Shown here: positions 1 to 64,000 of the stretch, piece after piece
Position numbering within the stretch: the first letter of the stretch is position 1
Layout: each line of letters begins with the position of its first letter
Assembly: GCA_903885795.1 (NCBI GenBank)
Contig: CAISJV010000078.1
Coordinates: 1-64,000 of the forward strand
Length of the DNA stretch: 64,000 nucleotides
Direction of reading: 5' to 3'
Origin: an uncultured delta proteobacterium
Lineage (GTDB): Bacteria > Desulfobacterota > Syntrophia > Syntrophales > UBA8958
Position numbers and translations under genes: made by a program
Notes under the pieces: generated by a model
Seen by the model: only the letters and a program-made list of their open reading frames with translations
Database searches by the model: none
What the model was told of the DNA's origin: nothing

Positions 1-191
1 CGTCCCTGGAGGTAAAATGAACTCTTCATAGCAAAATTATCATCTCCGGCTCCTTTCATTGGCCGGATATCGAAAACGGAATTCTGAAAAATCGGTCTCA
101 AAACTGATCCCTGATAAAATTTGTCAATGTTCAAACCTCTCAAACCATTTGAGCTTATTCATATCAAACCTCCTCTTTTGTCGGTCCCTGA

Positions 192-211
192 ATTCCCGCC
201 TGAACGGGAAT
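192..211. repeat. Small perfect hairpin, REP-like
   Basis: A 7-bp perfect stem (ATTCCCG at 192-198, CGGGAAT at 205-211) with a 6-nt loop. It lies in bases 1-358, where I see no supportable gene on either strand; only very short ORFs occur, for example a 12-codon minus ORF starting near 169. It looks like a short dispersed palindrome and has no T-tract, so a terminator role is unlikely. Confidence 0.5.
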
Positions 212-358
212 GAAAAATAATTTACTCGGTCGCAAAATTCTCCTGTTTGGCCGCATTCTCCATTATTAATGAATTCATTACAATCAGGAGAAACATGATC
301 ATCAGTGCGAAAATATCTTAAATTGGAATAAGGAAAGGGATTAGTTTTTCAAAAGATT

Positions 359-394
359 GGGGTCAGGTCTTGTATTAACGTTTTTGCAGGGTGG
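359..394 (+). repeat. Array repeat unit A, copy 1
   Basis: Left-most copy of the repeat that separates the modules of this array. Block 1 (GGGGTCAGGTCTTG) is followed by TATTAACGTTTTTGCAGGG, a variant of the usual second block. It marks the left edge of the array. Confidence 0.8.
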
Positions 395-402
395 TTTCAT
401 CT

Positions 403-451
403 TCAGTAATCCCCCTTGCATGTATGGAAATCCGAGTTCCGCAAAGCTCTC
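403..451 (+). repeat. Array repeat unit B, copy 1
   Basis: A 49-bp segment matched at 2887-2935 with two mismatches. On the minus strand the second copy forms the 3' end of a truncated DnaA-like gene, so this copy may be another remnant of the same junction. The last bases (GCAAAGCTCTC) also appear fused to unit A at 9780-9790. Confidence 0.75.
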
Positions 452-457
452 GCAATG

Positions 458-811
458 TTAATATTTGTAAATATCAAGACCTGACCCCCATTCCAGAAGT
501 CTTCGCTGCAATAGCGTTTGCATGTCGCGGCGTCCATCGACAATCAGCAGGACGTAAACGGCGCCGCCCATAACCAGGTAAATCACACGGTAGGGTTTGA
601 AGAAGACTTCGCGATAATTACGGATTCCCAAGGCCAGCAGTTCTTGCGGATAGGCACCGCGTTCCGGTAACTCGGACAGACTGTTGCAAATATCCTCGAT
701 ACTGGTAAGAACATGTTCCGCTTTCCCCGGCGCATCGTGCCGGACTATGTATTGATAAAGTTCTTCAAGGTCACATGCCGCATCGGCCGTGAGAAAAACC
801 TGGAAGGACAT
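458..811 (-). CDS. ParE/RelE-family toxin
   Basis: 117-residue protein of the ParE/RelE fold (plasmid-stabilisation toxin), predicted to act on gyrase or on ribosome-bound mRNA; the sequence alone does not decide which. The N-terminal helices (residues 8-45), the RNYREVFFKPYRVIYLV strand region and the VDGRRD motif near residue 92 are typical. It overlaps the last base of the upstream Phd-type antitoxin, so the pair is translationally coupled. Family members are usually about 95-105 residues; the last ten or so residues here (EWGSGLDIYKY) and the stop codon are encoded by an inverted copy of the array repeat, so the native C-terminus was probably replaced. The toxin may be inactive. Confidence 0.85.
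   Translation of the reverse strand: MSFQVFLTADAACDLEELYQYIVRHDAPGKAEHVLTSIEDICNSLSELPERGAYPQELLALGIRNYREVFFKPYRVIYLVMGGAVYVLLIVDGRRDMQTLLQRRLLEWGSGLDIYKY
475..490 (-). repeat. Array repeat unit A, partial inverted copy 2
   Basis: Only block 1 is present, in the orientation opposite to all other copies (CAAGACCTGACCCCCA on the plus strand). It lies inside the 3' end of the ParE/RelE gene and encodes its final residues. Confidence 0.8.
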
Positions 812-1086
812 CAGGGCTCGCTCCTCTGTTCCCGCAGGCGCTTGATAACATCGGCGGCGGGCTCAACGTTGCCTGCCTCGATCTGACGGTTGCCGAGGGC
901 CAGGATCTTTAAAAGGGCCATCGTTTCCAAGGTTTGTTCGTAGCTCTCGATGTCCTGTATGACAACTTTGGCCTCACCGTTCTGGGTGATGACAAGCGGT
1001 TTCCGCTCCGCACCCATATTGCGTACGATTTCGGCGGCGTGGGCCTTCAGATAGCTGATCGGTTTGATCTGACTTGATAATTTCAT
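811..1086 (-). CDS. Phd/YefM-family antitoxin
   Basis: 91-residue antitoxin of the Phd/YefM type. The N-terminal half (residues 1-55) carries the typical pattern ISYLKAHAAEIV ... PLVITQNGEAKVVI, the DNA-binding and dimer region; the C-terminal helix region would wrap the ParE/RelE toxin encoded immediately downstream. The stop and the toxin start overlap by one base. Such antitoxins normally repress their own operon. It is complete and of normal length, and array repeats lie about 65 bp upstream. Confidence 0.88.
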   Translation of the reverse strand: MKLSSQIKPISYLKAHAAEIVRNMGAERKPLVITQNGEAKVVIQDIESYEQTLETMALLKILALGNRQIEAGNVEPAADVIKRLREQRSEP

Positions 1087-1150
1087 AAGTCACCTCGTCT
1101 CATTTTGATGAGACCAATTATAGTCCATAAACAGGTCAAGCGTCAATAGA

Positions 1151-1214
1151 TTTTGGGGGTCAGGTCTTGCATCTTTTGGGGGTCAGGTCTTGCACTAACG
1201 TTTTCCATGGGGGG
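1151..1214 (+). repeat. Array repeat unit A, tandem copies 3a and 3b
   Basis: Two copies in tandem: a truncated one (1151-1173, block 1 only) and a full one (1174-1214, block 2 ending CCATGGGGGG). Both begin with TTTTGGGGGTCAGGTCTTGC. The tandem arrangement suggests duplication or slippage. It sits between the ParE/Phd and DUF3368/UPF0175 modules. Confidence 0.85.
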
Positions 1215-1241
1215 AATCCTTTTGAGGTTTGGGATGCATCC

Positions 1242-1727
1242 TTATAATTCATTAACGCTTCTCAGAACTTCCCTGTAGAAATTTTCTTTATAGCGGATTC
1301 CCTGGTGGATCATTTCATCCAATAGTGGCTTGACTTCCTTAATTAACCCCGTCCTTTTCGCTTGAATCAGCAACCCTACGGCGCCAATGATCGGCAGTCC
1401 CATCATGATGGCCACTTTTCTGGCCGTCAATTCATCAATTATGACCAAGCCGGCGCCCAACTCCCTGGATAGAACGATGACCTCTGCTTCACCTTTGTCA
1501 AGAGATGGAAGGAGCAGCTCAACATCGGCCCGAGACTTGACCTTCCTGACCATTATCCAGTTGCTACGGTCGAGAGCCGGCACATCTGGCCTTCCGTGCT
1601 CGTAAAGTTCCTTCTCAACCTCTTGCGGAATCGTGATCGCACCTGTGATTTGCCAAAATAGCTCCAGTCTGTTTATCCGTGAAAAAGCAATAATTGGCGT
1701 GGCATTAGAAACGATAGGGCCTTTCAA
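1242..1727 (-). CDS. DUF3368 PIN-like toxin
   Basis: 161-residue protein of the DUF3368 family, a PIN-domain relative usually annotated as the toxin of a type II pair. Acidic residues expected for a PIN metal site are visible: D/N near the start (SNATPIIAF), E of DKGEAEVIVL near residue 78-82 and D of VIIDELTAR near 99. Family knowledge suggests an RNase, but substrate is unknown. Its start overlaps the upstream UPF0175 gene by 4 bp (ATGA), so the two are cotranslated. Length and ends look intact. Confidence 0.85.
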   Translation of the reverse strand: MKGPIVSNATPIIAFSRINRLELFWQITGAITIPQEVEKELYEHGRPDVPALDRSNWIMVRKVKSRADVELLLPSLDKGEAEVIVLSRELGAGLVIIDELTARKVAIMMGLPIIGAVGLLIQAKRTGLIKEVKPLLDEMIHQGIRYKENFYREVLRSVNEL

Positions 1728-2005
1728 CGTTTCAGCTCCTCAAGTGCCTCTATGCCCTTCAACTCCTCTTTTAAGGCACTCTCGTCATAGTCAAAAACCA
1801 CACACCCCTCAGCTGCCAGATGATCCATGAAATCAATACGATTCATACCCGCGAGCTTTGCCGACTTTCCCAAAGACAGTCGCTTGTTCTTGTAATACTG
1901 GACGGCCAGTGAGCGCCTCATATCCGATTCTAATCCTCTCGCCCCTATCTTCAAGGATGCCAGTATATCAACCGGAACATTAAATGCTACCTTTTCTGTT
2001 CTCAT
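1724..2005 (-). CDS. UPF0175 family antitoxin
   Basis: 93-residue UPF0175-type protein, the usual partner of DUF3368 toxins. The central segment (about residues 29-60: RRSLAVQYYKNKRLSLGKSA, then KLAGMNRIDFMDHL) is the family's predicted helix-turn-helix-like region, and an acidic C-terminal tail (residues 72-93) would contact the toxin. The start is preceded by a GGAGG-like site. It is the first gene of a two-gene operon with a 4-bp overlap. Only about 45 bp separate it from the HicB-like gene upstream, with no clear repeat copy there, unlike the other junctions. Confidence 0.82.
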   Translation of the reverse strand: MRTEKVAFNVPVDILASLKIGARGLESDMRRSLAVQYYKNKRLSLGKSAKLAGMNRIDFMDHLAAEGCVVFDYDESALKEELKGIEALEELKR

Positions 2006-2050
2006 ATTTGCCTCCTGGCCCCCATTAATTGTTTATGAATTCTTTACGTT

Positions 2051-2257
2051 TCAATTAGTTAGTTCTAAAGGAATTCTCGTTGCCGTTGGCGGGATGAAGC
2101 TTACATCTTCAGAACCCATGACCATCTGATAGGCATCCTGAATATTTTTTTTTAACTCTTCGATGGTTTCTCCCTGGCTGAATATGCCGGGCACCTCCAA
2201 CAGCCTTCCCACAAACCAGTCTTCATCTTTCCAAAATTCAAGTGTAAATTGTTTCAT
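2051..2257 (-). CDS. HicB-like antitoxin, no adjacent HicA
   Basis: 68-residue HicB-type domain (FTLEFWKDEDWFVGRLLEVP, then GIFSQGETIEELKKNIQDAY), the partial RNase-H-like fold of HicB antitoxins. I chose the start at 2257 because GGGAGG lies 8 nt upstream; the open frame extends 36 bp further to 2293, at the edge of an array repeat, but those residues do not fit the family. No hicA gene is adjacent, so it is an orphan antitoxin or a member of the stand-alone HicB-like group. It has no visible DNA-binding C-terminal domain. Confidence 0.8.
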   Translation of the reverse strand: MKQFTLEFWKDEDWFVGRLLEVPGIFSQGETIEELKKNIQDAYQMVMGSEDVSFIPPTATRIPLELTN

Positions 2258-2293
2258 GGCTACTACCTCCCTGATGTCCCGATATGCAATCAT

Positions 2294-2323
2294 GGGGTCA
2301 GGTCTTGCATTAGCGTTTTTGCA
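2294..2323 (+). repeat. Array repeat unit A, copy 4
   Basis: Near-complete copy with both blocks; the second block ends early (GTTTTTGCAGG). It lies just upstream of the HicB-like gene; the CAT at its left edge reads as an in-frame ATG for that gene on the minus strand. Confidence 0.85.
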
Positions 2324-2387
2324 GGTCTCAATTCGCGATACTCGACATGGGGGTTAATCATGAACTCTCCGCCTCTCCCCTAACTGA

Positions 2388-2549
2388 TTATAGAAGATAG
2401 CGATTGATTGCCTCATACAACTCCCGTGCTTCGTCGATGACTGCTGAGCTTTTTCAGCACTGACTGCGTGCATGCTGCCATAATCTCCAGCATTCCGCAG
2501 ATCAAAAGCACCCAAAATGTAACGATGGAACCGGCTATCGAATAGCGTC
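2388..2549 (-). pseudogene. HEPN-domain protein remnant, frameshifted
   Basis: Not an open frame, but a minus-strand translation gives the C-terminal half of a HEPN protein: FHRYILGAFDLRNAGDYGSM, then HAVSAEKAQQ, and after a shift of frame near 2436-2442 IDEARELYEAINRYLL followed by TAA (2388-2390). The pattern (AFDLR..DYG...VS.E.A....A.E...AI..YL) is that of the HEPN partner of minimal nucleotidyltransferases, and it lies directly downstream of such a gene. The N-terminal half is missing, so the partner is both truncated and frameshifted. Confidence 0.65.
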
Positions 2550-2551
2550 AG

Positions 2552-2890
2552 TCACAACCGCACCCCTTCTTTTTGAACATTCAGAATAAGTGGTGTCTTC
2601 TGGGTGTGATACGCATTGTAGTCCATCGGTATGATCGAAACAACCGTGTCATATTTCAGAGAAAGGTCGCAAATGATTGGCATATACCTGTCCCTCTCCG
2701 CACCGGGGCTGTCCAAGTGGTCGAGTAAGAGCAGCAAATCTACGTCAGACCCCTTAGAATAATCACCACGCGCATATGAGCCAAACAGAATAATCTCTCG
2801 CAACTGGCGGGAATAAATGCTTTGGAGTTGCTCTTTCGTCTCGGAAAGAACACGTGTGATTTTCTTCGATAGTTTTTTTCGCATCTTCAT
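2552..2890 (-). CDS. Minimal nucleotidyltransferase (MNT type)
   Basis: 112-residue nucleotidyltransferase of the MNT/MntA class with the classic motif GSYARGDYSKGSDVDLLLLL (residues about 37-56): the GS and two Asp residues form the metal and NTP site. MNT proteins commonly act as antitoxins by AMPylating a HEPN toxin. The HEPN partner that should follow is only a remnant (2388-2549), so this copy has lost its target. I chose 2890 because it follows AGGGGG; upstream in-frame codons belong to repeat unit B. It overlaps the last base of the DnaA-like gene. Confidence 0.8.
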   Translation of the reverse strand: MKMRKKLSKKITRVLSETKEQLQSIYSRQLREIILFGSYARGDYSKGSDVDLLLLLDHLDSPGAERDRYMPIICDLSLKYDTVVSIIPMDYNAYHTQKTPLILNVQKEGVRL

Positions 2891-2935
2891 TAATCCCCCT
2901 TGCACGTATGGAAATCCGAGTTCCGCAAAGCTCTC
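2887..2935 (+). repeat. Array repeat unit B, copy 2
   Basis: Second copy of the 49-bp segment at 403-451 (mismatches at 2890 and 2905). On the minus strand it encodes the last residues of the DnaA-like protein, after homology to DnaA stops, and carries the purine-rich site in front of the MNT start. It thus marks a recombination join between two unrelated genes. Confidence 0.75.
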
Positions 2936-3486
2936 AATTGGGATAGCGGTAGGTCACTGGCGATCATGACCAATCCCCCCTTGCCGGCAAATGATTCAAA
3001 CAGGGAAAATACCTCACATGCGGTTTGAGGCCTGCCCTGCAGAAGCCAGATGTTATCGATGAACAAGGCGTCACGCCGCATCAAGGAGGCGCGAAATGCT
3101 GTATAAGCAGCCTCTTTGATCGCCTCCACCATTTCCTGGATGAGATCGAGAATGCAACAATTCAATATATCAAGTCCTTTTTGCATAGAGAAGTAACAGG
3201 CCGCCGCTTGCATCAGCCTTGTCTTTCCTGATCCGGAAGGTCCATGGAGAATGACCATTCCTGAAGTGGTGAAACTTTCCAACGCTATTTTAATGTTGGT
3301 GTTCTCCAAGCGATCGGGGAGAGTTGCGGAAAAAGCCGGGAGTGGTAAGCGGTTTGCCCAATTCGACTTTCTTGCAGGATTAACGGGATGAACCGATGGT
3401 AGCTCCCATATGGTAAAACCGCTATGGTTCGGCAAACTCGCCATCACGACCTGAGCCACATTCTCCTGCTTATTACTTAATTTCAT
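2890..3486 (-). CDS. Truncated DnaA-like AAA+ ATPase
   Basis: 198 residues matching the AAA+ core of DnaA/Hda: Walker A GPSGSGKT (about residue 82-89), the following LMQAAACYF helix, a segment like DnaA's QDMV...F (IQEMVEAIKEAAYTAFRASL), Walker B with DALFIDNIWLLQG, and sensor-1-like MIASDLPLSQL near residue 178-184. DnaA homology then stops and the last 14 residues (RALRNSDFHTCKGD) come from repeat unit B. The lid and the DNA-binding domain IV are absent; full DnaA is about 450 residues. It may be a decayed fragment or a regulatory Hda-like protein. I see no strong ribosome site, so expression is uncertain. Confidence 0.55.
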   Translation of the reverse strand: MKLSNKQENVAQVVMASLPNHSGFTIWELPSVHPVNPARKSNWANRLPLPAFSATLPDRLENTNIKIALESFTTSGMVILHGPSGSGKTRLMQAAACYFSMQKGLDILNCCILDLIQEMVEAIKEAAYTAFRASLMRRDALFIDNIWLLQGRPQTACEVFSLFESFAGKGGLVMIASDLPLSQLRALRNSDFHTCKGD

Positions 3487-3547
3487 GCGGGCTTAATTCC
3501 CCGCGCGGCTTGCGGGCCTGTTCAAAGCTGTTGATAAGGACAATCAT
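3473..3547 (-). pseudogene. HI0074-type gene fragment (start region)
   Basis: A 24-codon frame beginning MIVLINSFEQARKPRG. Bases 3514-3535 match 4622-4643, inside the start of the HI0074-family gene, in 21 of 22 positions, and its LINSFEQA resembles that gene's LINGFEQA. I read it as a short leftover of such a gene next to repeat copy 5, not as a functional gene. It overlaps the start of the DnaA-like gene. Confidence 0.35.
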
Positions 3548-3573
3548 AGGGTCAGCATTAGCGTTTTGCGGCG
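3547..3573 (+). repeat. Array repeat unit A, copy 5 (internal deletion)
   Basis: Copy lacking 7 bp of block 1 (GGTCTTG), so GGGTCA runs straight into GCATTAGCGTTTTGCGG. It separates the DnaA-like/MNT module from the HicA/HicB module. Confidence 0.75.
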
Positions 3574-3616
3574 TCCTTTTGCCGGCCATATGTCACTTTC
3601 ATTTTAACCCTTTGCT

Positions 3617-3829
3617 TTACGCATAGACTAGACGGCGTCCCTTCGGCTCCGGAACAGGGTCGCCACATTCCAGTGCCGTATCAATCCATAACCTGAGAGC
3701 ATCTTTTGCGTTATTCAATGACGTTTCATGGCTGTCCCCATGCGCCATGCAGCCGGGCAGCTCAGGTACCTCAGCTACAAAAACCTGATCCTCCTCACTC
3801 CAATAGATTATGATTTCGTACTTTTCCAT
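3617..3829 (-). CDS. hicB: HicB-family antitoxin
   Basis: 70-residue HicB domain (YEIIIYWSEEDQVFVAEVPE, LPGCMAHGDSHETSLNNAKD) with the family's LPG(C) turn near residue 25-28. It would fold as a partial RNase H and block HicA. It follows hicA with no gap (hicA stop at 3830-3832), so the pair is coupled. It lacks a separate C-terminal DNA-binding domain, which many HicB proteins have, so autoregulation may rely on the N-terminal domain or be absent. Confidence 0.88.
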   Translation of the reverse strand: MEKYEIIIYWSEEDQVFVAEVPELPGCMAHGDSHETSLNNAKDALRLWIDTALECGDPVPEPKGRRLVYA

Positions 3830-4087
3830 TTACAGATCCCCTCCCATCTTATATCTCAAAATCACCGCTCTTACCTGTCTCACCTGATACGCCTTGGCTT
3901 TACCATTATCCCTTTGCAGGTTTATTTTCGCCTCAACACCTTCTTTTCTGAAATTATGATGGCTTCCCCGTATCCGCTCTTCAAACCCCAGTCGCAATAG
4001 TAGATTCCGAAGGGCATCGAAAGGGACATTTGCATCCGAAGCACCGCGCAAAACCTGGAAGAGCAGTTTCTTGTATTTGACCGTCAT
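3830..4087 (-). CDS. hicA: HicA-family mRNA interferase toxin
   Basis: 85-residue HicA-like toxin with a dsRNA-binding-like fold. The catalytic signature GSHHNFRK (residues about 41-48, His in the second HH pair) is preceded by LLRLGFEERI as expected, and the protein ends in a basic strand-helix (KAYQVRQVRAVILRY). HicA is usually 60-70 residues; this belongs to the longer subgroup that includes an N-terminal helix (residues 1-25). It is first in the operon, with repeat copy 6 starting 18 bp upstream of its ATG. Confidence 0.87.
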   Translation of the reverse strand: MTVKYKKLLFQVLRGASDANVPFDALRNLLLRLGFEERIRGSHHNFRKEGVEAKINLQRDNGKAKAYQVRQVRAVILRYKMGGDL

Positions 4088-4104
4088 ATGATTATCATAA
4101 ATTT

Positions 4105-4169
4105 GGGGGTCTTGTTTATTAGCATCTTTTGGGGGTCAGGTCTTGCATTAGCGAAAAGATGGGGGTCAT
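4105..4169 (+). repeat. Array repeat unit A, copies 6a and 6b
   Basis: A degenerate copy (4105-4125, GGGGGTCTTGTTTATTAGCA) followed by a fuller one (4126-4169) that begins CTTTTGGGGGTCAGGTCTTGC and ends in a reversed AAAAGATGGGGGTCA. The ends CTTTTGGGGGTCA and AAAAGATGGGGGTCA suggest a rearranged junction. A short palindrome (GGTGGAAA/TTTCCACC) lies nearby at 4203-4219. Confidence 0.8.
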
Positions 4170-4276
4170 GATTCACCGTAGAATACTTCAGCTTATTTAA
4201 CCGGTGGAAATTTTCCACCAGTTCACTTTTTCCGGTTTTGAGAGCTCAACAACATACCCCGCGGGAAAGATAGTTT

Positions 4277-4661
4277 TCAGTCCTGGGCTTTCAGGGCCGT
4301 GAGAAGAATTCCCATATCCTGCCGATATTCCTGTAGGCGGTCGTACACCTTGAGAGCGTCAGTCGCATTGTAGGTATGCGACATGCGATTGCGTGCGGAT
4401 AGCATATCCAAGCCATATTTCTTCGTGATCAATCCAGTGTGCGGCAAATGCCTGTTTCAGGCAGGCCTTTGGAGATGAGCAATCGCCGAGACCCTGGTTT
4501 GAGGTGACGATGCGGATACTTTTCCAGGCTAGTTCGAAACAGAATTCGAAGTACTGAATGCAGCCTGCCTTTTCCAGATCGCTTCGCGCAGGGGACGCAA
4601 GCGCGTCGGTCAGACTTTTGAGGGCCTGTTCAAAGCCGTTGATGAGAAGAGATTTATCCAT
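4277..4661 (-). pseudogene. HI0074-family nucleotidyltransferase partner, frameshifted
   Basis: The open frame 4359-4661 encodes residues 1-100 of a HI0074-type protein (nucleotidyltransferase substrate-binding, HEPN-related four-helix fold): INGFEQALKSLTDALASPAR, then LAWKSIRIV. Near 4409-4412 one extra base shifts the frame; the other frame continues with the expected family ending [20 protein letters not shown] and [12 protein letters not shown], closing at 4277-4279. Restored, the protein would be about 127 residues, the normal size. It is therefore a single-base frameshift (real or a sequencing error). It overlaps the nucleotidyltransferase gene by 8 bp. Confidence 0.8.
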
Positions 4662-4944
4662 ATAATACCTCCGTATGTTTCATTGCTTCATGACGGAATC
4701 CGGGTGACACTCGATTGAGGTCGACCCAGTCGATTCGATACAGGGTCGGAATCTCCTCAAAAAGTTCTTCCATTTCGTAGAAGGTCTTGAGCGGAAGGGG
4801 CGCTGCACCGAAAACTCCGATATCGAAATCAGAGCGGTCAGACGCGCCGCCCGACACTCGGGAGCCAAAAAGTACCACCCGATAGCCGCGCAAATCCGCA
4901 TCCAAACGGGCGCATATTTTCCGGATCTCTTCCTCAACAATCAT
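4654..4944 (-). CDS. Minimal nucleotidyltransferase (HI0073 type)
   Basis: 96-residue nucleotidyltransferase with RVVLFGSRVSGGASDRSDFD (residues about 22-41), the GS...SD.D metal motif. It pairs with the HI0074-type gene that overlaps its 3' end, the arrangement known from HI0073/HI0074. The frame is open a further 30 bp to 4974, through the array repeat, giving an alternative N-terminus MQNTNARPDP before the ATG at 4944; I prefer 4944 because homology starts there. The ATG sits exactly at the repeat edge, so any ribosome site must lie in the repeat, which offers no good Shine-Dalgarno. Confidence 0.8.
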   Translation of the reverse strand: MIVEEEIRKICARLDADLRGYRVVLFGSRVSGGASDRSDFDIGVFGAAPLPLKTFYEMEELFEEIPTLYRIDWVDLNRVSPGFRHEAMKHTEVLYG

Positions 4945-4984
4945 GGGGTCAGGTCTTGCATTAGTGTTTTGCATGGGGTGGGGG
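4945..4984 (+). repeat. Array repeat unit A, copy 7
   Basis: Full copy (block 1 GGGGTCAGGTCTTGC; block 2 ATTAGTGTTTTGCATGGGG) between the MNT/HI0074 module and the AAA-DUF4143 gene. On the minus strand it holds an upstream in-frame ATG for the nucleotidyltransferase. The ATPase stop codon lies 6 bp to its right. Confidence 0.9.
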
Positions 4985-4990
4985 CGAAAA

Positions 4991-6391
4991 TTACTGGGTT
5001 AGCAACCGTTCCAGGTGATGCACCAGATAAAAGGGAATATTGAGCAATCTGAAACTGCGCTCAACTTTATTCACTTTGGCCACCAATTGATTCACGGACG
5101 GCTTGGCAGAACTAATTTTGATGGCCTGGTCGGCTTTTTTTTTAACGACATACGAGTGTAACGACTTAATCGTCCTCCCTGAACCCGATTTGACCTCTAT
5201 AGGATACACCCGATCTGCAAAGGGAAAAAGGAAGTCAACCTCTGCTTGGCCCTCTGACTTCGGAGGCTGCCAGTAGTATAATTCCGGCTGAATATAGCCC
5301 TTTTTAGAATAGAGCAATTGCTGACCCACAAACTGCTCCGCCAACACACCATGATTGGCCAATTCGAGCGGCGAATTCATAACTGTTTGAGCGGGCAGGC
5401 CTTGTGCTGCCAATAACAACCCGATGTCGATAAACAAAAACTTGCTGATTCTTATTTTGGTTCCAGCACCCAATGGAATTCTGCCTGCATTGCTGTGCAG
5501 CACGCGATAGAACAAACGGGCCTCCAGAAAGCGTTCAATCGCCGCATTCAACTGCCGATTATCACCACTGGTCAGGATAGAAATCTCGTTGGCCTGTTTA
5601 TGGGAAAATTGCAGACCCACCTGCCGCAAAATACCATTAAAAAAAGCATTGAGCCGCAGGGCGTTTTGAGTGCCGGCGTATTTGGCAAAATCATCCTTGT
5701 AGGTTTGAATCAACGCTATCTGATGTTTCAGAATTTCAGCATGATTAAAACGACTGTCAATGCCGAGCGCTATACATCCGGGCATTCCACCTGTGAGCGT
5801 GTAGCGTCGAACGAGCGCCATCAGGTTGTCATGCACAGAGTCAGGCATGAGGTGCATGTTATTCAACTGAAGCATCTCAATGATATGCAACGCCTTGGTC
5901 TCGGCGATCGCAAAAAGAAACTCCTCAAATGTCAATGGTCCCATGAAATAGGGTTCAATGCGGCCAACAGGGGTGGGAAGCTTGATATCATTGAGCACCT
6001 GATCGAGTAGGGAGCCGGTTAAAATCACGGCCAAGCCAGGCATCTCCTCCGAAAAATAACGTAAACATGGATACGCGGAAGGTGTTGCCTGTGCTTCATC
6101 AAGAAACAGGATGATGTTGCTGTCTCGGGTAATCTGCTCGCCGCTCATCAGCGAAAAGTTAAACAACAACTCATCCAGTTTGTAACGCTGAAACAGGGGT
6201 TCCAATTCGGTATGCCGCTCAAGGTTGATCTCAATCACCTTGACGGAGAGCTGCTCCGCCGCAAGGCGGACTGCAGTGGTTTTCCCCACCTGCCTTGCTC
6301 CACGGATGACTAAAGGCTTGCGCTTGCTCTGCTGATACCAGGCCTTGATATCTTCTATCGCACGTCGATTAAACACCGCTTCTCCATCCAA
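4991..6391 (-). CDS. AAA+ ATPase with DUF4143 domain
   Basis: 466-residue protein of the AAA_14/DUF4143 family. Walker A GARQVGKTT is near residue 31-39, Walker B-like IILFLDEAQ near 92-100, followed by the sensor-like VILTGSLL. The C-terminal DUF4143 part includes QAEVDFLFPF and YPIEVKSGSGRTIKSL (about residues 383-415), a PD-(D/E)xK nuclease-like pattern. The cellular role of the family is not settled; it is often found with mobile DNA and defence genes. The gene is complete and stands alone between repeat copies 7 and 8. No clear ribosome site is visible before the ATG at 6391. Confidence 0.85.
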   Translation of the reverse strand: MDGEAVFNRRAIEDIKAWYQQSKRKPLVIRGARQVGKTTAVRLAAEQLSVKVIEINLERHTELEPLFQRYKLDELLFNFSLMSGEQITRDSNIILFLDEAQATPSAYPCLRYFSEEMPGLAVILTGSLLDQVLNDIKLPTPVGRIEPYFMGPLTFEEFLFAIAETKALHIIEMLQLNNMHLMPDSVHDNLMALVRRYTLTGGMPGCIALGIDSRFNHAEILKHQIALIQTYKDDFAKYAGTQNALRLNAFFNGILRQVGLQFSHKQANEISILTSGDNRQLNAAIERFLEARLFYRVLHSNAGRIPLGAGTKIRISKFLFIDIGLLLAAQGLPAQTVMNSPLELANHGVLAEQFVGQQLLYSKKGYIQPELYYWQPPKSEGQAEVDFLFPFADRVYPIEVKSGSGRTIKSLHSYVVKKKADQAIKISSAKPSVNQLVAKVNKVERSFRLLNIPFYLVHHLERLLTQ

Positions 6392-6468
6392 TCACAAGTC
6401 ATCTTTAAACATGCAGCGAATTAAAGTGGCACATATTATTACAATTTCTGAATTAAAGTCCATGATTT

Positions 6469-6506
6469 GGGGGGGGGTCAGGTCTTGCATTAGCGTTTTG
6501 CATGGG
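6469..6506 (+). repeat. Array repeat unit A, copy 8
   Basis: Full copy with an expanded G tract (nine G in 6469-6477), followed by TCAGGTCTTGCATTAGCG and TTTTGCATGGG. It separates the AAA-DUF4143 gene from the AbiEii module. The variable G-run length between copies suggests slippage. Confidence 0.9.
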
Positions 6507-6551
6507 AAAGAGATCATGATTCGTGGGGCCAGCTTAAAGAACGGCCCTCCT

Positions 6552-7232
6552 TCATACATTTGAGGGCAGTGAGTTATCGCGGCCATGAAAAATATCCATA
6601 TTCATCGCTTTCAGGTCGGCGGCGAAGACGCCTGGATCAAAAGGTTGCGCCCATTTCACGGCCGCCAGCAACTCCACGGGAAACTCCTGGATCATTCTGG
6701 AAATTTCGAGGGGCTCGACCCAGAGATCCTTCTGTCGGGCTTCGCTGAAAATATCCGGCCAGGAAAAGGAAAAGCGCCGGGCGATAGAGAGGATATCGGC
6801 TATGTCTTTCGGTTCCCGCCGGGAGAGGGCGCACAGCTTGTTCGACAGAATGTTCCGCCAGTGGTCGATGCGGGGATAAAACGGCGCTTCCTGAAAATCG
6901 CCATAATGAAACGCCACATCATTGATGAAGTCGATCTTAAGCGGCGTCTCCTCCTCGCGGGCCAGGATCCGAACGAAGGTGTCGGCGGCGGTTCCGGGTT
7001 CAAGTGTGATTCCGCCGCGACGCAGGGCCTCCATGGCCTTTTTTACCTGCTCCCGGAAATCGGCTGCCCCATTGACGAAAAGATCGAGGTCGTCGGAATA
7101 GCGATGATGGAGGTAATGCCTGCCAAGCGCCGTCCCGCCGGTGAGATAGAACGCCGTATCCGCCTTGCTGATCAGCGCCAGGACCTTGTCCATGAAAGGG
7201 TAGAGTTTAGCCGAATAGTACGCTGCGGGCAT
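6552..7232 (-). CDS. AbiEii/AbiGii-type nucleotidyltransferase toxin
   Basis: 226-residue nucleotidyltransferase of the AbiEii family, the toxin side of type IV-like phage-abortive-infection pairs. The core FYLTGGTALGRHYLHHRYSD then DLDLF (residues about 28-52) gives the GG...SDDLD metal-binding motif, and KIDFIND near 100 supplies the third acidic residue. A downstream ...DIADILSIARRF helix is typical. Related enzymes (MenT) modify tRNA ends with nucleotides; that activity is only inferred here. Its start overlaps the preceding small gene by 26 bp, as in toxin-antitoxin operons. Confidence 0.85.
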   Translation of the reverse strand: MPAAYYSAKLYPFMDKVLALISKADTAFYLTGGTALGRHYLHHRYSDDLDLFVNGAADFREQVKKAMEALRRGGITLEPGTAADTFVRILAREEETPLKIDFINDVAFHYGDFQEAPFYPRIDHWRNILSNKLCALSRREPKDIADILSIARRFSFSWPDIFSEARQKDLWVEPLEISRMIQEFPVELLAAVKWAQPFDPGVFAADLKAMNMDIFHGRDNSLPSNV

Positions 7233-7446
7233 AGAGATAGCGATCCTTAAGGCTTGCGGGATAGAGGCAATCCAGCACCGGCGCGCTGAGGGCCTCCCGG
7301 AGACGGTCCGGGGGAATCAGCGCCAAGAGGGTGTACCAGTCATAGGTCGAAAGCAGCCGGCGATAAAGGTTGATCCGGTCGATGTGCCCGACGCGGTCGA
7401 TCTCGCCGCGCAACAAGCGGTGGAGCTGATCCGGATCCACATCCAT
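7207..7446 (-). CDS. AbiEii-associated small protein, probable antitoxin
   Basis: About 79 residues from the ATG at 7446 (VDPDQLHRLLRGEIDRVGHI, then LSAPVLDCLYPASLKDRYLY). This small helical protein is commonly found directly upstream of AbiEii-type genes and is presumed to be the antitoxin, though I recognise no named domain. The frame stays open to 7491 through repeat copy 9, giving an extra MQNAKMQDLTPICWD; both repeat ATGs are in frame because this copy has two extra bases. Which start is used is unclear. It overlaps the toxin gene by 26 bp. Confidence 0.7.
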   Translation of the reverse strand: MDVDPDQLHRLLRGEIDRVGHIDRINLYRRLLSTYDWYTLLALIPPDRLREALSAPVLDCLYPASLKDRYLYARSVLFG

Positions 7447-7458
7447 ATCCCAGCATAT

Positions 7459-7498
7459 GGGAGTCAGGTCTTGCATTTTAGCGTTTTGCATGGGGTGG
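7459..7498 (+). repeat. Array repeat unit A, copy 9
   Basis: Full copy with 2 extra bases between the blocks (GCATTTTAGCG) and one mismatch in block 1 (GGGAGTCAGG). Its right end directly abuts the stop codon of the ORF6N gene (7499-7501), and its left part lies inside the open frame of the AbiEii-associated gene. Confidence 0.9.
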
Positions 7499-8044
7499 CT
7501 ATTTTTTCTTCTTCTTTATCGTGTGCTTGAACTTCAAAACTGCAAAGTTCAACTCAATGGATGTCTCTGTATCGCTAGTTTGCAAGTCGTCATCAAAGAT
7601 TCCGGCGATCAATTCTCCACTTCTCTGCATCAGTGCCTTCTGATCAGATTTATCTTTAACATTCGATAACTCCTGAATGCTTCTTGATAGCTGTCTGATT
7701 TTTGCGAAAGTCTCGATGATTGCAAACGTCGCTTCTGTAGCCTGTTTGCTTTTCAAGATCGTAGCAATCATATACAAACCCTTTTCCGTGAAGGCCTTCG
7801 GTAAGGCTCTTGTCTTTGCAAACTTTGTGGTCGAATATTTCGACCGCAAATCCGCAAACTCTCCTTCGCTGATCTCAAACATATAATCATGGGGAAACTT
7901 GTCAGGATTATTCTTTACGGCCTCATTGATGCGTTTTGTCTCAACACTATACATTTCAGCGACATCGCTATCGAGCAGGACACTCTCGCCTCGCAGTACA
8001 ACAATCAGGTCCTTTAAATTCTCAATTTTTGCTATTGCGCCCAT
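7499..8044 (-). CDS. ORF6N-domain (KilA-N-like) DNA-binding protein
   Basis: 181 residues; the ORF6N domain spans about residues 8-95 (VLLDSDVAEMYSVETKRINE, FPHDYMFEIS, ALPKAFTEKGLYMIATILKS). ORF6N proteins are phage antirepressor-like DNA binders and often occur in mobile or toxin loci. The second half is helical (IIETFAKIRQLSRSIQELSN) with a basic tail of five lysines at the very end, just before the repeat. No partner is visible, so its role is unknown. The gene is complete, with repeat copies 9 and 10 at its ends. Confidence 0.85.
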   Translation of the reverse strand: MGAIAKIENLKDLIVVLRGESVLLDSDVAEMYSVETKRINEAVKNNPDKFPHDYMFEISEGEFADLRSKYSTTKFAKTRALPKAFTEKGLYMIATILKSKQATEATFAIIETFAKIRQLSRSIQELSNVKDKSDQKALMQRSGELIAGIFDDDLQTSDTETSIELNFAVLKFKHTIKKKKK

Positions 8045-8067
8045 ATCAGCTCATCCTTCTTAAACTT

Positions 8068-8106
8068 GGGGCTCAGGTATTGTTTATTAGCGTTTTGTAT
8101 GGGGCG
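8068..8106 (+). repeat. Array repeat unit A, copy 10
   Basis: Diverged full copy (GGGGCTCAGGTATTGTTTAT, TAGCGTTTTGTATGGGG). It lies between the DUF433/DUF5615 pair and the ORF6N gene. With copies 6a and 11 it shares TTTATTAGC in place of CATTAGC, so it belongs to a distinct sub-variant. Confidence 0.85.
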
Positions 8107-8113
8107 GAGACCA

Positions 8114-8470
8114 TTATTTTTCGGAAGATCGAATACGGACACCCATTGGTGTGATCACCGTAAAGGCTTGTGCTAACTCCTGACTATGCTTACTAATAAC
8201 AGAGGTCACGATTGCAGCTTTCTTAGCGGGAGTCAATCCTGCTAATCTAATGAGAACAACACCTGCCGAAATACGCCGCAGACGAAACACTAAATATCCA
8301 AAGTCTTTATCCGATGTTAATAATAGAGCCCCCTCTTTATTGGCCAATACAAGTACGATATCATCGGAAATACCCGGCGCCATTTCAGCAATGTAGCTGA
8401 CGGAATATCCTTCTTCACGAAGACGATCAACAATTTGTTTGTCGACGCCTTCATCCGCGAGAAGGTTCAT
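8114..8470 (-). CDS. DUF5615 PIN-like protein (probable toxin)
   Basis: 118-residue DUF5615 protein, a Mut7-C/PIN-like fold. Acidic residues DE near the start (MNLLADEGVD), a second Asp cluster at SDDIVL and DKDFG near residue 69-73 (TSDKDFGYLVF) form the expected metal site. Family knowledge suggests a nuclease toxin paired with DUF433. It overlaps the DUF433 gene by 4 bp (ATGA), so the two are cotranslated. Sequence looks complete. Confidence 0.85.
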   Translation of the reverse strand: MNLLADEGVDKQIVDRLREEGYSVSYIAEMAPGISDDIVLVLANKEGALLLTSDKDFGYLVFRLRRISAGVVLIRLAGLTPAKKAAIVTSVISKHSQELAQAFTVITPMGVRIRSSEK

Positions 8471-8700
8471 GCCGCTGCCTCGGCAGGATAAACAACATCA
8501 CCACGTAAAACTCCCGTGGTATATATCAGTGCAGCCTGAATTCCTTCGCGTGTGAGGCGTGGGTGGGATTCGAGTATTTGTTCTATAGATTCACCGGCAG
8601 CAAGTTTTTCCAGAATAAGCTCAACAGTTATTCGTGATCCGGCAATAACAGGCTTGCCCATCATAATAGTCGGGTCTGAAATAATCATATTCGTTTGCAT
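8467..8700 (-). CDS. DUF433 antitoxin
   Basis: 77-residue DUF433 protein (IMMGKPVIAGSRITVELILE, LAAGESIEQILESHPRLTRE, GIQAALIY), a helix-turn-helix-type fold usually encoded just before a DUF5615 or PIN toxin. It is thought to bind its own promoter and neutralise the toxin. The pair forms a two-gene operon with repeat copy 11 starting about 20 bp upstream. The predicted start ATG at 8700 follows a weak GAGAGG-like site. Confidence 0.85.
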   Translation of the reverse strand: MQTNMIISDPTIMMGKPVIAGSRITVELILEKLAAGESIEQILESHPRLTREGIQAALIYTTGVLRGDVVYPAEAAA

Positions 8701-8722
8701 TTTTACCTCTCTTTCGGGTCTC

Positions 8723-8766
8723 TTTTGGGGGTCAGGTCTTGTTTATTAGCGTTTTGCCTGGGAGGA
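8723..8766 (+). repeat. Array repeat unit A, copy 11
   Basis: Full copy of the TTTATTAGC sub-variant (GGGGGTCAGGTCTTG, TTTATTAGCGTTTTGCC). On the minus strand it provides the stop codon (TAA, 8746-8748) of a small ORF to its right. Confidence 0.9.
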
Positions 8767-8880
8767 TTTTGTTGTTTCCTTCCCCTGCTTGAAACAATCG
8801 GGCAGGGCGTAAATGGATTTATACGGCTCTTTGGCTATTTCCTCCTCGCTCATCTCTTTGAAACCTTCCTTCTTCAACAT
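8746..8880 (-). CDS. Small ORF, possible antitoxin remnant
   Basis: 44 codons starting MLKKEGFKEMSEEEIAKEPY, preceded by GAGG 8 nt before the ATG. The stop is inside repeat copy 11, so the native end was probably lost. Upstream in the same frame, MAKKIIKS (8925 downwards) is followed by an in-frame TAG and then EKEVIS before this ATG, which suggests an older longer gene with a nonsense mutation. I do not recognise the family. A TGTCCCC-type repeat fragment lies just upstream (8938-8957). Confidence 0.4.
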   Translation of the reverse strand: MLKKEGFKEMSEEEIAKEPYKSIYALPDCFKQGKETTKSSQAKR

Positions 8881-8952
8881 CGAGATAACCTCTTTTTCCT
8901 ACGATTTTATTATCTTTTTTGCCATTTTAGGTACTAATCAAGCTGTCCCCAA

Positions 8953-9414
8953 TTAATTTTTTCCAAAACTATTCAAAAAGGTATCTACATCGGTTTGGTA
9001 GATACTTCTCAAGGAGGCGGCATCCTCCAGAACGATCTTCAACTTCCTTTCGTCCAACTCGTATGAATAGGCATGTCTGAATAAATGCCTGAATGATCTG
9101 AGATTGTCGAGCAGGAGAAAGCATTCCTGAGACAGGAGACGAGGCCTTATTCCCTCTATGGAAATAGCCATCCTCTTAAGGAGTTCCAGATGATATTTGC
9201 TCTTGTCCTGTATATGGTTTTCGAATGTTTCCGCGACAATCTTGAACAGGTCTTCAAAAGCGCAATAGAGATTGTGCAACTGATACCCCACGCTCTCCAT
9301 TGCTGCCTTATCATTCTTTCGTTTTCGATCTTCAATCCTTGTATAGATGCCCTCTATCCCCTGTGTCTGGGCTTTTATCTCAGCGTGCAGAACAGCTAAT
9401 CTTTCCTTATCCAC
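8953..9414 (-). CDS. HepT-like HEPN protein
   Basis: 153-residue all-helical protein. The motif RSFRHLFRHAYSYELD (about residues 108-123) fits the R(x)4-6H RNase signature of HEPN domains, and YQLHNLYCAFEDLFKIVAET (about 44-63) is the typical preceding helix. It is the HEPN partner of the MNT gene that overlaps it by 19 bp, a pair of the HepT/MntA kind in which the nucleotidyltransferase modifies and silences the HEPN RNase. It is the only MNT/HEPN pair in the window with both members intact. Confidence 0.78.
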   Translation of the reverse strand: MDKERLAVLHAEIKAQTQGIEGIYTRIEDRKRKNDKAAMESVGYQLHNLYCAFEDLFKIVAETFENHIQDKSKYHLELLKRMAISIEGIRPRLLSQECFLLLDNLRSFRHLFRHAYSYELDERKLKIVLEDAASLRSIYQTDVDTFLNSFGKN

Positions 9415-9770
9415 CGGATGCCCCCTCTCTTGATCTTGTCCGCCAATCGGTGATCTTCCAGTTGAACGATATCCACGTCGCGACCCGCCTCTTCCGAGAT
9501 AAGAGACATCACCTTAAAAAAGTGCCTGTCATCCAGTCCGACAAAGCCGATATCGATGTCCGATCTTTCCGAAAATCTGAAAGGCTTTATTACAGAGCCA
9601 AACAGATATGCCTCTTCAAAGTCAATCTTTTCGCTTAACTCGCCAATGACCGCCAAGATTTTCTCTATCAACAAAAGCCGGAGCTCCTCCTGCTTTTTTC
9701 TTTTCTTTTCGACGACTTCATCAAGCAGTGTCGTTTTAAATATGCTAAATTCAGGGGTCAGGTCTTGCAT
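9396..9770 (-). CDS. MNT-type nucleotidyltransferase starting in the repeat
   Basis: 124 residues with AYLFGSVIKPFRFSERSDID (GS...SDID motif, about residues 53-72) and a second Asp region DVDIVQLED near 98. It is the probable AMPylating antitoxin for the HepT-like neighbour. The only ATG upstream of the motif is inside repeat copy 12, giving the N-terminus MQDLTPEFS; no GTG or TTG alternative exists between them. So the repeat seems to supply the translation start, although no Shine-Dalgarno is visible. Alternatively the true start was lost with an upstream segment. Confidence 0.72.
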   Translation of the reverse strand: MQDLTPEFSIFKTTLLDEVVEKKRKKQEELRLLLIEKILAVIGELSEKIDFEEAYLFGSVIKPFRFSERSDIDIGFVGLDDRHFFKVMSLISEEAGRDVDIVQLEDHRLADKIKRGGIRWIRKD

Positions 9771-9790
9771 TAGCGTTTTGCAAAGCTCTC
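9754..9790 (+). repeat. Array repeat, copy 12, A/B hybrid
   Basis: Right-most copy: unit A through TTAGCGTTTTGC, then GCAAAGCTCTC as found at the end of unit B instead of the usual ATGGGG. This hybrid end indicates recombination between the two repeat units. No copy is seen to the right of this position in the window. Confidence 0.85.
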
Positions 9791-10162
9791 AACGTTTTTC
9801 AGCGGGCGAAAATTCATAGGGGCACTGTCCCTCAATAAATACAGCTCCGCTCCCTCGGTTACAGAAGCATCCCGAGTGGTGGGGACGGGCATGTTTAAAA
9901 AAGTTGCTTAACATGATTAACATTATGAGAACATCGTAGATGAATACGGCATATATGGAAATAGTGCAATACCTTTTTGCTCGATAGTCTGTTATTATTC
10001 TTAATCCTTTCCCCGATCCATGATTAAGATGTTTGTCCCATTTTAACAGGTTTTCCCCCTATGGAAAATAAACCGGAAGGGTGATATGATTTTGCCCAAA
10101 GGCTTATTCCGGGCCTTCAGTAAGACCTTGAAATATTTTTAGTTTGCATCGGCAAAATCCTG
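9791..10162. other. Intergenic region left of the GspE gene
   Basis: About 370 bp without a supportable gene. Near its left end, GGGGCACTGTCCCTC is a short imperfect palindrome of dispersed-repeat type. The right part should hold the promoter of the gspE operon, but I cannot single out convincing -35/-10 boxes. Confidence 0.5.
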
Positions 10163-11710
10163 ATGGCTGAAAGGCGTAATCATAACATGAGCCAGGCTGT
10201 GGCTACTTTCAACATGGAAGAGCTTACCAAGGTTCCTCTCGTTCTGGACAGATTATCTTCCAGATTTATCCGTGAAAACCGGATAATCCCCCTGGAGATG
10301 AGAAATAATATCCTTGATATAATCATGGCGGACCCGACCGACCGGGAAGTAATCGACGCCCTCGGGGTTGCCCTGAGCGCCGATATTCAGGTCTATTCAG
10401 GCGATGGAAAGTTGATCGACGATTACATTGCCCGTTACTACGGCCAGGAAACCCAGGAAATCAACAAACTCATAGAAAACATCGACGACAAAGGATTCGA
10501 GTATACAGCCGAAGAGGGTGAGGATATCGGCCATCTCAAGGATCTGGCATCGGAAGCGCCCATCATCAAACTGGTGAACCTGATCATCGCCCGGGCCATA
10601 GAGAGCAGGGCAAGCGACATCCATGTCGAACCCTTCGATGACGAACTGATTGTTCGCTACCGTATTGACGGCGTGCTCCATAACGTCGAGACGGCGCCTA
10701 AAAAACTTCAGGCGGCCATCGTCTCCAGGATAAAGATCATGGCGAAACTGAATATTGCCGAGAGGAGACTCCCCCAGGACGGCCGCATCAGGATCAAGAT
10801 CAGCAACAAGGAAATCGATCTCCGCGTTTCAACTATTCCCGTCCTTTACGGTGAGAGTGTCGTCATGAGAATTCTCGACAAGGAAAGTATCGTGATCGAC
10901 CTTGGCCTGCTGGGTTTCCCGGATGATATCCTGGCTCAGTTTCAAAATCTCATCCAGAAACCCCATGGCATCATCCTTGTCACCGGACCTACGGGAAGCG
11001 GGAAAACCACGACCCTTTACGGCGCCCTGGACAAGATCAATTCCCCGGACAAAAAAATCATCACCGTGGAAGACCCCGTAGAATACCAGCTCAAGGGGGT
11101 CAATCAAATACAGGTCAAGCCCCAGATCGGCCTCAACTTTGCCAATACCCTGCGCCATATAATGAGGCAAGATCCCGATGTCATCATGATCGGGGAAATC
11201 CGGGACCTGGAAACCGCAGAGATGGCCGTCCAGTCGGCTCTTACTGGTCACATGGTCCTTTCGACGCTTCACACCAACGACGCCCCCAGCACCATCACGA
11301 GGCTTCTGGATCTCGGGGTCGAGAGCTTTCTTCTCTCCTCTACAATCAGGGGAATTCTGGCGCAGCGGCTCGTAAGGGTCATCTGCCCATTCTGCAAATA
11401 TAAGGACACATCGGCAATTGGCCTCAAAGATCCTGCCTCATCCGCCATTGATGCAGAAGCGGATATTTACCGGGGCAAGGGATGCGAAAAGTGTGCTTTC
11501 ACCGGCTACCGGGGCAGATCAGGGGTCTTCGAATTCCTTGCCGTTAATGATGAGCTTCGCAGGCTGATACTCAGGAACGCCGACGCCAATGAACTCCGGC
11601 AAATGGCGAAAAAGAACGGGATGAAAACCATCCTTGAGGACGGCGCCGCAAAGGTCAGGGCGGGGATTACCACCATGAGCGAGGTATTCCGAGTCACTCA
11701 GGAGGACTAA
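10163..11710 (+). CDS. gspE: GspE/PilB-type secretion ATPase
   Basis: 515-residue hexameric ATPase that powers pseudopilus or pilus assembly at the inner membrane. An N-terminal domain (1-120) precedes the catalytic part: SDIHVEP (Asp box), Walker A GPTGSGKTT (about residue 275), Walker B region DVIMIGEIRD and the His box LSTLHTNDAP. A four-Cys zinc site is complete: CPFC near residue 411 and CEKC near 444. The next gene begins one base after the stop, so both are in one operon. A second ATG at 10187 is an equally plausible start. Family naming between GspE and PilB is uncertain; the following GspF and GspH-like genes favour type II secretion. Confidence 0.9.
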   Translation: MAERRNHNMSQAVATFNMEELTKVPLVLDRLSSRFIRENRIIPLEMRNNILDIIMADPTDREVIDALGVALSADIQVYSGDGKLIDDYIARYYGQETQEINKLIENIDDKGFEYTAEEGEDIGHLKDLASEAPIIKLVNLIIARAIESRASDIHVEPFDDELIVRYRIDGVLHNVETAPKKLQAAIVSRIKIMAKLNIAERRLPQDGRIRIKISNKEIDLRVSTIPVLYGESVVMRILDKESIVIDLGLLGFPDDILAQFQNLIQKPHGIILVTGPTGSGKTTTLYGALDKINSPDKKIITVEDPVEYQLKGVNQIQVKPQIGLNFANTLRHIMRQDPDVIMIGEIRDLETAEMAVQSALTGHMVLSTLHTNDAPSTITRLLDLGVESFLLSSTIRGILAQRLVRVICPFCKYKDTSAIGLKDPASSAIDAEADIYRGKGCEKCAFTGYRGRSGVFEFLAVNDELRRLILRNADANELRQMAKKNGMKTILEDGAAKVRAGITTMSEVFRVTQED

Positions 11711-12907
11711 GTGCCCGTATTCACTTATCGTTCTACAACAATGGAAGGGATCGTCGCCGAGGGAGTCATCGAAGCCGCCGATGAAAAGTCTGCCATTGAA
11801 AGACTTAAGAATTCAGGCGTCATCCCCCTGGAAGTAAAAGCCCCTGCCGTAAGGGGTCTCGGGTCAAAAATCAATTTCAGAAGCCCCAAAGTCGATCTGG
11901 TGTCGTTCACAAATGAGATCTCATCCCTGTTGGCAGCGGGGCTCCCACTCGACCGGGGGCTTCAGATCCTCTCCGAGATATCCGAACAAAGAGGAATGAA
12001 AGAGATTGTTCAGTCGCTCCTCAAATCCATCCGGGGAGGAATGTCATTTTCCGAGTCTCTCCAGGGGCATCCGGATATATTCCCGCGGTTCTATGTCAAC
12101 ATGGTTCGGGCCGGCGAAGCGGGGGGCATTCTGGATACCATCCTGGACAGACTCAATGAATTTCTCGAATCATCAAAGGAACTAAAGGATCATGTTGTAT
12201 CCGCCATGATTTATCCGATGATTCTTCTCATAACGGGAGGAATCTCGATCATCCTCCTTCTTACCTTTGTCCTCCCGAGGTTTTCCGCCATTTTTGCCGA
12301 ACTTGGCAGCTCTCTTCCTTTTTCAACCCAGATTCTTATTGCTGTAAGCGGGATATTGAAATCATATGGATGGATCATGCTTGTCATAATGATCCCGGCA
12401 TGGCTTGCCTTCCGCAAATATATCTCCTCCGATAAAGGCAGGTATCAATGGGACAGTCTGAAACTCAAACTCATGGAAGATGTCATTAAAAAACTGGAGA
12501 CGGCCAGATTCTGCCGAACCCTGGGCACGCTTCTGGCCGGTGGCGTGCCCTTGCTACAGGCACTGAACAACTCCCGGGAGGTCATCAGCAACAGTGTCAT
12601 CGCCCTGGCTGTCGAGACCGTATCAAAAGGCGCCAAAGAGGGCAAAGGAATATCCGGGCCTCTTTCCCGTACCGGCCACTTCCCGCCCCTGGCGCTCTCC
12701 ATGATCAAGGTTGGCGAGGAAACGGGAACACTAGATCAAATGTTGATCCGGGTTGCCATTATCTATGAAAAGAGCCTGAAGCAGGCCGTCAAGAGATTCA
12801 TGTCCCTCCTGGAGCCGGTTATGATTCTTGTCATGGGTTTAATTATCGGGTTTATTGTTATTTCCATGCTTCTGGCAGTCTTCAGCATCTCCGATATCCC
12901 CCTGTGA
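11711..12907 (+). CDS. gspF: GspF-type inner-membrane platform protein
   Basis: 398-residue GspF/PilC protein starting with GTG directly after the gspE stop. Two repeated T2SSF domains are visible (about 65-190 and 265-390), each with the LLAAGLPL/LLAGGVPL motif, followed by a membrane segment; three hydrophobic stretches lie near residues 165-190, 215-235 and 365-390. It anchors the ATPase and moves pseudopilins into the fibre. Length matches the family (about 400). Confidence 0.92.
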   Translation: MPVFTYRSTTMEGIVAEGVIEAADEKSAIERLKNSGVIPLEVKAPAVRGLGSKINFRSPKVDLVSFTNEISSLLAAGLPLDRGLQILSEISEQRGMKEIVQSLLKSIRGGMSFSESLQGHPDIFPRFYVNMVRAGEAGGILDTILDRLNEFLESSKELKDHVVSAMIYPMILLITGGISIILLLTFVLPRFSAIFAELGSSLPFSTQILIAVSGILKSYGWIMLVIMIPAWLAFRKYISSDKGRYQWDSLKLKLMEDVIKKLETARFCRTLGTLLAGGVPLLQALNNSREVISNSVIALAVETVSKGAKEGKGISGPLSRTGHFPPLALSMIKVGEETGTLDQMLIRVAIIYEKSLKQAVKRFMSLLEPVMILVMGLIIGFIVISMLLAVFSISDIPL

Positions 12908-12953
12908 TAAAAGCGTGCGTAACAACCATGATTGACAGCAATCACAACAAATC

Positions 12954-13008
12954 ATGAAAATCCCCCCATCCCCCCTTTATCAAAAGGGGGGTAAGAGGGG
13001 ATTTTCAT
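12954..13008. repeat. Long GC/AT hairpin between gspF and gspH
   Basis: Nested inverted repeats: an outer 12-bp perfect stem (12954-12965 with 12997-13008, ATGAAAATCCCC) and an inner 9-bp stem (12970-12978 with 12983-12991, CCCCCCTTT) around a 4-nt loop. No T-run follows, so it is more likely a dispersed palindrome or an mRNA-processing structure than a terminator. A related hairpin is at 42226-42246. Confidence 0.8.
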
Positions 13009-13034
13009 ATAGCGGCAGGTGCAGGACATAAAAA

Positions 13035-13499
13035 ATGAAAAGACCGGGACAGGTGAAAAGGACGCATAAAGGCTTTACACTTCTCGAGATTATTATCGTC
13101 CTCTTTCTTGTTACCCTCATAATGGGTTTGTCTGCCGTTTTCTTTTCGAATTTCCTCCCCTCCGTCAAGTTCAATGCCGCCGGGAGGGAAATGACGGCCA
13201 TGATCCGCCATACCAGATCCCTGGCGCGCATGAACATGGTGAGCCAAACCTTTGTAATCGATCTCGATAACAAGACCTATGGGATTGAAGGACTGGATAC
13301 AAAGCACATCCCCCAGGAGTCCTCGGTCAAGGTTATCGATCCTTTCGCCGGCGAGATTACTAAGGGGAAATATTCCATCATTTTCCATCCTGCCGGAAGT
13401 ATGGGAGGGGGAACGATTATCCTGTCCACAAGAAAGAAAGCGTTGCGAATCGACATGGACCCCATAACGGGCGCCGTGCTTAATGTGGAGGGACATTAG
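13035..13499 (+). CDS. GspH-like pseudopilin
   Basis: 154 residues with a class-3 prepilin signal: basic leader MKRPGQVKRTHKG, then FTLLEIIIVLFLVTLIMG, with cleavage expected after G13 and Glu at position 5 of the mature protein. The soluble part (about 40-154) is a small beta-rich domain with FNAAGREMTAMIRHTRSLAR, a GspH/FimT feature. It is a minor pseudopilin at the tip of the type II pseudopilus. It follows gspF after 127 bp with the long hairpin between. Confidence 0.85.
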   Translation: MKRPGQVKRTHKGFTLLEIIIVLFLVTLIMGLSAVFFSNFLPSVKFNAAGREMTAMIRHTRSLARMNMVSQTFVIDLDNKTYGIEGLDTKHIPQESSVKVIDPFAGEITKGKYSIIFHPAGSMGGGTIILSTRKKALRIDMDPITGAVLNVEGH

Positions 13500-13585
13500 G
13501 GATTCCCTCCTTGAAAATCCTTGAACGGCGTGATAGACGTGCAACCGGGTCCCATCATAAATAATGGAAGGTGGCATGATACAAA

Positions 13586-14236
13586 ATGAAAATCAAAGTT
13601 CTCCTTGCCGACGATCATAAGATTTTCAGGGATGGCCTGCGAACCCTTATCGAAAAAGAAGGGATGGAAGTTGTGGGCGAAGCGGAAAATGGCAGAAAAG
13701 CAATCAAACTGGCGGAAAAGCTGCTGCCGAACGTGATTGTTATGGATGTCAGCATGCCGGATATGAACGGGATCGAGGCTACCAGAAAAATCAAGGCGGG
13801 CATGCCCGATGTAAAGGTTATTGCCCTTTCCATGCACTCGGACCGGCGGTTTGTCCTTGGCATGCTGGAAGCCGGGGCTTCGGGATACCTTCTCAAGGAT
13901 TGCGCCTTTGGCGAACTTGCCACCGCGATCAATCAGGTCTCCACAGGCAACACTTATCTGAGCCCCCAAATTGCCGACGTCGTCGTGAAAGGTTATCTCA
14001 ATAAAGCCAATGATTCTTCCACCATTGGCGGCGCCGTCCTGACATCGCGGGAACGCGAGATTTTACAGTTGATCGCAGAAGGATTGACGGCAAAGGAAAT
14101 CGCCGTTCATGTTTTTCTGAGTATCAAGACGATAGAAACTCACCGTCGAAATATCATGCAGAAGCTGAATATGAAAAGTACCGCAGACCTCACAAAATAT
14201 GCCATCCGGGAAGGCCTGGTTTCTTTGGATGCCTGA
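13586..14236 (+). CDS. NarL/FixJ-family response regulator
   Basis: 216 residues: receiver domain (3-120) with acidic pair DD (9-10), phospho-acceptor Asp54 (VIVMDVSMP), conserved S/T near 82 and Lys near 104 (LLKD); then a LuxR-type helix-turn-helix (about 150-212: LTSREREILQLIAEGLTAKE, IAVHVFLSIKTIETHRRNIM). It controls transcription after phosphorylation by a histidine kinase not present in this window. It may regulate the adjacent secretion genes, but that is only positional. Confidence 0.93.
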   Translation: MKIKVLLADDHKIFRDGLRTLIEKEGMEVVGEAENGRKAIKLAEKLLPNVIVMDVSMPDMNGIEATRKIKAGMPDVKVIALSMHSDRRFVLGMLEAGASGYLLKDCAFGELATAINQVSTGNTYLSPQIADVVVKGYLNKANDSSTIGGAVLTSREREILQLIAEGLTAKEIAVHVFLSIKTIETHRRNIMQKLNMKSTADLTKYAIREGLVSLDA

Positions 14237-14308
14237 CAGGGAGCTTCTTCAAGCAGTTCATCGTCCTTGAGCTCCATAAAATATGTAAAGATACTTAAGT
14301 GGGACAGT

Positions 14309-14515
14309 ATGAACAGGTATCTGAAAATTGCATATATCGGCCTCTCTTTTATGCTGCTTTACTTTGTCTGGAGTCACCTGCCTGCTGAAGATGGGCAGGA
14401 CAAACTTATCAGCCGCTTAATGGAGCTCCGGTTTTTGGGTTTTATTGCGCTGATGCTCGTAATTTATTTCATCTTCTTTAATTTTCTGGGACGAAAAAAC
14501 AAGAAAGACGAATGA
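14309..14515 (+). CDS. Small two-helix membrane protein
   Basis: 68 residues from the ATG at 14309 (a GGGA site lies 6 nt upstream; the frame is open to 14267). Two hydrophobic segments, about residues 5-22 (LKIAYIGLSFMLLYFVWSHL) and 40-60 (FLGFIALMLVIYFIFFNFLG), are followed by a basic tail RKNKKDE. I do not recognise the family. It follows the response regulator gene by about 70 bp on the same strand. Confidence 0.6.
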   Translation: MNRYLKIAYIGLSFMLLYFVWSHLPAEDGQDKLISRLMELRFLGFIALMLVIYFIFFNFLGRKNKKDE

Positions 14516-14578
14516 ACTACCCAGCAGCAAGAAACGAAGCAATCTCCGGCGAAGATCTCGGATTTCAATCCATTATTA

Positions 14579-16579
14579 TTACCGCAGTACCAAGATGAAA
14601 TCCCCGCCTTCATCACCTGCCTCACTGATTGCCCCATATAGGGGAGTTTGATTTGTCACGCTATTATTAATCACTGCTTCTCTTAAGCTCGCAAAGAGCT
14701 TCTGGGTGTCAAGATACGGATCTTGATTCGATTTCAGTCTCTTGACTAAAAACTCTACAAAGACGCTCCTGTCAGGAACTGTTTTCATGGCGCCGCTCGT
14801 GATGGCTTTTCGGCTGGGTAGTTGATAAATCTTTTCCACGGATGTTTTGGGATTTGAAAATGCGTCACGCACCCTAAAAATACCACCGCTGAAACAAGCA
14901 TCAGCAACCAACAAGACATGTTTTGCTTTTATGGCCTTGATATAATCCCTGATGTTGCTGTTGGAAATCCAGTCAGAAGGATCATTCAGACCAGCGGCAT
15001 CCTTCGGCAACCAGAATCCCTGCTTCATGTCATCCATCCAGACTCCATGACCAGCGTAGAAAATCAACAGGTTGTCTTTTTCAGTGAGTCGCTTCCTCAA
15101 ATCCTGAAAAGTCTTATATACGGTTCTTCGATCGGGGTCCTGAAGAAACGTCACATTTTCTTTTTCAAAGGTATATTTTGTAACCAAAGTTTCCATTATT
15201 TGGCGGGCATCGGACACAGGATAGTCCAGTTTGCTGATTTCATGGCTGGTATAATCCTGCACCGCAATGAAGAGGGCATAATATTTGGCCGATTGGATTC
15301 CCGTAGAATGTAACATGACCTCAGGTTCTGCTGTTGCGATCTTTCCTGCTTCACGGTTTATAGTAAACTTTTTTATAGCTTGATTCCTGCGTACGTCAAC
15401 CGCTGTAACGACGATCTGATTCTGGCCGATCTTGAGAGGAATTTCAGCCGAGAAGCGACCATTTTCATCAACCGATGCCTCCTGATCATTAATTCTGACA
15501 TCCATAATGCCAATATTGCTTTCGGCTTTACCTATAACGTTAATATGCTTTACCTTAGCTGTGATGGAAATAGCGCGGGTTACATCCGGCGAGGTGATGA
15601 CAATCTTGGGTTCATAATTTGTATCTGCTGCAACGACCGATGGCTGAGGGAAAGTAGTTTCCGATATTGCGACGGCACTTTTCTTTCTGCCTTCGCGGGT
15701 TACAATGAATTGCCTTACCGTTTCGCTCTTGCTGATATCGATAGCTTTTACCACAATAGAATTTTGGCCGACCTTGAGCATGATCTCGGCTACGAAATTC
15801 CCCTTTTCATCAAGATCCACCTGATCACCGTTAACGAGAACATCGGATATACCGCTGTCACTCTCGGCTTTACCTGCAACAGAAATGCTTGTTCTTTTTG
15901 GATCCACGGAAACTGTACGGGTTATATCCGGAGAGGTGATCATTATTTTAGGAGGATTTTTTACAACTGGCGTTTTTGTCAACGGAGGCCTACTGGGTAT
16001 CTTTTGTAAAACAACGGAACTGTCTTTCTTATTATCTAAATCCGGGATATCCAATTTAGATTGCCTGCCATAATCTTTATTCCCAGTTGATTGATCAGCT
16101 TTAGTTACCGGGACGGAAGCATTGGCAGTTTTAATTCGCTGTTTCTGCCCATAATTTTTTTTCTGGAGGACTGAAACCGCATTGACAAATTGCTTGGCGT
16201 CTTCTTCTGATTTCCAGAATAGCATGATCATACCTCTGCCAGGCGACGCAGCATTGAGGTGAACGGCGTATTTTTGTCCAATTTTTAATATGTTAGTCTT
16301 TATCTCAACATATTGGACACTAGCGTGACGAAACTGATCATTGGCAGGATTGAACGTACCAGTGCCTGAGAATGTGATGTCAATCTCATTTTCTTTTGTG
16401 GTCATGCTTTCAATATTGTTACCATTTTCGATCAAAGACAGAGAAAGCTCTACTGCATCTCTTGCCTCGGAGGGACTCATTTGGGGGGAAACATCAGGAT
16501 TTACCGTATAGACAACAGTGCCACATCCTGTTGTAAGGAGAAGCAAAAGAACACCCATAAAAGAGAAAAATGTTTTCAT
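14579..16579 (-). CDS. Caspase-like peptidase lipoprotein with two Ig-like repeats
   Basis: 666 residues. A lipoprotein signal ends LLTTGC (Cys19), so it is anchored to a membrane. Residues about 30-145 form an uncharacterised domain; two similar beta-rich repeats (about 208-295 and 324-410; each with KI.ITSPD.TR..S, GKAES..GI.DV..N, VGQN.IVV.A.D) resemble glucodextranase-B/Ig-like modules. The C-terminal domain (about 432-666) is a caspase-like (C14) peptidase: His511 in YAGHG, Cys562 in ADACFSGG, and the DYPVSDARQI helix. It is probably an orthocaspase-type protease facing outside the cytoplasm. It is monocistronic and convergent with the upstream genes; substrate unknown. Confidence 0.88.
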   Translation of the reverse strand: MKTFFSFMGVLLLLLTTGCGTVVYTVNPDVSPQMSPSEARDAVELSLSLIENGNNIESMTTKENEIDITFSGTGTFNPANDQFRHASVQYVEIKTNILKIGQKYAVHLNAASPGRGMIMLFWKSEEDAKQFVNAVSVLQKKNYGQKQRIKTANASVPVTKADQSTGNKDYGRQSKLDIPDLDNKKDSSVVLQKIPSRPPLTKTPVVKNPPKIMITSPDITRTVSVDPKRTSISVAGKAESDSGISDVLVNGDQVDLDEKGNFVAEIMLKVGQNSIVVKAIDISKSETVRQFIVTREGRKKSAVAISETTFPQPSVVAADTNYEPKIVITSPDVTRAISITAKVKHINVIGKAESNIGIMDVRINDQEASVDENGRFSAEIPLKIGQNQIVVTAVDVRRNQAIKKFTINREAGKIATAEPEVMLHSTGIQSAKYYALFIAVQDYTSHEISKLDYPVSDARQIMETLVTKYTFEKENVTFLQDPDRRTVYKTFQDLRKRLTEKDNLLIFYAGHGVWMDDMKQGFWLPKDAAGLNDPSDWISNSNIRDYIKAIKAKHVLLVADACFSGGIFRVRDAFSNPKTSVEKIYQLPSRKAITSGAMKTVPDRSVFVEFLVKRLKSNQDPYLDTQKLFASLREAVINNSVTNQTPLYGAISEAGDEGGDFILVLR

Positions 16580-16731
16580 CCAAGCATCTCCCTTCCTTCG
16601 ATGTAAGACTCACTTCCCGTTGGATTATAATGAGAACGACTTTGAGTGTCAATGAAATAATGTCCGTTCGAAAATTTGCAATGTGGGGAGAATAGCGGTA
16701 AAAATTAGTGGAACAGTGGAACAAAGGAAAA

Positions 16732-16758
16732 GGGGTTAACCAGACATTGGTTAACCCC
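16732..16758 (-). terminator. Duplicated tRNA terminator at island left end
   Basis: Perfect 10-bp stem GGGGTTAACC/GGTTAACCCC with a 7-nt loop; on the minus strand it is followed by TTTTCC. It lies just past the displaced tRNA-Phe 3' end and is the counterpart of the terminator at 23212-23237, so it is probably the original host terminator of the tRNA gene. Confidence 0.75.
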
Positions 16759-16814
16759 TTGATTTTCATGGTGGGCCAGGGCAGAATTGAACTGCCGACA
16801 CTCGGATTTTCAGT
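16752..16814 (-). repeat. Attachment site of the tRNA-Phe island, left
   Basis: 63 bp identical to 23231-23293, containing the 3' half of tRNA-Phe (T arm, acceptor 3' strand, CCA and part of the anticodon arm). Beyond 16814 the similarity stops within a few bases, so this is a displaced 3' end, not a whole tRNA gene. It is the distal attachment site left by site-specific integration. Confidence 0.9.
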
Positions 16815-16961
16815 ACGATTTTATCATTATTTCCCCCCTTCACAAAAAATAATTTGACATGATTAACCATATAAAATAAGGTACTTACAAGCTAAATCAC
16901 GGATTGATGAAATCGCTTGTGATCATCAATTATGACAAAAAGGGGTAGCTATAGGGTAGCA

Positions 16962-18143
16962 ATGAAAAGAGAGCGGACGAAGTATCCCGGTGTCTATGAG
17001 CGAAAATCGGACATAAGAATTCATAACGGTAGAGCAGATGTTTGCTTCGACATGGCATATAAGCGTGAGGGTAAGAAAATATGGGAAAAGGTCGGGTGGA
17101 TCAGTGAGGGCTATACGGCTAAGGTTGCTTCTGAGCTTAGGGCAAACAGGCTCAGAAGTATTCGACATGGTGACGAATTGCCGAAGGATAAACAGAAGGC
17201 TCCATACTTCAAAGAGGTTGCTAAAAAATATCTTAAATGGGCAACTCAAAACAAAACAAGAAAAGGACTTGATGATAAAATCCGGTATCGGAAACACCTT
17301 GCCCCCTCTTTTGATGACAAACGTCTTAACGATATTTCTCCCTTCGATCTTGAACGAGTAAAAAACGATATAACAAAAGAAGGATATGCTCCCGGCAGTG
17401 TCAAACATTGTCTTGTCCTATTCCGGCAGATGTTCAATAAGGCTGTCTTGTGGGGTATGTACAAAGGAGATAATCCGATCAAGGGTGTTAAGTTACCGAC
17501 TCTGCAAAATCAGCGCGAACGTTTCCTGACATATGATGAAGCCGCACTCCTCCTCAATGAGCTTAAAGTCGATCAAAGCCGGACAAAGAATCCCGGCGAC
17601 AAGAAAGACCCCCAACTTCATGATATGGCATTACTGTCTCTTCATTGTGGATTGCGGGCAGGAGAGATATTCAATCTCAAGGGCCAAGATCTCAACTTTG
17701 AAAACGGGCTCATCAATATATCTGACCCGAAGAACAAAGAGAGCCGCAAAGCGTTTATGACGGATGCGGTAAAGGAAGCCCTGTCAAAGCGTATCCCCAA
17801 ATCTCGTGATAAATTTGTCTTCAAAGATCGCAAGCATGATGGTAAAATCAATTCTATATCAACAGCATACAGAAAAGCAATCAATAGGCTTGGATTCAAC
17901 AAGGGCATTGCAGATCCTCGGCATATAGTAACGTTTCACAGCCTCCGTCATACTTTTGCTTCATGGCTTGCTTTACAGGGAGAAACATTATTGACGATCA
18001 AAGACCTCCTTGGTCATAAAACGCTTGCTATGACTATCAGATATGCTCATTTAATGCCGGAGCATAAGAGACAGGCAGCAATGAATCTTGAAAAAGCTTT
18101 TAATGACAAAAGAAGTTATTCTGCAATAAAAACAATTACATAA
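16962..18143 (+). CDS. Tyrosine-type integrase of the island
   Basis: 393-residue phage-type integrase. The catalytic set is visible: Arg in CGLRAGEI (about residue 230), HxxR in HSLRHTFASW (about 326), the LLGHKTLAMTI box and the nucleophile Tyr in RYAHL (about 360). The N-terminal region (residues 1-60) looks like an arm-binding domain and a SAM-like core-binding domain follows (about 70-165). I chose 16962 because the upstream stretch of the frame (16932-16961) consists of GGGTAGC repeats likely to be DNA sites. Position next to the left attachment site supports a role in integration and excision. Confidence 0.9.
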   Translation: MKRERTKYPGVYERKSDIRIHNGRADVCFDMAYKREGKKIWEKVGWISEGYTAKVASELRANRLRSIRHGDELPKDKQKAPYFKEVAKKYLKWATQNKTRKGLDDKIRYRKHLAPSFDDKRLNDISPFDLERVKNDITKEGYAPGSVKHCLVLFRQMFNKAVLWGMYKGDNPIKGVKLPTLQNQRERFLTYDEAALLLNELKVDQSRTKNPGDKKDPQLHDMALLSLHCGLRAGEIFNLKGQDLNFENGLINISDPKNKESRKAFMTDAVKEALSKRIPKSRDKFVFKDRKHDGKINSISTAYRKAINRLGFNKGIADPRHIVTFHSLRHTFASWLALQGETLLTIKDLLGHKTLAMTIRYAHLMPEHKRQAAMNLEKAFNDKRSYSAIKTIT

Positions 18144-18210
18144 TCGGCACTAATCATATACTCTTAACAACTATATCGAAACAACCCATCTCCTTGTCTC
18201 ATAAATATTT

Positions 18211-18273
18211 CATTTTTTTCGATTTATGCGCCATTTTTTTCGATTTGTCTGCTATAATTAATTGACAGACAAA
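18211..18273 (+). promoter_or_regulatory. Candidate regulated promoter of the replication-type gene
   Basis: Two 15-bp direct repeats CATTTTTTTCGATTT (18211-18225, 18232-18246) spaced 21 bp, then an 8-bp inverted repeat TTTGTCTG/CAGACAAA (18244-18251, 18266-18273) that flanks a consensus -10 TATAAT (18253-18258). Two-turn spacing and an operator over the -10 suggest a repressor-controlled start. Confidence 0.55.
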
Positions 18274-18287
18274 AAAGAAAGAGGGCT

Positions 18288-18341
18288 ATGAATACGACAC
18301 AGCAAGGAAAAATAACTCATATATGCAGGATAGAACATTGA
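18288..18341 (+). CDS. 17-codon leader ORF
   Basis: ATG AAT ACG ... ending CAT TGA, encoding MNTTQQGKITHICRIEH, with AGAGGG just before the ATG. It lies between the candidate promoter and the next gene (13 bp later, other frame). It could be a leader peptide or chance; no homologue is recognised. Confidence 0.3.
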   Translation: MNTTQQGKITHICRIEH

Positions 18342-18354
18342 GAGACTGATTAAA

Positions 18355-19050
18355 ATGAAAATAACTAAATTGTTACATGAAAATCCCCGTATAGAAAACA
18401 GCTTATTGGATTTTCAAGAGCGATTCATAGAAAAACATATTGAAAGTAATGTCGGCATTGTTACAGATGAGCTTGAAGAAGACACATTGAAGCATTTCAG
18501 GACAATGGCAAATACGGATTATGTCGCATTTGTGAAAAAAAAGCTGAATGATTTCATAAATGAATGCAAGATAAAACGTGAAATATGGGAAAAGACGATT
18601 TATCCCTATAACAGGACCTGGATCGTTGATGACAAACAGATAAAAAAGACCCTGAAGCGATATCCGAAACTCCTCGATATTCTAAGTTTCATCGACGGAG
18701 AGGGAAAGCCATCCGAAAAAATTGATGCTGAAGATTGGATATCATACCAAGCAGAAACAAGACTTGGGCCAGAAACAAGAAAATATTCTCACGTAATCGT
18801 CAGCAAGGATTTTTACGAGAGAGCCGAAAAGACGATCGGGATCAAACAAATCACAATGCAAAAATACCTTCAAGCCTTTTCCCGTATGGGAATCCTGAAA
18901 ATGATCGAACGCCTCAAGTCACATGAACGGGCTATGCTGTACATCGACGGATATTTTCGCAGGATCCCACCGAATGATCGATTAAAGAAAGAGCATTTCA
19001 TGAATCAAAAAGATCACCAGCAAGCCTTGAGGAATTTCAAATACCGATAA
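18355..19050 (+). CDS. Unknown island protein with a winged-helix-like C-terminus
   Basis: 231 residues, charged and helical, with no signal peptide or membrane segment. Residues about 145-200 (VSKDFYERAEKTIGIKQITM, QKYLQAFSRMGILKMI) look like a winged-helix DNA-binding unit in which GIKQITMQKYLQAFSRMGIL would be the recognition part. Similar layouts occur in phage and plasmid replication or regulatory proteins, but no family is recognised. Directly after its stop lie AT-rich iterated palindromes (19054-19127) that it might bind. Confidence 0.6.
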   Translation: MKITKLLHENPRIENSLLDFQERFIEKHIESNVGIVTDELEEDTLKHFRTMANTDYVAFVKKKLNDFINECKIKREIWEKTIYPYNRTWIVDDKQIKKTLKRYPKLLDILSFIDGEGKPSEKIDAEDWISYQAETRLGPETRKYSHVIVSKDFYERAEKTIGIKQITMQKYLQAFSRMGILKMIERLKSHERAMLYIDGYFRRIPPNDRLKKEHFMNQKDHQQALRNFKYR

Positions 19051-19053
19051 GAT

Positions 19054-19127
19054 CGATATATTGAATATATCAACTCAATATATCGATGTCGCAAAAATAA
19101 GCAAATTAACAAGGATCGATATATTGA
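19054..19127. repeat. AT-rich iterated palindromes
   Basis: The 11-bp word CGATATATTGA occurs at 19054-19064 and 19117-19127, and its reverse complement TCAATATATCG at 19075-19085, the first two forming an inverted repeat. They could be iteron or operator sites for a DNA-binding protein encoded upstream; an origin role is only a possibility. Confidence 0.6.
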
Positions 19128-19131
19128 ATAT

Positions 19132-19763
19132 TTTTCTAGTACATTGACTTTGTTACTTATAATTGATTTAGACGAGCAATGTAATAAAATATGATCGTTT
19201 ACAACGCCATATAAGCCATGCTACAGAAACATGTCTCTGTTCACTAACGTGAACTATCGACCCTATGTTTTTTCACCATGCCTTATATGCCGTTAATATG
19301 AAATCCACGCCGATCGTTTCGCTCCGCTCCGCTTCGCTCATCCGATCTCTGTGGATTCCATGAATAACAAGAATTAAAAATTAGCAATGTAGACATAAGC
19401 GTTTTTTACAATTATCCGTTGTCAACATTGCAGACTATTGATCGGCAACCGTTGATCCTTGCTGTTTAACAAAGTGATCAGGGTTCCGCTGCAAATGTCA
19501 TCTGTTTTGACGTGAAAGCGTGCATTCTGCCGCGGGAGAATCTCTTCTGCCGCACGATCTCGTAAGAGCTGACGAAAAGTACGTTCATCTTGATTTTACT
19601 GCTTGGTCGCAGCTTTTCCGAGATGTCTTTATTGTTGGGAGCTGCGGAGCAAAGGTCCTTCTGCCTGACTCATATATGAAGAAAAAATAATCAGGGGTGA
19701 AATCTTACTATGAAGGGTAACCCGGAAATGTAAATTTCTGTTTCAGCAACGTGATCCCTGCTC
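19132..19763. other. Long non-coding stretch of the island
   Basis: About 630 bp without a credible gene. It contains an imperfect inverted repeat around 19206-19296 (GCCATATAAGCCATG and CATGCCTTATATGCC) and a second one around 19301-19362 whose ends are AATCCAC and GTGGATT with a repetitive CGCTCCGCTCCGCTTCGCT centre. The structure may be an attC-like or REP-type palindrome or an RNA; I cannot assign it. Confidence 0.4.
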
Positions 19764-19961
19764 TTAAAACGTGCAGCTAAACTGCGAAGGATCGCTTCCT
19801 TGAACGATCATGCGAAAGTCGATAAATGGGTCGTTAATCTTGTTGGAAATGCGGGAATGCTGCTTGCCGATCAGAAAATGGTCATCAGGTAGGCATCTAT
19901 CTATCTCGACAAAAGAAATTTGATATCGAGGGTATGGACCTAACCAATGATTTTTCCCCAA
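19764..19961 (-). pseudogene. Possible transposase N-terminal remnant
   Basis: 65-codon open frame containing FVEIDRCLPDDHFLIGKQHS and ISNKINDPFIDF. The pattern (V..D..LP.DH.L..I...I.F.FI) resembles the N-terminus of IS1182-type transposases, with an insertion. It lacks the catalytic core and any other part of an insertion sequence, so at most it is a decayed fragment. Confidence 0.25.
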
Positions 19962-20129
19962 TAATCATCAACATTGATTCTTTCGGAATATAATCCTTGA
20001 CATAAAAGATTTTTTTTCTTACGCAAATACTATATTAATAAATTATTGTTAATTCAATTAAACTGATCATTTTCAAGTTTCACATAGTTCATTGTATGAG
20101 ATCAACTAATATGTGGAGGAGGCATTGAA

Positions 20130-20888
20130 ATGACGTGTATCCGCAATATTATCGTTTATTCATTATTTATCATCTGCATCTTCATATCTATTGGCTGTCA
20201 GAAAGAGTTAGTCAAAAAAGATACGGCCATGAATGAAAAAGGATGGCACGCGACGGTTGTAGGGGTCGAAGATAACGGTATTGTATACGTAATAAGCGGA
20301 GATGTGAAAGATAAAGTCGGATTGGTAAATATATATTTACCTGATGCTTCCGACCCTCAATTTGCAAAGGCAAGAAAATATCTCAAAGATAAGATGTTGG
20401 GTAAAAAAATTGTTCTAATACCAGTTTTAATTGAAGGTTCTACTTTTATGTGTCAAATTTATCTTGAATCAATATGTATAAATCAAGACATTTTAGAGGA
20501 AGGACTCGCATGGTATTATCCAAAGCACGGAAACTATGAGACGTGGTTAGATGCATTCCAAAAAGCCAGGATTGAGAGAAAAGGAATATGGTCTTTTAAT
20601 GAAGATGAAATCAAGACCCCTCTTGAATTAAGAAAGGAATACACCTCAAAAGAAAGTTTTGACAAGTTATATACATACGGAGCGAAGCTTATGCCATTTG
20701 TTATATATCACAATCCTTACAAATACTCTAGCCCCTCCACTGGATATAAATCTCAGCACAGAAGTGTCGATATGTCTGCGGCTGAGAAAGCAGACCAATA
20801 CAAGGATAGCTATATGAAAAATGGTAGAACAACAGATCTTCTTAATTACAGAATAGAGTATGAAAAAGCTATGGGGTATAGCAAATAA
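20130..20888 (+). CDS. Lipoprotein with thermonuclease (SNase)-like fold
   Basis: 252 residues. A lipoprotein signal (ICIFISIGC, Cys at about 23) precedes a staphylococcal-nuclease-like domain (about 35-150): ATVVGVEDNGIVYVISGD, VGLVNIYLPDASDPQFAKAR, then the typical GLAWYYPKHGNYETWLDAFQ and ARIERKGIWS ending. The Arg expected in the V-R-L strand and the Glu after the LPD turn appear to be replaced (VNIYLPDASD), so catalysis is doubtful. A strong GGAGGAGG site precedes the ATG. The last 100 residues are unassigned. It is an accessory island gene. Confidence 0.7.
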   Translation: MTCIRNIIVYSLFIICIFISIGCQKELVKKDTAMNEKGWHATVVGVEDNGIVYVISGDVKDKVGLVNIYLPDASDPQFAKARKYLKDKMLGKKIVLIPVLIEGSTFMCQIYLESICINQDILEEGLAWYYPKHGNYETWLDAFQKARIERKGIWSFNEDEIKTPLELRKEYTSKESFDKLYTYGAKLMPFVIYHNPYKYSSPSTGYKSQHRSVDMSAAEKADQYKDSYMKNGRTTDLLNYRIEYEKAMGYSK

Positions 20889-20921
20889 TAATATGGCCTG
20901 AGACAGATTGAGGGGAGCTGC

Positions 20922-21170
20922 CTACCTTACGATCCCCCTCATATCAGTCTTTCCAGCCGCAAGCTTTTTATAATATGTTGGGTCTCCATCCATATTCGGA
21001 TCAACCTCTTTTCGCCTGTCCCGTTCAATGAGTCGGCTATAAGCGTTTACCAGCTTGGCTACCGAGTCCAGTTTATCAGCTCCCGAACCTCCTTTCCTAT
21101 CCTTGATGTCTTCACAGACACGATTGATTGCAGCTTCGATATTCCGTATGACCTTCTTTTTTGCGTTCAT
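20922..21170 (-). CDS. Small helical island protein
   Basis: 82 residues, charged and helical: KKVIRNIEAAINRVCEDIKD, LDSVAKLVNAYSRLIERDRR. A good GGAGGG site lies in front of the ATG. The heptad-like pattern and basic start suggest a small nucleic-acid-binding or phage-type accessory protein (terminase small-subunit-like proteins have such regions), but I do not recognise the family. It is 37 bp downstream of the recombinase gene on the same strand, probably one operon. Confidence 0.6.
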   Translation of the reverse strand: MNAKKKVIRNIEAAINRVCEDIKDRKGGSGADKLDSVAKLVNAYSRLIERDRRKEVDPNMDGDPTYYKKLAAGKTDMRGIVR

Positions 21171-21207
21171 GATGATACCCTCCGTTGTTGCCCTCTGACC
21201 GTCCCTC

Positions 21208-21897
21208 TCAGTTCCAAAGCCCTCTTATCTGATCTCCAATCGTTTCATCCGTGACATCTGCATAGACAAGCGTAGATTGAATTGATGTATGCCGGAGCTG
21301 CTTTTGCACGACACGGATATCCTTTTCCTTCGAGTAAAGTTCCACAGCGTATGAATGCCGAAGAGCATGAACAGCCTTCCCACGTTCATAAAGATTAAGC
21401 TGCCTGAGGTATTTCTTCACGATTTGTTGAATCGCTTGACTTGTCCATGCTCCCCGCTGACCGACAAACAGATAATCATCATCCCCAACAGCTTCACCCT
21501 GCTTCTGTTTCCAGCCTATAAACGCTTTAAAATGCCGTTTAAGCGATTCCGTCACGACAACATGACCCGAAACATGTCCCTTGCCATCACGGATGAATAT
21601 CTTGCTTTTTGCATATCCAATTTTTAGATCACCGCACCGTAGATTCGCAGCCTCAGACACCCTAAGACCCGTTGCCGTTAGCAGATCAACAACCATCCAT
21701 TCCCGAATGCCAGTTACTTTGCCAGCATGAAAATCAAGCTCTGCTTGATCCCTTACAGTACGTCGGAGCATTTTGATCTGTTTAACATTGAAGTATTTCA
21801 CTCCATCAATGTTCTTAATCCTACTGCTTGCTTGTTTCTTTTTTGTTACCGGCTTTGCGGAAGGAAACGAAACGACTCTTGCAGATTGCTCTTTCAT
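21208..21897 (-). CDS. Second tyrosine recombinase
   Basis: 229-residue recombinase without the long N-terminal arm-binding domain. Catalytic residues are present: Arg in TATGLRVSEAANL (about 76), HxxR in HALRHSYAVEL (about 177-180), the LRHTSIQST box, and the nucleophile Tyr in TLVYADV (about 212). GGAGG lies before the ATG. It resembles XerC/D-like or phage integrases of short type. It is transcribed opposite to the first integrase; it could drive inversion, excision or resolution. Intact by sequence. Confidence 0.88.
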   Translation of the reverse strand: MKEQSARVVSFPSAKPVTKKKQASSRIKNIDGVKYFNVKQIKMLRRTVRDQAELDFHAGKVTGIREWMVVDLLTATGLRVSEAANLRCGDLKIGYAKSKIFIRDGKGHVSGHVVVTESLKRHFKAFIGWKQKQGEAVGDDDYLFVGQRGAWTSQAIQQIVKKYLRQLNLYERGKAVHALRHSYAVELYSKEKDIRVVQKQLRHTSIQSTLVYADVTDETIGDQIRGLWN

Positions 21898-22307
21898 AGT
21901 ATAATACCTCCTTTCTTTAAAAGTATTCTATTGAGTTTTTGTCCTATTTGTCAAGGATAAATGCAGGGTTTTAAGCGTCCAAGTAGTCGAAACTCAAAAG
22001 AAAATGTTAATTATGTATTGAGTTTGGGGATCATCATGAAGCGAAATGCTAAAGAGAAAACAACATATGCCCCCCCCCTCGATCTATCTCAGAAAAATAA
22101 TTTGCTTTCAACGGTAGGGTCATGACCATAAATTTTTCCCCAGAAAATCAAAACGGCTACACTCTTTCCCGAAACCTCTTCGCCGACAAATTAAAGTGGT
22201 TTAAAAATAAAAATCGTGATAAGGAATTCCCAAAATAATTTTCGGTAGTTAAAATAGTTCAATCCCTTATAAACATGCTGGAGGGACATATGGACAGGCT
22301 GATGTAA
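21898..22307. other. Intergenic island DNA
   Basis: About 410 bp without a credible gene, including the divergent upstream region of the recombinase. A short run CCCCCCCC at about 22071 and a GAGGGACATATGG near 22281 (start of a five-codon ORF) are the only notable features. Confidence 0.4.
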
Positions 22308-22337
22308 CCCCGTTTCTAAGAAGGAGCGGGGTTTTTT
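22308..22337 (+). terminator. Rho-independent terminator-like hairpin
   Basis: CCCCG (22308-22312) pairs with CGGGG (22327-22331) and is followed directly by six T. It precedes the membrane-protein gene on the same strand, so it may end a transcript from the left or act as an attenuator. Confidence 0.6.
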
Positions 22338-22408
22338 ATTGAAAATATTGGTTGAGGAATCGGAAATAGGATGAGCAAAAATGGCGTGACTTGAGCAGGA
22401 GTAAAATC

Positions 22409-23101
22409 ATGAAGAATATCCCTAATTGGCTGAAAGGATTTCTCCGCGTTTTCATCGTTATCTTTCTTATTGTTTATGTTAAAGATACGATCACTTTAAT
22501 TAATGATTGCAGAGATCAAATTAATACATGGGTGTCTCCTCAATTAAGTTTAGAAGCAGAAAGGGGCAGGGGTACTTTACACTGGTGTTCAATAATAGCA
22601 GCACCAAGATTCTTATCTGATTCGACGGAAGCAAGACTCAAAAGGGCTGAAAGTTTTTTCAGTACATGGATAGGATCAAACGTCAATGATTGTTGTATAG
22701 ATAAGGAGGCTTTGAGAGAAGGTTTTTTGTATTCGGCTACTCTCTCAATAGATGAAGCACCAATTAAAGTAAAACAATGGAGTAATGGGGGAATTAGTCA
22801 GTATCGAGATATTTCTGCAAAAGTTCAATACTCCGGAATAAAAATATCAAAGCTTATTTTCTATCCCAGCAACATAGTAAAAGCAATTTCTACATCATTC
22901 GTTAATACCGCTGCATTGATCATTGTTTATTTCTCAGTAATCTGGATTTATCGCGGGTTTAAAAAACAACCACAAGAAAAAATTGATAATAAAAATGGAT
23001 TCAAAATGAATAAAAACCTGGAGGCTGAATGTTCAGAATATGAAAAAAGTCTCCGCGATCATCGAGTAGAGAAGCACTCTGCTACAAAACAAGACTTATA
23101 A
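22409..23101 (+). CDS. Unknown membrane-anchored island protein
   Basis: 230 residues from the ATG at 22409, which has AGGAG 8 nt upstream. An N-terminal membrane segment (about 10-28, GFLRVFIVIFLIVYV) and a second (about 165-185, NTAALIIVYFSVIWIYRGF) flank a soluble domain of about 130 residues with paired Cys (DCCIDKEALR), so the middle may lie outside the cytoplasm. The C-terminal tail is highly charged. I do not recognise the family. It is the right-most gene of the island. Confidence 0.6.
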   Translation: MKNIPNWLKGFLRVFIVIFLIVYVKDTITLINDCRDQINTWVSPQLSLEAERGRGTLHWCSIIAAPRFLSDSTEARLKRAESFFSTWIGSNVNDCCIDKEALREGFLYSATLSIDEAPIKVKQWSNGGISQYRDISAKVQYSGIKISKLIFYPSNIVKAISTSFVNTAALIIVYFSVIWIYRGFKKQPQEKIDNKNGFKMNKNLEAECSEYEKSLRDHRVEKHSATKQDL

Positions 23102-23178
23102 ATAACCTCTAGATGAACTCAATAAGCAATCAAGAATGAGGATCTGGATCATTCGAGATCACTAAAAACGCTGCAATA

Positions 23179-23196
23179 GGGTAGCAATAGGGTAGC
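23179..23196. promoter_or_regulatory. Integrase arm-type sites, right end
   Basis: Two direct GGGTAGC boxes (23179-23185 and 23190-23196), 11 bp apart. The same pair with the same spacing occurs at 16943-16949 and 16954-16960 in front of the integrase gene. Helical-turn spacing and location just inside both attachment sites suggest integrase or excisionase binding. Confidence 0.55.
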
Positions 23197-23211
23197 AACG
23201 AAAACGAAAAA

Positions 23212-23237
23212 GGGGTTAACCATAATTGGCTAACCCC
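23212..23237 (-). terminator. Terminator of tRNA-Phe
   Basis: On the minus strand GGGGTTAGCC pairs with GGTTAACCCC and is followed by TTTTT. It ends the tRNA-Phe transcript and lies inside the island, so the element carries its own terminator to replace the displaced host one. Confidence 0.8.
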
Positions 23238-23293
23238 TTGATTTTCATGGTGGGCCAGGGCAGAATTGAACTGCCGACACTCGGATTTTCAGT
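23231..23293 (-). repeat. Attachment site of the tRNA-Phe island, right
   Basis: Identical in all 63 bp to 16752-16814. It covers the 3' half of the intact tRNA-Phe gene and a short 3' flank, so the integrated element restored the tRNA sequence on insertion. Confidence 0.9.
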
Positions 23294-23323
23294 CCGATGC
23301 TCTACCGACTGAGCTACCGGCCC
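23248..23323 (-). tRNA. tRNA-Phe (GAA)
   Basis: 76-nt cloverleaf on the minus strand with encoded CCA. Acceptor stem GGGCCGG pairs with CTGGCCC (one G-T), the T stem is GGCAG/CTGCC, and the anticodon loop CTGAAAA gives anticodon GAA. It is the integration target of the island to its left. Confidence 0.95.
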
Positions 23324-23392
23324 TCGGATAGATTGGACACCTATTAAATCTCTCTGCATTTGTCAAGGTATTTTTCTTTTCCCAGGGTGGTC

Positions 23393-23869
23393 TTACGGGC
23401 GCGCGGCGCCTTTGCTTTCTCGTACGACCAGGGTTCCGGCAATCTTGTCATGCCACCCCTGTTTGCGGGAATCGAAGGCAATCCAGACAAAACCGAGATA
23501 GAAGAAAAAACTGGAGACAATATATCCCACCCACCTTAGAAAGGCCGCGCCGAAGGTCATATTACCACTCTCCACCGGCACTACTTTCAAACCAAGAACC
23601 ATTTTCCCCGGCGTCTGCCCCGTGACGGCCACAAAACAGGTGAAATAAAGGGCGGTCACCATAACAACCGCACCCCAATAGGTGATTACGAACCAGGAGC
23701 CTATATCCGGCGGCGCTCCGGGCAAGAACAGATCACCATGGGCCAGATGTCCGAGTGCATAAGCCAGGAGACCCATCAGGAAAAAGACCAGATAGATGCC
23801 ATACAAAATAATCTGGTCGATCAGGAAGGCCAAGAGCCTCCGCCAGAACCCGCCATAGTGACTATTCAA
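23393..23869 (-). CDS. RDD-family membrane protein
   Basis: 158 residues with the RDD pattern: RRLLAFLIDQIILYGIYLVF (Arg and Asp in the first segment), a second and third hydrophobic segment (about 60-85 and 115-135), and the GQTPGKMVLGLKVV motif near 90 that is characteristic. It is a small inner-membrane protein; some RDD proteins are ion antiporters, but function here is unknown. Its start overlaps the rsmE stop by 4 bp (ATGA), so it is cotranslated. Confidence 0.9.
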   Translation of the reverse strand: MNSHYGGFWRRLLAFLIDQIILYGIYLVFFLMGLLAYALGHLAHGDLFLPGAPPDIGSWFVITYWGAVVMVTALYFTCFVAVTGQTPGKMVLGLKVVPVESGNMTFGAAFLRWVGYIVSSFFFYLGFVWIAFDSRKQGWHDKIAGTLVVRESKGAARP

Positions 23870-24771
23870 GTTTTTACCTCGCGGATATTATTAAACTTCA
23901 TGTCATCGTTCATTTCTGAGAAAATTCCCGTCTCATATTGCAGAATGGCGAGAACCACCAGAGATGCCGTTTCCACCCGCAACACTTGAGCCCCCAGGCC
24001 GGCAACGACGAAACCCCGCTCTTGGGCGCTGTTGACCTCCTCTCTGGGAAATCCCCCTTCCGGGCCGATAACCAGGAAAAAATGGTCGGCCTTTCGACCG
24101 TTTTCACTATGAAGAATGGACTTGACGCTCTGGCCGCCTTCCTCCCAGAAGATGATCGGACAGAAGGCTGCGTCTCTTACGTCGGCGAGGACAGGACACT
24201 TCGCGGCGGATTCTGATTCAGACCATGGGGGGGAAGGCGCCGCAATATCCTGTCGAGCCATCCTGAGCATGTCCTCTTCCCGCTGCGCCATCCTGAGGAT
24301 GTCTTCGTAAGGGACGACTTCTTCGATGGGGGGAATATCGGTGCGCCGACATCTTCTGGCCGCTTCGATCGCGATCTTGCGCCACCGCACGACCCGGTCG
24401 GCCGCTTTCTCGATGGACCATTTCGGCACCGACCGGGATGAGATAAAGGGGATGATTCGATCCACACCCAATTCCGTTGCCTTCTCAACAATGTCATCCA
24501 TTTTGGACCCTTTGGGAAGGGCCTGGGCCAGGGTCAATCGGCATGTTTTGCCGGCAATGGCGGTCCGGTTGACGATCCTTACCGCCAGATCCTGGGCATC
24601 CAGCCGCTCGACAACTCCCCGATAGTCGCTTCCCGACCCGTCGAAAAGGGTGACGGCATCGCCAATCCTGATGCGCAGGACATTTTTTAGATAGTGTTGA
24701 TGCTCCCCTCCGAGGGTATAGAGCTGTCGCTCACATAAAGGATGAGGTGAAAAAATGCGGGGCGTCGTCAC
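23866..24771 (-). CDS. rsmE: 16S rRNA (uracil1498-N3)-methyltransferase
   Basis: 301-residue RsmE of the SPOUT class. The C-terminal knot motifs are clear: LAQALPKGSKMDDIVEKATE, IPFISSRSV and FFLVIGPEGGFPREEV then LRVETASLVVLA. Family members are about 245 residues; here an insertion of roughly 45 residues (about 165-210) contains a near-duplicate ILRMAQREED/MLRMARQD followed by a Pro/Ser-rich stretch. I chose the GTG at 24769-24771, which shares one base with the prmA stop (TAGTG) and matches where homology starts. Confidence 0.9.
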   Translation of the reverse strand: MTTPRIFSPHPLCERQLYTLGGEHQHYLKNVLRIRIGDAVTLFDGSGSDYRGVVERLDAQDLAVRIVNRTAIAGKTCRLTLAQALPKGSKMDDIVEKATELGVDRIIPFISSRSVPKWSIEKAADRVVRWRKIAIEAARRCRRTDIPPIEEVVPYEDILRMAQREEDMLRMARQDIAAPSPPWSESESAAKCPVLADVRDAAFCPIIFWEEGGQSVKSILHSENGRKADHFFLVIGPEGGFPREEVNSAQERGFVVAGLGAQVLRVETASLVVLAILQYETGIFSEMNDDMKFNNIREVKT

Positions 24772-25706
24772 TAACGGTAGCCTTCTTTGGTGAAGACATA
24801 ACATATCCACTCTTTTTCCGTTAGCGTCCGGTGGACCACAAATGGCTCCGTAAAGAAGTGATGCTCCATATCCTCTCGGTTCTGTTCAATAATGCCGGAC
24901 ATGACGACAACTCCTCCCCTCCTGAGCAGAGAAATAAGCTGCGGTCGGAGTTTGATGAGCATTTTCGCGGTTAGATTGGCAACAATAAGGTCAAAGGTCT
25001 CATGAATAGTTTCAACATCACAGTGAACAACCTCGACCTTATCCTCTACCCCGTTCATGCGGACATTTTCCCCGGCAATTTCCACTGCCTGTTTGTCGAC
25101 ATCAACACAGAGAACCTTTCCGGCTCCTAACTTCGCGGCGGCAATTCCCAAAATGCCCGTGCCCGTACCCACATCAATAACCCGCCAGCTCCGGGCTGTC
25201 CGGTCCTGTAAGATCAGGTCTTCCATGGCCTGAAGACACATCCGGGTCGAGGGATGCTGACCCGTACCGAAGGCCATGCCGGGGTCCATCTCGATGATGA
25301 TGTCGTGTCCGCCAGGGCTGTAGCGCTCCCACGTCGGTTTGATGATGATGTTTTTTGTAACCCGCAGGGGCTTGAAGTATTTCTTCCAAGCCTCTCCCCA
25401 ATCGGCGTCAATAACCCATTCTGTGCTCCATTCCGGCCTGGGAAGGGCGGGAAACAATTGCATGAGGTCATCGATATAGGCCTCAAGAGCGTCGATGCGG
25501 TTGTCCACCCGAACGTCATGGGGAAGGTAAGCCTTCAGTGTTTCCTGAAGAATATCGTCCTGAAAACCGCTCCCATCCGGCAACTCCCCGCGTTCCTGGG
25601 ATACCCCCTGGGCGCCGATCTCCATAAGAAAGTTGGACAGGGTGTCGCTTAAGTCCGGGGACAAAACTATTTCTATTTTCAACCATTTTTCTTTTTGCTG
25701 TGCCAT
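24771..25706 (-). CDS. prmA: Ribosomal protein L11 methyltransferase
   Basis: 311-residue PrmA. An N-terminal L11-binding domain (residues 1-110) leads to a Rossmann methyltransferase with MAFGTGQHPSTRMCL, motif I VIDVGTGTGILGIAAAKLGA (about 182-201) and post-motif DLIVANLTA (NLTA in place of the usual NPPY/NILA type). It adds methyl groups to ribosomal protein L11. I chose the ATG at 25706 (AAGGG upstream) instead of the longer frame to 25820. It is followed by rsmE and the RDD gene in one operon. Confidence 0.92.
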   Translation of the reverse strand: MAQQKEKWLKIEIVLSPDLSDTLSNFLMEIGAQGVSQERGELPDGSGFQDDILQETLKAYLPHDVRVDNRIDALEAYIDDLMQLFPALPRPEWSTEWVIDADWGEAWKKYFKPLRVTKNIIIKPTWERYSPGGHDIIIEMDPGMAFGTGQHPSTRMCLQAMEDLILQDRTARSWRVIDVGTGTGILGIAAAKLGAGKVLCVDVDKQAVEIAGENVRMNGVEDKVEVVHCDVETIHETFDLIVANLTAKMLIKLRPQLISLLRRGGVVVMSGIIEQNREDMEHHFFTEPFVVHRTLTEKEWICYVFTKEGYR

Positions 25707-25763
25707 GACTCGACCCTTGCGTCCTCTCTCCCTTTGATATGTCAACATATCCTTTTTTTTATT

Positions 25764-25786
25764 ATATTTCAAGTAACTTGAAATAT
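25764..25786. promoter_or_regulatory. Perfect 23-bp palindrome in the divergent prmA/heme promoter region
   Basis: ATATTTCAAGT and its exact reverse complement ACTTGAAATAT around one central base. It lies 58 bp upstream of the prmA start and 55 bp upstream of the first heme gene. An 11-bp perfect half-site palindrome is typical of a dimeric repressor operator; the regulator is unknown. Confidence 0.7.
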
Positions 25787-25840
25787 TCGAGCGGTCGTGA
25801 TAGCGTGCCTGCCTGATCATCAGGGAAAGTGGGAGAGGTC

Positions 25841-26515
25841 GTGAAATATTATCCGATCTATCTGGATATTAGAGGGAAAAGGTGTGTCGTCGTCGGGGGT
25901 GGCGACGTCGCCGCAAGAAAGATTCTCCGTCTCCTTGAATGCGGGGCTATTGTCAGCGTTGTTTCTGGAAAACTAACGTCAACCCTCGTGAATATGGTAG
26001 AACAACGTCAAATTAGCCATGTGGCTGATAATTATGATCAGCAGTATCTATCCGGGGCCTTTCTGGTCATCGGCGCTACGGACCAGGAGGACGTCAATGA
26101 CCGGATCGCCGCCGATTGCAGATCCCGGGGCGTCATGGTCAATATCGTTGACGATCCGGGGCGCTGCGACTTCATCCTGCCGTCCCTGGTCAACCGGGGA
26201 AGCCTCTCCATCGCCGTCTCGACAGACGGTAAGAGCCCGGCCCTGGCCAGGAAGCTCCGGGAGGATCTGTCCGCCCAGTTCGGTCCGGAATACGAAGGCT
26301 ATCTTGATTTGCTGGGATGGTTGCGGGAAATGATCATCGCCGCCGGCCGGCCGGCCGACGATAATCGGAACATTTTCACCGCCCTCGTAAATTCTCCACT
26401 CCAGGGGCATATTCATGCGGGCCGCTGGCGAGAGGCCGAGGAAACCATTCGTGATCTGACGGCCCAGGAGATAGATCTGACCGCTTTCATCAACAGGGCA
26501 GGCAAGGGGATTTAG
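25841..26515 (+). CDS. Precorrin-2 dehydrogenase / sirohydrochlorin ferrochelatase-type
   Basis: 224 residues from a GTG at 25841 with GGAG about 7 nt upstream. The N-terminal NAD-binding domain has YLDIRGKRCVVVGGGDVAAR (about 5-24) and the segment FLVIGATDQEDVNDRI; the C-terminal half has VDDPGRCDFILPSLVNRGSL and SIAVSTDGKSPALARKLRED, as in the CysG N-terminal (Met8p-like) part. It oxidises precorrin-2 to sirohydrochlorin, and in some organisms inserts iron, giving siroheme. Here siroheme is also the likely heme precursor. It leads a tight gene series with the next gene 5 bp away. Confidence 0.9.
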   Translation: MKYYPIYLDIRGKRCVVVGGGDVAARKILRLLECGAIVSVVSGKLTSTLVNMVEQRQISHVADNYDQQYLSGAFLVIGATDQEDVNDRIAADCRSRGVMVNIVDDPGRCDFILPSLVNRGSLSIAVSTDGKSPALARKLREDLSAQFGPEYEGYLDLLGWLREMIIAAGRPADDNRNIFTALVNSPLQGHIHAGRWREAEETIRDLTAQEIDLTAFINRAGKGI

Positions 26516-26520
26516 CGACG

Positions 26521-27342
26521 ATGGACATCGATATGCTGCTTTACCGGGGGGCGCTCCTCGCCTACCTCCTCAGCACCCTGACCTATATTTTTTCTCTCCT
26601 TATCCGTCGCGTCTCCCCCGCCCGGGCGGCCACCTGGATGTTGACCGGGGCCTTCGGACTTCATACCCTGTTCTTCATAGTGCAGTGGCTGGGCAAAGGC
26701 TACAATCCCTTCCTCCGCATCCATGATATCCTTTCCTGCTTTGCCTGGGTCATGGCCGGCGTCTACCTGACCTTTCAACTGCGGACAAAAACCAGAGTCC
26801 TGGGGGCCTTTGTCTCTCCGGTGGTCTTCGTCCTCATGATCGTATCCTCCATCGGCATCGGCGGCTCCATGACCGTTCCGGAGGTCCTGAAGGGCGGCCT
26901 CGTCACCATCCACGCCATGCTTTCGGTTGTCGGAGAGGCCCTGTTTGCCGTAGCCTCCGTCGCCGGCTTCGTCTATCTGATTCAGGATGGACTCATAAAA
27001 AGTAAAAAGTCTAATAAATTCATTAAGTTGTTCCCATCTCTCCAGGATCTCGACCGGATCAATCATTTCTGTCTTCTCTGGGGAGTTCCCCTGTTGACCC
27101 TGGGGGTCGTGGCGGGTTCGATCTGGGCAAGAACCGTCTGGGGAAGCCACTGGCAGTGGGACCCCAAACAGATATGGACTCTGACGGCATGGCTCATTTA
27201 CGCCGTTCTTCTCCATCAGCGCCTCGCCATCGGCTGGAAGGGCCACAAGACGGCCATGCTGTCTGTTGCCGCCTTTGTGCTTCTCCTCGCCACACTTCTA
27301 GTCGAGAAGTCTTTTTTCACGACCATCCATCGGTTTTATTGA
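26521..27342 (+). CDS. CcsA/HemX-like cytochrome c biogenesis membrane protein
   Basis: 273 residues with about eight hydrophobic segments. The heme-handling signature appears as WGSHWQWDPKQIWTLTAWLI (about 210-229), with flanking His residues (GLHTLFFIV near 41, TIHAMLSVVGE near 131). The family passes heme across the inner membrane for cytochrome c assembly, and HemX-type members sit beside hemA as here. The gene is 5 bp after the precorrin-2 dehydrogenase gene and 3 bp before hemA, so it is almost certainly cotranscribed. Confidence 0.88.
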   Translation: MDIDMLLYRGALLAYLLSTLTYIFSLLIRRVSPARAATWMLTGAFGLHTLFFIVQWLGKGYNPFLRIHDILSCFAWVMAGVYLTFQLRTKTRVLGAFVSPVVFVLMIVSSIGIGGSMTVPEVLKGGLVTIHAMLSVVGEALFAVASVAGFVYLIQDGLIKSKKSNKFIKLFPSLQDLDRINHFCLLWGVPLLTLGVVAGSIWARTVWGSHWQWDPKQIWTLTAWLIYAVLLHQRLAIGWKGHKTAMLSVAAFVLLLATLLVEKSFFTTIHRFY

Positions 27343-27345
27343 GCC

Positions 27346-28626
27346 ATGAATCTGATCCTGATCGGCATGAATCACAAGACGGCCCCCGTGGAAATCCGGG
27401 AACGCCTGAGTATCGCCTGCAACGAGGGGTTCAATCCTCTGGACGAGATAAAAGCGATTCCCGGGGTCGGGGAGGCCCTCTATCTCTCGACGTGCAACCG
27501 GGTGGAAATCCTTGCCAGAACACAGGAGCACACGGACGCGGAAGAAGGCCTAAAATCCATGATCTACCGCCATGGAAACCTCGGGGAAGAAGATATGGCC
27601 AGATGTCTGTATGTATATCGTGACAGCGCTGCCATCCGCCATCTCTTCCGGGTCGCTGCAAGTCTCGATTCCCTCATCATGGGAGAGCCGCAGATCCTCG
27701 GCCAGGTGAAGGAGGCCTATCGCCTCGCAGTGGATCATCAGGCGGCAGGCGTCATCCTGAATAAACTCCTCCACCGGGCCTTCCGGGTCGCAAAAAGGGT
27801 CCGCACAGAGACGGGCATCGCCAGCCATGCCGTCTCCGTCAGTTACGCCGCCGTCGAATTGGCCAAAAAGATATTTGGCAACCTCAAAGGAAAAAAGGTT
27901 CTTCTCATCGGGGCGGGGGAAATGTCGGAGCTTGCCGCCCGCCATCTGATCAAGCACGGAGGAGACCAGATCTTCGTTACCAACCGGACTCATGAACGGG
28001 CCATCCAGATGGCAGCGGACTTCCAGGGGGTTCCCGTTGATTTCGATCACATCGGGGACAGCCTGCGGGAGGTGGACATCGTCATCAGCTCCACCGGGGC
28101 AACCGGCTATATCCTGACCTATGACATGGTCGCTGCCGTCCTGAAAAGACGTAAAAACCGCCTCCTGTTCCTCATCGATATCGCCGTCCCCCGGGACATC
28201 GATCCCCGGGCCGGGGATATCGACAATGTATATCTGTACAACATGGACAATCTTCAGGATATCGCCGATGACAATATGCAGATCCGCAGAGGGGAGGCGG
28301 AAAAAGGGGAACTGATCGTCGCCGCAGAGACGGACAGATACATCGAGTGGTTCAACACCCTCACCGTCGTTCCGACCATCGTCTCCCTCAAGGAAAAAGC
28401 CACGGGGATTATTCACGCGGAGCTGGAAAGAGCCAACGGGTGGTTACGGAATTTGCGAGAGGAAGACCGGGAAGGGGTGGAGATATTGGCTAACGCCATC
28501 GTCAACAAGATCCTCCACGATCCCATGACCTGCCTGAAGGAGGAAAGCCAGGAAGGATCGGCCCTGGCCTATGTCGCCGCTATCCGGCGCCTGTTCCGCC
28601 TCGATGGATCGAGGGACAGCGAATAA
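27346..28626 (+). CDS. hemA: Glutamyl-tRNA reductase
   Basis: 426 residues. Catalytic Cys is in LSTCNRVE (about residue 50), with the N-terminal GMNHKTAPVEIRERLS. The NADPH domain has VLLIGAGEMSELAARHLIKH (about 184-203) and IFVTNRTHERA; the C-terminal dimer helices follow. It reduces glutamyl-tRNA to glutamate-1-semialdehyde, the first committed step of tetrapyrrole synthesis, and is usually the regulated step. It starts 3 bp after the CcsA-like gene. Confidence 0.97.
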   Translation: MNLILIGMNHKTAPVEIRERLSIACNEGFNPLDEIKAIPGVGEALYLSTCNRVEILARTQEHTDAEEGLKSMIYRHGNLGEEDMARCLYVYRDSAAIRHLFRVAASLDSLIMGEPQILGQVKEAYRLAVDHQAAGVILNKLLHRAFRVAKRVRTETGIASHAVSVSYAAVELAKKIFGNLKGKKVLLIGAGEMSELAARHLIKHGGDQIFVTNRTHERAIQMAADFQGVPVDFDHIGDSLREVDIVISSTGATGYILTYDMVAAVLKRRKNRLLFLIDIAVPRDIDPRAGDIDNVYLYNMDNLQDIADDNMQIRRGEAEKGELIVAAETDRYIEWFNTLTVVPTIVSLKEKATGIIHAELERANGWLRNLREEDREGVEILANAIVNKILHDPMTCLKEESQEGSALAYVAAIRRLFRLDGSRDSE

Positions 28627-28671
28627 TAAATGGAGGTTCGGGGTGGGGATGGGGTTAGATAAAGGAGAGAC

Positions 28672-29604
28672 ATGATTAAAGGCACAATACGTATAGGAAC
28701 GCGCGGTAGCGCCTTAGCCTTGGCCCAGTCCAAATGGATCAAAGAGCAGATCGAAAAAAGCCGCCCCGGCATCGGGGTCGAACTGATCATTATCAAGACG
28801 AAGGGGGACATCATGCAGGATGTGGCCCTTGTCAAGATCGGCGGGAAAGGGGTCTTCGTCAAGGAAATCGAGGACGCCCTGCTGCGGGGAGATATCGATC
28901 TGGCCGTCCACAGCATGAAGGATGTTCCCTCCCTCCTTCCCGAGGGATTGGAGATCGCCGTCACTCCCGAACGGGAGGATCCCCGGGATGTCCTGGTCGC
29001 GAAGAACCGGATCAAGTTCGAGGCCATGCCCCAGCGAGCCCGGATCGGCACCGGCTCCCTGCGCAGGGGCTTTCAGATCCGCAGTATTTTGCCGGATGTA
29101 GAGATTGTTCCCATCCGTGGCAACCTGGATACAAGACTGAAAAAAGTGGAGACCCAGGATCTTGACGCCGTGGTCATTGCCGCTGCCGGCATCCGGCGCC
29201 TGGGATGGATCAGCCGGGTGACCCAGTTTCTCCCCGTGGAAATGATTCTCCCCGCCGTCGGTCAGGGGACCCTGGCCCTGGAGGTGCGGGGAGATGACAA
29301 ATCAGTCAGGGAAACCATTGCCTTTCTCAACCACCCACCGACGTGGAGGGAAACCAGGGCGGAACGGGCCTTTCTCAGCCGCCTCGGAGGAGGCTGCCAG
29401 CTTCCCTTGGCGGCCTACGCCAAAACAGAGGGTCCGGACATCAAGATCGTGGGCATGTTGGGAACCATCGACGGGCATACCCTGATCCGTGAAGAGGTCC
29501 GGGGGGCTGCCGCCTCCTGTGACGACCTGGGAACACAATTAGCGGAAATCATCATCAGTCGCGGTGGCAAGGCCATCCTGGATCAGGTTTATCAAGGCTG
29601 CTGA
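28672..29604 (+). CDS. hemC: Hydroxymethylbilane synthase (porphobilinogen deaminase)
   Basis: 310 residues. N-terminal IRIGTRGSALALAQSKW is the family start; DLAVHSMKDVP holds the catalytic Asp, and the dipyrromethane cofactor Cys is in GGGCQLPLAAYA (about residue 242). It polymerises four porphobilinogen molecules. A GGAGAG site lies 5 nt before the ATG; the 45-bp gap after hemA has no visible terminator, so it is in the same operon. Confidence 0.97.
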   Translation: MIKGTIRIGTRGSALALAQSKWIKEQIEKSRPGIGVELIIIKTKGDIMQDVALVKIGGKGVFVKEIEDALLRGDIDLAVHSMKDVPSLLPEGLEIAVTPEREDPRDVLVAKNRIKFEAMPQRARIGTGSLRRGFQIRSILPDVEIVPIRGNLDTRLKKVETQDLDAVVIAAAGIRRLGWISRVTQFLPVEMILPAVGQGTLALEVRGDDKSVRETIAFLNHPPTWRETRAERAFLSRLGGGCQLPLAAYAKTEGPDIKIVGMLGTIDGHTLIREEVRGAAASCDDLGTQLAEIIISRGGKAILDQVYQGC

Positions 29605-29628
29605 TAAAATGAAGCGAGGAAAGAAGAA

Positions 29629-31182
29629 ATGACGGAGCGAGGGAAAGTTTACATCATCGGCGCCGGTCCCGGCGATCCGGGACTGATCACTGTGAAGGGC
29701 GCCCAGGGCATCACCCGGGCTGATGTCATCATCTACGATCATCTCGTCAGCGAGGAGCTTCTGGGCTACGCCCGTAAAAATGCGCGCCTGATCTACGCCG
29801 GGAAAAAAGGGGGCGATCACACTCTCCCCCAGGATGAGATCAACCGTCTCCTCGTTGCGGAAGCTGAAAAAGGGTTCACCGTAGCCCGCCTCAAGGGGGG
29901 CGATCCCTTCATCTTCGGCCGGGGAGGGGAAGAGGCGGAGACCCTCGCCGCCGCCGGAATTCCCTTCGAGATCATCCCCGGGGTCACCGCTGCCGTAGCC
30001 GTCCCCGCCTACGCGGGAATTCCCCTGACCCACCGGGGCCTGACCTCGACATTGGCCTTTGTGACGGGCCATGAAGACCCGACCAAGGAAGAAAGCGACA
30101 TCGATTGGCAGGCCCTGGCCGGCATCGGGACCCTTGTCTTTTTCATGGGGGTGAAAAATCTCCCCTCCATCGCCACCCGCCTTATCGCCAATGGAAAAGA
30201 TCCTCATACCCCCGCCGCTCTCATCCGCTGGGGGACAACGGCTGATCAGGAAACCCTAACCGGCGTTCTGGCGGATATTGCGGCCAAGGCAGCCGCCCAT
30301 GGTTTCACACCGCCGTCGCTTCTCGTCGTCGGCCCGGTTGTGAGCCTCCGGGAGACATTGAACTGGTTCGAAAAAAGACCCCTCTTCGGGAAGGGTGTCG
30401 TCATTACCAGACCGGAACCACAGGCGGAATCCTTCGCCGCCCTCCTTCATGAGCAGGGGGCAAGGGCCATCCATTTCCCCACCATTCAAATCGTACCGCC
30501 CGAGTCATGGACCGCCCTGGATGACGCCCTGGAGCATCTCGATGATTACGCTTGGATCATCTTCACCAGCGCCAACGGCGTCCGCTTCTTCTTCCAGCGC
30601 CTTCAGGAACAGGGCCGGGACATCCGGGCGCTGAAAAATATCCGGATCTCCACCATCGGTCCGGCAACGGCGGTCATTCTGGAAAAGATGGGTGTCAAGG
30701 TGGATCTTGTCCCTAAGGAGTATATCTCGGAAGGCGTCGTGAAGGCCTTTCAGGGCCAGGACATTAGGGGGGCGAGGATACTCCTGCCTCGGGCGGAAAT
30801 GGCCCGGGACGTCATCCCGGCAGGTCTGGAAAAAATGGGGGCCCGGGTTGACGTCGTCACCGTTTACCGAACCATCTCCTCAGGACGCCGCCCCGAAGAA
30901 CTGGACAGCCTGATCAAGGAGGGAAAGGTCGATGTAATAACTTTCACCAGTCCTTCGACGGTAACTTGCTTTCAAGAGATCATGGGCCGGGATTACGTCC
31001 TGCCCCCCCGGGTTAAGATAGCGGCCATTGGTCCCGTAACCGCCGCTGCCGTGCATAAGGCCGGCCTGAAAGTGGACATTTTGCAGGAAACCTATACCAT
31101 CGAAGGGCTGGTGGCCGGGATGCAGGACTTCTTCCGGGAAAACATCGGCGGTATCCTGAAAGTGAGACAGGATAAGCCTTAA
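29629..31182 (+). CDS. Fused uroporphyrinogen-III C-methyltransferase / uroporphyrinogen-III synthase
   Basis: 517 residues with two enzymes. The CobA/SUMT half (1-245) has VYIIGAGPGDPGLITVKGAQ, ARLKGGDPFIFGRGGEEAET and the PGVTAAVAVPAYAGIPLTHR stretch; the HemD half (about 250-505) has VVITRPEPQAESFAALL, IIFTSANGVRFFF and VITFTSPSTVTCF. It cyclises hydroxymethylbilane to uroporphyrinogen III and methylates it to precorrin-2, which feeds siroheme (and, in this pathway, heme). The fusion is common in anaerobes. It is 24 bp after hemC. Confidence 0.96.
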   Translation: MTERGKVYIIGAGPGDPGLITVKGAQGITRADVIIYDHLVSEELLGYARKNARLIYAGKKGGDHTLPQDEINRLLVAEAEKGFTVARLKGGDPFIFGRGGEEAETLAAAGIPFEIIPGVTAAVAVPAYAGIPLTHRGLTSTLAFVTGHEDPTKEESDIDWQALAGIGTLVFFMGVKNLPSIATRLIANGKDPHTPAALIRWGTTADQETLTGVLADIAAKAAAHGFTPPSLLVVGPVVSLRETLNWFEKRPLFGKGVVITRPEPQAESFAALLHEQGARAIHFPTIQIVPPESWTALDDALEHLDDYAWIIFTSANGVRFFFQRLQEQGRDIRALKNIRISTIGPATAVILEKMGVKVDLVPKEYISEGVVKAFQGQDIRGARILLPRAEMARDVIPAGLEKMGARVDVVTVYRTISSGRRPEELDSLIKEGKVDVITFTSPSTVTCFQEIMGRDYVLPPRVKIAAIGPVTAAAVHKAGLKVDILQETYTIEGLVAGMQDFFRENIGGILKVRQDKP

Positions 31183-31390
31183 AGCTTTCTTAAGACAGGA
31201 AGGTAACAGAATTTGCCTGACAAACGATGATTATTTATTTATTTTTTCGTTTGCGTTTTCCCTGGGATGGTTGTATAAATAGCAGGTTTTTCGCCTATGC
31301 TGCTTTAGTGGCGGATCGTGTTCTGTGTGCACGGATACGAAATCGGCCGAGCGGACTTTGGCTCCCGTCCAAGCGATCGCTTCTTTCCGA

Positions 31391-31418
31391 AAATGACCCC
31401 TATCAATGAGGGTCATTT
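31391..31418 (+). promoter_or_regulatory. Hairpin in the leader of the PilT-like gene
   Basis: AAATGACCC (31391-31399) pairs with GGGTCATTT (31410-31418) over a 10-nt loop. The AGGAGG ribosome site begins 8 nt later, so it could modulate translation. The 255-bp leader (31183-31437) holds no ORF of note; it does not match a c-di-GMP riboswitch pattern that I recognise. Confidence 0.5.
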
Positions 31419-31437
31419 AACTTTCAGGAGGCTTTTT

Positions 31438-32697
31438 ATGGTACGATTTCAGCAGATCATCGACAATGCCATCAAGGATGTCGTGTCGGATGTCTATCTC
31501 ACCGGTGGACATCCGATGGTATCTCGGAAGAACGGCACCATTCAGTTTCACACCACCGTGCGCTGGTCGCACAGGGAAATCGATGCCCTCGTCAGAAAGC
31601 TGCTGACCCCCAAACAGCTCAGTATGTTGCGGGAAAGAAAATCCCTGGATTACGCCATCTCCGTGAGCAGCGCCCGCCTTCGCATCAACTTCTTTACCAC
31701 GGCGCGGGGAATCAGTCTGGCCATTCGAATCCTTCCGGGTCATATCCCGACAATCGACGAGCTCAACCTCCATCCCTCTTTGCATGAAATCGCCAAGCTT
31801 AAGTCCGGCCTGATTCTGACCTGCGGCGCTACCGGGGTCGGCAAAACAACAACCATCGCTTCAATAATCAACGACATCAACAAAACCCGCCAGGCGCATA
31901 TCGTCACTCTTGAAAACCCCATCGAGTACCGATTCCCATCGGGAAAGTCCTTCATCCAGCAGCGAGAGCTCGGACCTCACATGCCCTCATTTGCCCAGGG
32001 TCTCATTGACGTGCTGAGGGAAAATCCGGACGTCATTGTCGTGGGCGAGCTCCGGGAAGCGGAGACGATCAGGCTCACCCTCAATGCGGCAGAGTCAGGA
32101 CACCTGGTTATCGCAACACTGCACGCCTCCAATCCGGAAGAGGCCATTTACCGTATGTGCAATGCCGTTCCCATCGAGGCCCAGAATGAAATCCGTTATC
32201 AGATGGCCTTAACGCTGAGCTGGCTCATCACACAACAGCTGGTTTACATGGAGAACGTCAAATTACGCGTGCCCCTTCTGAGCATCGTCCGCGGAACCCA
32301 GGCCATCAGGAACATCATTCGTGAAAACAAACTGCCCCAACTCAGCAGCGCGATACAGATGGGTAAAAATGAAGGAATGTATACAACGGAGCGGTATTTA
32401 AGTGAATTTCTGGAAACCCACCAATCTCTCACGCCCTATGAAAAGGCCTTTCGCCCTTCCAAGGAAACCACTCAGGATGCCATTTACCAGTCGCCACTGA
32501 CGGAAGACGAACCGGAGCCCGCAGCACGGAAACTGCAGGCAACCATAACCGGGGACGAACCCATCATTGTAAGGACCCTTTACAGTAATAGTGAAATGGA
32601 AAACATGCTGACGATTGACGAAGAATCATCGCTACAGGAACTTATTAGCAAGATGGAACAAACTAAGGGGCTGGAACATGGCAACAAACAACCATAG
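31438..32697 (+). CDS. PilT/PilU-type retraction ATPase
   Basis: 419 residues from the ATG at 31438, with AGGAGG 6 nt upstream (the frame is open further to 31318). Walker A GATGVGKTT (about 136-144), Asp box region TLENPIEYRF, Walker B DVIVVGELREAE, His box IATLHASNPEEA. The N-terminal PAS-like domain and C-terminal AIRNIIRENKLPQLSSAIQM helix (PilT AIRNLIRE-like) are present. A 110-residue acidic C-terminal tail (about 310-419) is longer than usual. It powers pilus retraction. The PilZ gene overlaps its end by 20 bp. Confidence 0.9.
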   Translation: MVRFQQIIDNAIKDVVSDVYLTGGHPMVSRKNGTIQFHTTVRWSHREIDALVRKLLTPKQLSMLRERKSLDYAISVSSARLRINFFTTARGISLAIRILPGHIPTIDELNLHPSLHEIAKLKSGLILTCGATGVGKTTTIASIINDINKTRQAHIVTLENPIEYRFPSGKSFIQQRELGPHMPSFAQGLIDVLRENPDVIVVGELREAETIRLTLNAAESGHLVIATLHASNPEEAIYRMCNAVPIEAQNEIRYQMALTLSWLITQQLVYMENVKLRVPLLSIVRGTQAIRNIIRENKLPQLSSAIQMGKNEGMYTTERYLSEFLETHQSLTPYEKAFRPSKETTQDAIYQSPLTEDEPEPAARKLQATITGDEPIIVRTLYSNSEMENMLTIDEESSLQELISKMEQTKGLEHGNKQP

Positions 32698-33211
32698 GAC
32701 CTATCCACGCGTAAACACATTGCTGCCCGTTACGGTGCGTCGCTTGCTACCTGCTGAATCCGGGGAGCTAAATTGTCGGGTAACAACGGACATCATCGTT
32801 ATTGACGACTTCCTTCCACCTCAAGTGCAAGATGAGCTGCTGAATATGTGGCTGAATATGCTCAATGCCAAGCTGGACTATCTGATCCGCCAGGCATCAC
32901 CCAAGCGTGAGGACATCGTGTTCATGAACTGCGAGCCCCTGAACATCAGCGGCAGCGGCATGAGCCTGGTGGTCCAGGAGTCGTTCAAGATCGGGGATAT
33001 CCTGGAAATCCGGATGGTCCTTCAGACCTACCCGTCAAAAATTCTCTATCTTTACGGGGAGACTGTACGCATCGAAGGCACACCCCAAAAAGCCGAAAGT
33101 CATATCGTAAGCGTAAAGTTCCGGGGGATGAACGATGAAGTTCGGAACGAAATCCTGAAATTTGACTACAAAAAACACCGGCAAAAACTCAGCACCGGCA
33201 AAAAAACCTGA
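32678..33211 (+). CDS. PilZ-domain c-di-GMP-binding protein
   Basis: 177 residues from the ATG at 32678 (AAGGGG 7 nt upstream). The c-di-GMP signature is split: RTYPRVNTLLPV at the N-terminus (RxxxR) and LNISGSGMSLVV at about 88-99 (NxSxxG), with an intervening helical stretch (about 50-75) that is longer than in minimal PilZ domains. It is translationally coupled to the PilT-like ATPase by a 20-bp overlap, so it probably makes retraction depend on c-di-GMP. Confidence 0.88.
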   Translation: MATNNHRTYPRVNTLLPVTVRRLLPAESGELNCRVTTDIIVIDDFLPPQVQDELLNMWLNMLNAKLDYLIRQASPKREDIVFMNCEPLNISGSGMSLVVQESFKIGDILEIRMVLQTYPSKILYLYGETVRIEGTPQKAESHIVSVKFRGMNDEVRNEILKFDYKKHRQKLSTGKKT

Positions 33212-33244
33212 TCTTCATCGACTGTTTACCGGCATCGTCATTCT

Positions 33245-33652
33245 TTATTCTTCTTTTTTCTTGAGATCCTCCAAGACATCGGTTAGTTTCTCGTCTTTTT
33301 CGATCCGGTAATCTTCCGGGTTGGAGGAACCAGTGGTGGCGGCGGCGGTGGGGCGCGAACCGCGCTTCAATACGGCGAACCATCCCCCGTCGCTGTTGGT
33401 AATTGCCCAGTTTTCCAGATCGGCAATGATAGCCCGGACCCTGGGTATCCGTTCGATTTCCCTGAAAAGGACGTCGACGTCGACCGGCTTCAGATCTTGC
33501 CCCGTCGCCTTCTTAAGCAGGCCATTCAGATAAACGAGACTTGCAGAACTCGATATGGACAGCGCCTCGAGGTCGACGCCATGACTGGTGAGAACGCCGC
33601 GGACAGCCCTGTTGATTTCGTAACGGGAAGGAACATCGGCATTATCGCTCAT
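33245..33652 (-). CDS. BON-like small protein
   Basis: 135 residues. The middle (about 12-85: YEINRAVRGVLTSHGV, LVYLNGLLKKATGQDL, FREIERIPRVRAIIADLENW) has the alternating pattern of a BON/OsmY-like domain, in which a strand-G pair (VYLNG) is followed by helices and an R-V pattern. Its C-terminal 50 residues are low-complexity and charged (TAAATTGSSNPEDY..., EDLKKKEE). No signal peptide or membrane segment. Function unknown; convergent with the PilZ gene. Confidence 0.55.
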   Translation of the reverse strand: MSDNADVPSRYEINRAVRGVLTSHGVDLEALSISSSASLVYLNGLLKKATGQDLKPVDVDVLFREIERIPRVRAIIADLENWAITNSDGGWFAVLKRGSRPTAAATTGSSNPEDYRIEKDEKLTDVLEDLKKKEE

Positions 33653-33860
33653 GATCGACCCTCCTGCAAATTCACCCTCCCGTCCGGAACCAACCAGAGG
33701 TAGGGCAGGGAGGCTGCCAGTCTTTCGTACGCTTCATTGCCCAAGCATTTCATCATAGCTCCATTCTACCAAAAAGACTGTTGATGTCAATAAAATAGAT
33801 AAATTTGGAAAAATAAGGGAGGATTTGACAGAAGTCACTGGCGGTGTTAAGGGTTGCGTC

Positions 33861-35048
33861 ATGATTGGTATTTCGAAACTATACTGCGGGGCTGTGGAAC
33901 CGGGAGATGTCCTGCGCTACCACCGGGAATCACAAAAGCTCCCCTCCCATCTCCTTCAGTTCTCGGCCGACAAGCGCCCTGTCATCGTCTGGAACATGAC
34001 CCGCCGATGCAATCTCCGGTGCATCCACTGTTATTCGAGTTCTCAGAATATCGAATATCCTGACGAACTGACGACGGAGGAAGCGAAGACCATGATCCGG
34101 GACCTCGCCACCTTTGGCGCGCCGGTGCTCCTTTTTTCCGGCGGTGAGCCCCTGATGAGGAAAGACCTGCCTGATTTGGCCCAATATGCTGTGGATCAGG
34201 GGATGCGGGCTGTCATCTCCACGAACGGGACCCTGATAACGAAGGAAAAGGCAGCCCTGTTCCGGAAGATCGGCCTGTCCTACGTGGGGATCAGCCTTGA
34301 CGGGACCAGGGCGACCCATGACTTTTTCCGCGGCGTTTCAGGCGCCTTCGACCAGACCCTGAAGGGCCTGCGAAACTGTCAGGAGGCGGGAATAAAGGTC
34401 GGCGTCCGCTTTACCGTCAATCGCCACAACATCGCGGACGTACCCGCCATCTTCGACCTCCTGGAGAAGGAAAACATCCCCCGCTGCTGTTTCTACCACC
34501 TTGTCTATGCGGGGCGGGGCTCGAAACTTGTCGAAGAAGATCTTGATCATGAAGAAACCCGTCGACTTTTGGATCTCATTATGGACCGGACCCGGGGGCT
34601 CTTTGATCGAGGCATGGAGAAGGAGATTCTCACCGTGGATAACCACGCCGACGGCCCTTATATCTATCTGCGCCTCCTCCGGGAAGACCCAAAGCGGGCA
34701 GCAGAGGTCATGGAACTCCTGGAAATGAACGAAGGCAACAGCTCCGGTAACGGCATCGGGTGCATCAGTTGGGACGGAGAGGTACACGCCGATCAGTTCT
34801 GGAGGAATATCTCCTTCGGCAACATCAGGCAGCGGCCGTTCAGTGAAATATGGACGGACACGTCCAACGGGCTGATGGCAAAATTGAAGAACAAGCAGCC
34901 CCACGTCCATGGTCGTTGCGCCGCCTGCCGCTGGCTGGGAGTCTGCGGAGGAAATTTCCGGGCCCGGTCAGAGTCCGTCACCGGGAATATCTGGGCCCCC
35001 GACCCCGCCTGTTATCTGGCGGATGAGGAAATCAAGCCCAAAACATAA
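33861..35048 (+). CDS. ahbC: Radical SAM enzyme of alternative heme synthesis, AhbC type
   Basis: 395 residues from the ATG at 33861 (AAGGG upstream). The start [20 protein letters not shown] and [16 protein letters not shown] are characteristic of AhbC; the radical SAM cluster is CNLRCIHC (about 50-57), and a C-terminal Cys-rich segment [18 protein letters not shown] may bind a second cluster. AhbC removes the acetate side chains of didecarboxysiroheme to give Fe-coproporphyrin III. It sits between the pilus genes and hemB, 14 bp from hemB. Confidence 0.9.
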
Positions 35049-35062
35049 AGGAGGAATGGAGT

Positions 35063-36040
35063 ATGTACTTTCCTGAATACCGGCCCAGGAGGATGAGAAA
35101 AAACGAGAACTTCCGACGCATGATCAGAGAGACAAAGCTGTCCGTAGATGACTTCATGTATCCATTGTTCGCCGTTCCCGGCAAAGGGGTTAAAAAGCCT
35201 ATCCCTTCCATGCCGGGATGCTTTCAGATGTCCATTGACCAGCTGGTAAAGGAAGCGAAGACAGTCAGGGAAGCAGGCATCCCCGCCCTCCTCCTCTTCG
35301 GCATTCCCGCCCGTAAGGACGAAGTCGCCTCCGGGGCCTTTGCACGGGACGGGATCATGCAGCAGGCCGTCCGGGAAATCAAGAGCAAGGTTCCCGATAT
35401 CCTTGTCGTCACCGATGTCTGCCTCTGCGAATACACCAGTCACGGCCACTGCGGGATGATCGAAAAAGGGGAAGTGGACAACGATTCCACCCTCGATGTC
35501 CTGGCCGAAACGGCGGTTTCCCATGCCCGGTCCGGGGCGGACATGGTCGCCCCTTCGGCGATGATGGACGGTCAGATCGGCGCGATCCGGGAAGGTCTGG
35601 ACGAAGCGGGTTTTGAAAACATCCCGATTATGGCCTACTCGGCGAAGTATGCCTCCTGTTTCTATGGACCCTTCCGGGACGCCGCGGAAAGCGCCCCCCA
35701 GTTCGGGGACCGGAAGTCCTACCAGATGGATTCGGCCAACAGCGACGAAGCCATCCGGGAGATCACCCTCGACGTCGAGGAAGGGGCGGATATCATCATG
35801 GTCAAACCGGCTCTGGCCTATCTCGATATCATTAGGCGGGCCCGGGAAGAGTTCGACCTCCCCATTGCCGCCTATAACGTCAGCGGCGAATTTGCCATGA
35901 TCAAGGCGGCGGCCCAGCTTGGCTGGCTCGACGGCCAGCGGGCCATGATGGAGGTCCTCACATCCATCAAGCGGGCGGGAACAGACATCATCATTACCTA
36001 TTTCGCCCTGGAAGCGGCCAAGGTATTAGCGGAAAAATGA
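35063..36040 (+). CDS. hemB: Delta-aminolevulinic acid dehydratase
   Basis: 325 residues. Both catalytic lysines are visible, in [11 protein letters not shown] (about 196) and [12 protein letters not shown] (about 249), and the metal-binding Cys set is in [17 protein letters not shown] (about 120-134), so it is a zinc-type enzyme. It condenses two 5-aminolevulinate molecules to porphobilinogen. AAGGAGG lies before the ATG. It is placed between ahbC and ahbD in one transcription unit. Confidence 0.97.
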
Positions 36041-36053
36041 CGGCATCGCAAAA

Positions 36054-37148
36054 TTGGAAACACTGAATTCAAAAAAAGAGCGTATCCTACCCTCGACGCT
36101 GAGGATGGTGGCCTGGGAGGTCACCCGGAGCTGTAACCTGGCCTGCGCCCACTGTCGGGCTTCGTCAGTTTCCGGCCCTTATGCGGGAGAGTTGGATACC
36201 GCCGCCTGCCGCCGCCTCCTCGACGAGATCGCCGCCTTCAGTCAGCCGGTGATCATCCTGACGGGAGGGGAACCACTGCTCCGGCCGGATATCTGGGAAA
36301 TCGCCGCCTACGGCGACCGGAAAGGCCTGCGGATGGTCATGGCGACCAACGGCACCCTGGTAACGGAGGAGGTAGCCAAAAAAATGCTGGCGGCGGGCAT
36401 CCGCCGGGTCAGCGTCAGTCTTGACGGCCCCGACGCGGAGAGCCACGATCGGTTTCGCCGGGTGACCGGGGCCTTTGTCGGAGCCTTGGCGGGCATCGAA
36501 GCCATGCGGCGGGTGGGGATGGAGTTTCAGATCAATACCACTATTACGAGGGATAACCTTAATCATATTAAAGAAATTCATGATTTAGCCCTGAAGATCG
36601 GGGCCGCCGCGCATCATATCTTTCTCCTCGTTCCCACGGGGAGAGCAAAGGAACTGGCGGAGCAGGAGATTTCGGCGGAGCAATACGAGCAAACTCTGGA
36701 ATGGTTTTACGAGCAAAGCCTCGCCTGCCCCATTCAGCTCAAGGCCACCTGCGCCCCCCATTACTACCGTATCTTTCACCAGCGCGGTGGCGGATTAAAC
36801 AGAGAGGCGACGGGGCATCCCCTTAATGCCATGACACGCGGCTGCCTGGGAGGGGTATCTTTCTGTTTCATCTCCCATACCGGCCAGGTCCAGCCCTGCG
36901 GCTATCTCGAGTTGGACTGCGGGCAGATCAAGAAAACGGGATTTCACGATATCTGGAATCAGGCGCCCATCTTTCAGGACTTGAGGAATCTGGGCCTCTA
37001 CAAGGGGAAATGCGGGGGATGCGAGTTCATTCGCGTCTGCGGCGGATGCCGGGCCCGGGCTTACGAAAAGACGGGGGATTATCTGGCCGAGGAACCATAT
37101 TGTCTCTATCAGCCGCAACGGAAGCCAAAAGTTGGTCAACATGGTTAA
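36054..37148 (+). CDS. ahbD: Radical SAM heme synthase, AhbD type
   Basis: 364 residues from TTG at 36054, 13 bp after hemB; an ATG at 36105 is an alternative. Residues 18-35 (MVAWEVTRSCNLACAHCRAS) hold the radical SAM cluster CxxxCxxC; a SPASM/twitch-like C-terminus has CGYLELDCG and CGGCEFIRVCGGCRAR (about 318-344), consistent with a second [4Fe-4S] cluster. AhbD converts Fe-coproporphyrin III to heme b by decarboxylating two propionates. The assignment rests on similarity and on the position beside ahbC, hemB and ahbA/B. Confidence 0.9.
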   Translation: METLNSKKERILPSTLRMVAWEVTRSCNLACAHCRASSVSGPYAGELDTAACRRLLDEIAAFSQPVIILTGGEPLLRPDIWEIAAYGDRKGLRMVMATNGTLVTEEVAKKMLAAGIRRVSVSLDGPDAESHDRFRRVTGAFVGALAGIEAMRRVGMEFQINTTITRDNLNHIKEIHDLALKIGAAAHHIFLLVPTGRAKELAEQEISAEQYEQTLEWFYEQSLACPIQLKATCAPHYYRIFHQRGGGLNREATGHPLNAMTRGCLGGVSFCFISHTGQVQPCGYLELDCGQIKKTGFHDIWNQAPIFQDLRNLGLYKGKCGGCEFIRVCGGCRARAYEKTGDYLAEEPYCLYQPQRKPKVGQHG

Positions 37149-37157
37149 AAGCAAATA

Positions 37158-37604
37158 ATGGATGAAATCGACAAGAAAATCCTTAATATGCTCCAGAATG
37201 AATTTCCTCTCGTCCCCTGTCCTTTCCAGGTTGTCGCGGACAGGCTCGGCATCGCTGAAGAAGATGTCCTGGACAGGGTGAAAAAAATGAAGGGCGACGG
37301 GGTGATTCGCCGGATCGGGGCTGTTTTTGATCCCCGCAAGCTCGGCTTCGTCAGCACCCTCTGCGCCGCCAGGGTCCCGGCGGACAAAATGGCGTTATTC
37401 ACCGCGACCGTCAACGCCTCCCCCTATGTAACCCACAACTACCGGAGGAATCACGATTACAATGTCTGGTTCACTATTATCGCCCCCTCCGAAAGGGCAA
37501 TGGAGGAACTTATCGCCCAGGTAAAAACCCGGACGGGCATCGAAGATGTCCTGAACATGCGGGCGGTACAGACCTTCAAGATCGACGCCCGCTTTGATGT
37601 TTAG
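37158..37604 (+). CDS. Siroheme decarboxylase subunit, AhbA/AhbB type
   Basis: 148-residue protein of the Lrp/AsnC-like siroheme decarboxylase family. An N-terminal winged-helix-like part (about 1-60: VVADRLGIAEEDVLDRVKKM, KGDGVIRRIGAVFDPRKLGF) and a C-terminal ferredoxin-like fold containing NYRRNHDYNVWFTI (about 94-107), where a His is thought to help decarboxylation, are visible. AhbA and AhbB form a heterodimer; only one member is found in this window, and AhbA versus AhbB cannot be told apart here. It is cotranscribed with ahbD and polA. Confidence 0.88.
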   Translation: MDEIDKKILNMLQNEFPLVPCPFQVVADRLGIAEEDVLDRVKKMKGDGVIRRIGAVFDPRKLGFVSTLCAARVPADKMALFTATVNASPYVTHNYRRNHDYNVWFTIIAPSERAMEELIAQVKTRTGIEDVLNMRAVQTFKIDARFDV

Positions 37605-37619
37605 ACAAGGAAAACCCAA

Positions 37620-40304
37620 ATGACCGACACCCCGCCCAAGGCCACCCTGTTCCTTATCGATGGCAATAATTACGTTTTTCGTGCTTTCTACGCCATTCCG
37701 AACCTGACCAACTCCAAAGGATTCCCGACCAATGCCATCTACGGGTTTGCCACCATGCTCATCAGGATCATCAAGGAATGGAAACCCGATTACATCGCCG
37801 TCGCCTTCGATGTGAAGGGGCCGACCTTCCGCCATGAAGCCTATGAACTATACAAGGCAACAAGGAGGGCAATCCCGGAGACCCTTATCCCCCAGATTCC
37901 TTATATCAAGGATATGATCCGCGGTTTTTCCATCCCCGTGCTGGAAAAGCCGGGCATCGAAGCCGACGATATCATCGGAACCCTTGCCAGGCGTTATTCC
38001 GAACAGGACATGAAGGTCTTTATCGTCTCGGGAGACAAGGACATGATGCAGTTGGTCGGGGAGAATGTCGTCATTGTCGATACGATGAAAGACAAGGTCT
38101 TTGACGCGGCGGCAGTAAAAGAAAAATTCGGCGTCCCTCCCGAACAGGTGGTGGAGATCATGGGACTGACGGGCGATGCAACGGACAACATCCCCGGGGC
38201 GCCGGGGATTGGCCCGAAGGGGGCCCTGCGGCTGATCGAGGAGTACGGAACCATTGAAAACGTCCTCGATAATGTTGACCGGATCAAGAATGCCAAGGCG
38301 AAGGAATGTATCCGCCGTTATCGTGATCAGATCATCATGAGCCGGGAACTGGCCAGAATAAGGACGGAGGAGGACATTCCGTTCGAACTTGCCGACAGCC
38401 GCAGCGGCAGTCCGAACGTGGAAGCGCTGAAGACACTTTTCAAGGAATTCGAATTTTCCTCGCTCCTCCAGGAACTGAAAATTCGGGAAGAACAGATGGA
38501 AGGCCAATATGAGACCATCCTGACTGAGGCGGCACTGTCTGGCGCCGTTGAAGAAATCGGAAACACCGGATCTTTTTCTCTTGATCTCATCCTGAGTTCC
38601 CCGGAAGCAATGCGCGCCGAGATTGTCGGCGTCGCCCTGGGTATCCGTCCGGGCAAAGCCGTCTATATTCCCCTGGGCCATTCTTATGCCGGGGCGCCGT
38701 CCCAACTTTCCCAGGAACAGGTATGGGAGGGGATATCTCCCCTCCTTGGCAATGCCGCCATTCTGAAGCACGGCCATGACCTCAAAGCAATCAAGATCGC
38801 TCTGGAAAGGCACGGTCTGTCTTTGTGCGGCCTGGGCTGCGACACCCTGGTCAGCGCCTATGTCCTGAACTCCTCCCGCCGCAGTTTCGATCTTCCCGAT
38901 CTTGTCCAGGACCACCTGAACCGCCGCATCATGACCGTAAAGGAGATTGCTGGCAGCGGCGTCAAACAGCTTCCCCCAGACATCATCGCCGTGGACAAAA
39001 TGGAGACCTATGCCTGCCTGAGGGCTGACGCGGTTCTCTCACTCGTCGCCTACCTGTCCGATGCGTTGGCCAGGGAAGAGCTGATCGGGCTCTTTCGGGA
39101 CTTGGAGACGCCCCTGATACCAATCCTCGCCGGAATGGAACAAAAAGGCGTCCTGATCGACTGCGAGCTGTTGCTCGCCATGTCACTGGAACTACAGCAG
39201 TTATTGGAAATTTCCGCAGACAAGATCTATCGCCTCGCCGGAGATAAATTCAACATTCAGTCGCCGAAGCAGCTCCAGCAGATCCTCTTCGACAAGCTCC
39301 GATTAGCCAAAGGGAAAAAAACTAAAGAAGGATACTCCACCGATGTAGATGTCCTCTCCAGCCTGGCCAGACATCATGAACTCCCTGCGGAGATCCTGGC
39401 CTACCGGAGCATCTCCAAGCTGAAATCAACTTATAGCGACGCCTTGCCGGCCCTTGTCCACCCGCAGACAGGGCGGGTCCATACCTCATATAATCAGGCC
39501 GTAACCGCAACGGGTAGGCTGTCGAGCAGTAATCCCAATCTGCAAAATATCCCCATTCGGACCATCGAGGGCAAGCGGATCCGCCAGGCCTTTATCGCCC
39601 CGCCAGGGAGCAGACTGATCTCTGCCGACTATTCCCAGATTGAGCTGCGGGTCCTTGCCCACCTCTCGGAAGACCGGACCTTGATCGACTCCTTCCGTTC
39701 CGGAGAAGATATCCACAGCCGCACCGCCTCGACAATTTTCGGCGTCTTTCCCGAACTGGTAAACGAGGAGATGCGCCGTCAGGCCAAGGTCATCAATTTC
39801 GGCATTCTTTATGGCATGAGCGCCTTCGGCCTCGCCAAGGAACTCAACCTTACCCAAAAACTCGCCCAGGCCTATATCGATGAATATTTCCTTAAATATG
39901 AAGGAGTTAAACGCTACCTTGACCAGGTACTGGCGCAGGCGCGGCAGGATGGCTACGTCTGCACCATGATGAACCGCCGCCGCTACCTTCCCGAAATTAA
40001 CGCCGCCAATGCCAACATTCGCCAGTTTGCCGAACGAATGGCCGTCAACACTCCCATTCAGGGCACGGCGGCAGATCTCATAAAACTGGCCATGATCCGT
40101 ATCTCCGGAAGACTCGGGAAAGAAAATCTGACGGCGGCCATGATCATGCAGGTTCATGACGAACTGGTTTTCGAAGTGACCGAAGGGGAAGTGGAAACTG
40201 TAATTGCGCTGGTCAGGGAAGAAATGGAACAGGTCATGGTTTTGCGGGTTCCCCTGAAGGTCGCCGTCAATTACGGGCGCAACTGGGATGACGCCCATCC
40301 CTGA
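37620..40304 (+). CDS. polA: DNA polymerase I
   Basis: 894 residues: 5'-3' exonuclease (1-290, with LIDGNNYVFRAFYAIPNL and VIVSGDKDMMQLV-like SGDKDMMQLV), a 3'-5' exonuclease-like domain (about 305-480) and the polymerase (about 500-894) with motif A ISADYSQIELRVLAHLS, motif B RRQAKVINFGILYGMSAFGL and motif C MIMQVHDELVFEV. The proofreading motifs look lost: exo I reads FSLDLIL where active enzymes have DTET, and exo II lacks the Asn/Asp pair (GHDLKAIK). So repair and primer removal are expected, but no proofreading. It is only 15 bp after the siroheme decarboxylase gene. Confidence 0.96.
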   Translation: MTDTPPKATLFLIDGNNYVFRAFYAIPNLTNSKGFPTNAIYGFATMLIRIIKEWKPDYIAVAFDVKGPTFRHEAYELYKATRRAIPETLIPQIPYIKDMIRGFSIPVLEKPGIEADDIIGTLARRYSEQDMKVFIVSGDKDMMQLVGENVVIVDTMKDKVFDAAAVKEKFGVPPEQVVEIMGLTGDATDNIPGAPGIGPKGALRLIEEYGTIENVLDNVDRIKNAKAKECIRRYRDQIIMSRELARIRTEEDIPFELADSRSGSPNVEALKTLFKEFEFSSLLQELKIREEQMEGQYETILTEAALSGAVEEIGNTGSFSLDLILSSPEAMRAEIVGVALGIRPGKAVYIPLGHSYAGAPSQLSQEQVWEGISPLLGNAAILKHGHDLKAIKIALERHGLSLCGLGCDTLVSAYVLNSSRRSFDLPDLVQDHLNRRIMTVKEIAGSGVKQLPPDIIAVDKMETYACLRADAVLSLVAYLSDALAREELIGLFRDLETPLIPILAGMEQKGVLIDCELLLAMSLELQQLLEISADKIYRLAGDKFNIQSPKQLQQILFDKLRLAKGKKTKEGYSTDVDVLSSLARHHELPAEILAYRSISKLKSTYSDALPALVHPQTGRVHTSYNQAVTATGRLSSSNPNLQNIPIRTIEGKRIRQAFIAPPGSRLISADYSQIELRVLAHLSEDRTLIDSFRSGEDIHSRTASTIFGVFPELVNEEMRRQAKVINFGILYGMSAFGLAKELNLTQKLAQAYIDEYFLKYEGVKRYLDQVLAQARQDGYVCTMMNRRRYLPEINAANANIRQFAERMAVNTPIQGTAADLIKLAMIRISGRLGKENLTAAMIMQVHDELVFEVTEGEVETVIALVREEMEQVMVLRVPLKVAVNYGRNWDDAHP

Positions 40305-40360
40305 AAACATCTATTGACTTTTCCCCTATATTGAGGCAGGAAGACTCGTACCGCTGGAGG

Positions 40361-40394
40361 GCCGGGATTTATATATCCCGGCTTCTTATTTTTA
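40361..40394 (+). terminator. Rho-independent terminator after polA
   Basis: GCCGGGAT (40361-40368) pairs with ATCCCGGC (40375-40382) over a 6-nt loop and is followed by TTCTTATTTTT. It would end the heme/polA transcript. Confidence 0.85.
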
Positions 40395-40416
40395 AGCGGA
40401 CTTGGAGAAATGTTAC

Positions 40417-42210
40417 ATGAAATACTTGAGGTATCGTGACGGAATCAGATCCCTCCTGCTGATCTTATTTCTCATCGGTGTATGGATTCCCCTTGAGGTT
40501 CGGGCTGCGGACAAGCCCCTCCAGAATAATCAAAAGACGATCCAGAACCGTGTACCACCGGCACCGGCATCCCCTTCCCTGAAACCGGCAAGCGGTCCCA
40601 CCTTACTGGAAGTACAAACACAGACATACACGGATATCCAGAAGGCCATCCTGAACCGCCTGAAAACAGGGAATGGGTCCATAAAATCCGCAAAAGGCGC
40701 CGTCCCCCTGCGAGAGCGGTTTTATAGCGAGCGCCAGTTTCAGCCCGCCTGGATTCGCGACAAAACGGTTTCCGATCAGGCCCCGCGACTCCTCCAGGCC
40801 CTCAGGGAAGCAGACCGGGAAGGTCTCAATCCCCTTGACTATCGGGTTGATCAGATAGAATCACTTCTGACTCAGTTCAAACAGCGGCGAAATGGCGGCA
40901 ATACCATCAGTGTGGAATCATGGGCTGAACTGGACGTCATGCTGACTGATGCCTTTTTTTCCTACGGCACCCATGTATCCACGGGTCGGCTTGATCCGGG
41001 GAAGTGGTTTTATCAATGGATTCCCTATCGCCGTACCGTGGACCTTGTCCAGGTCATCAATGAGGCGCTGGACAAGAAGGATGTGGAAGGCGCGCTTAAA
41101 AGCCTCCCCCCGCGTTATCCGGCTTATGCGCAACTGCGGACGGAGCTGGCCAATTACCGGCGAATTGCCGCCGACGGCGGCTGGGCTGTCATCCCGGAAA
41201 AAACAATCCTCAAAAAAGGAAGCAACGGGCAGCCGGTTACCCTCCTTAAGCACCGGTTGGTCATCGCCGGCGATCTGGATGGTGCGACGCTGGGATTGGA
41301 CGAACACTTCGACGGCATTCTGCAGGCGGCCCTGCAAAGGTTTCAGGAGCGACATGGCCTCAAGACAAACGGCGTCATGGATGAAGAAACCAGAAAGGCG
41401 CTGAACTTTTCCGTTGAGAAACGCATCCGCCAGATCGAATGGAACATGGAAAGATGGCGCTGGCTGCCCGACGAACTCGGTCCGCGTTACATCATGGTGA
41501 ACATTCCCGATTACCGCCTCTTTGTCGTGGAAAACCAGGTCACGATCATGTCCATGAAAACGGTGGTCGGAAAATTAACAAACCCTACACCCGTCTTTAT
41601 GGACAATATGAGCTACCTGGAACTCAACCCGACCTGGAATCTTCCCAATTCTATTGTCGCGGAAGAGATGATTCCCAAAGTCAAGAAGGATCCCGATTTC
41701 TTGACGAAAAAACGTATCCGCATCTATAAAAACTGGAGCCCCACCGCCCAGGAAATCGATCCCGACACCATCGACTGGGCCACGATGAATCCCAAGAAGT
41801 TCCCCTACCGGATGATCCAGGATATCGGCGTCAATCCATTGGGCCGGATCAAATTCATGTTTCCCAACCAGTTTGACGTCTATCTCCATGATACGACACA
41901 AAAAAGCCTTTTTCAGCGGTCAAAGCGCATGTACAGCCACGGATGCATCCGGGTGGAAAGGCCCTATGACCTGGGGGAATGGGTTTTAAAGGACGATCCG
42001 GCGTGGTCGAAAGAGAGGCTCATTAAAGAAATTAAAAAGGGGAAAAGGCAGGTGGTCAACCTTCCCAAACATATCCCCGTTTATGTCATCTATCTAACGG
42101 CATGGTTTGACACCCGCGGTCATATCCATTTCCGGGATGACATATACGACTATGACAAGAGCCTCGAAAAGGTTTTGAAAATGTCGAATTCCCCTTCGGG
42201 TAAGGTTTAG
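40417..42210 (+). CDS. L,D-transpeptidase (YcbB/LdtD-like)
   Basis: 597 residues from the ATG at 40417 (GGAG 9 nt upstream). An N-terminal membrane/signal segment (about 12-33, LLLILFLIGVWIPLEVRAAD) is followed by a Pro-rich linker, a scaffold domain (about 100-260), a peptidoglycan-binding domain (about 265-335: KGSNGQPVTLLKHRLVIAGD...FQERHGLKTNGVMDEETRKA) and a YkuD catalytic domain with HDTTQKSLFQRSKRM and SHGCIRVE (catalytic Cys about 510). It makes 3-3 cross-links in peptidoglycan. It follows a terminator and has its own transcript, ending in a hairpin before the ECF genes. Confidence 0.9.
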   Translation: MKYLRYRDGIRSLLLILFLIGVWIPLEVRAADKPLQNNQKTIQNRVPPAPASPSLKPASGPTLLEVQTQTYTDIQKAILNRLKTGNGSIKSAKGAVPLRERFYSERQFQPAWIRDKTVSDQAPRLLQALREADREGLNPLDYRVDQIESLLTQFKQRRNGGNTISVESWAELDVMLTDAFFSYGTHVSTGRLDPGKWFYQWIPYRRTVDLVQVINEALDKKDVEGALKSLPPRYPAYAQLRTELANYRRIAADGGWAVIPEKTILKKGSNGQPVTLLKHRLVIAGDLDGATLGLDEHFDGILQAALQRFQERHGLKTNGVMDEETRKALNFSVEKRIRQIEWNMERWRWLPDELGPRYIMVNIPDYRLFVVENQVTIMSMKTVVGKLTNPTPVFMDNMSYLELNPTWNLPNSIVAEEMIPKVKKDPDFLTKKRIRIYKNWSPTAQEIDPDTIDWATMNPKKFPYRMIQDIGVNPLGRIKFMFPNQFDVYLHDTTQKSLFQRSKRMYSHGCIRVERPYDLGEWVLKDDPAWSKERLIKEIKKGKRQVVNLPKHIPVYVIYLTAWFDTRGHIHFRDDIYDYDKSLEKVLKMSNSPSGKV

Positions 42211-42225
42211 AAAAATCTCCCCCCA

Positions 42226-42246
42226 CCCCTCTTTAGAAAAGAGGGG
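42226..42246. repeat. CCCCTCTTT hairpin upstream of the ECF genes
   Basis: CCCCTCTTT (42226-42234) pairs with AAAGAGGGG (42238-42246). It belongs to the same type as the inner hairpin at 12970-12991 (C-run plus TTT). AAGGAGG of the next gene begins 5 nt later, so it may affect translation of the ECF operon. Confidence 0.65.
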
Positions 42247-42265
42247 AGAAAAGGAGGTCCACACG

Positions 42266-43012
42266 ATGCAACATGCCCTGCTGATGTGGAAGAACACCCG
42301 GATGATTGTTCTTACGTCCGTTTGCGCGGCCATCTACGCGGCAACCCTCATCGCCTTCAAAACGGTTGTTCCCATTATTCCCGGCGTTACCGAGGTCCGG
42401 GTGGCCGGCGTATTTCCCATGACCTTCGGTTTCCTTTTCGGACCGGCAGGGGCATGGGGTCTGGCCATCGGTAACGTTATCGGCGACATCTTCGGCGGCA
42501 CCCTCAGTCCCGCCTCCATAGCCGGATTCATAGGTAATTTCCTGATGGGATACCTTCCCTACACCCTCTGGTCAACCCTGATTCCCGTCGCCAACGGGAC
42601 ATATGCATGGGATGCCAAGAGCGTTCGCAGCTGGCTCACATACATTGTCATTGCCTTCATTTCCGGAGCCGCAGCGGGAGTCGTCATTGGCGCCTTCGCC
42701 GATGCCATCGGCATGGTCCCTTACGCGATCATCTCCAAAATCATCACTATCAACAACTTCATCGGCTCTCTCATAGGGATTATGCTCCTGATCGCCGTTT
42801 TCGATGTTACCAAAAACCAGTTGCGTCTTTTCTGGCCCGAGGTTATGGATGTATCTGTTGCCAACACGGCGATGAAAGCCTCTCTCGGCGCCTGGCTGGT
42901 GGCGGCAGGGTGTATTCTGGGCGTCTTTGGCGGTTTCGTGCCCGGGCTGTCATGGACGGCCGTCTCCTGGCCGGCAACTTGCCTGATCATGGGGGGAAGC
43001 TTACTCCTATGA
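42266..43012 (+). CDS. ECF transporter S component, substrate unknown
   Basis: 248 residues, five or six hydrophobic segments. The first half (MIVLTSVCAAIYAATLIAF, TEVRVAGVFPMTFGFLFGP, GAWGLAIGNVIGDIFGGTLS, GFIGNFLMGYLPYTLW) is typical of ECF S components, which bind a vitamin or metal; I cannot name the substrate. The ATPase gene starts 7 bp after its stop and EcfT follows, so the three form a complete transporter. AAGGAGG precedes the ATG. Confidence 0.8.
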   Translation: MQHALLMWKNTRMIVLTSVCAAIYAATLIAFKTVVPIIPGVTEVRVAGVFPMTFGFLFGPAGAWGLAIGNVIGDIFGGTLSPASIAGFIGNFLMGYLPYTLWSTLIPVANGTYAWDAKSVRSWLTYIVIAFISGAAAGVVIGAFADAIGMVPYAIISKIITINNFIGSLIGIMLLIAVFDVTKNQLRLFWPEVMDVSVANTAMKASLGAWLVAAGCILGVFGGFVPGLSWTAVSWPATCLIMGGSLLL

Positions 43013-43019
43013 GGTCTTC

Positions 43020-44717
43020 ATGACTTCATCAATTGTCTTTGACCATCTTTCCTTTTCCTATCAGAACACATCCATACCGGCCTTACAGGATATCTCCGGA
43101 GAAATGTCCCGGGGCAGTTTCACGATGGTCATGGGCCATAGCGGCGCCGGAAAATCAACGCTCTGCTGCGCAATCAACGGTCTTGTTCCCCGCTTCCTGC
43201 GGGGTGATTACGCAGGCGGGGTAATTGTGGAGGGGATGGAAGCAGGTAAAAACATCGTCCCCGAGATGGCACAAGTAGTGGGGATCGTCCTTCAGGACTT
43301 TGAGGCGCAACTCTTCTCAACCAATGTGGAACTTGAAATGGCTTTTGGCCTGGAAAACAAATGTCTCCCAAGGACGGCCATGGAAGAGAGGATTGATACC
43401 TACATGCGAGTGGTCGGCCTGGAAGAGCTGCGGAAAAGGGACACCGCAACCCTGTCGGGAGGACAGAAACAGCGCCTGGCCATTGGTTCCGTTTTGGCAA
43501 TGGAAACTCCCGTCCTCGTCATGGATGAGCCCACGACGGATATCGACCCGGAAGGCCGCCGCCATATCCTCTCCCTTATTAGAACTCTGAGAGTCGGGGA
43601 GAGGACACTTGTCGTGACCGACCTTGACGCTGAGGCTGCGGTGCAGGCTGATCAAGTCTGGCTTTTGAAAGACGGACAGCTTGCAGCTCAGGGAACTCCT
43701 GTGGAAATCCTGACGGATTCATCTCTGATCGAATCCTGCGGCGTCCGGCCCTTGGCAACGGTCGCCCTCTTCCAGGCGATGAACTGGCCCGGCCAACCCC
43801 TGACAGTGGAAGCTGCGGTGGCGGAGATTGAAAGCCGCCGTCTTATCTGCCCCCGCCGCCCGGAATGCCGGGCAATATCAACACTTACCAACGGCAAAGT
43901 TATCCTGGAGGCCCGGAACCTTTCATACCGATACCCGTCCGGCGACATAAACGCCCTTAATGATATCGCTCTGACAATTAACGAAGGAGATTTCGTGGCC
44001 ATGCTGGGGCAGAACGGCTCCGGAAAAACAACCCTGGCAAAGCACTTCAACGGCCTCCTTAAACCCACAGTGGGGGACATGCTCATCCGGGGCCGACCAG
44101 TCAACGATTACCGTCGCCACAAGCTGGCCAGAGAGGTAGGATATGTCTTCCAGAACCCCGATCATCAGATATTTGCCTCCACCGTCCGTGAAGAAGTGGC
44201 CTTCGGACCGCGCATCCTGGGAATGGACCGAAAGACGCTGGAACGTAATATCGCTGAATCTCTTGACGCCACAGGCCTGAGCGGCTTTGAGGACAAGAAT
44301 CCTTTCCTCCTCAACCGGGGCGAAAGACAGCGCGTGGCGGTGGCGTCAATCCTTGCCGTCAAACCCGCCGTCATTATCCTCGACGAACCGACAACAGGGC
44401 TGGATTATGTCCACCAGCGGGACACAATGGAGATGCTGAAACGACTCAACCAGCTTGGACATACGATTATTATCATCACCCATGCCATGTGGATCGCCGA
44501 GGCCTACGCCAGGCGCAGCATCCTGATGAAGGAGGGACGGATTCTCCTTGATGGATCGACACCAACGGTATTTTCCGATGAAAACATGCTGGCGGCATCC
44601 TCTTTGGCGCCTTCCGATCTTATCCGCCTCAGAAATCGTCTCGGCTTGGCCGCGATGACATTGACCGATATGGTGAAGGAACTCAAGAGTGAAGCTGTTC
44701 CACCCGGATCGTTTTGA
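43020..44717 (+). CDS. ECF transporter ATPase with two fused ABC domains
   Basis: 565 residues carrying two ATPase domains. Domain 1 (about 1-240): Walker A GHSGAGKST (about 39-47), signature LSGGQKQRLAIG, Walker B VLVMDEPTTDIDPE. Domain 2 (about 290-530): Walker A GQNGSGKTT (about 330), a variant signature LLNRGERQRVAVA in place of LSGGQ, Walker B VIILDEPTTGLDYV. They correspond to EcfA1 and EcfA2, normally two genes, here one chain. The changed signature suggests unequal ATP sites. It is cotranscribed with the S and T genes. Confidence 0.92.
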   Translation: MTSSIVFDHLSFSYQNTSIPALQDISGEMSRGSFTMVMGHSGAGKSTLCCAINGLVPRFLRGDYAGGVIVEGMEAGKNIVPEMAQVVGIVLQDFEAQLFSTNVELEMAFGLENKCLPRTAMEERIDTYMRVVGLEELRKRDTATLSGGQKQRLAIGSVLAMETPVLVMDEPTTDIDPEGRRHILSLIRTLRVGERTLVVTDLDAEAAVQADQVWLLKDGQLAAQGTPVEILTDSSLIESCGVRPLATVALFQAMNWPGQPLTVEAAVAEIESRRLICPRRPECRAISTLTNGKVILEARNLSYRYPSGDINALNDIALTINEGDFVAMLGQNGSGKTTLAKHFNGLLKPTVGDMLIRGRPVNDYRRHKLAREVGYVFQNPDHQIFASTVREEVAFGPRILGMDRKTLERNIAESLDATGLSGFEDKNPFLLNRGERQRVAVASILAVKPAVIILDEPTTGLDYVHQRDTMEMLKRLNQLGHTIIIITHAMWIAEAYARRSILMKEGRILLDGSTPTVFSDENMLAASSLAPSDLIRLRNRLGLAAMTLTDMVKELKSEAVPPGSF

Positions 44718-44741
44718 AGCTTACGATATGGACTTTGCGAG

Positions 44742-45536
44742 ATGAATCTGACATTTTATAATGATGAGGCAACATGGCTCCACCGACTTGACCCCCGCAC
44801 CAAGATCGGTGGGGTCCTGCTGATTTTCGCTATCTGCCTGTGCTTCAATCATCCTCTGTTTATAGCTTTAATCCTCACCGGCGTACTGGCTATCTTCACG
44901 ACTGCCAAATCAATGAAAGTTTTATGGAAACTCCGGTTTCTCCTCGTCCTGCTTTTTGTCTTCAGCGTCGTCCTCTGGCCATTTTTTATTAAAGGCAAGA
45001 CCGTCCTGTTCCAATGGCATGGTCTCGAAGTCAGTAGCGAGTCCCTCCTTTACGGGTTTGCCATGGGCCTGCGTCTGATGACCTTTGTGAGGGCCGGACT
45101 GCTGCTTTTAGCCACGACGAAAAACGAAGAAATTGCCAACGGCCTGATTCGCCTCGGCATCCCCTATCCCGTCGCTTTTGCCCTCGCCACCGCTATCCGC
45201 CTGGCACCGACTTTCGCCGATGCCGGGGCTACCATTGTCCAGGCCCAGGTGTCCCGGGGACTTGATCTGGATTCGAAAAATATTTTCATCCGTTTTAAAA
45301 GATTTACCCCCCTGTCCATCCCCATATTTATCTCCGCCATGCGCTACACAAATTTCCTGGCTATGGCCTTGGAATCGAAAGGTTTTCGACCCGACACCCC
45401 CAGAACCAGCTACTACGAAGCGCGGATTACGGGAAGGGACTGGCTGGCAATGGGAGTCCTGACCCTAACCTTTGCAGCCTGCCTCTATCTGAGGCTCTCC
45501 CTTCACTGGGGAATCATCATCCCCGGACGGTTGTAA
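44742..45536 (+). CDS. ecfT: ECF transporter T component (EcfT)
   Basis: 264 residues with about five hydrophobic segments. N-terminal WLHRLDPRTKIGGVLLIFAI is the family's DPRTK motif; C-terminal QAQVSRGLDLDSKNIF carries the conserved A-x-x-x-R-G-like coupling helix (SRGLD), and MRYTNFLAMALESKGFRPD (R-G/S-F motif) contacts the second ATPase. It joins the S component to the ATPases. It starts 24 bp after the ATPase gene. No terminator with a clear T-run is visible in the following 170 bp. Confidence 0.93.
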   Translation: MNLTFYNDEATWLHRLDPRTKIGGVLLIFAICLCFNHPLFIALILTGVLAIFTTAKSMKVLWKLRFLLVLLFVFSVVLWPFFIKGKTVLFQWHGLEVSSESLLYGFAMGLRLMTFVRAGLLLLATTKNEEIANGLIRLGIPYPVAFALATAIRLAPTFADAGATIVQAQVSRGLDLDSKNIFIRFKRFTPLSIPIFISAMRYTNFLAMALESKGFRPDTPRTSYYEARITGRDWLAMGVLTLTFAACLYLRLSLHWGIIIPGRL

Positions 45537-45704
45537 CTAAAACCTGGACAAAGAATCCATCAGACAAAATCTGATCCCCAACAGCAAATATCCTGATCCT
45601 TTTAAACGGCCTTTTCTCATCTCATATTCATCATTCCCCTGATTGTTGAAAATGCCTTTCGGGATTATCCTGGGGTCGAAAGAAAGAGAGAGGAGATAAC
45701 GATC

Positions 45705-45779
45705 ATGAAAAAGGAAAAGAAAACATACAAGGGTTGGGTTGATCCAATGTGCACGCCTTACCTCTACAAGAAAGGCTGA
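45705..45779 (+). CDS. 24-residue small ORF
   Basis: Encodes MKKEKKTYKGWVDPMCTPYL then YKKG and TGA. The ATG has a good GAGGAG site 8 nt upstream in a purine-rich leader. The lysine-rich start and single Cys in a PMCTPYLY segment have no match that I know; it could be a small regulatory or modified peptide or chance. It lies in the 700-bp gap between ecfT and the next gene, followed by three tandem hairpins. Confidence 0.45.
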   Translation: MKKEKKTYKGWVDPMCTPYLYKKG

Positions 45780-45800
45780 TAGTCCCGAGAACACATAGGG

Positions 45801-45909
45801 TCTGCCATGTAGGCAGAAGGTTTAGAGAGAGGCAACAATACCGGACGATATGATTACCTGCCTCTCTCAAGATTAAGGGCGGTGTTTTACAGACTCCGCC
45901 CTTAATCTT
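45801..45909 (+). ncRNA. Three tandem hairpins, possible structured RNA
   Basis: Stems follow one another: TCTGCC/GGCAGA (45801-45817), a 10-bp stem GAGAGAGGCA/TGCCTCTCTC (45825-45868) and a 14-bp perfect stem at 45869-45882 with 45896-45909 (AAGATTAAGGGCGG and its complement). No T-run ends the last stem, so it is not a standard terminator. The density suggests a structured RNA or a REP-type cluster; no known RNA family is recognised. Confidence 0.4.
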
Positions 45910-46081
45910 GTCCGTAAATAATCCTTACCGGCTCGCATCCCATCTTCACGTCATCTTTCCCCGTGTCTCAATCGTAAAATCCTAGACGTAGCGCTGCTAC
46001 GCCTACGGTTTTACTCAATCGACCCTGATAAATCTGACATAAAGCTGGGCGCGATCCCAGGCAAAGTTATTTACGGACAAG
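45907..46081. mobile_element. MITE-like inverted-repeat element
   Basis: 175 bp bounded by 15-bp perfect inverted repeats CTTGTCCGTAAATAA (45907-45921) and its complement (46067-46081). Inside is a 6-bp hairpin CGTAGC/GCTACG and GTAAAA/TTTTAC pairs. It encodes no protein. Size and ends fit a non-autonomous repeat element; its relation to a transposase cannot be seen here. Confidence 0.55.
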
Positions 46082-46239
46082 CTCTTAGTTTTTTCAATTA
46101 GGACTTCAGAAACAGAAAGACTGATCATCCGAATACCCCCACCCGGATTTTGCCGCCATGCTAAATAATGTATGATCTGCCGCTTTTTATGGTAAAGGAC
46201 CTTCATAAGATCAGAATAAGGACCGTCTGGCGGTGAAAT

Positions 46240-46428
46240 ATGAAAAGGGGTGTCCTCGTGAAGCAGGAAAAGCGCAACTTTGATCATGAAGCATCATCAT
46301 GGGATGAAAAACCGGGAAGAGTAAAACTGGCCGAGGATGTTTTTTCAACAATAAGAAGGGAAATCGCTCTTACCAAAAACATGGATGCACTTGATTATCC
46401 AATCCAAGGTCAGAAGGCGCATAAATGA
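46240..46428 (+). pseudogene. Truncated SAM-dependent methyltransferase
   Basis: 62 codons. NFDHEASSWDEKPGRVKLAE then REIALTKNMDALDY matches the N-terminus of class I methyltransferases that continue with a glycine-rich VLDFGCGTG loop; here the chain turns into PIQGQKAHK and stops. The rest of the enzyme is absent, so it is a fragment. It overlaps the open frame of the next gene by 4 bp. Confidence 0.6.
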
Positions 46429-46505
46429 ATATGCCGAAAAGAATTGGACTGGCAAATAATGAACCACAGGTAATGCAAAAAAAACAAAATTCGGAGGTGA
46501 GATTA

Positions 46506-47099
46506 ATGAAAAGAATAGGGATATGTTTTTTGATGTGCTTGCTAATGTCAGGATTGGTTTACGCGAAGGAGGATGCCAAAATGAAGGATACGTTTTCAAT
46601 AATTCATGCAAGAAAGAGCGTAAGGAATTTTGCCGGCGTACCAGTAAGCAAAGCCGATCTTGATAAGATCATCAAGGCGGGAATGGCGGCTCCGACGGCA
46701 GCTAATATGCAGCCATGGTCATTCATCGTTATAACAGAGAGAAAAATCATGGATGATCTTGCCGCTGGGCTTCCTAATGCGAAGATGCTTACCAAAGCGG
46801 GTGCAGCGATCATCGTCTGTACCGAACCTGATAAGGCAAATGGGAAGAGTAAGGACTTAGCAATAATTGATGCATCGCTAGCAGGTGAAAACATCCTGCT
46901 GGCTATTGAAGCCCTTGATCTTGGCGGTGTATGGACGGCTGCATATCCATATCCGGACAGGCTGAAGCATGTAAAAACTGTTCTCAAGATACCTGAGGAA
47001 GTTATCCCTTTGAATGTCATCGCCATAGGTGTTCCCGCTGGGCATGATAAACCGAAAGACAAATACAAAAAGGAAAGAATTCACTGGGAGATATGGTAA
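46506..47099 (+). CDS. Exported nitroreductase-family protein
   Basis: 197 residues from the ATG at 46506 (GGAGG about 9 nt upstream). An N-terminal signal peptide (MKRIGICFLMCLLMSGLVYA) is followed by a nitroreductase domain: IIHARKSVRNFAGVPVSKAD holds the FMN-binding ARKSVR motif, AAPTAANMQPWSFIVITERK the second, and GVWTAAYPYP and VIPLNVIAIGVPAGH the rest. Nitroreductases usually work in the cytoplasm; an exported form suggests redox chemistry in the periplasm. It follows the methyltransferase fragment. Confidence 0.85.
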   Translation: MKRIGICFLMCLLMSGLVYAKEDAKMKDTFSIIHARKSVRNFAGVPVSKADLDKIIKAGMAAPTAANMQPWSFIVITERKIMDDLAAGLPNAKMLTKAGAAIIVCTEPDKANGKSKDLAIIDASLAGENILLAIEALDLGGVWTAAYPYPDRLKHVKTVLKIPEEVIPLNVIAIGVPAGHDKPKDKYKKERIHWEIW

Positions 47100-47297
47100 T
47101 GGCGGTCAGCCTCTGCAGGAAACCTTACTAGAGCTGAATACAACTGAAAACATATATAGTAAGCAGGTCGAGAAACCCTATCCTGGATATGCATTATGGA
47201 GAAAGATGCTCTGACTAGGATTCCCATGGCTCTCATAATTTTTGTTAACAATGTCTATTGCTCGAAATGCTTGTTTTCTTGATCAGTCTTAAATTCA

Positions 47298-47975
47298 TTA
47301 CATGCTCCCAGCCTTAGGATCTTTCAATCCTTTTATCTGGGACAAGAAAAAAGGTGGCATGATCTTTTCGAAGTCCTTTACAAATGATTCACGATCAACA
47401 TAGTGAATGGCCTTCCAACCTTTCTGCCTTGCCCTGTCTACGTGTCCGGGATCATCATCAATAAACAGCATTCGATCCGGTTTGGTTTTCAGTGTGTGAA
47501 CAATATCATCAAAGAGAGTTATATCCCGTTTGCCCTTGCCCAGGTAATAACTGTTGAAGATGTGATCAAACCATCTGTAAAAATCTAATCGTTCATTCAA
47601 CCTGTCTATCATGTCCGTCTGGTCACTGAGGATGCCGACAATGATATTTTCAGATTTCAGCTTCTTTACCAGATCAATCATCCATCCTCTCAATACGAAC
47701 CGAGATAAGAATTCCGCTTTGAGGGCGGCATTGTCTCCCTTAACACCTGTTTTCTCTTTCAGTTCACTCCAGAATACTTCCTCAGATGCTTTCCCCAGAA
47801 TATAGCCCGTTGAATAATTGACGTCAAAAGCCACTTGAATAAATTCATTTTCATCAAGTCCATTTGCTTTTGCAATAACCTTAAGACCATTCCTGAAACC
47901 TTCCTCAGCGATCACACCGCCAAAATCAAACAGAACCACATCAATCTTGCCGTTACCCATTATTTTTTTATCCAT
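47298..47975 (-). CDS. HAD-superfamily hydrolase
   Basis: 225 residues. Motif I VVLFDFGGVIAEEGF (nucleophile Asp near 16; the second Asp of DxD is Gly, as in the epoxide-hydrolase-like HAD subfamily IA), motif II VGILSDQTDM, a Lys region GKGKRDITLFDDI and motif IV MLFIDDDPGHV. It is probably a small phosphatase or dehalogenase-like enzyme; substrate unknown. It is transcribed alone on the minus strand. Confidence 0.85.
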   Translation of the reverse strand: MDKKIMGNGKIDVVLFDFGGVIAEEGFRNGLKVIAKANGLDENEFIQVAFDVNYSTGYILGKASEEVFWSELKEKTGVKGDNAALKAEFLSRFVLRGWMIDLVKKLKSENIIVGILSDQTDMIDRLNERLDFYRWFDHIFNSYYLGKGKRDITLFDDIVHTLKTKPDRMLFIDDDPGHVDRARQKGWKAIHYVDRESFVKDFEKIMPPFFLSQIKGLKDPKAGSM

Positions 47976-48082
47976 CAGAACCTCTAATGCCTATATTTTC
48001 TTAGCCTCAAAAGAACTTAAGCGTCATTGTGAGTAACAGTATGCCTGAAATCAGTGATGGGTTCCGGGTTGGTCATTCGGCG

Positions 48083-48517
48083 TCATGAAACCGCTTTTTC
48101 AAGATCAAGAATCCGCTGCCTCAACTCATCTGATATAATCGCCTTTTTATTTTCACGATAATTGAAGGCTACGATCAAGCCATCACCTTCGGCGGCTACC
48201 TTCTGGAGCCTTGTGCTGACCACAAGATAATTCATCATGAATCGGTCTTGCTCGATATTTGTCACCTTAGCACCAATGAGAACTTTGTCGGGATATGTCA
48301 AAGGCGCCCTGAATCGACAGGATGTGCTCGCCAGGATGGGGCCAATCCCTGTCCTGTTCATGAGATCCATAACATCCAATTTTCCAAAGTAGGCGATCCG
48401 GGCACTTTCAAAATATCTAAAATAGACAACGTTGTTCACATGCTGGAAAGCATCCATCTCCCCCCATACCACAGGGATCTCAATAACTACCGGGTAATCC
48501 TCTATAAGATTTTCCAT
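48083..48517 (-). CDS. Hotdog-fold thioesterase (4HBT, YbgC-like)
   Basis: 144 residues from the ATG at 48517 (AGGA upstream; the frame is open to 48622). EIPVVWGEMDAFQHVNNVVY then FRYFESARIAYF shows the family's catalytic acidic residue and the QHVNN motif (Asp/Glu near 17-18, Asn near 24-25). The following FRAPLTYPDKVLIGAKV strand is typical. It probably hydrolyses an acyl-CoA. Substrate unknown. Confidence 0.85.
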   Translation of the reverse strand: MENLIEDYPVVIEIPVVWGEMDAFQHVNNVVYFRYFESARIAYFGKLDVMDLMNRTGIGPILASTSCRFRAPLTYPDKVLIGAKVTNIEQDRFMMNYLVVSTRLQKVAAEGDGLIVAFNYRENKKAIISDELRQRILDLEKAVS

Positions 48518-48686
48518 TTCTGTATGATCCTGTTGTTTAGCGTCGAGGCATGTTTGAACCGAGATACTTGGCATAATGCAGATCTGTTTTGTTTTTATAT
48601 CCGGCAAAGGACATCTTGGCAATAAAATCGACCAGCGGATTGGTTATACCGTTCAAAAAGGTATGCTGTATGATTTTTCATGTTCT

Positions 48687-49076
48687 TTAAGGTTGTTTTT
48701 CCTTTATGGCTTTTAATAGACTTGCTGTATCAAAATATACCTCATTACGAACAATTTTATCATTTAATATTTCAACAATATCCAAGCCATAATCAACAAT
48801 GGTGTCATTATTAATCGTAAGAGACACTTTCCATTTCAACGTAAATCCATTTTCAGTTGGGAATATTTCAACATACTCATATTTCCAGTTGGGATAAAAA
48901 CTTATAAATTTTCTAAAATATCCGAATATTCGCTCCTTTCCCTTTAGACCTTGAGGTATAAAAGGATCTGAATAAAAAGCATCCACAGAATAAAATGATA
49001 TCAATAATTCGGGATTGTTACCCGTCCAAGCAGGCAACCATTGATTGCAAAAATCTTTTGCTTTTTCTGATTCCAT
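48687..49076 (-). CDS. SnoaL-like/NTF2-fold protein
   Basis: 129 residues from the ATG at 49076 (AAGGAG 6 nt upstream). WLPAWTGNNPELLISFYSVD and AFYSDPFIPQGLKGKERIFG are the family's opening helices; the remaining strands match an NTF2-like cone fold (SnoaL). Such proteins bind small hydrophobic ligands or act as minor enzymes; no active-site call is possible. Next to the aldo-keto reductase on the same strand. Confidence 0.75.
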   Translation of the reverse strand: MESEKAKDFCNQWLPAWTGNNPELLISFYSVDAFYSDPFIPQGLKGKERIFGYFRKFISFYPNWKYEYVEIFPTENGFTLKWKVSLTINNDTIVDYGLDIVEILNDKIVRNEVYFDTASLLKAIKEKQP

Positions 49077-49155
49077 GATTTTCTCCTTATGCAAAGACGT
49101 GAAGGATTTTATACTGCTGCCAGCAGGAAGCAGAGTTTATTATTTGAAGATCCTT

Positions 49156-50142
49156 TTACTGGTTTAAAAAGTTCATCATCGCTTCTGGATAACGTAAACC
49201 GGCGGCGATTCCCTTTGGGGCAATTTCATTTATATGCCTGATGTCCTCGATGGTCAAATGGATATTCAAGGCTTTAGTATTTTCTTCTAGGTAGCTCCGT
49301 TTTTTTGTGCCAAAGAGTGGAATGATATGTTCACCCTGCGCCAACAACCACGCCAAGGCGAGCTGTGATGGCTTGCAGCCTTTGCTGGATGCCATTTCTT
49401 CAATAAGCGCTACGAGCTCCAGATTCTTTTGGAAGTTTTCTCCTTGAAATCGGGGAGATAACCGCCGATAATCATCTTCGGAAAAATCTTCAAATTTCTT
49501 GATCTGACCTGTCAAGAAACCACGTCCCAAGGGACTATAGGCTACAAAGCCGATACCGAGTTCGATACAGGTTGCGAGGACTTCATCCTCCGGATCACGG
49601 GTCCACAAGGAATATTCACTTTGTAATGCCGTTATGGGATGGACAGCGTGCGCTCGCCGCAATGTTCCGGCATTGACCTCCGACAAGCCCAGGTATCGAA
49701 TCTTACCTTCCGTGATTAATTGTTCCATGGCAGAAACAGTTTCTTCTATCAGCGTGTTGGGATCGATACGATGTAAATAATAGAGGTCGATCATTTCGAC
49801 ACCGAGGCGTCTGAGGCTGTCTTCGCATGCTGATTTTACATATTCACGAGACCCGTTAAGACCACGGTGATGTGGGTCGGCGCTGCGCAAAATGCCAAAC
49901 TTGGTAGCAAGAATAATCTTGTCACGAATACCACGAATGGCTTTGCCAACCAATTCTTCATTTGTAAAAGGGCCATAAACATCGGAGGTATCAAAAAAGT
50001 TGATCCCCAACTCAAAAGCCCGATGTATTGTGGCAATCGATTCTTCATCGTCACGGCGCCCATAAAATTCCGACATCCCCATACAACCCAAGCCCATTGC
50101 CGATACCACAGGGCCAATTGCCCCTAACTGTCTATTCATCAT
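49156..50142 (-). CDS. Aldo/keto reductase
   Basis: 328 residues from the ATG at 50142 (GGGAGG 8 nt upstream). The TIM-barrel pattern and the catalytic tetrad are visible: Asp in [11 protein letters not shown] (about 50) with Tyr, Lys in IILATKFGI (about 82), His in [10 protein letters not shown] (about 125). NADPH-binding segments [14 protein letters not shown]-like ([16 protein letters not shown]) and [14 protein letters not shown] follow. It reduces carbonyls with NADPH; substrate unknown. Close to the AKR13-type (YghZ/IolS-like) group. Confidence 0.9.
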
Positions 50143-50441
50143 CAAAAATACCTCCCATGATCTGTCATTAAAAAAAGTGTGTTTGCCATGTAAGTCTTCA
50201 CCGTCTGAGGCTTATTTACTTCCATAACTTAATTTGATGTCCTGGATCCCTGCAACGACGAGAAATCAATCGATCAGGAAACTAACTGAAGGTAGCTCTC
50301 GCTTCGACATCCCGTTATTTATCGCAGCGAACGTCCGCTCAAAGAACAGCTTGAATTTCAATTTCTATTGACATATCTATCAACATAGTCATATCATTCA
50401 CGAAAATCAAGATAATTAAACAGTTGATGGAGACAACGATC
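50143..50441. other. Intergenic region without clear content
   Basis: About 300 bp between the aldo-keto reductase and the small ORFs. I see no gene on either strand and no obvious repeat or promoter. Confidence 0.4.
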
Positions 50442-50537
50442 ATGGACAAATCAGGCCTTATCGCAGCTCTAGACGCTAAACAGGCAACAAACATCATCAA
50501 TTTGATTTTAAAACGATTTCTGGATATAATGATATGA
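50442..50537 (+). CDS. 31-residue small ORF
   Basis: MDKSGLIAALDAKQATNIIN then LILKRFLDIMI, with GGAG before the ATG. Helical and amphipathic. It ends 13 bp before the next small ORF on the same strand; together they may be pieces of a decayed gene or two small regulators. No family recognised. Confidence 0.35.
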   Translation: MDKSGLIAALDAKQATNIINLILKRFLDIMI

Positions 50538-50550
50538 AGAAGGGAAGCCC

Positions 50551-50676
50551 ATGCGTCCTGGAGACATCGCCGAGAAAGCTGCAAGGGACAAATATGATGC
50601 CTCAAAGATCATTGATCAGATGAGGAAGGAAGGAAAAGTGGCGTCACCGAAGCGATGTTTCTACGCCCCGGTGTGA
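50551..50676 (+). CDS. 41-residue winged-helix-like fragment
   Basis: MRPGDIAEKAARDKYDASKI then IDQMRKEGKVASPKRCFYAP. The order (GDIAE, K..IDQM.KEGK..SPKRC.Y.P) looks like the recognition helix and wing of an archaeal/bacterial winged-helix regulator. AAGGGAAG precedes the ATG. Short for a complete regulator, so probably a fragment or a very small DNA-binding protein. Confidence 0.45.
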   Translation: MRPGDIAEKAARDKYDASKIIDQMRKEGKVASPKRCFYAPV

Positions 50677-50703
50677 GTTGATAACATTTCTGAGGAATTG
50701 GCA

Positions 50704-51348
50704 ATGAACTGGAAAAAATTCATTACAGAGAATTGGAAAATCATCGTTTTTCTGTTATTTGCGATGTTGGTTAAGGATAATGCGGTGTTTAGTCAAAGTG
50801 AAAAAATATCAGTTGAAAGTAATGGGTTAGTTCAAAAATCGTCATCTGGTTTCGATGTTGACAGAAAATCAGCCATCATTGCTGCGTTAAGAGAAGCCGT
50901 AGAGAAAGCTTGCGGGGTATCAATACAGAGCAAAACACAAGTTGAGGATTTTGTTGTGGTCAAAGATGTTATCAATACAGAATTATCCAATCGAAATAAT
51001 GAGTTGATAATGTCTGACTATCGCATAGTTTTTGAACCTAGAGGCTATACAAAAATCGATAATACCGATATGTTAGAAATCAAGCTGGAAGTTAATTTCA
51101 AGAAAAGAAATAAACCGAACTATGGAGTAGTCCCGTCAAAGAAGACGAAAATTAAACAGGAAGAGGACAACCCTCCTCAAGAAAACAATTCTCCTCCCTC
51201 TCAACAGATTCCTCGATCTGCAACTCCATCACAGCTCTACTGTTGTGATGTGTATGGAATTGCTCGATGTCCTATGGTTCTACCCGGACAGGTAGGCGCC
51301 TCATGCTTTTGCCCCGGGCAAGGGTGGGGTACTATTTGCGTAAAATAA
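50704..51348 (+). CDS. Secreted LPP20/FlgT-N-like protein
   Basis: 214 residues from the ATG at 50704 (GAGGA upstream). A signal-anchor (about 10-30, WKIIVFLLFAMLVKDNAVFS) precedes a domain (about 35-140) with RKSAIIAALREAVEKACGVS, IQSKTQVEDFVVV and SDYRIVFEPRGYTKI, the pattern of the LPP20/FlgT N-terminal fold. The last 75 residues are Pro/Ser-rich with a Cys-rich end (LYCCDVYGIARCPMV, ASCFCPGQGWGTICVK). It is exported; function unknown. Conserved Cys at the end may form disulfides. Confidence 0.65.
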   Translation: MNWKKFITENWKIIVFLLFAMLVKDNAVFSQSEKISVESNGLVQKSSSGFDVDRKSAIIAALREAVEKACGVSIQSKTQVEDFVVVKDVINTELSNRNNELIMSDYRIVFEPRGYTKIDNTDMLEIKLEVNFKKRNKPNYGVVPSKKTKIKQEEDNPPQENNSPPSQQIPRSATPSQLYCCDVYGIARCPMVLPGQVGASCFCPGQGWGTICVK

Positions 51349-51515
51349 GCAAACGCGGAATATAATTGATGGTCGTGATTGTCATATTGGTAATGTGAAC
51401 GCTCATATCTCCCACAATCGTCATGCTGGTCGCCATTTTGCCAGCTTGGACCATACGCAAAAGCGGCAGTGGCCAAAAGCATCACACTCACAAAAAAATA
51501 GGGGCAACAAGTCAT
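51237..51515 (-). CDS. Possible small secreted His/Tyr-rich peptide
   Basis: 92 codons from the ATG at 51515 (MTCCPYFFVSVMLLATAAFA looks like a signal peptide), then YGPSWQNGDQHDDCGRYERS and HYQYDNHDHQL, rich in Asp, His and Tyr. The 3' 110 bp overlap the preceding gene on the other strand, so the C-terminus is suspect. It may be a real small exported peptide or an antisense artefact. No clear ribosome site. Confidence 0.3.
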   Translation of the reverse strand: MTCCPYFFVSVMLLATAAFAYGPSWQNGDQHDDCGRYERSHYQYDNHDHQLYSAFAYFTQIVPHPCPGQKHEAPTCPGRTIGHRAIPYTSQQ

Positions 51516-51544
51516 TGTTGAAACTTGCAACCCCTTAATTTTTT

Positions 51545-51631
51545 TGGTGCCGGAGGACGGAATCGAACCGTCATGAAGTTGCCCTCGGGGGATTTTGAGT
51601 CCCCTGCGTCTACCAGTTTCACCACTCCGGC
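51545..51631 (-). tRNA. tRNA-Leu (CAA)
   Basis: 87-nt class II tRNA on the minus strand with encoded CCA. The acceptor stem starts GCCGGAG, the anticodon stem GGGGA/TCCCC encloses the loop CTCAAAA (anticodon CAA) and a long variable arm follows. It is complete. Confidence 0.93.
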
Positions 51632-51749
51632 TTGGCGGGGGATTATATAAGGGGGGGCTGAAATGTCAAGAAGAAATGACAAAAGAATAATTTGTCTTGA
51701 AAATAAAAGTTTGACCATATACTAAGGACGCCTTTTATGGAGTCATTCA

Positions 51750-52175
51750 ATGAGAATTATCGGGCTCGATTACGGTGAGAAACGGATCGGGGTTGCCGTA
51801 ACGGATGAAATGGGAATGATCGCCCAGCCTGCCGACGTAATCGTAAGGAAAAACAGGCAAAAGGATTTGGAATCCATTACTGCGCTTGTAAAAAAATATT
51901 GCCCGGAAAAGATTGTTATCGGCTATCCGGTCCGGCTGGACGGCGCCGAGGGCATTCAATGTCAAAAGGTGAACCGCTTTGCGGAGATCATTGCATCGCA
52001 CCTGAAGCTACCCGTCATCCGCTGGGACGAGGCATTTTCAACAAAGGAAGCGGAGGAAATCCTCATGCGTTCTCACATGAAACGAGAGAAAAGGAAGGAA
52101 GTCGTGGACAAACTTGCTGCCAGCATTATCCTTCAGGACTATCTGCAATCACTCCCTCCCCGGCAAACCGCTTAA
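51750..52175 (+). CDS. ruvX: YqgF/RuvX Holliday-junction resolvase-like nuclease
   Basis: 141 residues with an RNase-H-like fold: RIIGLDYGEKRIGVAVTDEM (metal Asp in LDYG), VIGYPVRLDGAEGIQ and IRWDEAFSTKEAEEIL (Asp of RWDEAFST). It processes pre-16S rRNA and may act on recombination intermediates. The mltG gene begins 12 bp after the stop, an arrangement common across bacteria. Confidence 0.92.
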   Translation: MRIIGLDYGEKRIGVAVTDEMGMIAQPADVIVRKNRQKDLESITALVKKYCPEKIVIGYPVRLDGAEGIQCQKVNRFAEIIASHLKLPVIRWDEAFSTKEAEEILMRSHMKREKRKEVVDKLAASIILQDYLQSLPPRQTA

Positions 52176-52187
52176 CTCGTATAAGCT

Positions 52188-53201
52188 ATGAAATTATTGC
52201 GCAATTTATACACTAAACCGACTATTTCATTCTTTCTCGGGTTGCTCATTTTGAGTAGTCTGGTTTTTGTCAACTTCGCCCGTCAACCCGTCGGACATTC
52301 ATCCGAAACGATCCTGGTCGAAATTCCCCGGGGGACAGGATTTGTGCAAATCATTGATATTCTCGACAATGCGGGCCTCGTTGAAAACAAGCCATTTTTT
52401 TATGCCCTGGCCATTATGAAAGGTGCGGCCAGACAGATCAAGGCCGGGGAATATGAACTTTCCGACGCAATGCCGCCTCTCGATATCATTGATAAACTGG
52501 TTAAGGGAGACACTAAGGTGTATAAGGTAACCATCCCTGAAGATTTTACAGTCCGGGAAATTGCCGCACGTCTGGCTGAATATGAATTAGTTCCTGAAAA
52601 AACATTCCTGAAGCTGGCCTTTGATCATGATTTCGTGAAGACCCTTAACATACCCGGGAAAACGATGGAAGGATACCTCTACCCGGAGACATACCTGCTT
52701 GACCGCTCCATGGGATCAAAAGAAATCATCCAGCTCATGAACCAGGAGTTTTGGAGAAGATTTACCCCGGACATGCGCCAGCGGGCGGCGGCAATGGGCA
52801 TGACCATCACGGAGGTCGTCACTCTTGCCTCCATCATTGGGAAAGAAACAGGGTTCAAGGATGAAAAGCCAATGGTTTCAGCGGTATTTCACAATCGTTT
52901 GAAAAAAGGAATGAAACTGCAAAGCGATCCTACCGCTGTCTACAATCTCGATGATTTTGACGGCAAAATAAGAAGAAGTCATCTATTAAGAAATACACCA
53001 CACAATACATACCGTAATAGTGGCCTGCCGCCGGGACCTATTGCCAACCCCGACATCAACTCACTAACGGCGGCCCTTTATCCGGCAAGAGTAAATTATC
53101 TGTATTTTGTAGCAAACAACAATGGATCCCACCAGTTTTCCTCAACCCTGATTGACCACCACCAAGCCGTTTCAAAGTATCAAATCCTAAGGAAAAAATA
53201 A
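52188..53201 (+). CDS. mltG: Endolytic murein transglycosylase MltG
   Basis: 337 residues: an N-terminal membrane anchor (about 9-28, ISFFLGLLILSSLVFVNFA), a LysM-like region (about 40-120) and the YceG catalytic part with VTLASIIGKETGFKDEKPMV (catalytic Glu in KE) and KLQSDPTAVYNL; SGLPPGPIANP is also characteristic. It cuts growing glycan strands and limits their length, so it fits beside the dcw cluster. Confidence 0.93.
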   Translation: MKLLRNLYTKPTISFFLGLLILSSLVFVNFARQPVGHSSETILVEIPRGTGFVQIIDILDNAGLVENKPFFYALAIMKGAARQIKAGEYELSDAMPPLDIIDKLVKGDTKVYKVTIPEDFTVREIAARLAEYELVPEKTFLKLAFDHDFVKTLNIPGKTMEGYLYPETYLLDRSMGSKEIIQLMNQEFWRRFTPDMRQRAAAMGMTITEVVTLASIIGKETGFKDEKPMVSAVFHNRLKKGMKLQSDPTAVYNLDDFDGKIRRSHLLRNTPHNTYRNSGLPPGPIANPDINSLTAALYPARVNYLYFVANNNGSHQFSSTLIDHHQAVSKYQILRKK

Positions 53202-53211
53202 TAAAATTTCC

Positions 53212-53241
53212 TTGACAAACCTTAGGCGCCTCATTTATAGT
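53212..53241 (+). promoter_or_regulatory. Promoter of the dcw cluster
   Basis: TTGACA (53212-53217) and TATAGT (53236-53241) spaced 18 bp, close to the sigma-70 consensus. It is just downstream of mltG and directly in front of the MraZ boxes, so the cluster start can be independent of ruvX-mltG. Confidence 0.75.
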
Positions 53242-53248
53242 GCACCAC

Positions 53249-53274
53249 GTGGAGCAAAGTGGAGTATTGTGGAG
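53249..53274 (+). promoter_or_regulatory. MraZ operator, three direct repeats
   Basis: GTGGAG occurs at 53249, 53259 and 53269, exactly 10 bp apart. MraZ is known to bind GTGG-type direct repeats in front of its own gene, with one octamer surface covering several repeats. The sites lie just downstream of the -10 box, consistent with repression of the dcw operon. Confidence 0.8.
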
Positions 53275-53285
53275 GGAGAGCGTCG

Positions 53286-53741
53286 ATGTCTGTATTCAGG
53301 GGACAATATTACCACACCATAGATGACAAGGGAAGAGTCATTTTCCCCTCTAAGCTAAGAGAGGTCTTTGCCGAAAAAAGCAACGGCCAGATGGTCATCA
53401 CCAAAATGAACGACTATCTCATGGTCTTTCCTCAAAATGAGTGGGAGATCATCGAGGAAAAGGTCTGGCACCAATCCATCCTTCGCAGGCAGGTCCGTGA
53501 TTTCCAACGTTTTTTCATGTCCAGCGCTGTAGATTGTATCATAGATAGCCAGGGGCGTGTCCTCGTCCCACCCAATCTTCGAGAATACGCTAAATTGGAA
53601 AAGGACATCGTCCTGGTCGGTATGCTCCGTAACGTCGAAATCTGGAACCGGGAACGTTTCGACGGCGAAATGAAGAGAATGGGCGATCAGAGCGATGATT
53701 CAGTCGACTTCATGGACTACATGGCAAACCTGGGAATTTGA
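53286..53741 (+). CDS. mraZ: MraZ, transcriptional regulator of the dcw cluster
   Basis: 151 residues from the ATG at 53286 (GGAGGGAGAG upstream). Two tandem AbrB-like SpoVT domains: [20 protein letters not shown] (about 3-22) and [20 protein letters not shown] (about 80-99), each with the DxKGR/DxQGR loop. It forms octamers that bind the repeat boxes in front of the gene and lower dcw expression. It is the first gene of the division cluster. Confidence 0.95.
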
Positions 53742-53755
53742 TAGGAAACCATGAA

Positions 53756-54691
53756 ATGCACTTTTTTCACAAACCGGCCCTGCTCAGAGAAGCCATTGCC
53801 TCCCTCAGTTGCAAGGCGGGAGGCGTCTATGTCGATGGGACCGTAGGCGGCGCTGGTCATGCAATTGGAATCCTTGAGGAAAGCGCACCGGATGGCTTGT
53901 TGATCGGCATCGACGCTGATGAAGACGCGCTCCAGGTCGCTGAAAAGCGATTAAACCCCTTCAGTGGCAGGGTTACTCTGGCAAGGGGGAATTTTGCCGA
54001 CATAGGCGATATCCTGGTTGGCCTGAATATTTACCATGTTGATGGCATCCTCCTCGATTTGGGGGTGTCGTCTCATCAGTTGGATGCAGGGGAGAGGGGA
54101 TTCAGTTTCTCGAAGGAGGCCCTTTTAGACATGCGAATGGACTTTCGTCAACAAACGAGCGCTCATACCCTCGTAAATACCCTCCCCGAATCCTCGTTGG
54201 CGAAGATCATCCGGGAATACGGTGAAGAAACCATGGCCAAAAGAATTGCCCGGACCATAGTTGCCGCGCGAAAATCAAAACATATCGAAACCACAACAGA
54301 ATTGGCGAGCATAATTTTGTCGGTAATCCCGAATAAACTCCATGGGCACCGGTTGCACCCGGCAACCAAGACATTCCAGGCCCTTCGTATCGCCGTCAAC
54401 AAGGAATTATCCAGCCTCCAGAGTGCCCTCGACGAAGGGATCGACCTGCTACGCAAGGGGGGCAGGTTTTCTGTCATTTCCTACCATTCCCTGGAGGACA
54501 GGATAGTAAAAACCTCTTTCCGTTCCTACGAAAATCCTTGCATTTGCCCACACGATATCCCTGTTTGCAATTGCCAGAGACAAGCGAAGGCCAAGGTTGT
54601 TTACCGCCGGCCCGTTACGCCGTCAGATGCAGAAATTTCTGATAATCCGAGGGCAAGAAGCGCCAAACTTCGTACCGCCGAGAGGACATGA
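53756..54691 (+). CDS. rsmH: 16S rRNA (cytosine1402-N4)-methyltransferase
   Basis: 311 residues from the ATG at 53756 (AGGAAA upstream). VYVDGTVGGAGHAIGILEES (motif I), IDADEDALQVAEKRL, GILLDLGVSSHQLDAGERGF and FSVISYHSLEDRIVKTSFRS are the conserved segments of RsmH (MraW). It methylates C1402 of 16S rRNA with S-adenosylmethionine. It is standard as the second gene in the cluster. The ftsL start lies 3 bp after the stop. Confidence 0.95.
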   Translation: MHFFHKPALLREAIASLSCKAGGVYVDGTVGGAGHAIGILEESAPDGLLIGIDADEDALQVAEKRLNPFSGRVTLARGNFADIGDILVGLNIYHVDGILLDLGVSSHQLDAGERGFSFSKEALLDMRMDFRQQTSAHTLVNTLPESSLAKIIREYGEETMAKRIARTIVAARKSKHIETTTELASIILSVIPNKLHGHRLHPATKTFQALRIAVNKELSSLQSALDEGIDLLRKGGRFSVISYHSLEDRIVKTSFRSYENPCICPHDIPVCNCQRQAKAKVVYRRPVTPSDAEISDNPRARSAKLRTAERT

Positions 54692-54694
54692 AAA

Positions 54695-55015
54695 ATGGCT
54701 GTTAGTGAAGCCCTGAAGGGAACTCTTCAAGAGGAACAAAAGAAAACCGGAGAGATTAAATATTCCATTTACATCGTAGCCGCCCTGGCGCTCATGTCCG
54801 TGCTCCTCTGCTACGTTGCTTCCCATATCCAGATGACGAAGCTTGAATACCAGATTGCCGAAGAAGTCGGCCGCAAAGAACGGTTGATGGACGAACAGAA
54901 AAAACTGAAGGTAGAGATTGCCACCTTAAAATCTCCACAACGCATCGCGGCAATTGCCAGGGAGAAGCTACAGATGACCCATCCTGACAAGGATCAGGTC
55001 ATCACGATTAAATAA
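54695..55015 (+). CDS. ftsL: Cell-division protein FtsL
   Basis: 106 residues: a single membrane segment (about 26-46, YIVAALALMSVLLCYVASHI) followed by a heptad-type coiled coil (about 48-85, MTKLEYQIAEEVGRKERLMD...KLKVEIATLKS) and a short end, the FtsL/DivIC layout. Called mostly by position between rsmH and ftsI plus topology; sequence conservation of FtsL is low. Confidence 0.85.
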   Translation: MAVSEALKGTLQEEQKKTGEIKYSIYIVAALALMSVLLCYVASHIQMTKLEYQIAEEVGRKERLMDEQKKLKVEIATLKSPQRIAAIAREKLQMTHPDKDQVITIK

Positions 55016-55032
55016 ATTTTGGCTTGGTATTG

Positions 55033-57027
55033 ATGATGCGGGAAGAAAAGAAATGGCTTAAGTTTCGAATTGTGACCTTACTGGTTTTTTTCCTGGTCCT
55101 GTTCATTGCCCTGATCACCCGCGCCTTTCAGTTACAGGTTCTCTCCGGCCAGACATTAAAGACGCTGGCAGCCAAACAGCACATCAAGACCCTTCAGATC
55201 CAGCCGGAGCGAGGTATCATTTTTGATCGCAATGGTGAAAAGCTTGCGGCCAGTGTGATGGCCGATTCGGTCTGCGCCGATCCTTCAAAAATAAGAAATC
55301 CCCAGGATGCGGCTGATAGAGTTGCCCCCCTGATCGGCCTTGACCGGGCGGCTATGATCAAGAAAATTTCCGGCACCAAGAATTTCTGCTGGCTGGCAAG
55401 AAGGATACCCCCAGAACAGGCCAGAAAAGTGGAAGCCTTAAATGTGGAAGGGGTCTTTCTGATCAAGGAGCCAAAGCGTTTTTACCCCAACGGAGAACTT
55501 GCCGGCCATCTTCTTGGTTTTGTAGGGCTTGATTCCACAGGGCTTGAAGGGCTTGAACTTAAATACGAGGATTACCTCAAGGGAGTTCCGGAAAAACTTG
55601 CCTGGGTTCGGGACGCCAAAGGGAAAAAACTCCAGCCCCAGCTCGAAAAGGCCGCGGTGGAACAGACATCCAGCTACCACTTGATCCTGACCATTGACAG
55701 CCGCATTCAGCACGTGGTGGAAACACAGTTGAAGGAAGCCGTAACCGATAAAGGAGCAAAAGGCGGTTACGCAATCGTCATGGATCCCCGGACGGGCGAA
55801 ATTCTCGCCCTGGCAAACGAACCGAGCTTTGATCCAAATTACTCCACCAGCGGCGGTCCCGCCACCGGGAAAAATAAGGCAATAACAGATAGCTACGATC
55901 CGGGCTCAACGTTCAAGCCATTTCTGGTCGCCGCAGCCCTCGAGGAGAAGACCGTTAAGGAAACGGACCGTATTTTCTGTGAGAATGGCAATTATGTGAT
56001 CGCAAACAAGGTTATCCATGAAGCCCAGAAGAAGCGGCACGGCACCTTGACTGTTCGTGAAATCATCAAATATTCCAGCAATATCGGATCTGCTAAGATT
56101 GCCGAACGTCTGGGGGGAGAGAAATTCTATTCCTATATCACCAAGTTCGGCTTTGGAAATAAGACAGGGATCGACCTAAACGGCGAGTCTACGGGTCTGC
56201 TCCGCCCCCATCAAAACTGGACACGAGTCGATCTCACCAGAATCGCCTTCGGGCAGGGGATATCCATTACCCCCATCCAGCTCATCACAGCCCTTTCCGC
56301 CATCGCCAATGATGGCATGCTGATGAAGCCTTATGTCATCAAAGGAATCGTTGACCGTAAAGGCCAGATCGTGAAGGAGTTTCGCCCAACGATGGTCAGA
56401 AAGGTCGTATCGCCGGCCACGGCAAAGCGTATCGCTTCCATAATGACGGATGTTGTGGGAGCGGAAGACGGCACCGGAAAAAGGGCCCGCATTGAAAATG
56501 TAAACGTCGCCGGCAAAACGGGCACCTCCCAGAAATTCGACTTCGCCCGCCATGTCTATTCATCGGAGCGGGTGAGGACCTCTTTCATGGGCTTCTTCCC
56601 GGCGGAAGCGCCCCAGATCGCCATCATCGTTGTTCTCGACGAACCCCAGCGGGACAAATGGGGAGGCGTCGCTTCAGCGCCGGTTTTTAAAAGAATTGGC
56701 GAACAGATTCTGAATAGTTACAAAACCGACATCCGGGAGCAGAATCCCATCGAGGAAAAAGGCATTGTCCCCAGGAAAGAGCCTGTACAGTTGGTATCCA
56801 CTGCCCCCGCGATTCCCCTTCCGGAAAGAATGGGAATCGAAGCGCAGGAAGCTGTAATGCCTGACTTCCGGGGGTTGACGATACGGGACGTTCTGAGAAA
56901 AGCGAAAGGAAAGAGTATCGAAATCAAGGTGGTGGGCAACGGCTGGGCAGTAGCCCAGGCACCCCTGCCGGGGGTTCCATTGAGCGCTTTCCGATCATGC
57001 ACCATTACCTTTCAAACGGGGCAATAA
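55033..57027 (+). CDS. ftsI: Septal peptidoglycan transpeptidase FtsI (PBP3)
   Basis: 664 residues: membrane anchor (about 10-30), PBP dimer domain (about 50-220) and transpeptidase (about 240-600) with SxxK in SYDPGSTFKPFLVAAAL (about 287-303), SSN in IKYSSNIG and KTG in AGKTGTSQKF. A PASTA domain is at the C-terminus (about 605-664: MPDFRGLTIRDVLRKAKGKS, AQAPLPGVPL), like SpoVD/PBP2x; this is not found in enterobacterial FtsI. It cross-links septal peptidoglycan. I chose 55033; 55036 is also possible. Confidence 0.93.
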   Translation: MMREEKKWLKFRIVTLLVFFLVLFIALITRAFQLQVLSGQTLKTLAAKQHIKTLQIQPERGIIFDRNGEKLAASVMADSVCADPSKIRNPQDAADRVAPLIGLDRAAMIKKISGTKNFCWLARRIPPEQARKVEALNVEGVFLIKEPKRFYPNGELAGHLLGFVGLDSTGLEGLELKYEDYLKGVPEKLAWVRDAKGKKLQPQLEKAAVEQTSSYHLILTIDSRIQHVVETQLKEAVTDKGAKGGYAIVMDPRTGEILALANEPSFDPNYSTSGGPATGKNKAITDSYDPGSTFKPFLVAAALEEKTVKETDRIFCENGNYVIANKVIHEAQKKRHGTLTVREIIKYSSNIGSAKIAERLGGEKFYSYITKFGFGNKTGIDLNGESTGLLRPHQNWTRVDLTRIAFGQGISITPIQLITALSAIANDGMLMKPYVIKGIVDRKGQIVKEFRPTMVRKVVSPATAKRIASIMTDVVGAEDGTGKRARIENVNVAGKTGTSQKFDFARHVYSSERVRTSFMGFFPAEAPQIAIIVVLDEPQRDKWGGVASAPVFKRIGEQILNSYKTDIREQNPIEEKGIVPRKEPVQLVSTAPAIPLPERMGIEAQEAVMPDFRGLTIRDVLRKAKGKSIEIKVVGNGWAVAQAPLPGVPLSAFRSCTITFQTGQ

Positions 57028-57036
57028 GGGGATAGC

Positions 57037-58578
57037 TTGCAACTCTCTAACATCCTTAGGAACATCGAGATAGGTCAGCTTCATGGCAATGCCGACGGGC
57101 AGGTGTCTTCGATCTGCTATGATTCACGAAAATGTGAAGAGAATTGTCTGTTCGTGGCCATTCCCGGGTTGAAGGTAGACGGGCATAATTACATAAACGA
57201 AGCCCTAAAAAGGGGAGCGCGCTTCATAATGCATGAGCGAGATTTCACTCCTCCCGACGGGATTACGTCGATTCAGGTCGGTGACAGCCGTCGTATCCTG
57301 GGTGCGCTGGGAAAGAATTTTTTTGGTCATCCTTCCGCCCGGCTCTGTCTGATCGCCGTTACGGGAACCAATGGGAAAACGACTGTTACCTACATCATGG
57401 AATCCATTATCAAGGCCGCCGGTTTCAACCCGGGCGTACTGGGAACGGTGAATTACCGGTATGGCGGCACGGTTATGCCGGCCCCGAACACGACACCGGA
57501 ATCCTTCGACATGCAACGTATCCTTAGGCAAATGGTCGATGCCGGGGTCAGCCATGTCATCGCCGAAGTTTCTTCTCATGCCGTCGATTTGCAACGGGTC
57601 GACGACTGTGATTTTGACTTGGGAATCTTCACCAATCTTTCCCAGGATCATCTGGACTATCATGGAAACATGGAAAGGTATTTTTCCGCCAAGAAGCGTT
57701 TTTTTGCCGATGTTCTTCCCCTGTCGAAAAAAGATCGCCCCATCCGGATGATCGTCAACGGAGATGACCCATGGGGAAGAAGATTGCTAAGCGAAGTTCC
57801 GCTGCCGGCCTGGAGCTTCGGCATGGAAACGCCGGTTGACATTCGCGTTGAGAGCTTCTCCCTTACGCCTCAGAAAACGGAAGCCATGGTTTGCCGGCAC
57901 GACGGGTCCTCTCGAATATCTTCTTCACTCATCGGACGCCACAATCTCTATAATATCCTGGCGGCGATGGCAGGCGCCCTCGCTCTCGGGATCACGGAAA
58001 AGGATGTCATCACCGGGATCGACAACCTTCACAATGTTCCCGGACGTCTCGAAAGGGTCAATTTGCCCGGAGAACCGGACGTATTCGTGGATTATGCCCA
58101 CACGGAAGACGCTCTGGAGAAGGTACTCCAGAATCTGTCGTCCTTTCAGGGAAATCGTATCATCACCGTCATCGGTTGCGGCGGCGACCGGGACCGGGGC
58201 AAGAGACCCCTGATGGGCAGGGCGGCGGTGACCATGAGTGATCTTACGTTCCTGACTTCAGACAACCCTAGATCAGAAAACCCCTTGGATATTCTTAGAG
58301 AAATCGAGGCGGGCATCCCTAAGGAAGGAATCAGGAAATACACCGCGGAAGAAGTGCAAAACAGGCTTCCGGAGAAGGGCTATACAGTTATCCCAGATCG
58401 CAGAACGGCCATTGAAAAAGCTATTGCCATCGCCGGAAAAGGCGATATCGTGCTCATCGCCGGCAAGGGACATGAGGATTACCAGCTCGTCGGCGCGGAA
58501 CGTCTCTTTTTTGACGATCGCCTTGTTGCCAGGGAGACCCTGACCAGGATCAGGGACAAGAAGGGGAATCAGTCATGA
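57037..58578 (+). CDS. murE: UDP-MurNAc-L-Ala-D-Glu:meso-DAP ligase
   Basis: 513 residues from a TTG at 57037 (AAGGGG 6 nt upstream). ATP loop VTGTNGKTTVTYI (about 108-120), conserved HN in IGRHNLYNILAAMAGALALG and the amino-acid specificity motif DNPRSENP (about 408-415), which indicates meso-diaminopimelate. It adds the third residue of the stem peptide. Its stop overlaps murF (ATGA). Confidence 0.95.
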   Translation: MQLSNILRNIEIGQLHGNADGQVSSICYDSRKCEENCLFVAIPGLKVDGHNYINEALKRGARFIMHERDFTPPDGITSIQVGDSRRILGALGKNFFGHPSARLCLIAVTGTNGKTTVTYIMESIIKAAGFNPGVLGTVNYRYGGTVMPAPNTTPESFDMQRILRQMVDAGVSHVIAEVSSHAVDLQRVDDCDFDLGIFTNLSQDHLDYHGNMERYFSAKKRFFADVLPLSKKDRPIRMIVNGDDPWGRRLLSEVPLPAWSFGMETPVDIRVESFSLTPQKTEAMVCRHDGSSRISSSLIGRHNLYNILAAMAGALALGITEKDVITGIDNLHNVPGRLERVNLPGEPDVFVDYAHTEDALEKVLQNLSSFQGNRIITVIGCGGDRDRGKRPLMGRAAVTMSDLTFLTSDNPRSENPLDILREIEAGIPKEGIRKYTAEEVQNRLPEKGYTVIPDRRTAIEKAIAIAGKGDIVLIAGKGHEDYQLVGAERLFFDDRLVARETLTRIRDKKGNQS

Positions 58579-59990
58579 AGACCGGTCCGGTGTTCTCAAT
58601 CCATGACATCCTCGCCGCAACAGGGGGCATTCTGCAGGGCGGTCTTATCCAGGAGGGCATTCTGTTTGAGGGAGTTTCCACAGATTCCCGCCACTGCGCG
58701 CCCGGCAATCTCTTTGTTGCCTTGCAGGGAGAAAACTTCGACGGCCATCGTTACTTTGATCAGGCCATTCAAAATGGCGCTGCCGGCTTGCTCGTCCACC
58801 ACCGCACCGAAATGACGCGGCAAGATCTTCCTGTGCTTCTGGTGCGCGATACCCTGCAGGCCCTGGGAGACCTGGCTCATTTCTGGCGATGTAAATTTTC
58901 GCCTACGATCCTTGCCATTACGGGCTCTTCAGGAAAAACCACGACCAAGGAAATGACGGCGGCCATCCTCGGCCGGGACAAAAAAATACTGAAGACGGAA
59001 GGGAATTTCAACAATCTCATCGGACTTCCCCTGACCCTCTTTAACCTTAAACATGATAGTACCACGGCAATTCTGGAGCTGGGGACAAATGAGTGCGGTG
59101 AAATCGCCAGGCTTACCAGGATCGCAACGCCGGAAATTGGGTTGATTACCAATATCGGTCCTGCCCATCTGGAGGGTTTTGCAAACCTCGCGGGGGTTGC
59201 CAGAGAAAAAAAGGACCTGTTTTTAAACATGCCTCCCAAAGGAACCATCATTATCAACCACGATGACTCGTTCCTCCGCAATTCCGGACATGCCTGGAAA
59301 GGCCGCTGTGTCTCTTTCGGGCTGAAGGAAAGCGCCGATGTGGGTGCCGAAAAAATCGCTTATCGCCATGAACGGGGAACCACTTTTACCCTTCATGTCG
59401 GCGAAAAACGGCTGGAAGTAAGCATGCCCGTTGCGGGCGAACATCAGGTAATGAATGCCCTTGCTGCTGCCGCATCTGCCTGGGCAGCCGGCGCGACCAT
59501 AACGGACATTGGACAGGGACTGACCAACTTTTCTCCCGTTCCGGGGCGGATGGAAGTCATCCCCCTGAAAAACGGAGCCTTTGTGATCAACGACACTTAC
59601 AACGCCAACCCTTCTTCCGTGGGGGAGGCCCTCAAGACCCTGGGTAACCTCAAAGGAAAGGGTCGCAGTGTTGTTGTCCTGGGGGATATGCTTGAGCTGG
59701 GGGAAGAGGAGGAGATCTGGCATCAGAAAATCGGGGGCCTTCTGGCAGACACCGGAGTTAACCGGGTTTATCTCCGGGGAAGGCTTGCCGGGGCGACAGC
59801 AGCAGGGGCCTCGAAACAAGGTTTGCCGGCATCATCGGTCATCCTCCGGGAAGATCCGGAAGGGATTACCAGCGACATTCTTTCCTATGCCCAGGATGGT
59901 GACTGGATTCTCGTCAAGGGATCTCGGAGGATGAAAATGGAAACCATCGTGGAGATGATCGTCAGTCAGGTCGGGAGGGGGCGCCGTTGA
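58575..59990 (+). CDS. murF: UDP-MurNAc-tripeptide:D-Ala-D-Ala ligase
   Basis: 471 residues. The Mur ligase P-loop is [20 protein letters not shown] (about 113-132), followed by [12 protein letters not shown] and [13 protein letters not shown]. It adds D-Ala-D-Ala to finish the pentapeptide. It overlaps murE by 4 bp and mraY by 4 bp (TTGA), so translation is coupled. Confidence 0.96.
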
Positions 59991-61066
59991 TCTACCATTT
60001 CCTGTATCCATTGCATACGACCATCTCCTCATTTAATGTATTTCGCTACATTACTTTCAGAACAATTTATGCGGCGATAACCGCCCTGCTGATCTGCTTT
60101 ATCCTCGGTCCCTGGCTTATCCGTAAACTCCAGGAACTCCAGATCGGCCAGTCAATCCGGGAAGACGGCCCGGAAAGCCATCTCATCAAGCAGGGAACCC
60201 CTACCATGGGGGGACTGCTGATCATCTTTGCCGTGGTGATTTCTACCCTCATGTGGGCCAATCTAACCATCTGGTACATCTGGCTGGTTGTTCTTGTCAC
60301 CGTCAGTTTCGGATTGATCGGATTCGTGGACGATTACCGGAAGATTACAAGCAAAAGCAGCGGCGGCATCTCGGGGAAAACGAGGCTGGCGGCTGAAATT
60401 TGCATTGCCCTGTTTGTCAGCATTGTCCTGTATATGAAACCGGGGTTCACCTCCAATATCACCATCCCTTTTTTCAAAACCGTCCTTCCCAATCTGGGCT
60501 GGGCGTATATCCTGCTTGCCACCTTTATCATTGTCGGCGCCGCCAATGCCGTTAACCTCACCGATGGTCTTGACGGCCTCGCCATTGGCCCGATCATAAT
60601 CTGCTTCATGACTTATTTGTTTTTTGCCTACTTCGCCGGAAATATCAAGATTGCCTCCTACCTCCAGATCCCCTACGTGTCCGGAACGGGGGAACTGGCG
60701 GTTTTCTGCGGTGCCATGGTCGGCGCCGGACTGGGGTTTCTCTGGTACAACACCTATCCCGCCCAGGTATTCATGGGGGATGTGGGAGCCCTGTCCCTGG
60801 GCGGCGCCCTGGGAACCCTGGCCCTCCTGACCAAACAGGAGATTCTCCTGGCCATCGTTGGGGGGATTTTTGTCCTGGAAACCTTTTCCGTCATCTTTCA
60901 GGTGGGCTGGTTCAAGATTTCCAAGGGCAAGCGGATTTTCCGGATGGCCCCCCTTCATCATCACTTTGAACTCAAGGGATGGGCGGAACCCAAGGTAATT
61001 GTCCGTTTCTGGATCATTTCCATCCTCCTGGCCCTGGTGGCCCTGAGCACTCTGAAATTGAGGTAG
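59987..61066 (+). CDS. mraY: Phospho-MurNAc-pentapeptide translocase
   Basis: 359 residues from TTG overlapping the murF stop. About ten hydrophobic segments; conserved [28 protein letters not shown] (catalytic Asp pair), [20 protein letters not shown] and [15 protein letters not shown] are all present. It transfers phospho-MurNAc-pentapeptide to undecaprenyl phosphate, forming lipid I, at the inner membrane. Confidence 0.97.
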
Positions 61067-61075
61067 TAGCGCTTC

Positions 61076-62416
61076 ATGGATATGGACCTGAGAGGAAAAA
61101 ATATCGCCGTCATCGGGCTGGCCAAAACCGGCCTGGCCACAACGGCATTCCTGCTCCATCGCGGGGCGCGGGTGATCGCCACGGACGAGAAGCCTGTCTC
61201 CCCATTAAAGGATGACCTGCGGGCGGCAAGAATTGTTCCCCATGATCCCGCCATTCTCAAGGGGGTAGAGCTCGTTATTCCCTCCCCCGGGGCGCCGCCT
61301 AGCAACCCCATTCTCATGGAAGCGGTCCGCCAGGGGATCCCGGTCCTCAGTGAAATTGAGCTTGCCAGCCGTTTTCTCAAACCCCCGATGATTGCCATTA
61401 CGGGCACCAACGGCAAGACGACGACAACCGCCCTGATCGGTCACATCCTGGCCGAAAGCGGCAAAAAGGCATTTGTCGGAGGGAATATCGGCGCCCCCCT
61501 CATCGGCTATGTGGACGGGCCGCAGGAGGATGATTACGCCGTTATCGAGGTAAGCAGTTTCCAGTTGCAATGGATAGAAAGTTTCCATCCCGCCGTGGCG
61601 ATCCTTCTGAACGTGACCAGCGACCATCTTGATTACCACGGATCTTTCGACGGATATCGCCTGGCAAAGGAGCGTATCTTTGCCAACCAGACGGCAAGGG
61701 ACGTTGCCATCCTGAACGCCGATGATCCTGGAACGGAAGGGCTCCAGCAGCGATTAGCCGCCGGGATTCTCCGTTTCAGCAGCACCCGGGCTGTCTCCCC
61801 GGGCATCTACATAGACGGCAGCCGTCTGGTGTACGCCCCTTCCCCGTTGGAGAGAGAAGGCTACCCCCTCGACATGGTGAAGATACGCGGTCGGCATAAT
61901 GTCGAAAATGTCATGGCCGCCCTCATGGCCGTCAGAAGTTGCGGTTGTGACCCTCTGGCAGTCATTGCCGCCGTGGAAACCTTCCCCGGCAAAGCACACA
62001 GGATTGAATTCGTTGGGGAATACCGCGGAGTATCCTTCTATGACGACTCCAAGGGAACCAATGTCGACGCCGTTTACCGGGCCCTCGAAACCTTCTCCAA
62101 ACCGGTTGTACTGCTTATGGGAGGTCGTGACAAGGAAGGGGATTTCAAGACCCTCATTCCCGCCCTCAAAGAAAAGGTGAAGCATCTGATCCTTTTTGGC
62201 GAAGCAAGGGATACCATCGGTTCCATTATCGGCGGAATCGTTGTTACACATCTTTGCCCCACCCTGAAAGATGGCATTGAGACTGCCATCACCGCAGCCG
62301 CGCCGGAAGATGTTATTCTTCTTTCCCCGGGCTGCGCCAGCTTTGATGAGTTCCGGGACTACAAGGCCCGGGGACAGTTTTTTAAAGATCGGGTAAAGGC
62401 GCTCTCTCATGATTGA
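61076..62416 (+). CDS. murD: UDP-MurNAc-L-alanine:D-glutamate ligase
   Basis: 446 residues: N-terminal UDP-binding domain with IAVIGLAKTGLATTAFLLH (about 9-27), the central ATP loop ITGTNGKTTTTALIG (about 106-120), EVSSFQLQWIESFHP and C-terminal YDDSKGTNVDAVYRAL. It adds D-Glu, the second amino acid of the stem peptide. It lies 10 bp after mraY. A 125-bp palindromic element separates it from ftsW. Confidence 0.96.
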   Translation: MDMDLRGKNIAVIGLAKTGLATTAFLLHRGARVIATDEKPVSPLKDDLRAARIVPHDPAILKGVELVIPSPGAPPSNPILMEAVRQGIPVLSEIELASRFLKPPMIAITGTNGKTTTTALIGHILAESGKKAFVGGNIGAPLIGYVDGPQEDDYAVIEVSSFQLQWIESFHPAVAILLNVTSDHLDYHGSFDGYRLAKERIFANQTARDVAILNADDPGTEGLQQRLAAGILRFSSTRAVSPGIYIDGSRLVYAPSPLEREGYPLDMVKIRGRHNVENVMAALMAVRSCGCDPLAVIAAVETFPGKAHRIEFVGEYRGVSFYDDSKGTNVDAVYRALETFSKPVVLLMGGRDKEGDFKTLIPALKEKVKHLILFGEARDTIGSIIGGIVVTHLCPTLKDGIETAITAAAPEDVILLSPGCASFDEFRDYKARGQFFKDRVKALSHD

Positions 62417-62539
62417 CGGCTTCGCAAAAAGTCCGGATGCTGCGTTGCGCTGCATCCCTCGTTACTGCGGCGTACGACAAATACGCCTCATTCCTCATGA
62501 TTTGCGCGCCTTGCCTGCGAATCTTTTTACGAAGCCGTC
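62415..62539. mobile_element. MITE/REP-like element between murD and ftsW
   Basis: Ends are inverted repeats: GACGGCTTCGCAAAAAG (62415-62431) and CTTTTTACGAAGCCGTC (62523-62539) with a single mismatch. It has no coding capacity and starts over the last bases of murD. Similar palindromes are scattered in related genomes as far as I know (general knowledge). It interrupts the tight spacing of the cluster. Confidence 0.7.
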
Positions 62540-62575
62540 GATTATGACTATTATTAAACTTTTGAAGAGTTCATC

Positions 62576-63682
62576 ATGATTAAGTTCGATACCACCCGCA
62601 GAAGTCCGGATATCATTCTCCTCATCGTCACCCTCATTCTGGTGACCGTCGGGACAGTGATGATCTATAGCTCCAGTTCCATTATGGCTATGGAGCGATT
62701 CAAGGACGGACAGTTTTTCCTCAAGAAACAGTTGTTCTTCGTCCTCCTCGGTCTGGGGACAATGATCATGATGACAAGAATACCCTATGAAGAATTGAAG
62801 AAATTCGCCTATCCCGGCGTTATCATCTCGTTGTTCCTGCTCACCCTGGTGCTGATCCCCAAGGTTGGCGTGCGGGTCGGCGGCGCCTCAAGATGGTTGA
62901 ATCTAGGCTTTTTTTCCTTTCAGGTATCAGAGATGGTCAAAATTGCCACCGTACTGTTTCTTGCCCATTTTCTGACCCGCAAGGCCGATCATCTCAAGGA
63001 ATTAATGCGCGGGGTCGTCATCCCCATGGTAATTACCATGCTCATGGTGGGACTGATTGTGATTGAGCCCGATTTTGGCACCGCGGTGATTATCACCATT
63101 ATCCTGATGCTCATGCTCTATCTGTCCGGCAGCAGGGTCAGATACCTGGCCGGGCTAGTGGCCATGCTCATCCCGGTCGGTCTGTTCATGCTCTTCTACA
63201 AGAGCTACCGCGTAGAGCGGCTCATGACGTTCATGGACCCCTGGAAAGATCCACTCCATTCAGGATTTCAGATCATCCAGTCCCTCATCTCTTTCGGGTC
63301 CGGGGGAATAGGCGGTGTCGGCGTGGGAGACGGGATGCAGAAGCTCTTTTACCTCCCCGAACCCCATACGGATTTCATTCTTTCCGTTATTGCCGAAGAA
63401 AGTGGTTTCATTGGCGTGGCAATCATCATCTTCCTGTTCGTTATTTTTGTAATTCGGGGCTTTTTTATCTCCTTCAAGGCCCCGGACATGTTCAGCACCT
63501 TGCTGGCGTCGGGCCTGACCATGATCATCGCCCTGGAGGCATTTATAAATATCGCCGGCGTTATGGGACTCATTCCGCTGAAAGGACTTGCCCTGCCCTT
63601 CCTGAGCTATGGGGGGACGTCCCTGATTATGAGCCTCACAATGGTGGGCATCCTGTTGAATATATCGGCCCATGAAAAATGA
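62576..63682 (+). CDS. ftsW: Septal peptidoglycan glycosyltransferase FtsW
   Basis: 368 residues with about ten membrane segments of the SEDS family. VGTVMIYSSSSIMAMERFKD, LFFVLLGLGTMIMMTRI, VGGASRWLNLGFFSFQVSEM and LPFLSYGGTSLIMSLTMVGI match the family; the Asp after the fourth loop (EPDFGTAVIITIILML) is near 165. It polymerises lipid II with FtsI. Starts after the palindromic element, with an ATG preceded by weak GAG. Confidence 0.94.
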   Translation: MIKFDTTRRSPDIILLIVTLILVTVGTVMIYSSSSIMAMERFKDGQFFLKKQLFFVLLGLGTMIMMTRIPYEELKKFAYPGVIISLFLLTLVLIPKVGVRVGGASRWLNLGFFSFQVSEMVKIATVLFLAHFLTRKADHLKELMRGVVIPMVITMLMVGLIVIEPDFGTAVIITIILMLMLYLSGSRVRYLAGLVAMLIPVGLFMLFYKSYRVERLMTFMDPWKDPLHSGFQIIQSLISFGSGGIGGVGVGDGMQKLFYLPEPHTDFILSVIAEESGFIGVAIIIFLFVIFVIRGFFISFKAPDMFSTLLASGLTMIIALEAFINIAGVMGLIPLKGLALPFLSYGGTSLIMSLTMVGILLNISAHEK

Positions 63683-63716
63683 TGACAGAAAGCGGGCGCG
63701 GGATCAGGAGGGGCCG

Positions 63717-64000
63717 GTGAAGATGATGATCGCAGGGGGAGGGACGGGGGGTCATCTTTTCCCGGGCATTGCCATTGCCGAGGCCTTTCTGAAAAAGGAT
63801 GGAGAAAACGAGATTCTCTTTGTGGGTACCGAACGGGGTTTGGAAAAACGGGTTCTTAAAGAACTTGGATATCCTCTTGAAACCCTGGATATTGAGGGAA
63901 TCAAGGGCCGCTCATGGAAAAGATCCATACAGGCCGCTTTCAAGATACCGGGAAGCATTATGCAGGCATATAAAATAATAAGCAAATATTCTCCGGATGT
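63717..64000 (+). CDS. murG: UDP-GlcNAc transferase MurG, cut by window end
   Basis: N-terminal 94 residues only; the gene runs past base 64000. It starts with GTG at 63717, 6 nt after AGGAGG. MMIAGGGTGGHLFPGIAIAE is the donor-domain GGGTGGH motif, followed by FVGTERGLEKRVL and the LDIEGIKGR segment. It adds GlcNAc to lipid I to give lipid II. The next genes (murC and others) would lie beyond the window. Confidence 0.95.
   Translation, partial: MKMMIAGGGTGGHLFPGIAIAEAFLKKDGENEILFVGTERGLEKRVLKELGYPLETLDIEGIKGRSWKRSIQAAFKIPGSIMQAYKIISKYSPD

Follow-up and report, generated by a model that had tools for sequence, protein, structure and literature searches.

The window analysed, a 64,000-nt stretch of DNA from an uncultured delta proteobacterium of the order Syntrophales, carries a 6.5-kb island at a tRNA-Phe gene. 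The longest perfect repeat measures 63 bp, as the initial annotation had reported, with copies at 16752-16814 and 23231-23293, 6,479 bp apart; it sits within a wider match of 92 nt at 95.7% or 97 nt at 89% in two comparisons. The right copy overlaps an intact tRNA-Phe (GAA) gene (23248..23323, minus strand; Rfam, 73 bits), and the left copy is the displaced tRNA-Phe 3' half, containing tRNA positions 26-76 (the anticodon-loop half) and a downstream terminator. The repeating unit of the element runs from 16752 to 23230 (6,479 bp), between the displaced half and the intact gene. The ends are thus as exact as first described, but position 23293, given as the right boundary, marks where the right repeat copy ends and lies beyond the unit. 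One hairpin terminator lies past the displaced tRNA end (16730..16760, minus strand) and another adjoins the intact tRNA (23210..23239, minus strand). Because each end has its own hairpin and their loops differ, the element seems to supply a terminator, in agreement with the initial annotation; the right one would be element-borne and the left one presumably the original chromosomal terminator of tRNA-Phe. The G+C content of the island in 1-kb windows is 0.35-0.44, versus 0.51-0.61 rightward from 23500, although it is also low outside the island, at 0.43-0.44 in the left flank (14000-16500).

A tyrosine integrase of 403 aa is encoded next to the displaced tRNA end and points inward (16932..18143, plus strand; PF00589, 3e-26, and alignment); several homologs start at the equivalent of 16962. 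Intact tDNA and a same-orientation 3' fragment thus lie within 2-200 kb of each other and enclose a tyrosine integrase gene, the arrangement sought by Islander. An arm-type-like site (TAGGGTAGCAA; 16943..16968, plus strand) matches the right end at 92% over 26 nt, and its partners there are two arm-type-like sites, TAGGGTAGC at 23177 and 23188 (23177..23198, plus strand). The motif GGGTAGCA was found near both ends in five of the nine elements having two repeat copies; it was missing at one or both ends in the other four, and stray copies occur elsewhere. Two integrase-less stretches at tRNA-Phe (G037 and G032) were rejected as relatives because GGGTAGCA was not found in those loci.

The integrase was compared with 24 distinct relatives. 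Its family occurs in 17 of 155 genomes of the order, counting that of the window; the integrase itself gave no match in viral contigs. In 22 of 26 rows, a tRNA 3'-half fragment lies 113-282 bp upstream of the integrase gene and runs antiparallel to it; as L047 and L073 represent a single contig, this corresponds to 21 of 25 distinct loci. No such fragment was found near the gene at L049, L074, L088 and L089. In all seven elements in which both ends were identified and the tRNA is annotated (the window, L034, L044, L048, L079, L085 and L086; 6.5-14.3 kb), the integrase gene occupies the displaced end and faces inward; the L044 integrase is only 29% identical. L050 is an exception, with its second repeat on the other side of the integrase gene.

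The island was absent from every same-genus tRNA-Phe locus whose gene is intact, five in all (G001, G002, G003, G006 and G007). There tRNA-Phe again neighbours the PrmA and RsmE genes, and the retrieved DNA contained no further tRNA-Phe fragment; for G007 the comparison covers about 390 bp downstream of the tRNA. Two further genomes stand outside this count: G005, whose tRNA-Phe is split in two on a contig of 4 kb, and G004, in which tRNA-Phe was not found. No two-sided empty site was found among the relatives because the left-flank genes are not syntenic there. Presence among relatives is sporadic, a criterion that we added and that is not an Islander filter; the universal presence that the initial annotation had named as an argument against recent mobility was not observed. 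Together with the anatomy of the ends, these data support a site-specific integrative element.

The six ORFs of the island gave no match to virion or transfer families in Pfam, PHROGs or NCBIfam, as had been claimed, and the island has no virion genes by which a prophage would be recognized. The other predicted gene contents also held. A gene at 20130..20888 (plus strand) encodes a lipoprotein with a staphylococcal-nuclease-type domain (PF00565, 1.8e-7, 32 bits, cut-off 21) and an N end that reads as lipobox-like, although no SNase chain was among its PDB matches. The second of the two recombinases announced (21208..21897, minus strand; 229 aa) is a short tyrosine recombinase (PF00589, 2.8e-24). 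In alignments with 4a8e and 5hxy, its residues from 59 and 62 onward correspond to residues from 115 and 153 onward, so that it apparently consists of a catalytic domain without the usual N-terminal domain. PADLOC gave a single weak match, to this recombinase, and a defence function was rejected. An 82-aa protein (20922..21170, minus strand) has homologs 57.5% and 64% identical that lie behind a serine recombinase (Pfam) in two sister islands, and no match in viral contigs or phages. A membrane protein of 230 aa (22409..23101, plus strand) has the two hydrophobic stretches expected and no relative in 59 other genomes. Its gene is preceded by a dispersed leader motif of about 93 nt (22253..22346, plus strand), made of an SD-pairing hairpin, a short ORF start and a terminator; it was discarded as a structured RNA, as pair counts showed no covariation beyond shuffles. 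The 82-aa ORF, the leader motif and the origin-like DNA at 19051-19400 were not mentioned in the initial annotation.

The remaining gene, ORF231 (18355..19050, plus strand), was examined by structure models and homolog comparison. It belongs to no Pfam family and its own family is unannotated, but its modelled fold is a winged helix, as predicted from the sequence. Plasmid RepA domains ranked first for the model of the first family member (VIA Z of 8.3, 8.2 and 7.2, followed by 6.5), although a VIA Z of 7-8 is common among models without a clear match, and the Foldseek E value of the RepA match was a modest 0.09. They also came first for the second member's model (Z of 7.3, 7.2, 6.8 and 6.7), in effect tied with the next match at 6.4 (less than 1 Z), and RepA was absent among the 50 Foldseek matches listed for it. 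PF06970, the RepA_N family, was not over its cut-off in any of the 10 genomes that have ORF231 genes, and no ORF231 locus was among its matches. An ORF231 homolog also follows an integrase of the same family in a second element, L072 (74% identity for the integrase, 49% over 196 aa for ORF231), and another member lies near a large serine recombinase of 615 aa (L032). A recombinase gene was present in the retrieved DNA beside four of seven members (the window, L072, L031 and L032) and not beside L028, L030 and L103. Two further members (L100 and L101) are single genes at conserved chromosomal places. No relatives of ORF231 were found in PLSDB (72,556 plasmid records) or INPHARED by tblastn, nor in genome contigs or viral contigs by a peptide-pattern search.

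Directly behind ORF231 lies a candidate origin (19051..19400), identified by its repeats and folding, in which TCGATATATTGA occurs at 19053, 19075 (inverted) and 19116 and is followed by strong hairpins. It opens a 1,079-bp gap (19051-20129) with no ORF above 65 aa; a search for known RNAs with Rfam gave only tRNA and weak chance matches. In each of these seven family members the gene is directly followed by strong hairpins and by inverted or direct repeats peculiar to that member. The lengths of the exact inverted arms and exact direct repeats and the fold z, computed on the 350 nt behind the gene, were 13 nt, 18 nt and -6.4 in the window; 9 nt, 10 nt and -3.2 in L072; 14 nt, 15 nt and -4.8 in L028; 17 nt, 12 nt and -5.7 in L103; 11 nt, 22 nt and -3.1 in L031; 15 nt, 8 nt and -3.3 in L030; and 16 nt, 14 nt and -8.2 in L032. 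The inverted arms were equaled in at most 2 of 200 shuffles for six of the seven members (not significant in L072, 29/200), and the direct repeats in at most 8 of 200 for six of the seven (not significant in L030, 120/200). Upstream coding controls at the same loci had fold z values of -1.2 to +2.1; the fold z is not specific, as the regions behind two chromosomal homologs gave -2.6 and -5.0, and one of these homologs has a terminator-like 15-nt inverted repeat behind its gene. The repeats next to the ORF231 gene are candidate binding sites, as they would be in an iteron replicon.

ORF231 and the DNA behind it likely form a replicon, the most informative feature of the island, which the initial annotation had overlooked. 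The 6.5-kb island seems to carry both its own starter of DNA replication and the start site, which suggests a second mode of existence for such islands, as small plasmid-like circles. We tentatively propose, as a generalization that may well need revision, that ORF231 with its repeat- and hairpin-bearing DNA represents a self-contained type of replicon, so far undescribed, in integrative elements of Gram-negative bacteria. Its initiators would form a family of RepA-like winged-helix proteins, restricted in our sample almost entirely to one order, the Syntrophales, with DNA sites that vary between elements together with the protein, and the replicon would be combined with tyrosine integrases, at tRNA sites, and with large serine recombinases.

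The sister islands of the same integrase family (6.7-14.3 kb) suggest another origin for the element. Small HTH_17 (AlpA/Xis-type) proteins were over the cut-off in L034, L072, L073 and L078 and below it in L048 and L079; primase-helicase proteins with Toprim/DUF3987, DUF3631 or AAA_25 also occur in sisters, two of which have small-terminase genes (Terminase_2 or Terminase_4) and one a phage capsid gene. The island of the window might accordingly be a decayed or streamlined int-AlpA-primase phage satellite, with ORF231 as a regulator, the structured DNA as a packaging site or RNA, and the gap a product of decay. We consider this unlikely. The gap shows order, in the form of strong hairpins and a 12-mer present three times, and comparable DNA follows the genes of divergent homologs. 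ORF231 homologs are also encoded close to a different type of recombinase, which indicates that the module stands alone. Furthermore, the island has no AlpA, primase, helicase, terminase or capsid gene, and tblastn with ORFs of at least 55 aa from 14 sister loci revealed no remnants of AlpA, primase or terminase. The searches matched only the integrase, ORF231, the 82-aa protein and the second recombinase, besides two minor matches, one of 20 residues to the tRNA repeat and a weak one to the membrane protein. The phage-satellite identity initially suggested finds only indirect support, in the sisters and not in the gene content of this island.

As the modelled winged helix is also close to MarR/SarX/Fur-type regulators, ORF231 could instead repress transcription of the element, with the repeats as its operators. 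The operators of an autoregulator are expected upstream, however, and the repeats lie behind the gene, ahead of about 1 kb without a clear gene and not at the promoter of int or ORF231, making this reading rather improbable. Conjugation of an integrative mobilizable element from an oriT in the structured region is very improbable: hairpins and inverted repeats mark oriT sites too, but no island ORF belongs to a relaxase or transfer family and ORF231 has no match in 72,556 plasmid records, and the lack of relaxase, type IV secretion and transfer families led us to reject a conjugative or mobilizable element.

On balance we favor, with reasonable though not high confidence, a small integrative plasmid- or satellite-like element of Syntrophales with an initiator-plus-origin module, existing in an integrated and an excised state. 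The integrated state is evident from the anatomy. The 403-aa integrase joined a circular form to tRNA-Phe in its anticodon-loop/3' half, so that one end now has a functional tRNA followed by an element-borne terminator and the other has the displaced half beside the integrase gene. The excised state, like replication and transfer, is inferred: the integrase would act on the GGGTAGCA copies near the two ends and release a 6.5-kb circle. Most sisters examined have a small AlpA/Xis-type gene after int, which is missing here; excision may thus need help in trans, or this copy may be partly decayed. On the circle, ORF231 would recognize the inverted and direct repeats that follow its gene and initiate replication, with the hairpins beyond possibly serving in strand loading or priming. 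Resolution of multimers would fall to the small tyrosine recombinase and the 82-aa protein, a serine recombinase taking that place in two sisters, and the lipoprotein and membrane protein would be cargo. Packaging by a helper phage would be the most likely route between cells, given the small-terminase genes in two sisters and the capsid gene in one.

A small island that has neither virion nor transfer genes can readily be mistaken for inert cargo. If the replicon is present, the island and its sisters would be active elements of syntrophic anaerobes, similar to plasmids or satellites; no description of such elements in that group was among the papers listed in our literature searches. If our proposal is true, it would add a further RepA-fold initiator in a Gram-negative integrative element beside that of PLE, and the replication and movement of gene-poor tRNA islands would become directly testable.

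Among known systems, the PLE satellites of V. cholerae have a RepA_N initiator (PMC7145576). Like them, the island would be a small integrative element encoding a winged-helix initiator of its own, similar to 4PT7/5kbj, with no predicted primase or helicase activity and with noncoding-region repeats containing inverted sub-repeats; unlike them, its initiator candidate is outside the RepA_N Pfam family by sequence, its integrase is a tyrosine recombinase and its repeats are directly behind the initiator gene (PMC7145576). The AlpA-type, primase-helicase and small-terminase genes of the sisters recall Gram-negative PICIs and P4-like satellites, but the island itself has neither an AlpA-type regulator nor a primase-replication protein (PMC6092414, PMC8628076). 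It resembles PICMI in its size of about 6 kb, an integrase near one end, few genes and bounding repeats, but that model has int, alpA and primase and adjoins fis, and the island lacks alpA and primase and occupies tRNA-Phe (PMC10803314). With Tycheposons, as described second-hand in PMC10872708, it shares a tRNA at the border, a tyrosine recombinase and cargo and differs in host and gene set. The parallel in architecture to an Islander tRNA island, an intact tRNA at one end, a same-orientation 3' fragment at the other and a tyrosine integrase inside, extends to the crossover at the anticodon-loop subsite, which was used in 2,083 of 3,919 Islander islands (PMC4383910).

The island at tRNA-Phe has the exact ends that the initial annotation gave it, a 63-bp perfect direct repeat with an intact tRNA on the right and a displaced tRNA half on the left. 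These 63 bp are the longest perfect repeat (copies at 16752-16814 and 23231-23293, 6,479 bp apart). The right copy falls inside the intact tRNA-Phe(GAA) gene on the minus strand and the terminator of that gene, and the left copy consists of the displaced half that runs from the anticodon loop to the 3' end (tRNA positions 26-76). The terminator loop of the left end is unlike that of the right end, and therefore the element carried its own terminator, as had been proposed. On either side of the core lie direct GGGTAGCA sites, positioned much as expected for the arm sites of a phage-type integrase. The G+C content was 0.35-0.44 in the island and 0.51-0.61 in the right flank, and it was also low, 0.43-0.44, in the left flank at 14000-16500. 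We are nearly certain that the island is a mobile integrative element.

Relatives of its 403-aa tyrosine integrase (int, 16932-18143, plus strand) were detected at E<=1e-60 in 17 of 155 genomes of the order, including the window's own genome, which has three copies. We examined 26 rows, made up of order relatives, four named genome contigs and the more distant locus L044; 25 are distinct, as L047 and L073 are one contig. A tRNA 3'-half fragment was found 113-282 bp upstream of int, in antiparallel orientation, in 22 rows (21 of the distinct loci), the match being just 21 nt in L078 and cut by the contig end in L082. No tRNA fragment was found upstream of int in L049, L074, L088 and L089. Among the 31 tRNAs compared, the best matches were to Phe, Lys, Thr, Arg(TCT), Arg(CCG), Met, Leu and, weakly, Ala, and a different tRNA may be the actual target for L047/L073 (79%) and for L041, L050 and L081 (82-83%). 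Both ends and an annotated tRNA were present in seven elements, those of the window (6.5 kb), L034 (14.3 kb), L044 (9.3 kb), L048 (9.3 kb), L079 (8.4 kb), L085 (11.3 kb) and L086 (6.7 kb), and int was located at the displaced end, pointing inward, in all seven. L050 is an exception, with a second repeat copy on the other side of int.

The sister elements, which carry integrases of this family, look like phage satellites. L048 encodes Toprim/DUF3987, a small terminase (Terminase_4) and a phage capsid protein; L078, AAA_25 and Terminase_2; L079, a DnaG-type zinc finger with AAA_25; L086, Toprim/DUF3631; and L034, AAA_25 and a DNA methylase. Nine sisters were read for a small HTH_17 protein after int, which scored over the Pfam cut-off in L034, L072, L073 and L078 and below it in L048 and L079, was seen by eye only in L086, and was not noticed in L044 and L085. 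For the window's element, satellite-type spread is a tentative reading, somewhat short of an even chance. In L034 and L073, a homolog of the 82-aa protein seen in the window (20922-21170, minus strand; 57.5% and 64% identity, respectively) comes after a serine recombinase. The window has, in place of the serine recombinase beside the 82-aa protein, a tyrosine recombinase of 229 aa (21208-21897, minus strand), apparently devoid of the usual N-terminal domain. We infer that multimer resolution is the role common to the two types of module.

ORF231, the winged-helix protein encoded at 18355-19050 (plus strand), matched nothing above the curated cut-off in Pfam or NCBIfam, had only weak matches in PHROGs and none in PADLOC; replisome-organizer and DnaD-domain proteins were also listed from the viral library, with weak E values. 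Its structural model (pLDDT 65.8, pTM 0.57, better from residue 90 on) gave 4pt7, titled 'Structure of initiator', and 4pql as first Foldseek hits (E 0.09-0.10). After re-alignment, 4pql, 4pt7 and 5kbj came first, with Z scores of 8.3, 8.2 and 7.2 (next, 6.5), values of 7-8 being common, which limits the weight of the RepA alignments. The model of the L028 protein (pLDDT 69.0) re-aligned first with 4pt7, 4pql, 5kbj and 4pta (Z of 7.3, 7.2, 6.8 and 6.7, tied with the next at 6.4), and DnaD 2v79 was also listed; none of these four RepA structures was among the first 50 Foldseek rows of that model. We take 4pql to be the same kind of RepA as 4PT7, 4PTA and 5kbj. According to a published report, the latter three are staphylococcal plasmid RepA domains, and the RepA of the PLE satellite, which has iterons in a noncoding region, resembles these structures, the same likeness as that of the ORF231 model (PMC7145576). 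PF06970 (RepA_N) does not match ORF231, which on the basis of its model we read as probably RepA-like in its working, not as a RepA_N member.

A profile search identified the ORF231 family in 10 of the 154 genomes searched from the order, counting the window's own, and a sample of 395 genomes from the phylum added a single weak case. The comparison covered the seven members for which sequence behind the gene was present (window, L072, L028, L103, L031, L030 and L032); outside this set are L102, which ends at a contig edge, and the single chromosomal genes of L100 and L101. A recombinase gene is near ORF231 in the window, L072, L031 and L032 (four of the seven) and also in L102, and none was seen near it in L028, L030 and L103. 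Within approximately 200 nt behind the gene, these seven members have, in the order listed, exact inverted repeats of 13, 9, 14, 17, 11, 15 and 16 nt, and at most 2 of 200 shuffles did as well in six of them. The exact direct repeats measure 18, 10, 15, 12, 22, 8 and 14 nt, with at most 8 of 200 shuffles doing as well in six members. Inverted arms of at least 12 nt occurred in 4 of 44 intergenic segments from 12 loci, some ORF231 tails included, and two of those four are ORF231 tails. The window half-site TCGATATATTGA recurs in the closest relative, L072, and is absent, with one mismatch allowed, from the searched stretches of the other five members, as would be expected if protein and sites change together.

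For the 350 nt behind ORF231, the seven members had fold z values of -3.1 to -8.2, and coding controls taken upstream had -1.2 to +2.1; the measure is not specific on its own, however, because the chromosomal members L100 and L101 also scored -2.6 and -5.0. The other strand gave -3.5 to -10.3 in the seven members; z is thus low on both strands, a pattern that suits a DNA element no less than an RNA. We lean, by a little, toward ORF231 and the DNA behind its gene (19051-19400) being an initiator plus origin. This candidate replicon and the uniform geometry of the integrase family are what is new here, the kind of element being already known. No prior description was found in the part of the open literature covered on RepA_N with satellites and Deltaproteobacteria or on Syntrophales/Syntrophaceae with mobile elements.

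Two genomes have a lone ORF231 homolog at a conserved chromosomal position close to a formate/nitrite-transporter gene (L100 7424-8344 and L101); direct repeats of origin type were not found there, and domestication is possible. Besides ORF231, the L032 element (~500-10200, given strand) encodes a large serine recombinase of 615 aa, a resolvase of 218 aa and a Mu-F-like head protein, and it adjoins a competence-protein (ComEC-type) gene; the repeats of its ORF231 read ACCACCAGTAAT. A 380-aa protein beside ORF231 in L028, considered as ParB-like, had no Pfam match of that kind.

We searched for the island DNA and its near flanks in 60 genomes, own included, and 59 of them had at least one match. 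Most matches listed fell in or around the tRNA or in a leader motif, and among the matches listed, island genes proper were matched at the integrase only, in G013 and G052. G001, G002, G006, G007, G032 and G037 share the gene order of the right flank (HemA-CcsA-PrmA-RsmE-RDD-tRNA-Phe), and PrmA and RsmE were found near the tRNA-Phe locus in G003. The fetched DNA of G001, G002, G003, G006 and G007 (~390 bp downstream in G007) contains one tRNA-Phe each and no second tRNA-Phe fragment; in G004, tRNA-Phe was not found. Other displaced tRNA-Phe fragments are present in G037 and G032, and in G045 one lies opposite a tRNA at a contig edge, which marks the site as a hotspot. Conservation does not extend to the left flank (window DNA matches G006 up to 14531), and for this reason a two-sided empty site was not found among the relatives.

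The tRNA-Phe of G005 aligns as two separate pieces that lack the middle of the gene, with no ARAGORN call (L043 2700-2788, on a 4-kb contig); either the gene is damaged or the assembly is at fault there. The window harbors a caspase-domain gene (14579-16579) with a lipobox-like N end, in low-G+C DNA immediately beyond the displaced tRNA end. By DNA search, it had one 96-bp match (71%), in G003 only, among the seven other same-genus genomes, and it may be an older neighbouring insertion; the tRNA-Thr island L044 also holds a caspase-domain gene. L033 (6839-12460) and L042 (7301-10764) contain short stretches of ~1.4-3.4 kb, each ended by a tRNA-Phe 3' fragment, that encode a DUF234 ATPase, a Gp49-type protein with an HTH protein, a Fic protein and a DUF2971 protein. 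No integrase was seen inside them, and they are possibly cassettes moved in trans. DNA after the own genome's tRNA-Thr (L045 9768-9980; G000:C19:100267-100479) is 75% like the island right end over 132 columns and has one GGGTAGCA site; no element was recognised there, and it is a possible scar of a related element. A short repeat at ~12943-13011 has many matches on both strands in G000, G001, G005 and G006.

The leader motif (22253-22346, plus strand) is a conserved stretch of ~93 nt consisting of a hairpin over a Shine-Dalgarno sequence, a short ORF start and then a terminator. No Rfam family reached threshold for it in the window, and its covariation was no greater than in shuffles. It matched at E<=0.01 in 24 of the 60 genomes and at E<1e-7 in 20 places in 9 genomes, nine of the 20 being the model's own seeds. 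Outside the window, it occurs in L046 (4897-4993 and 9382-9477), L127, L129, L131, L132 and L163-L177, often just upstream of a gene, such as those for a ThsB-TIR protein (L046), an Mrr endonuclease (L129) and membrane proteins.
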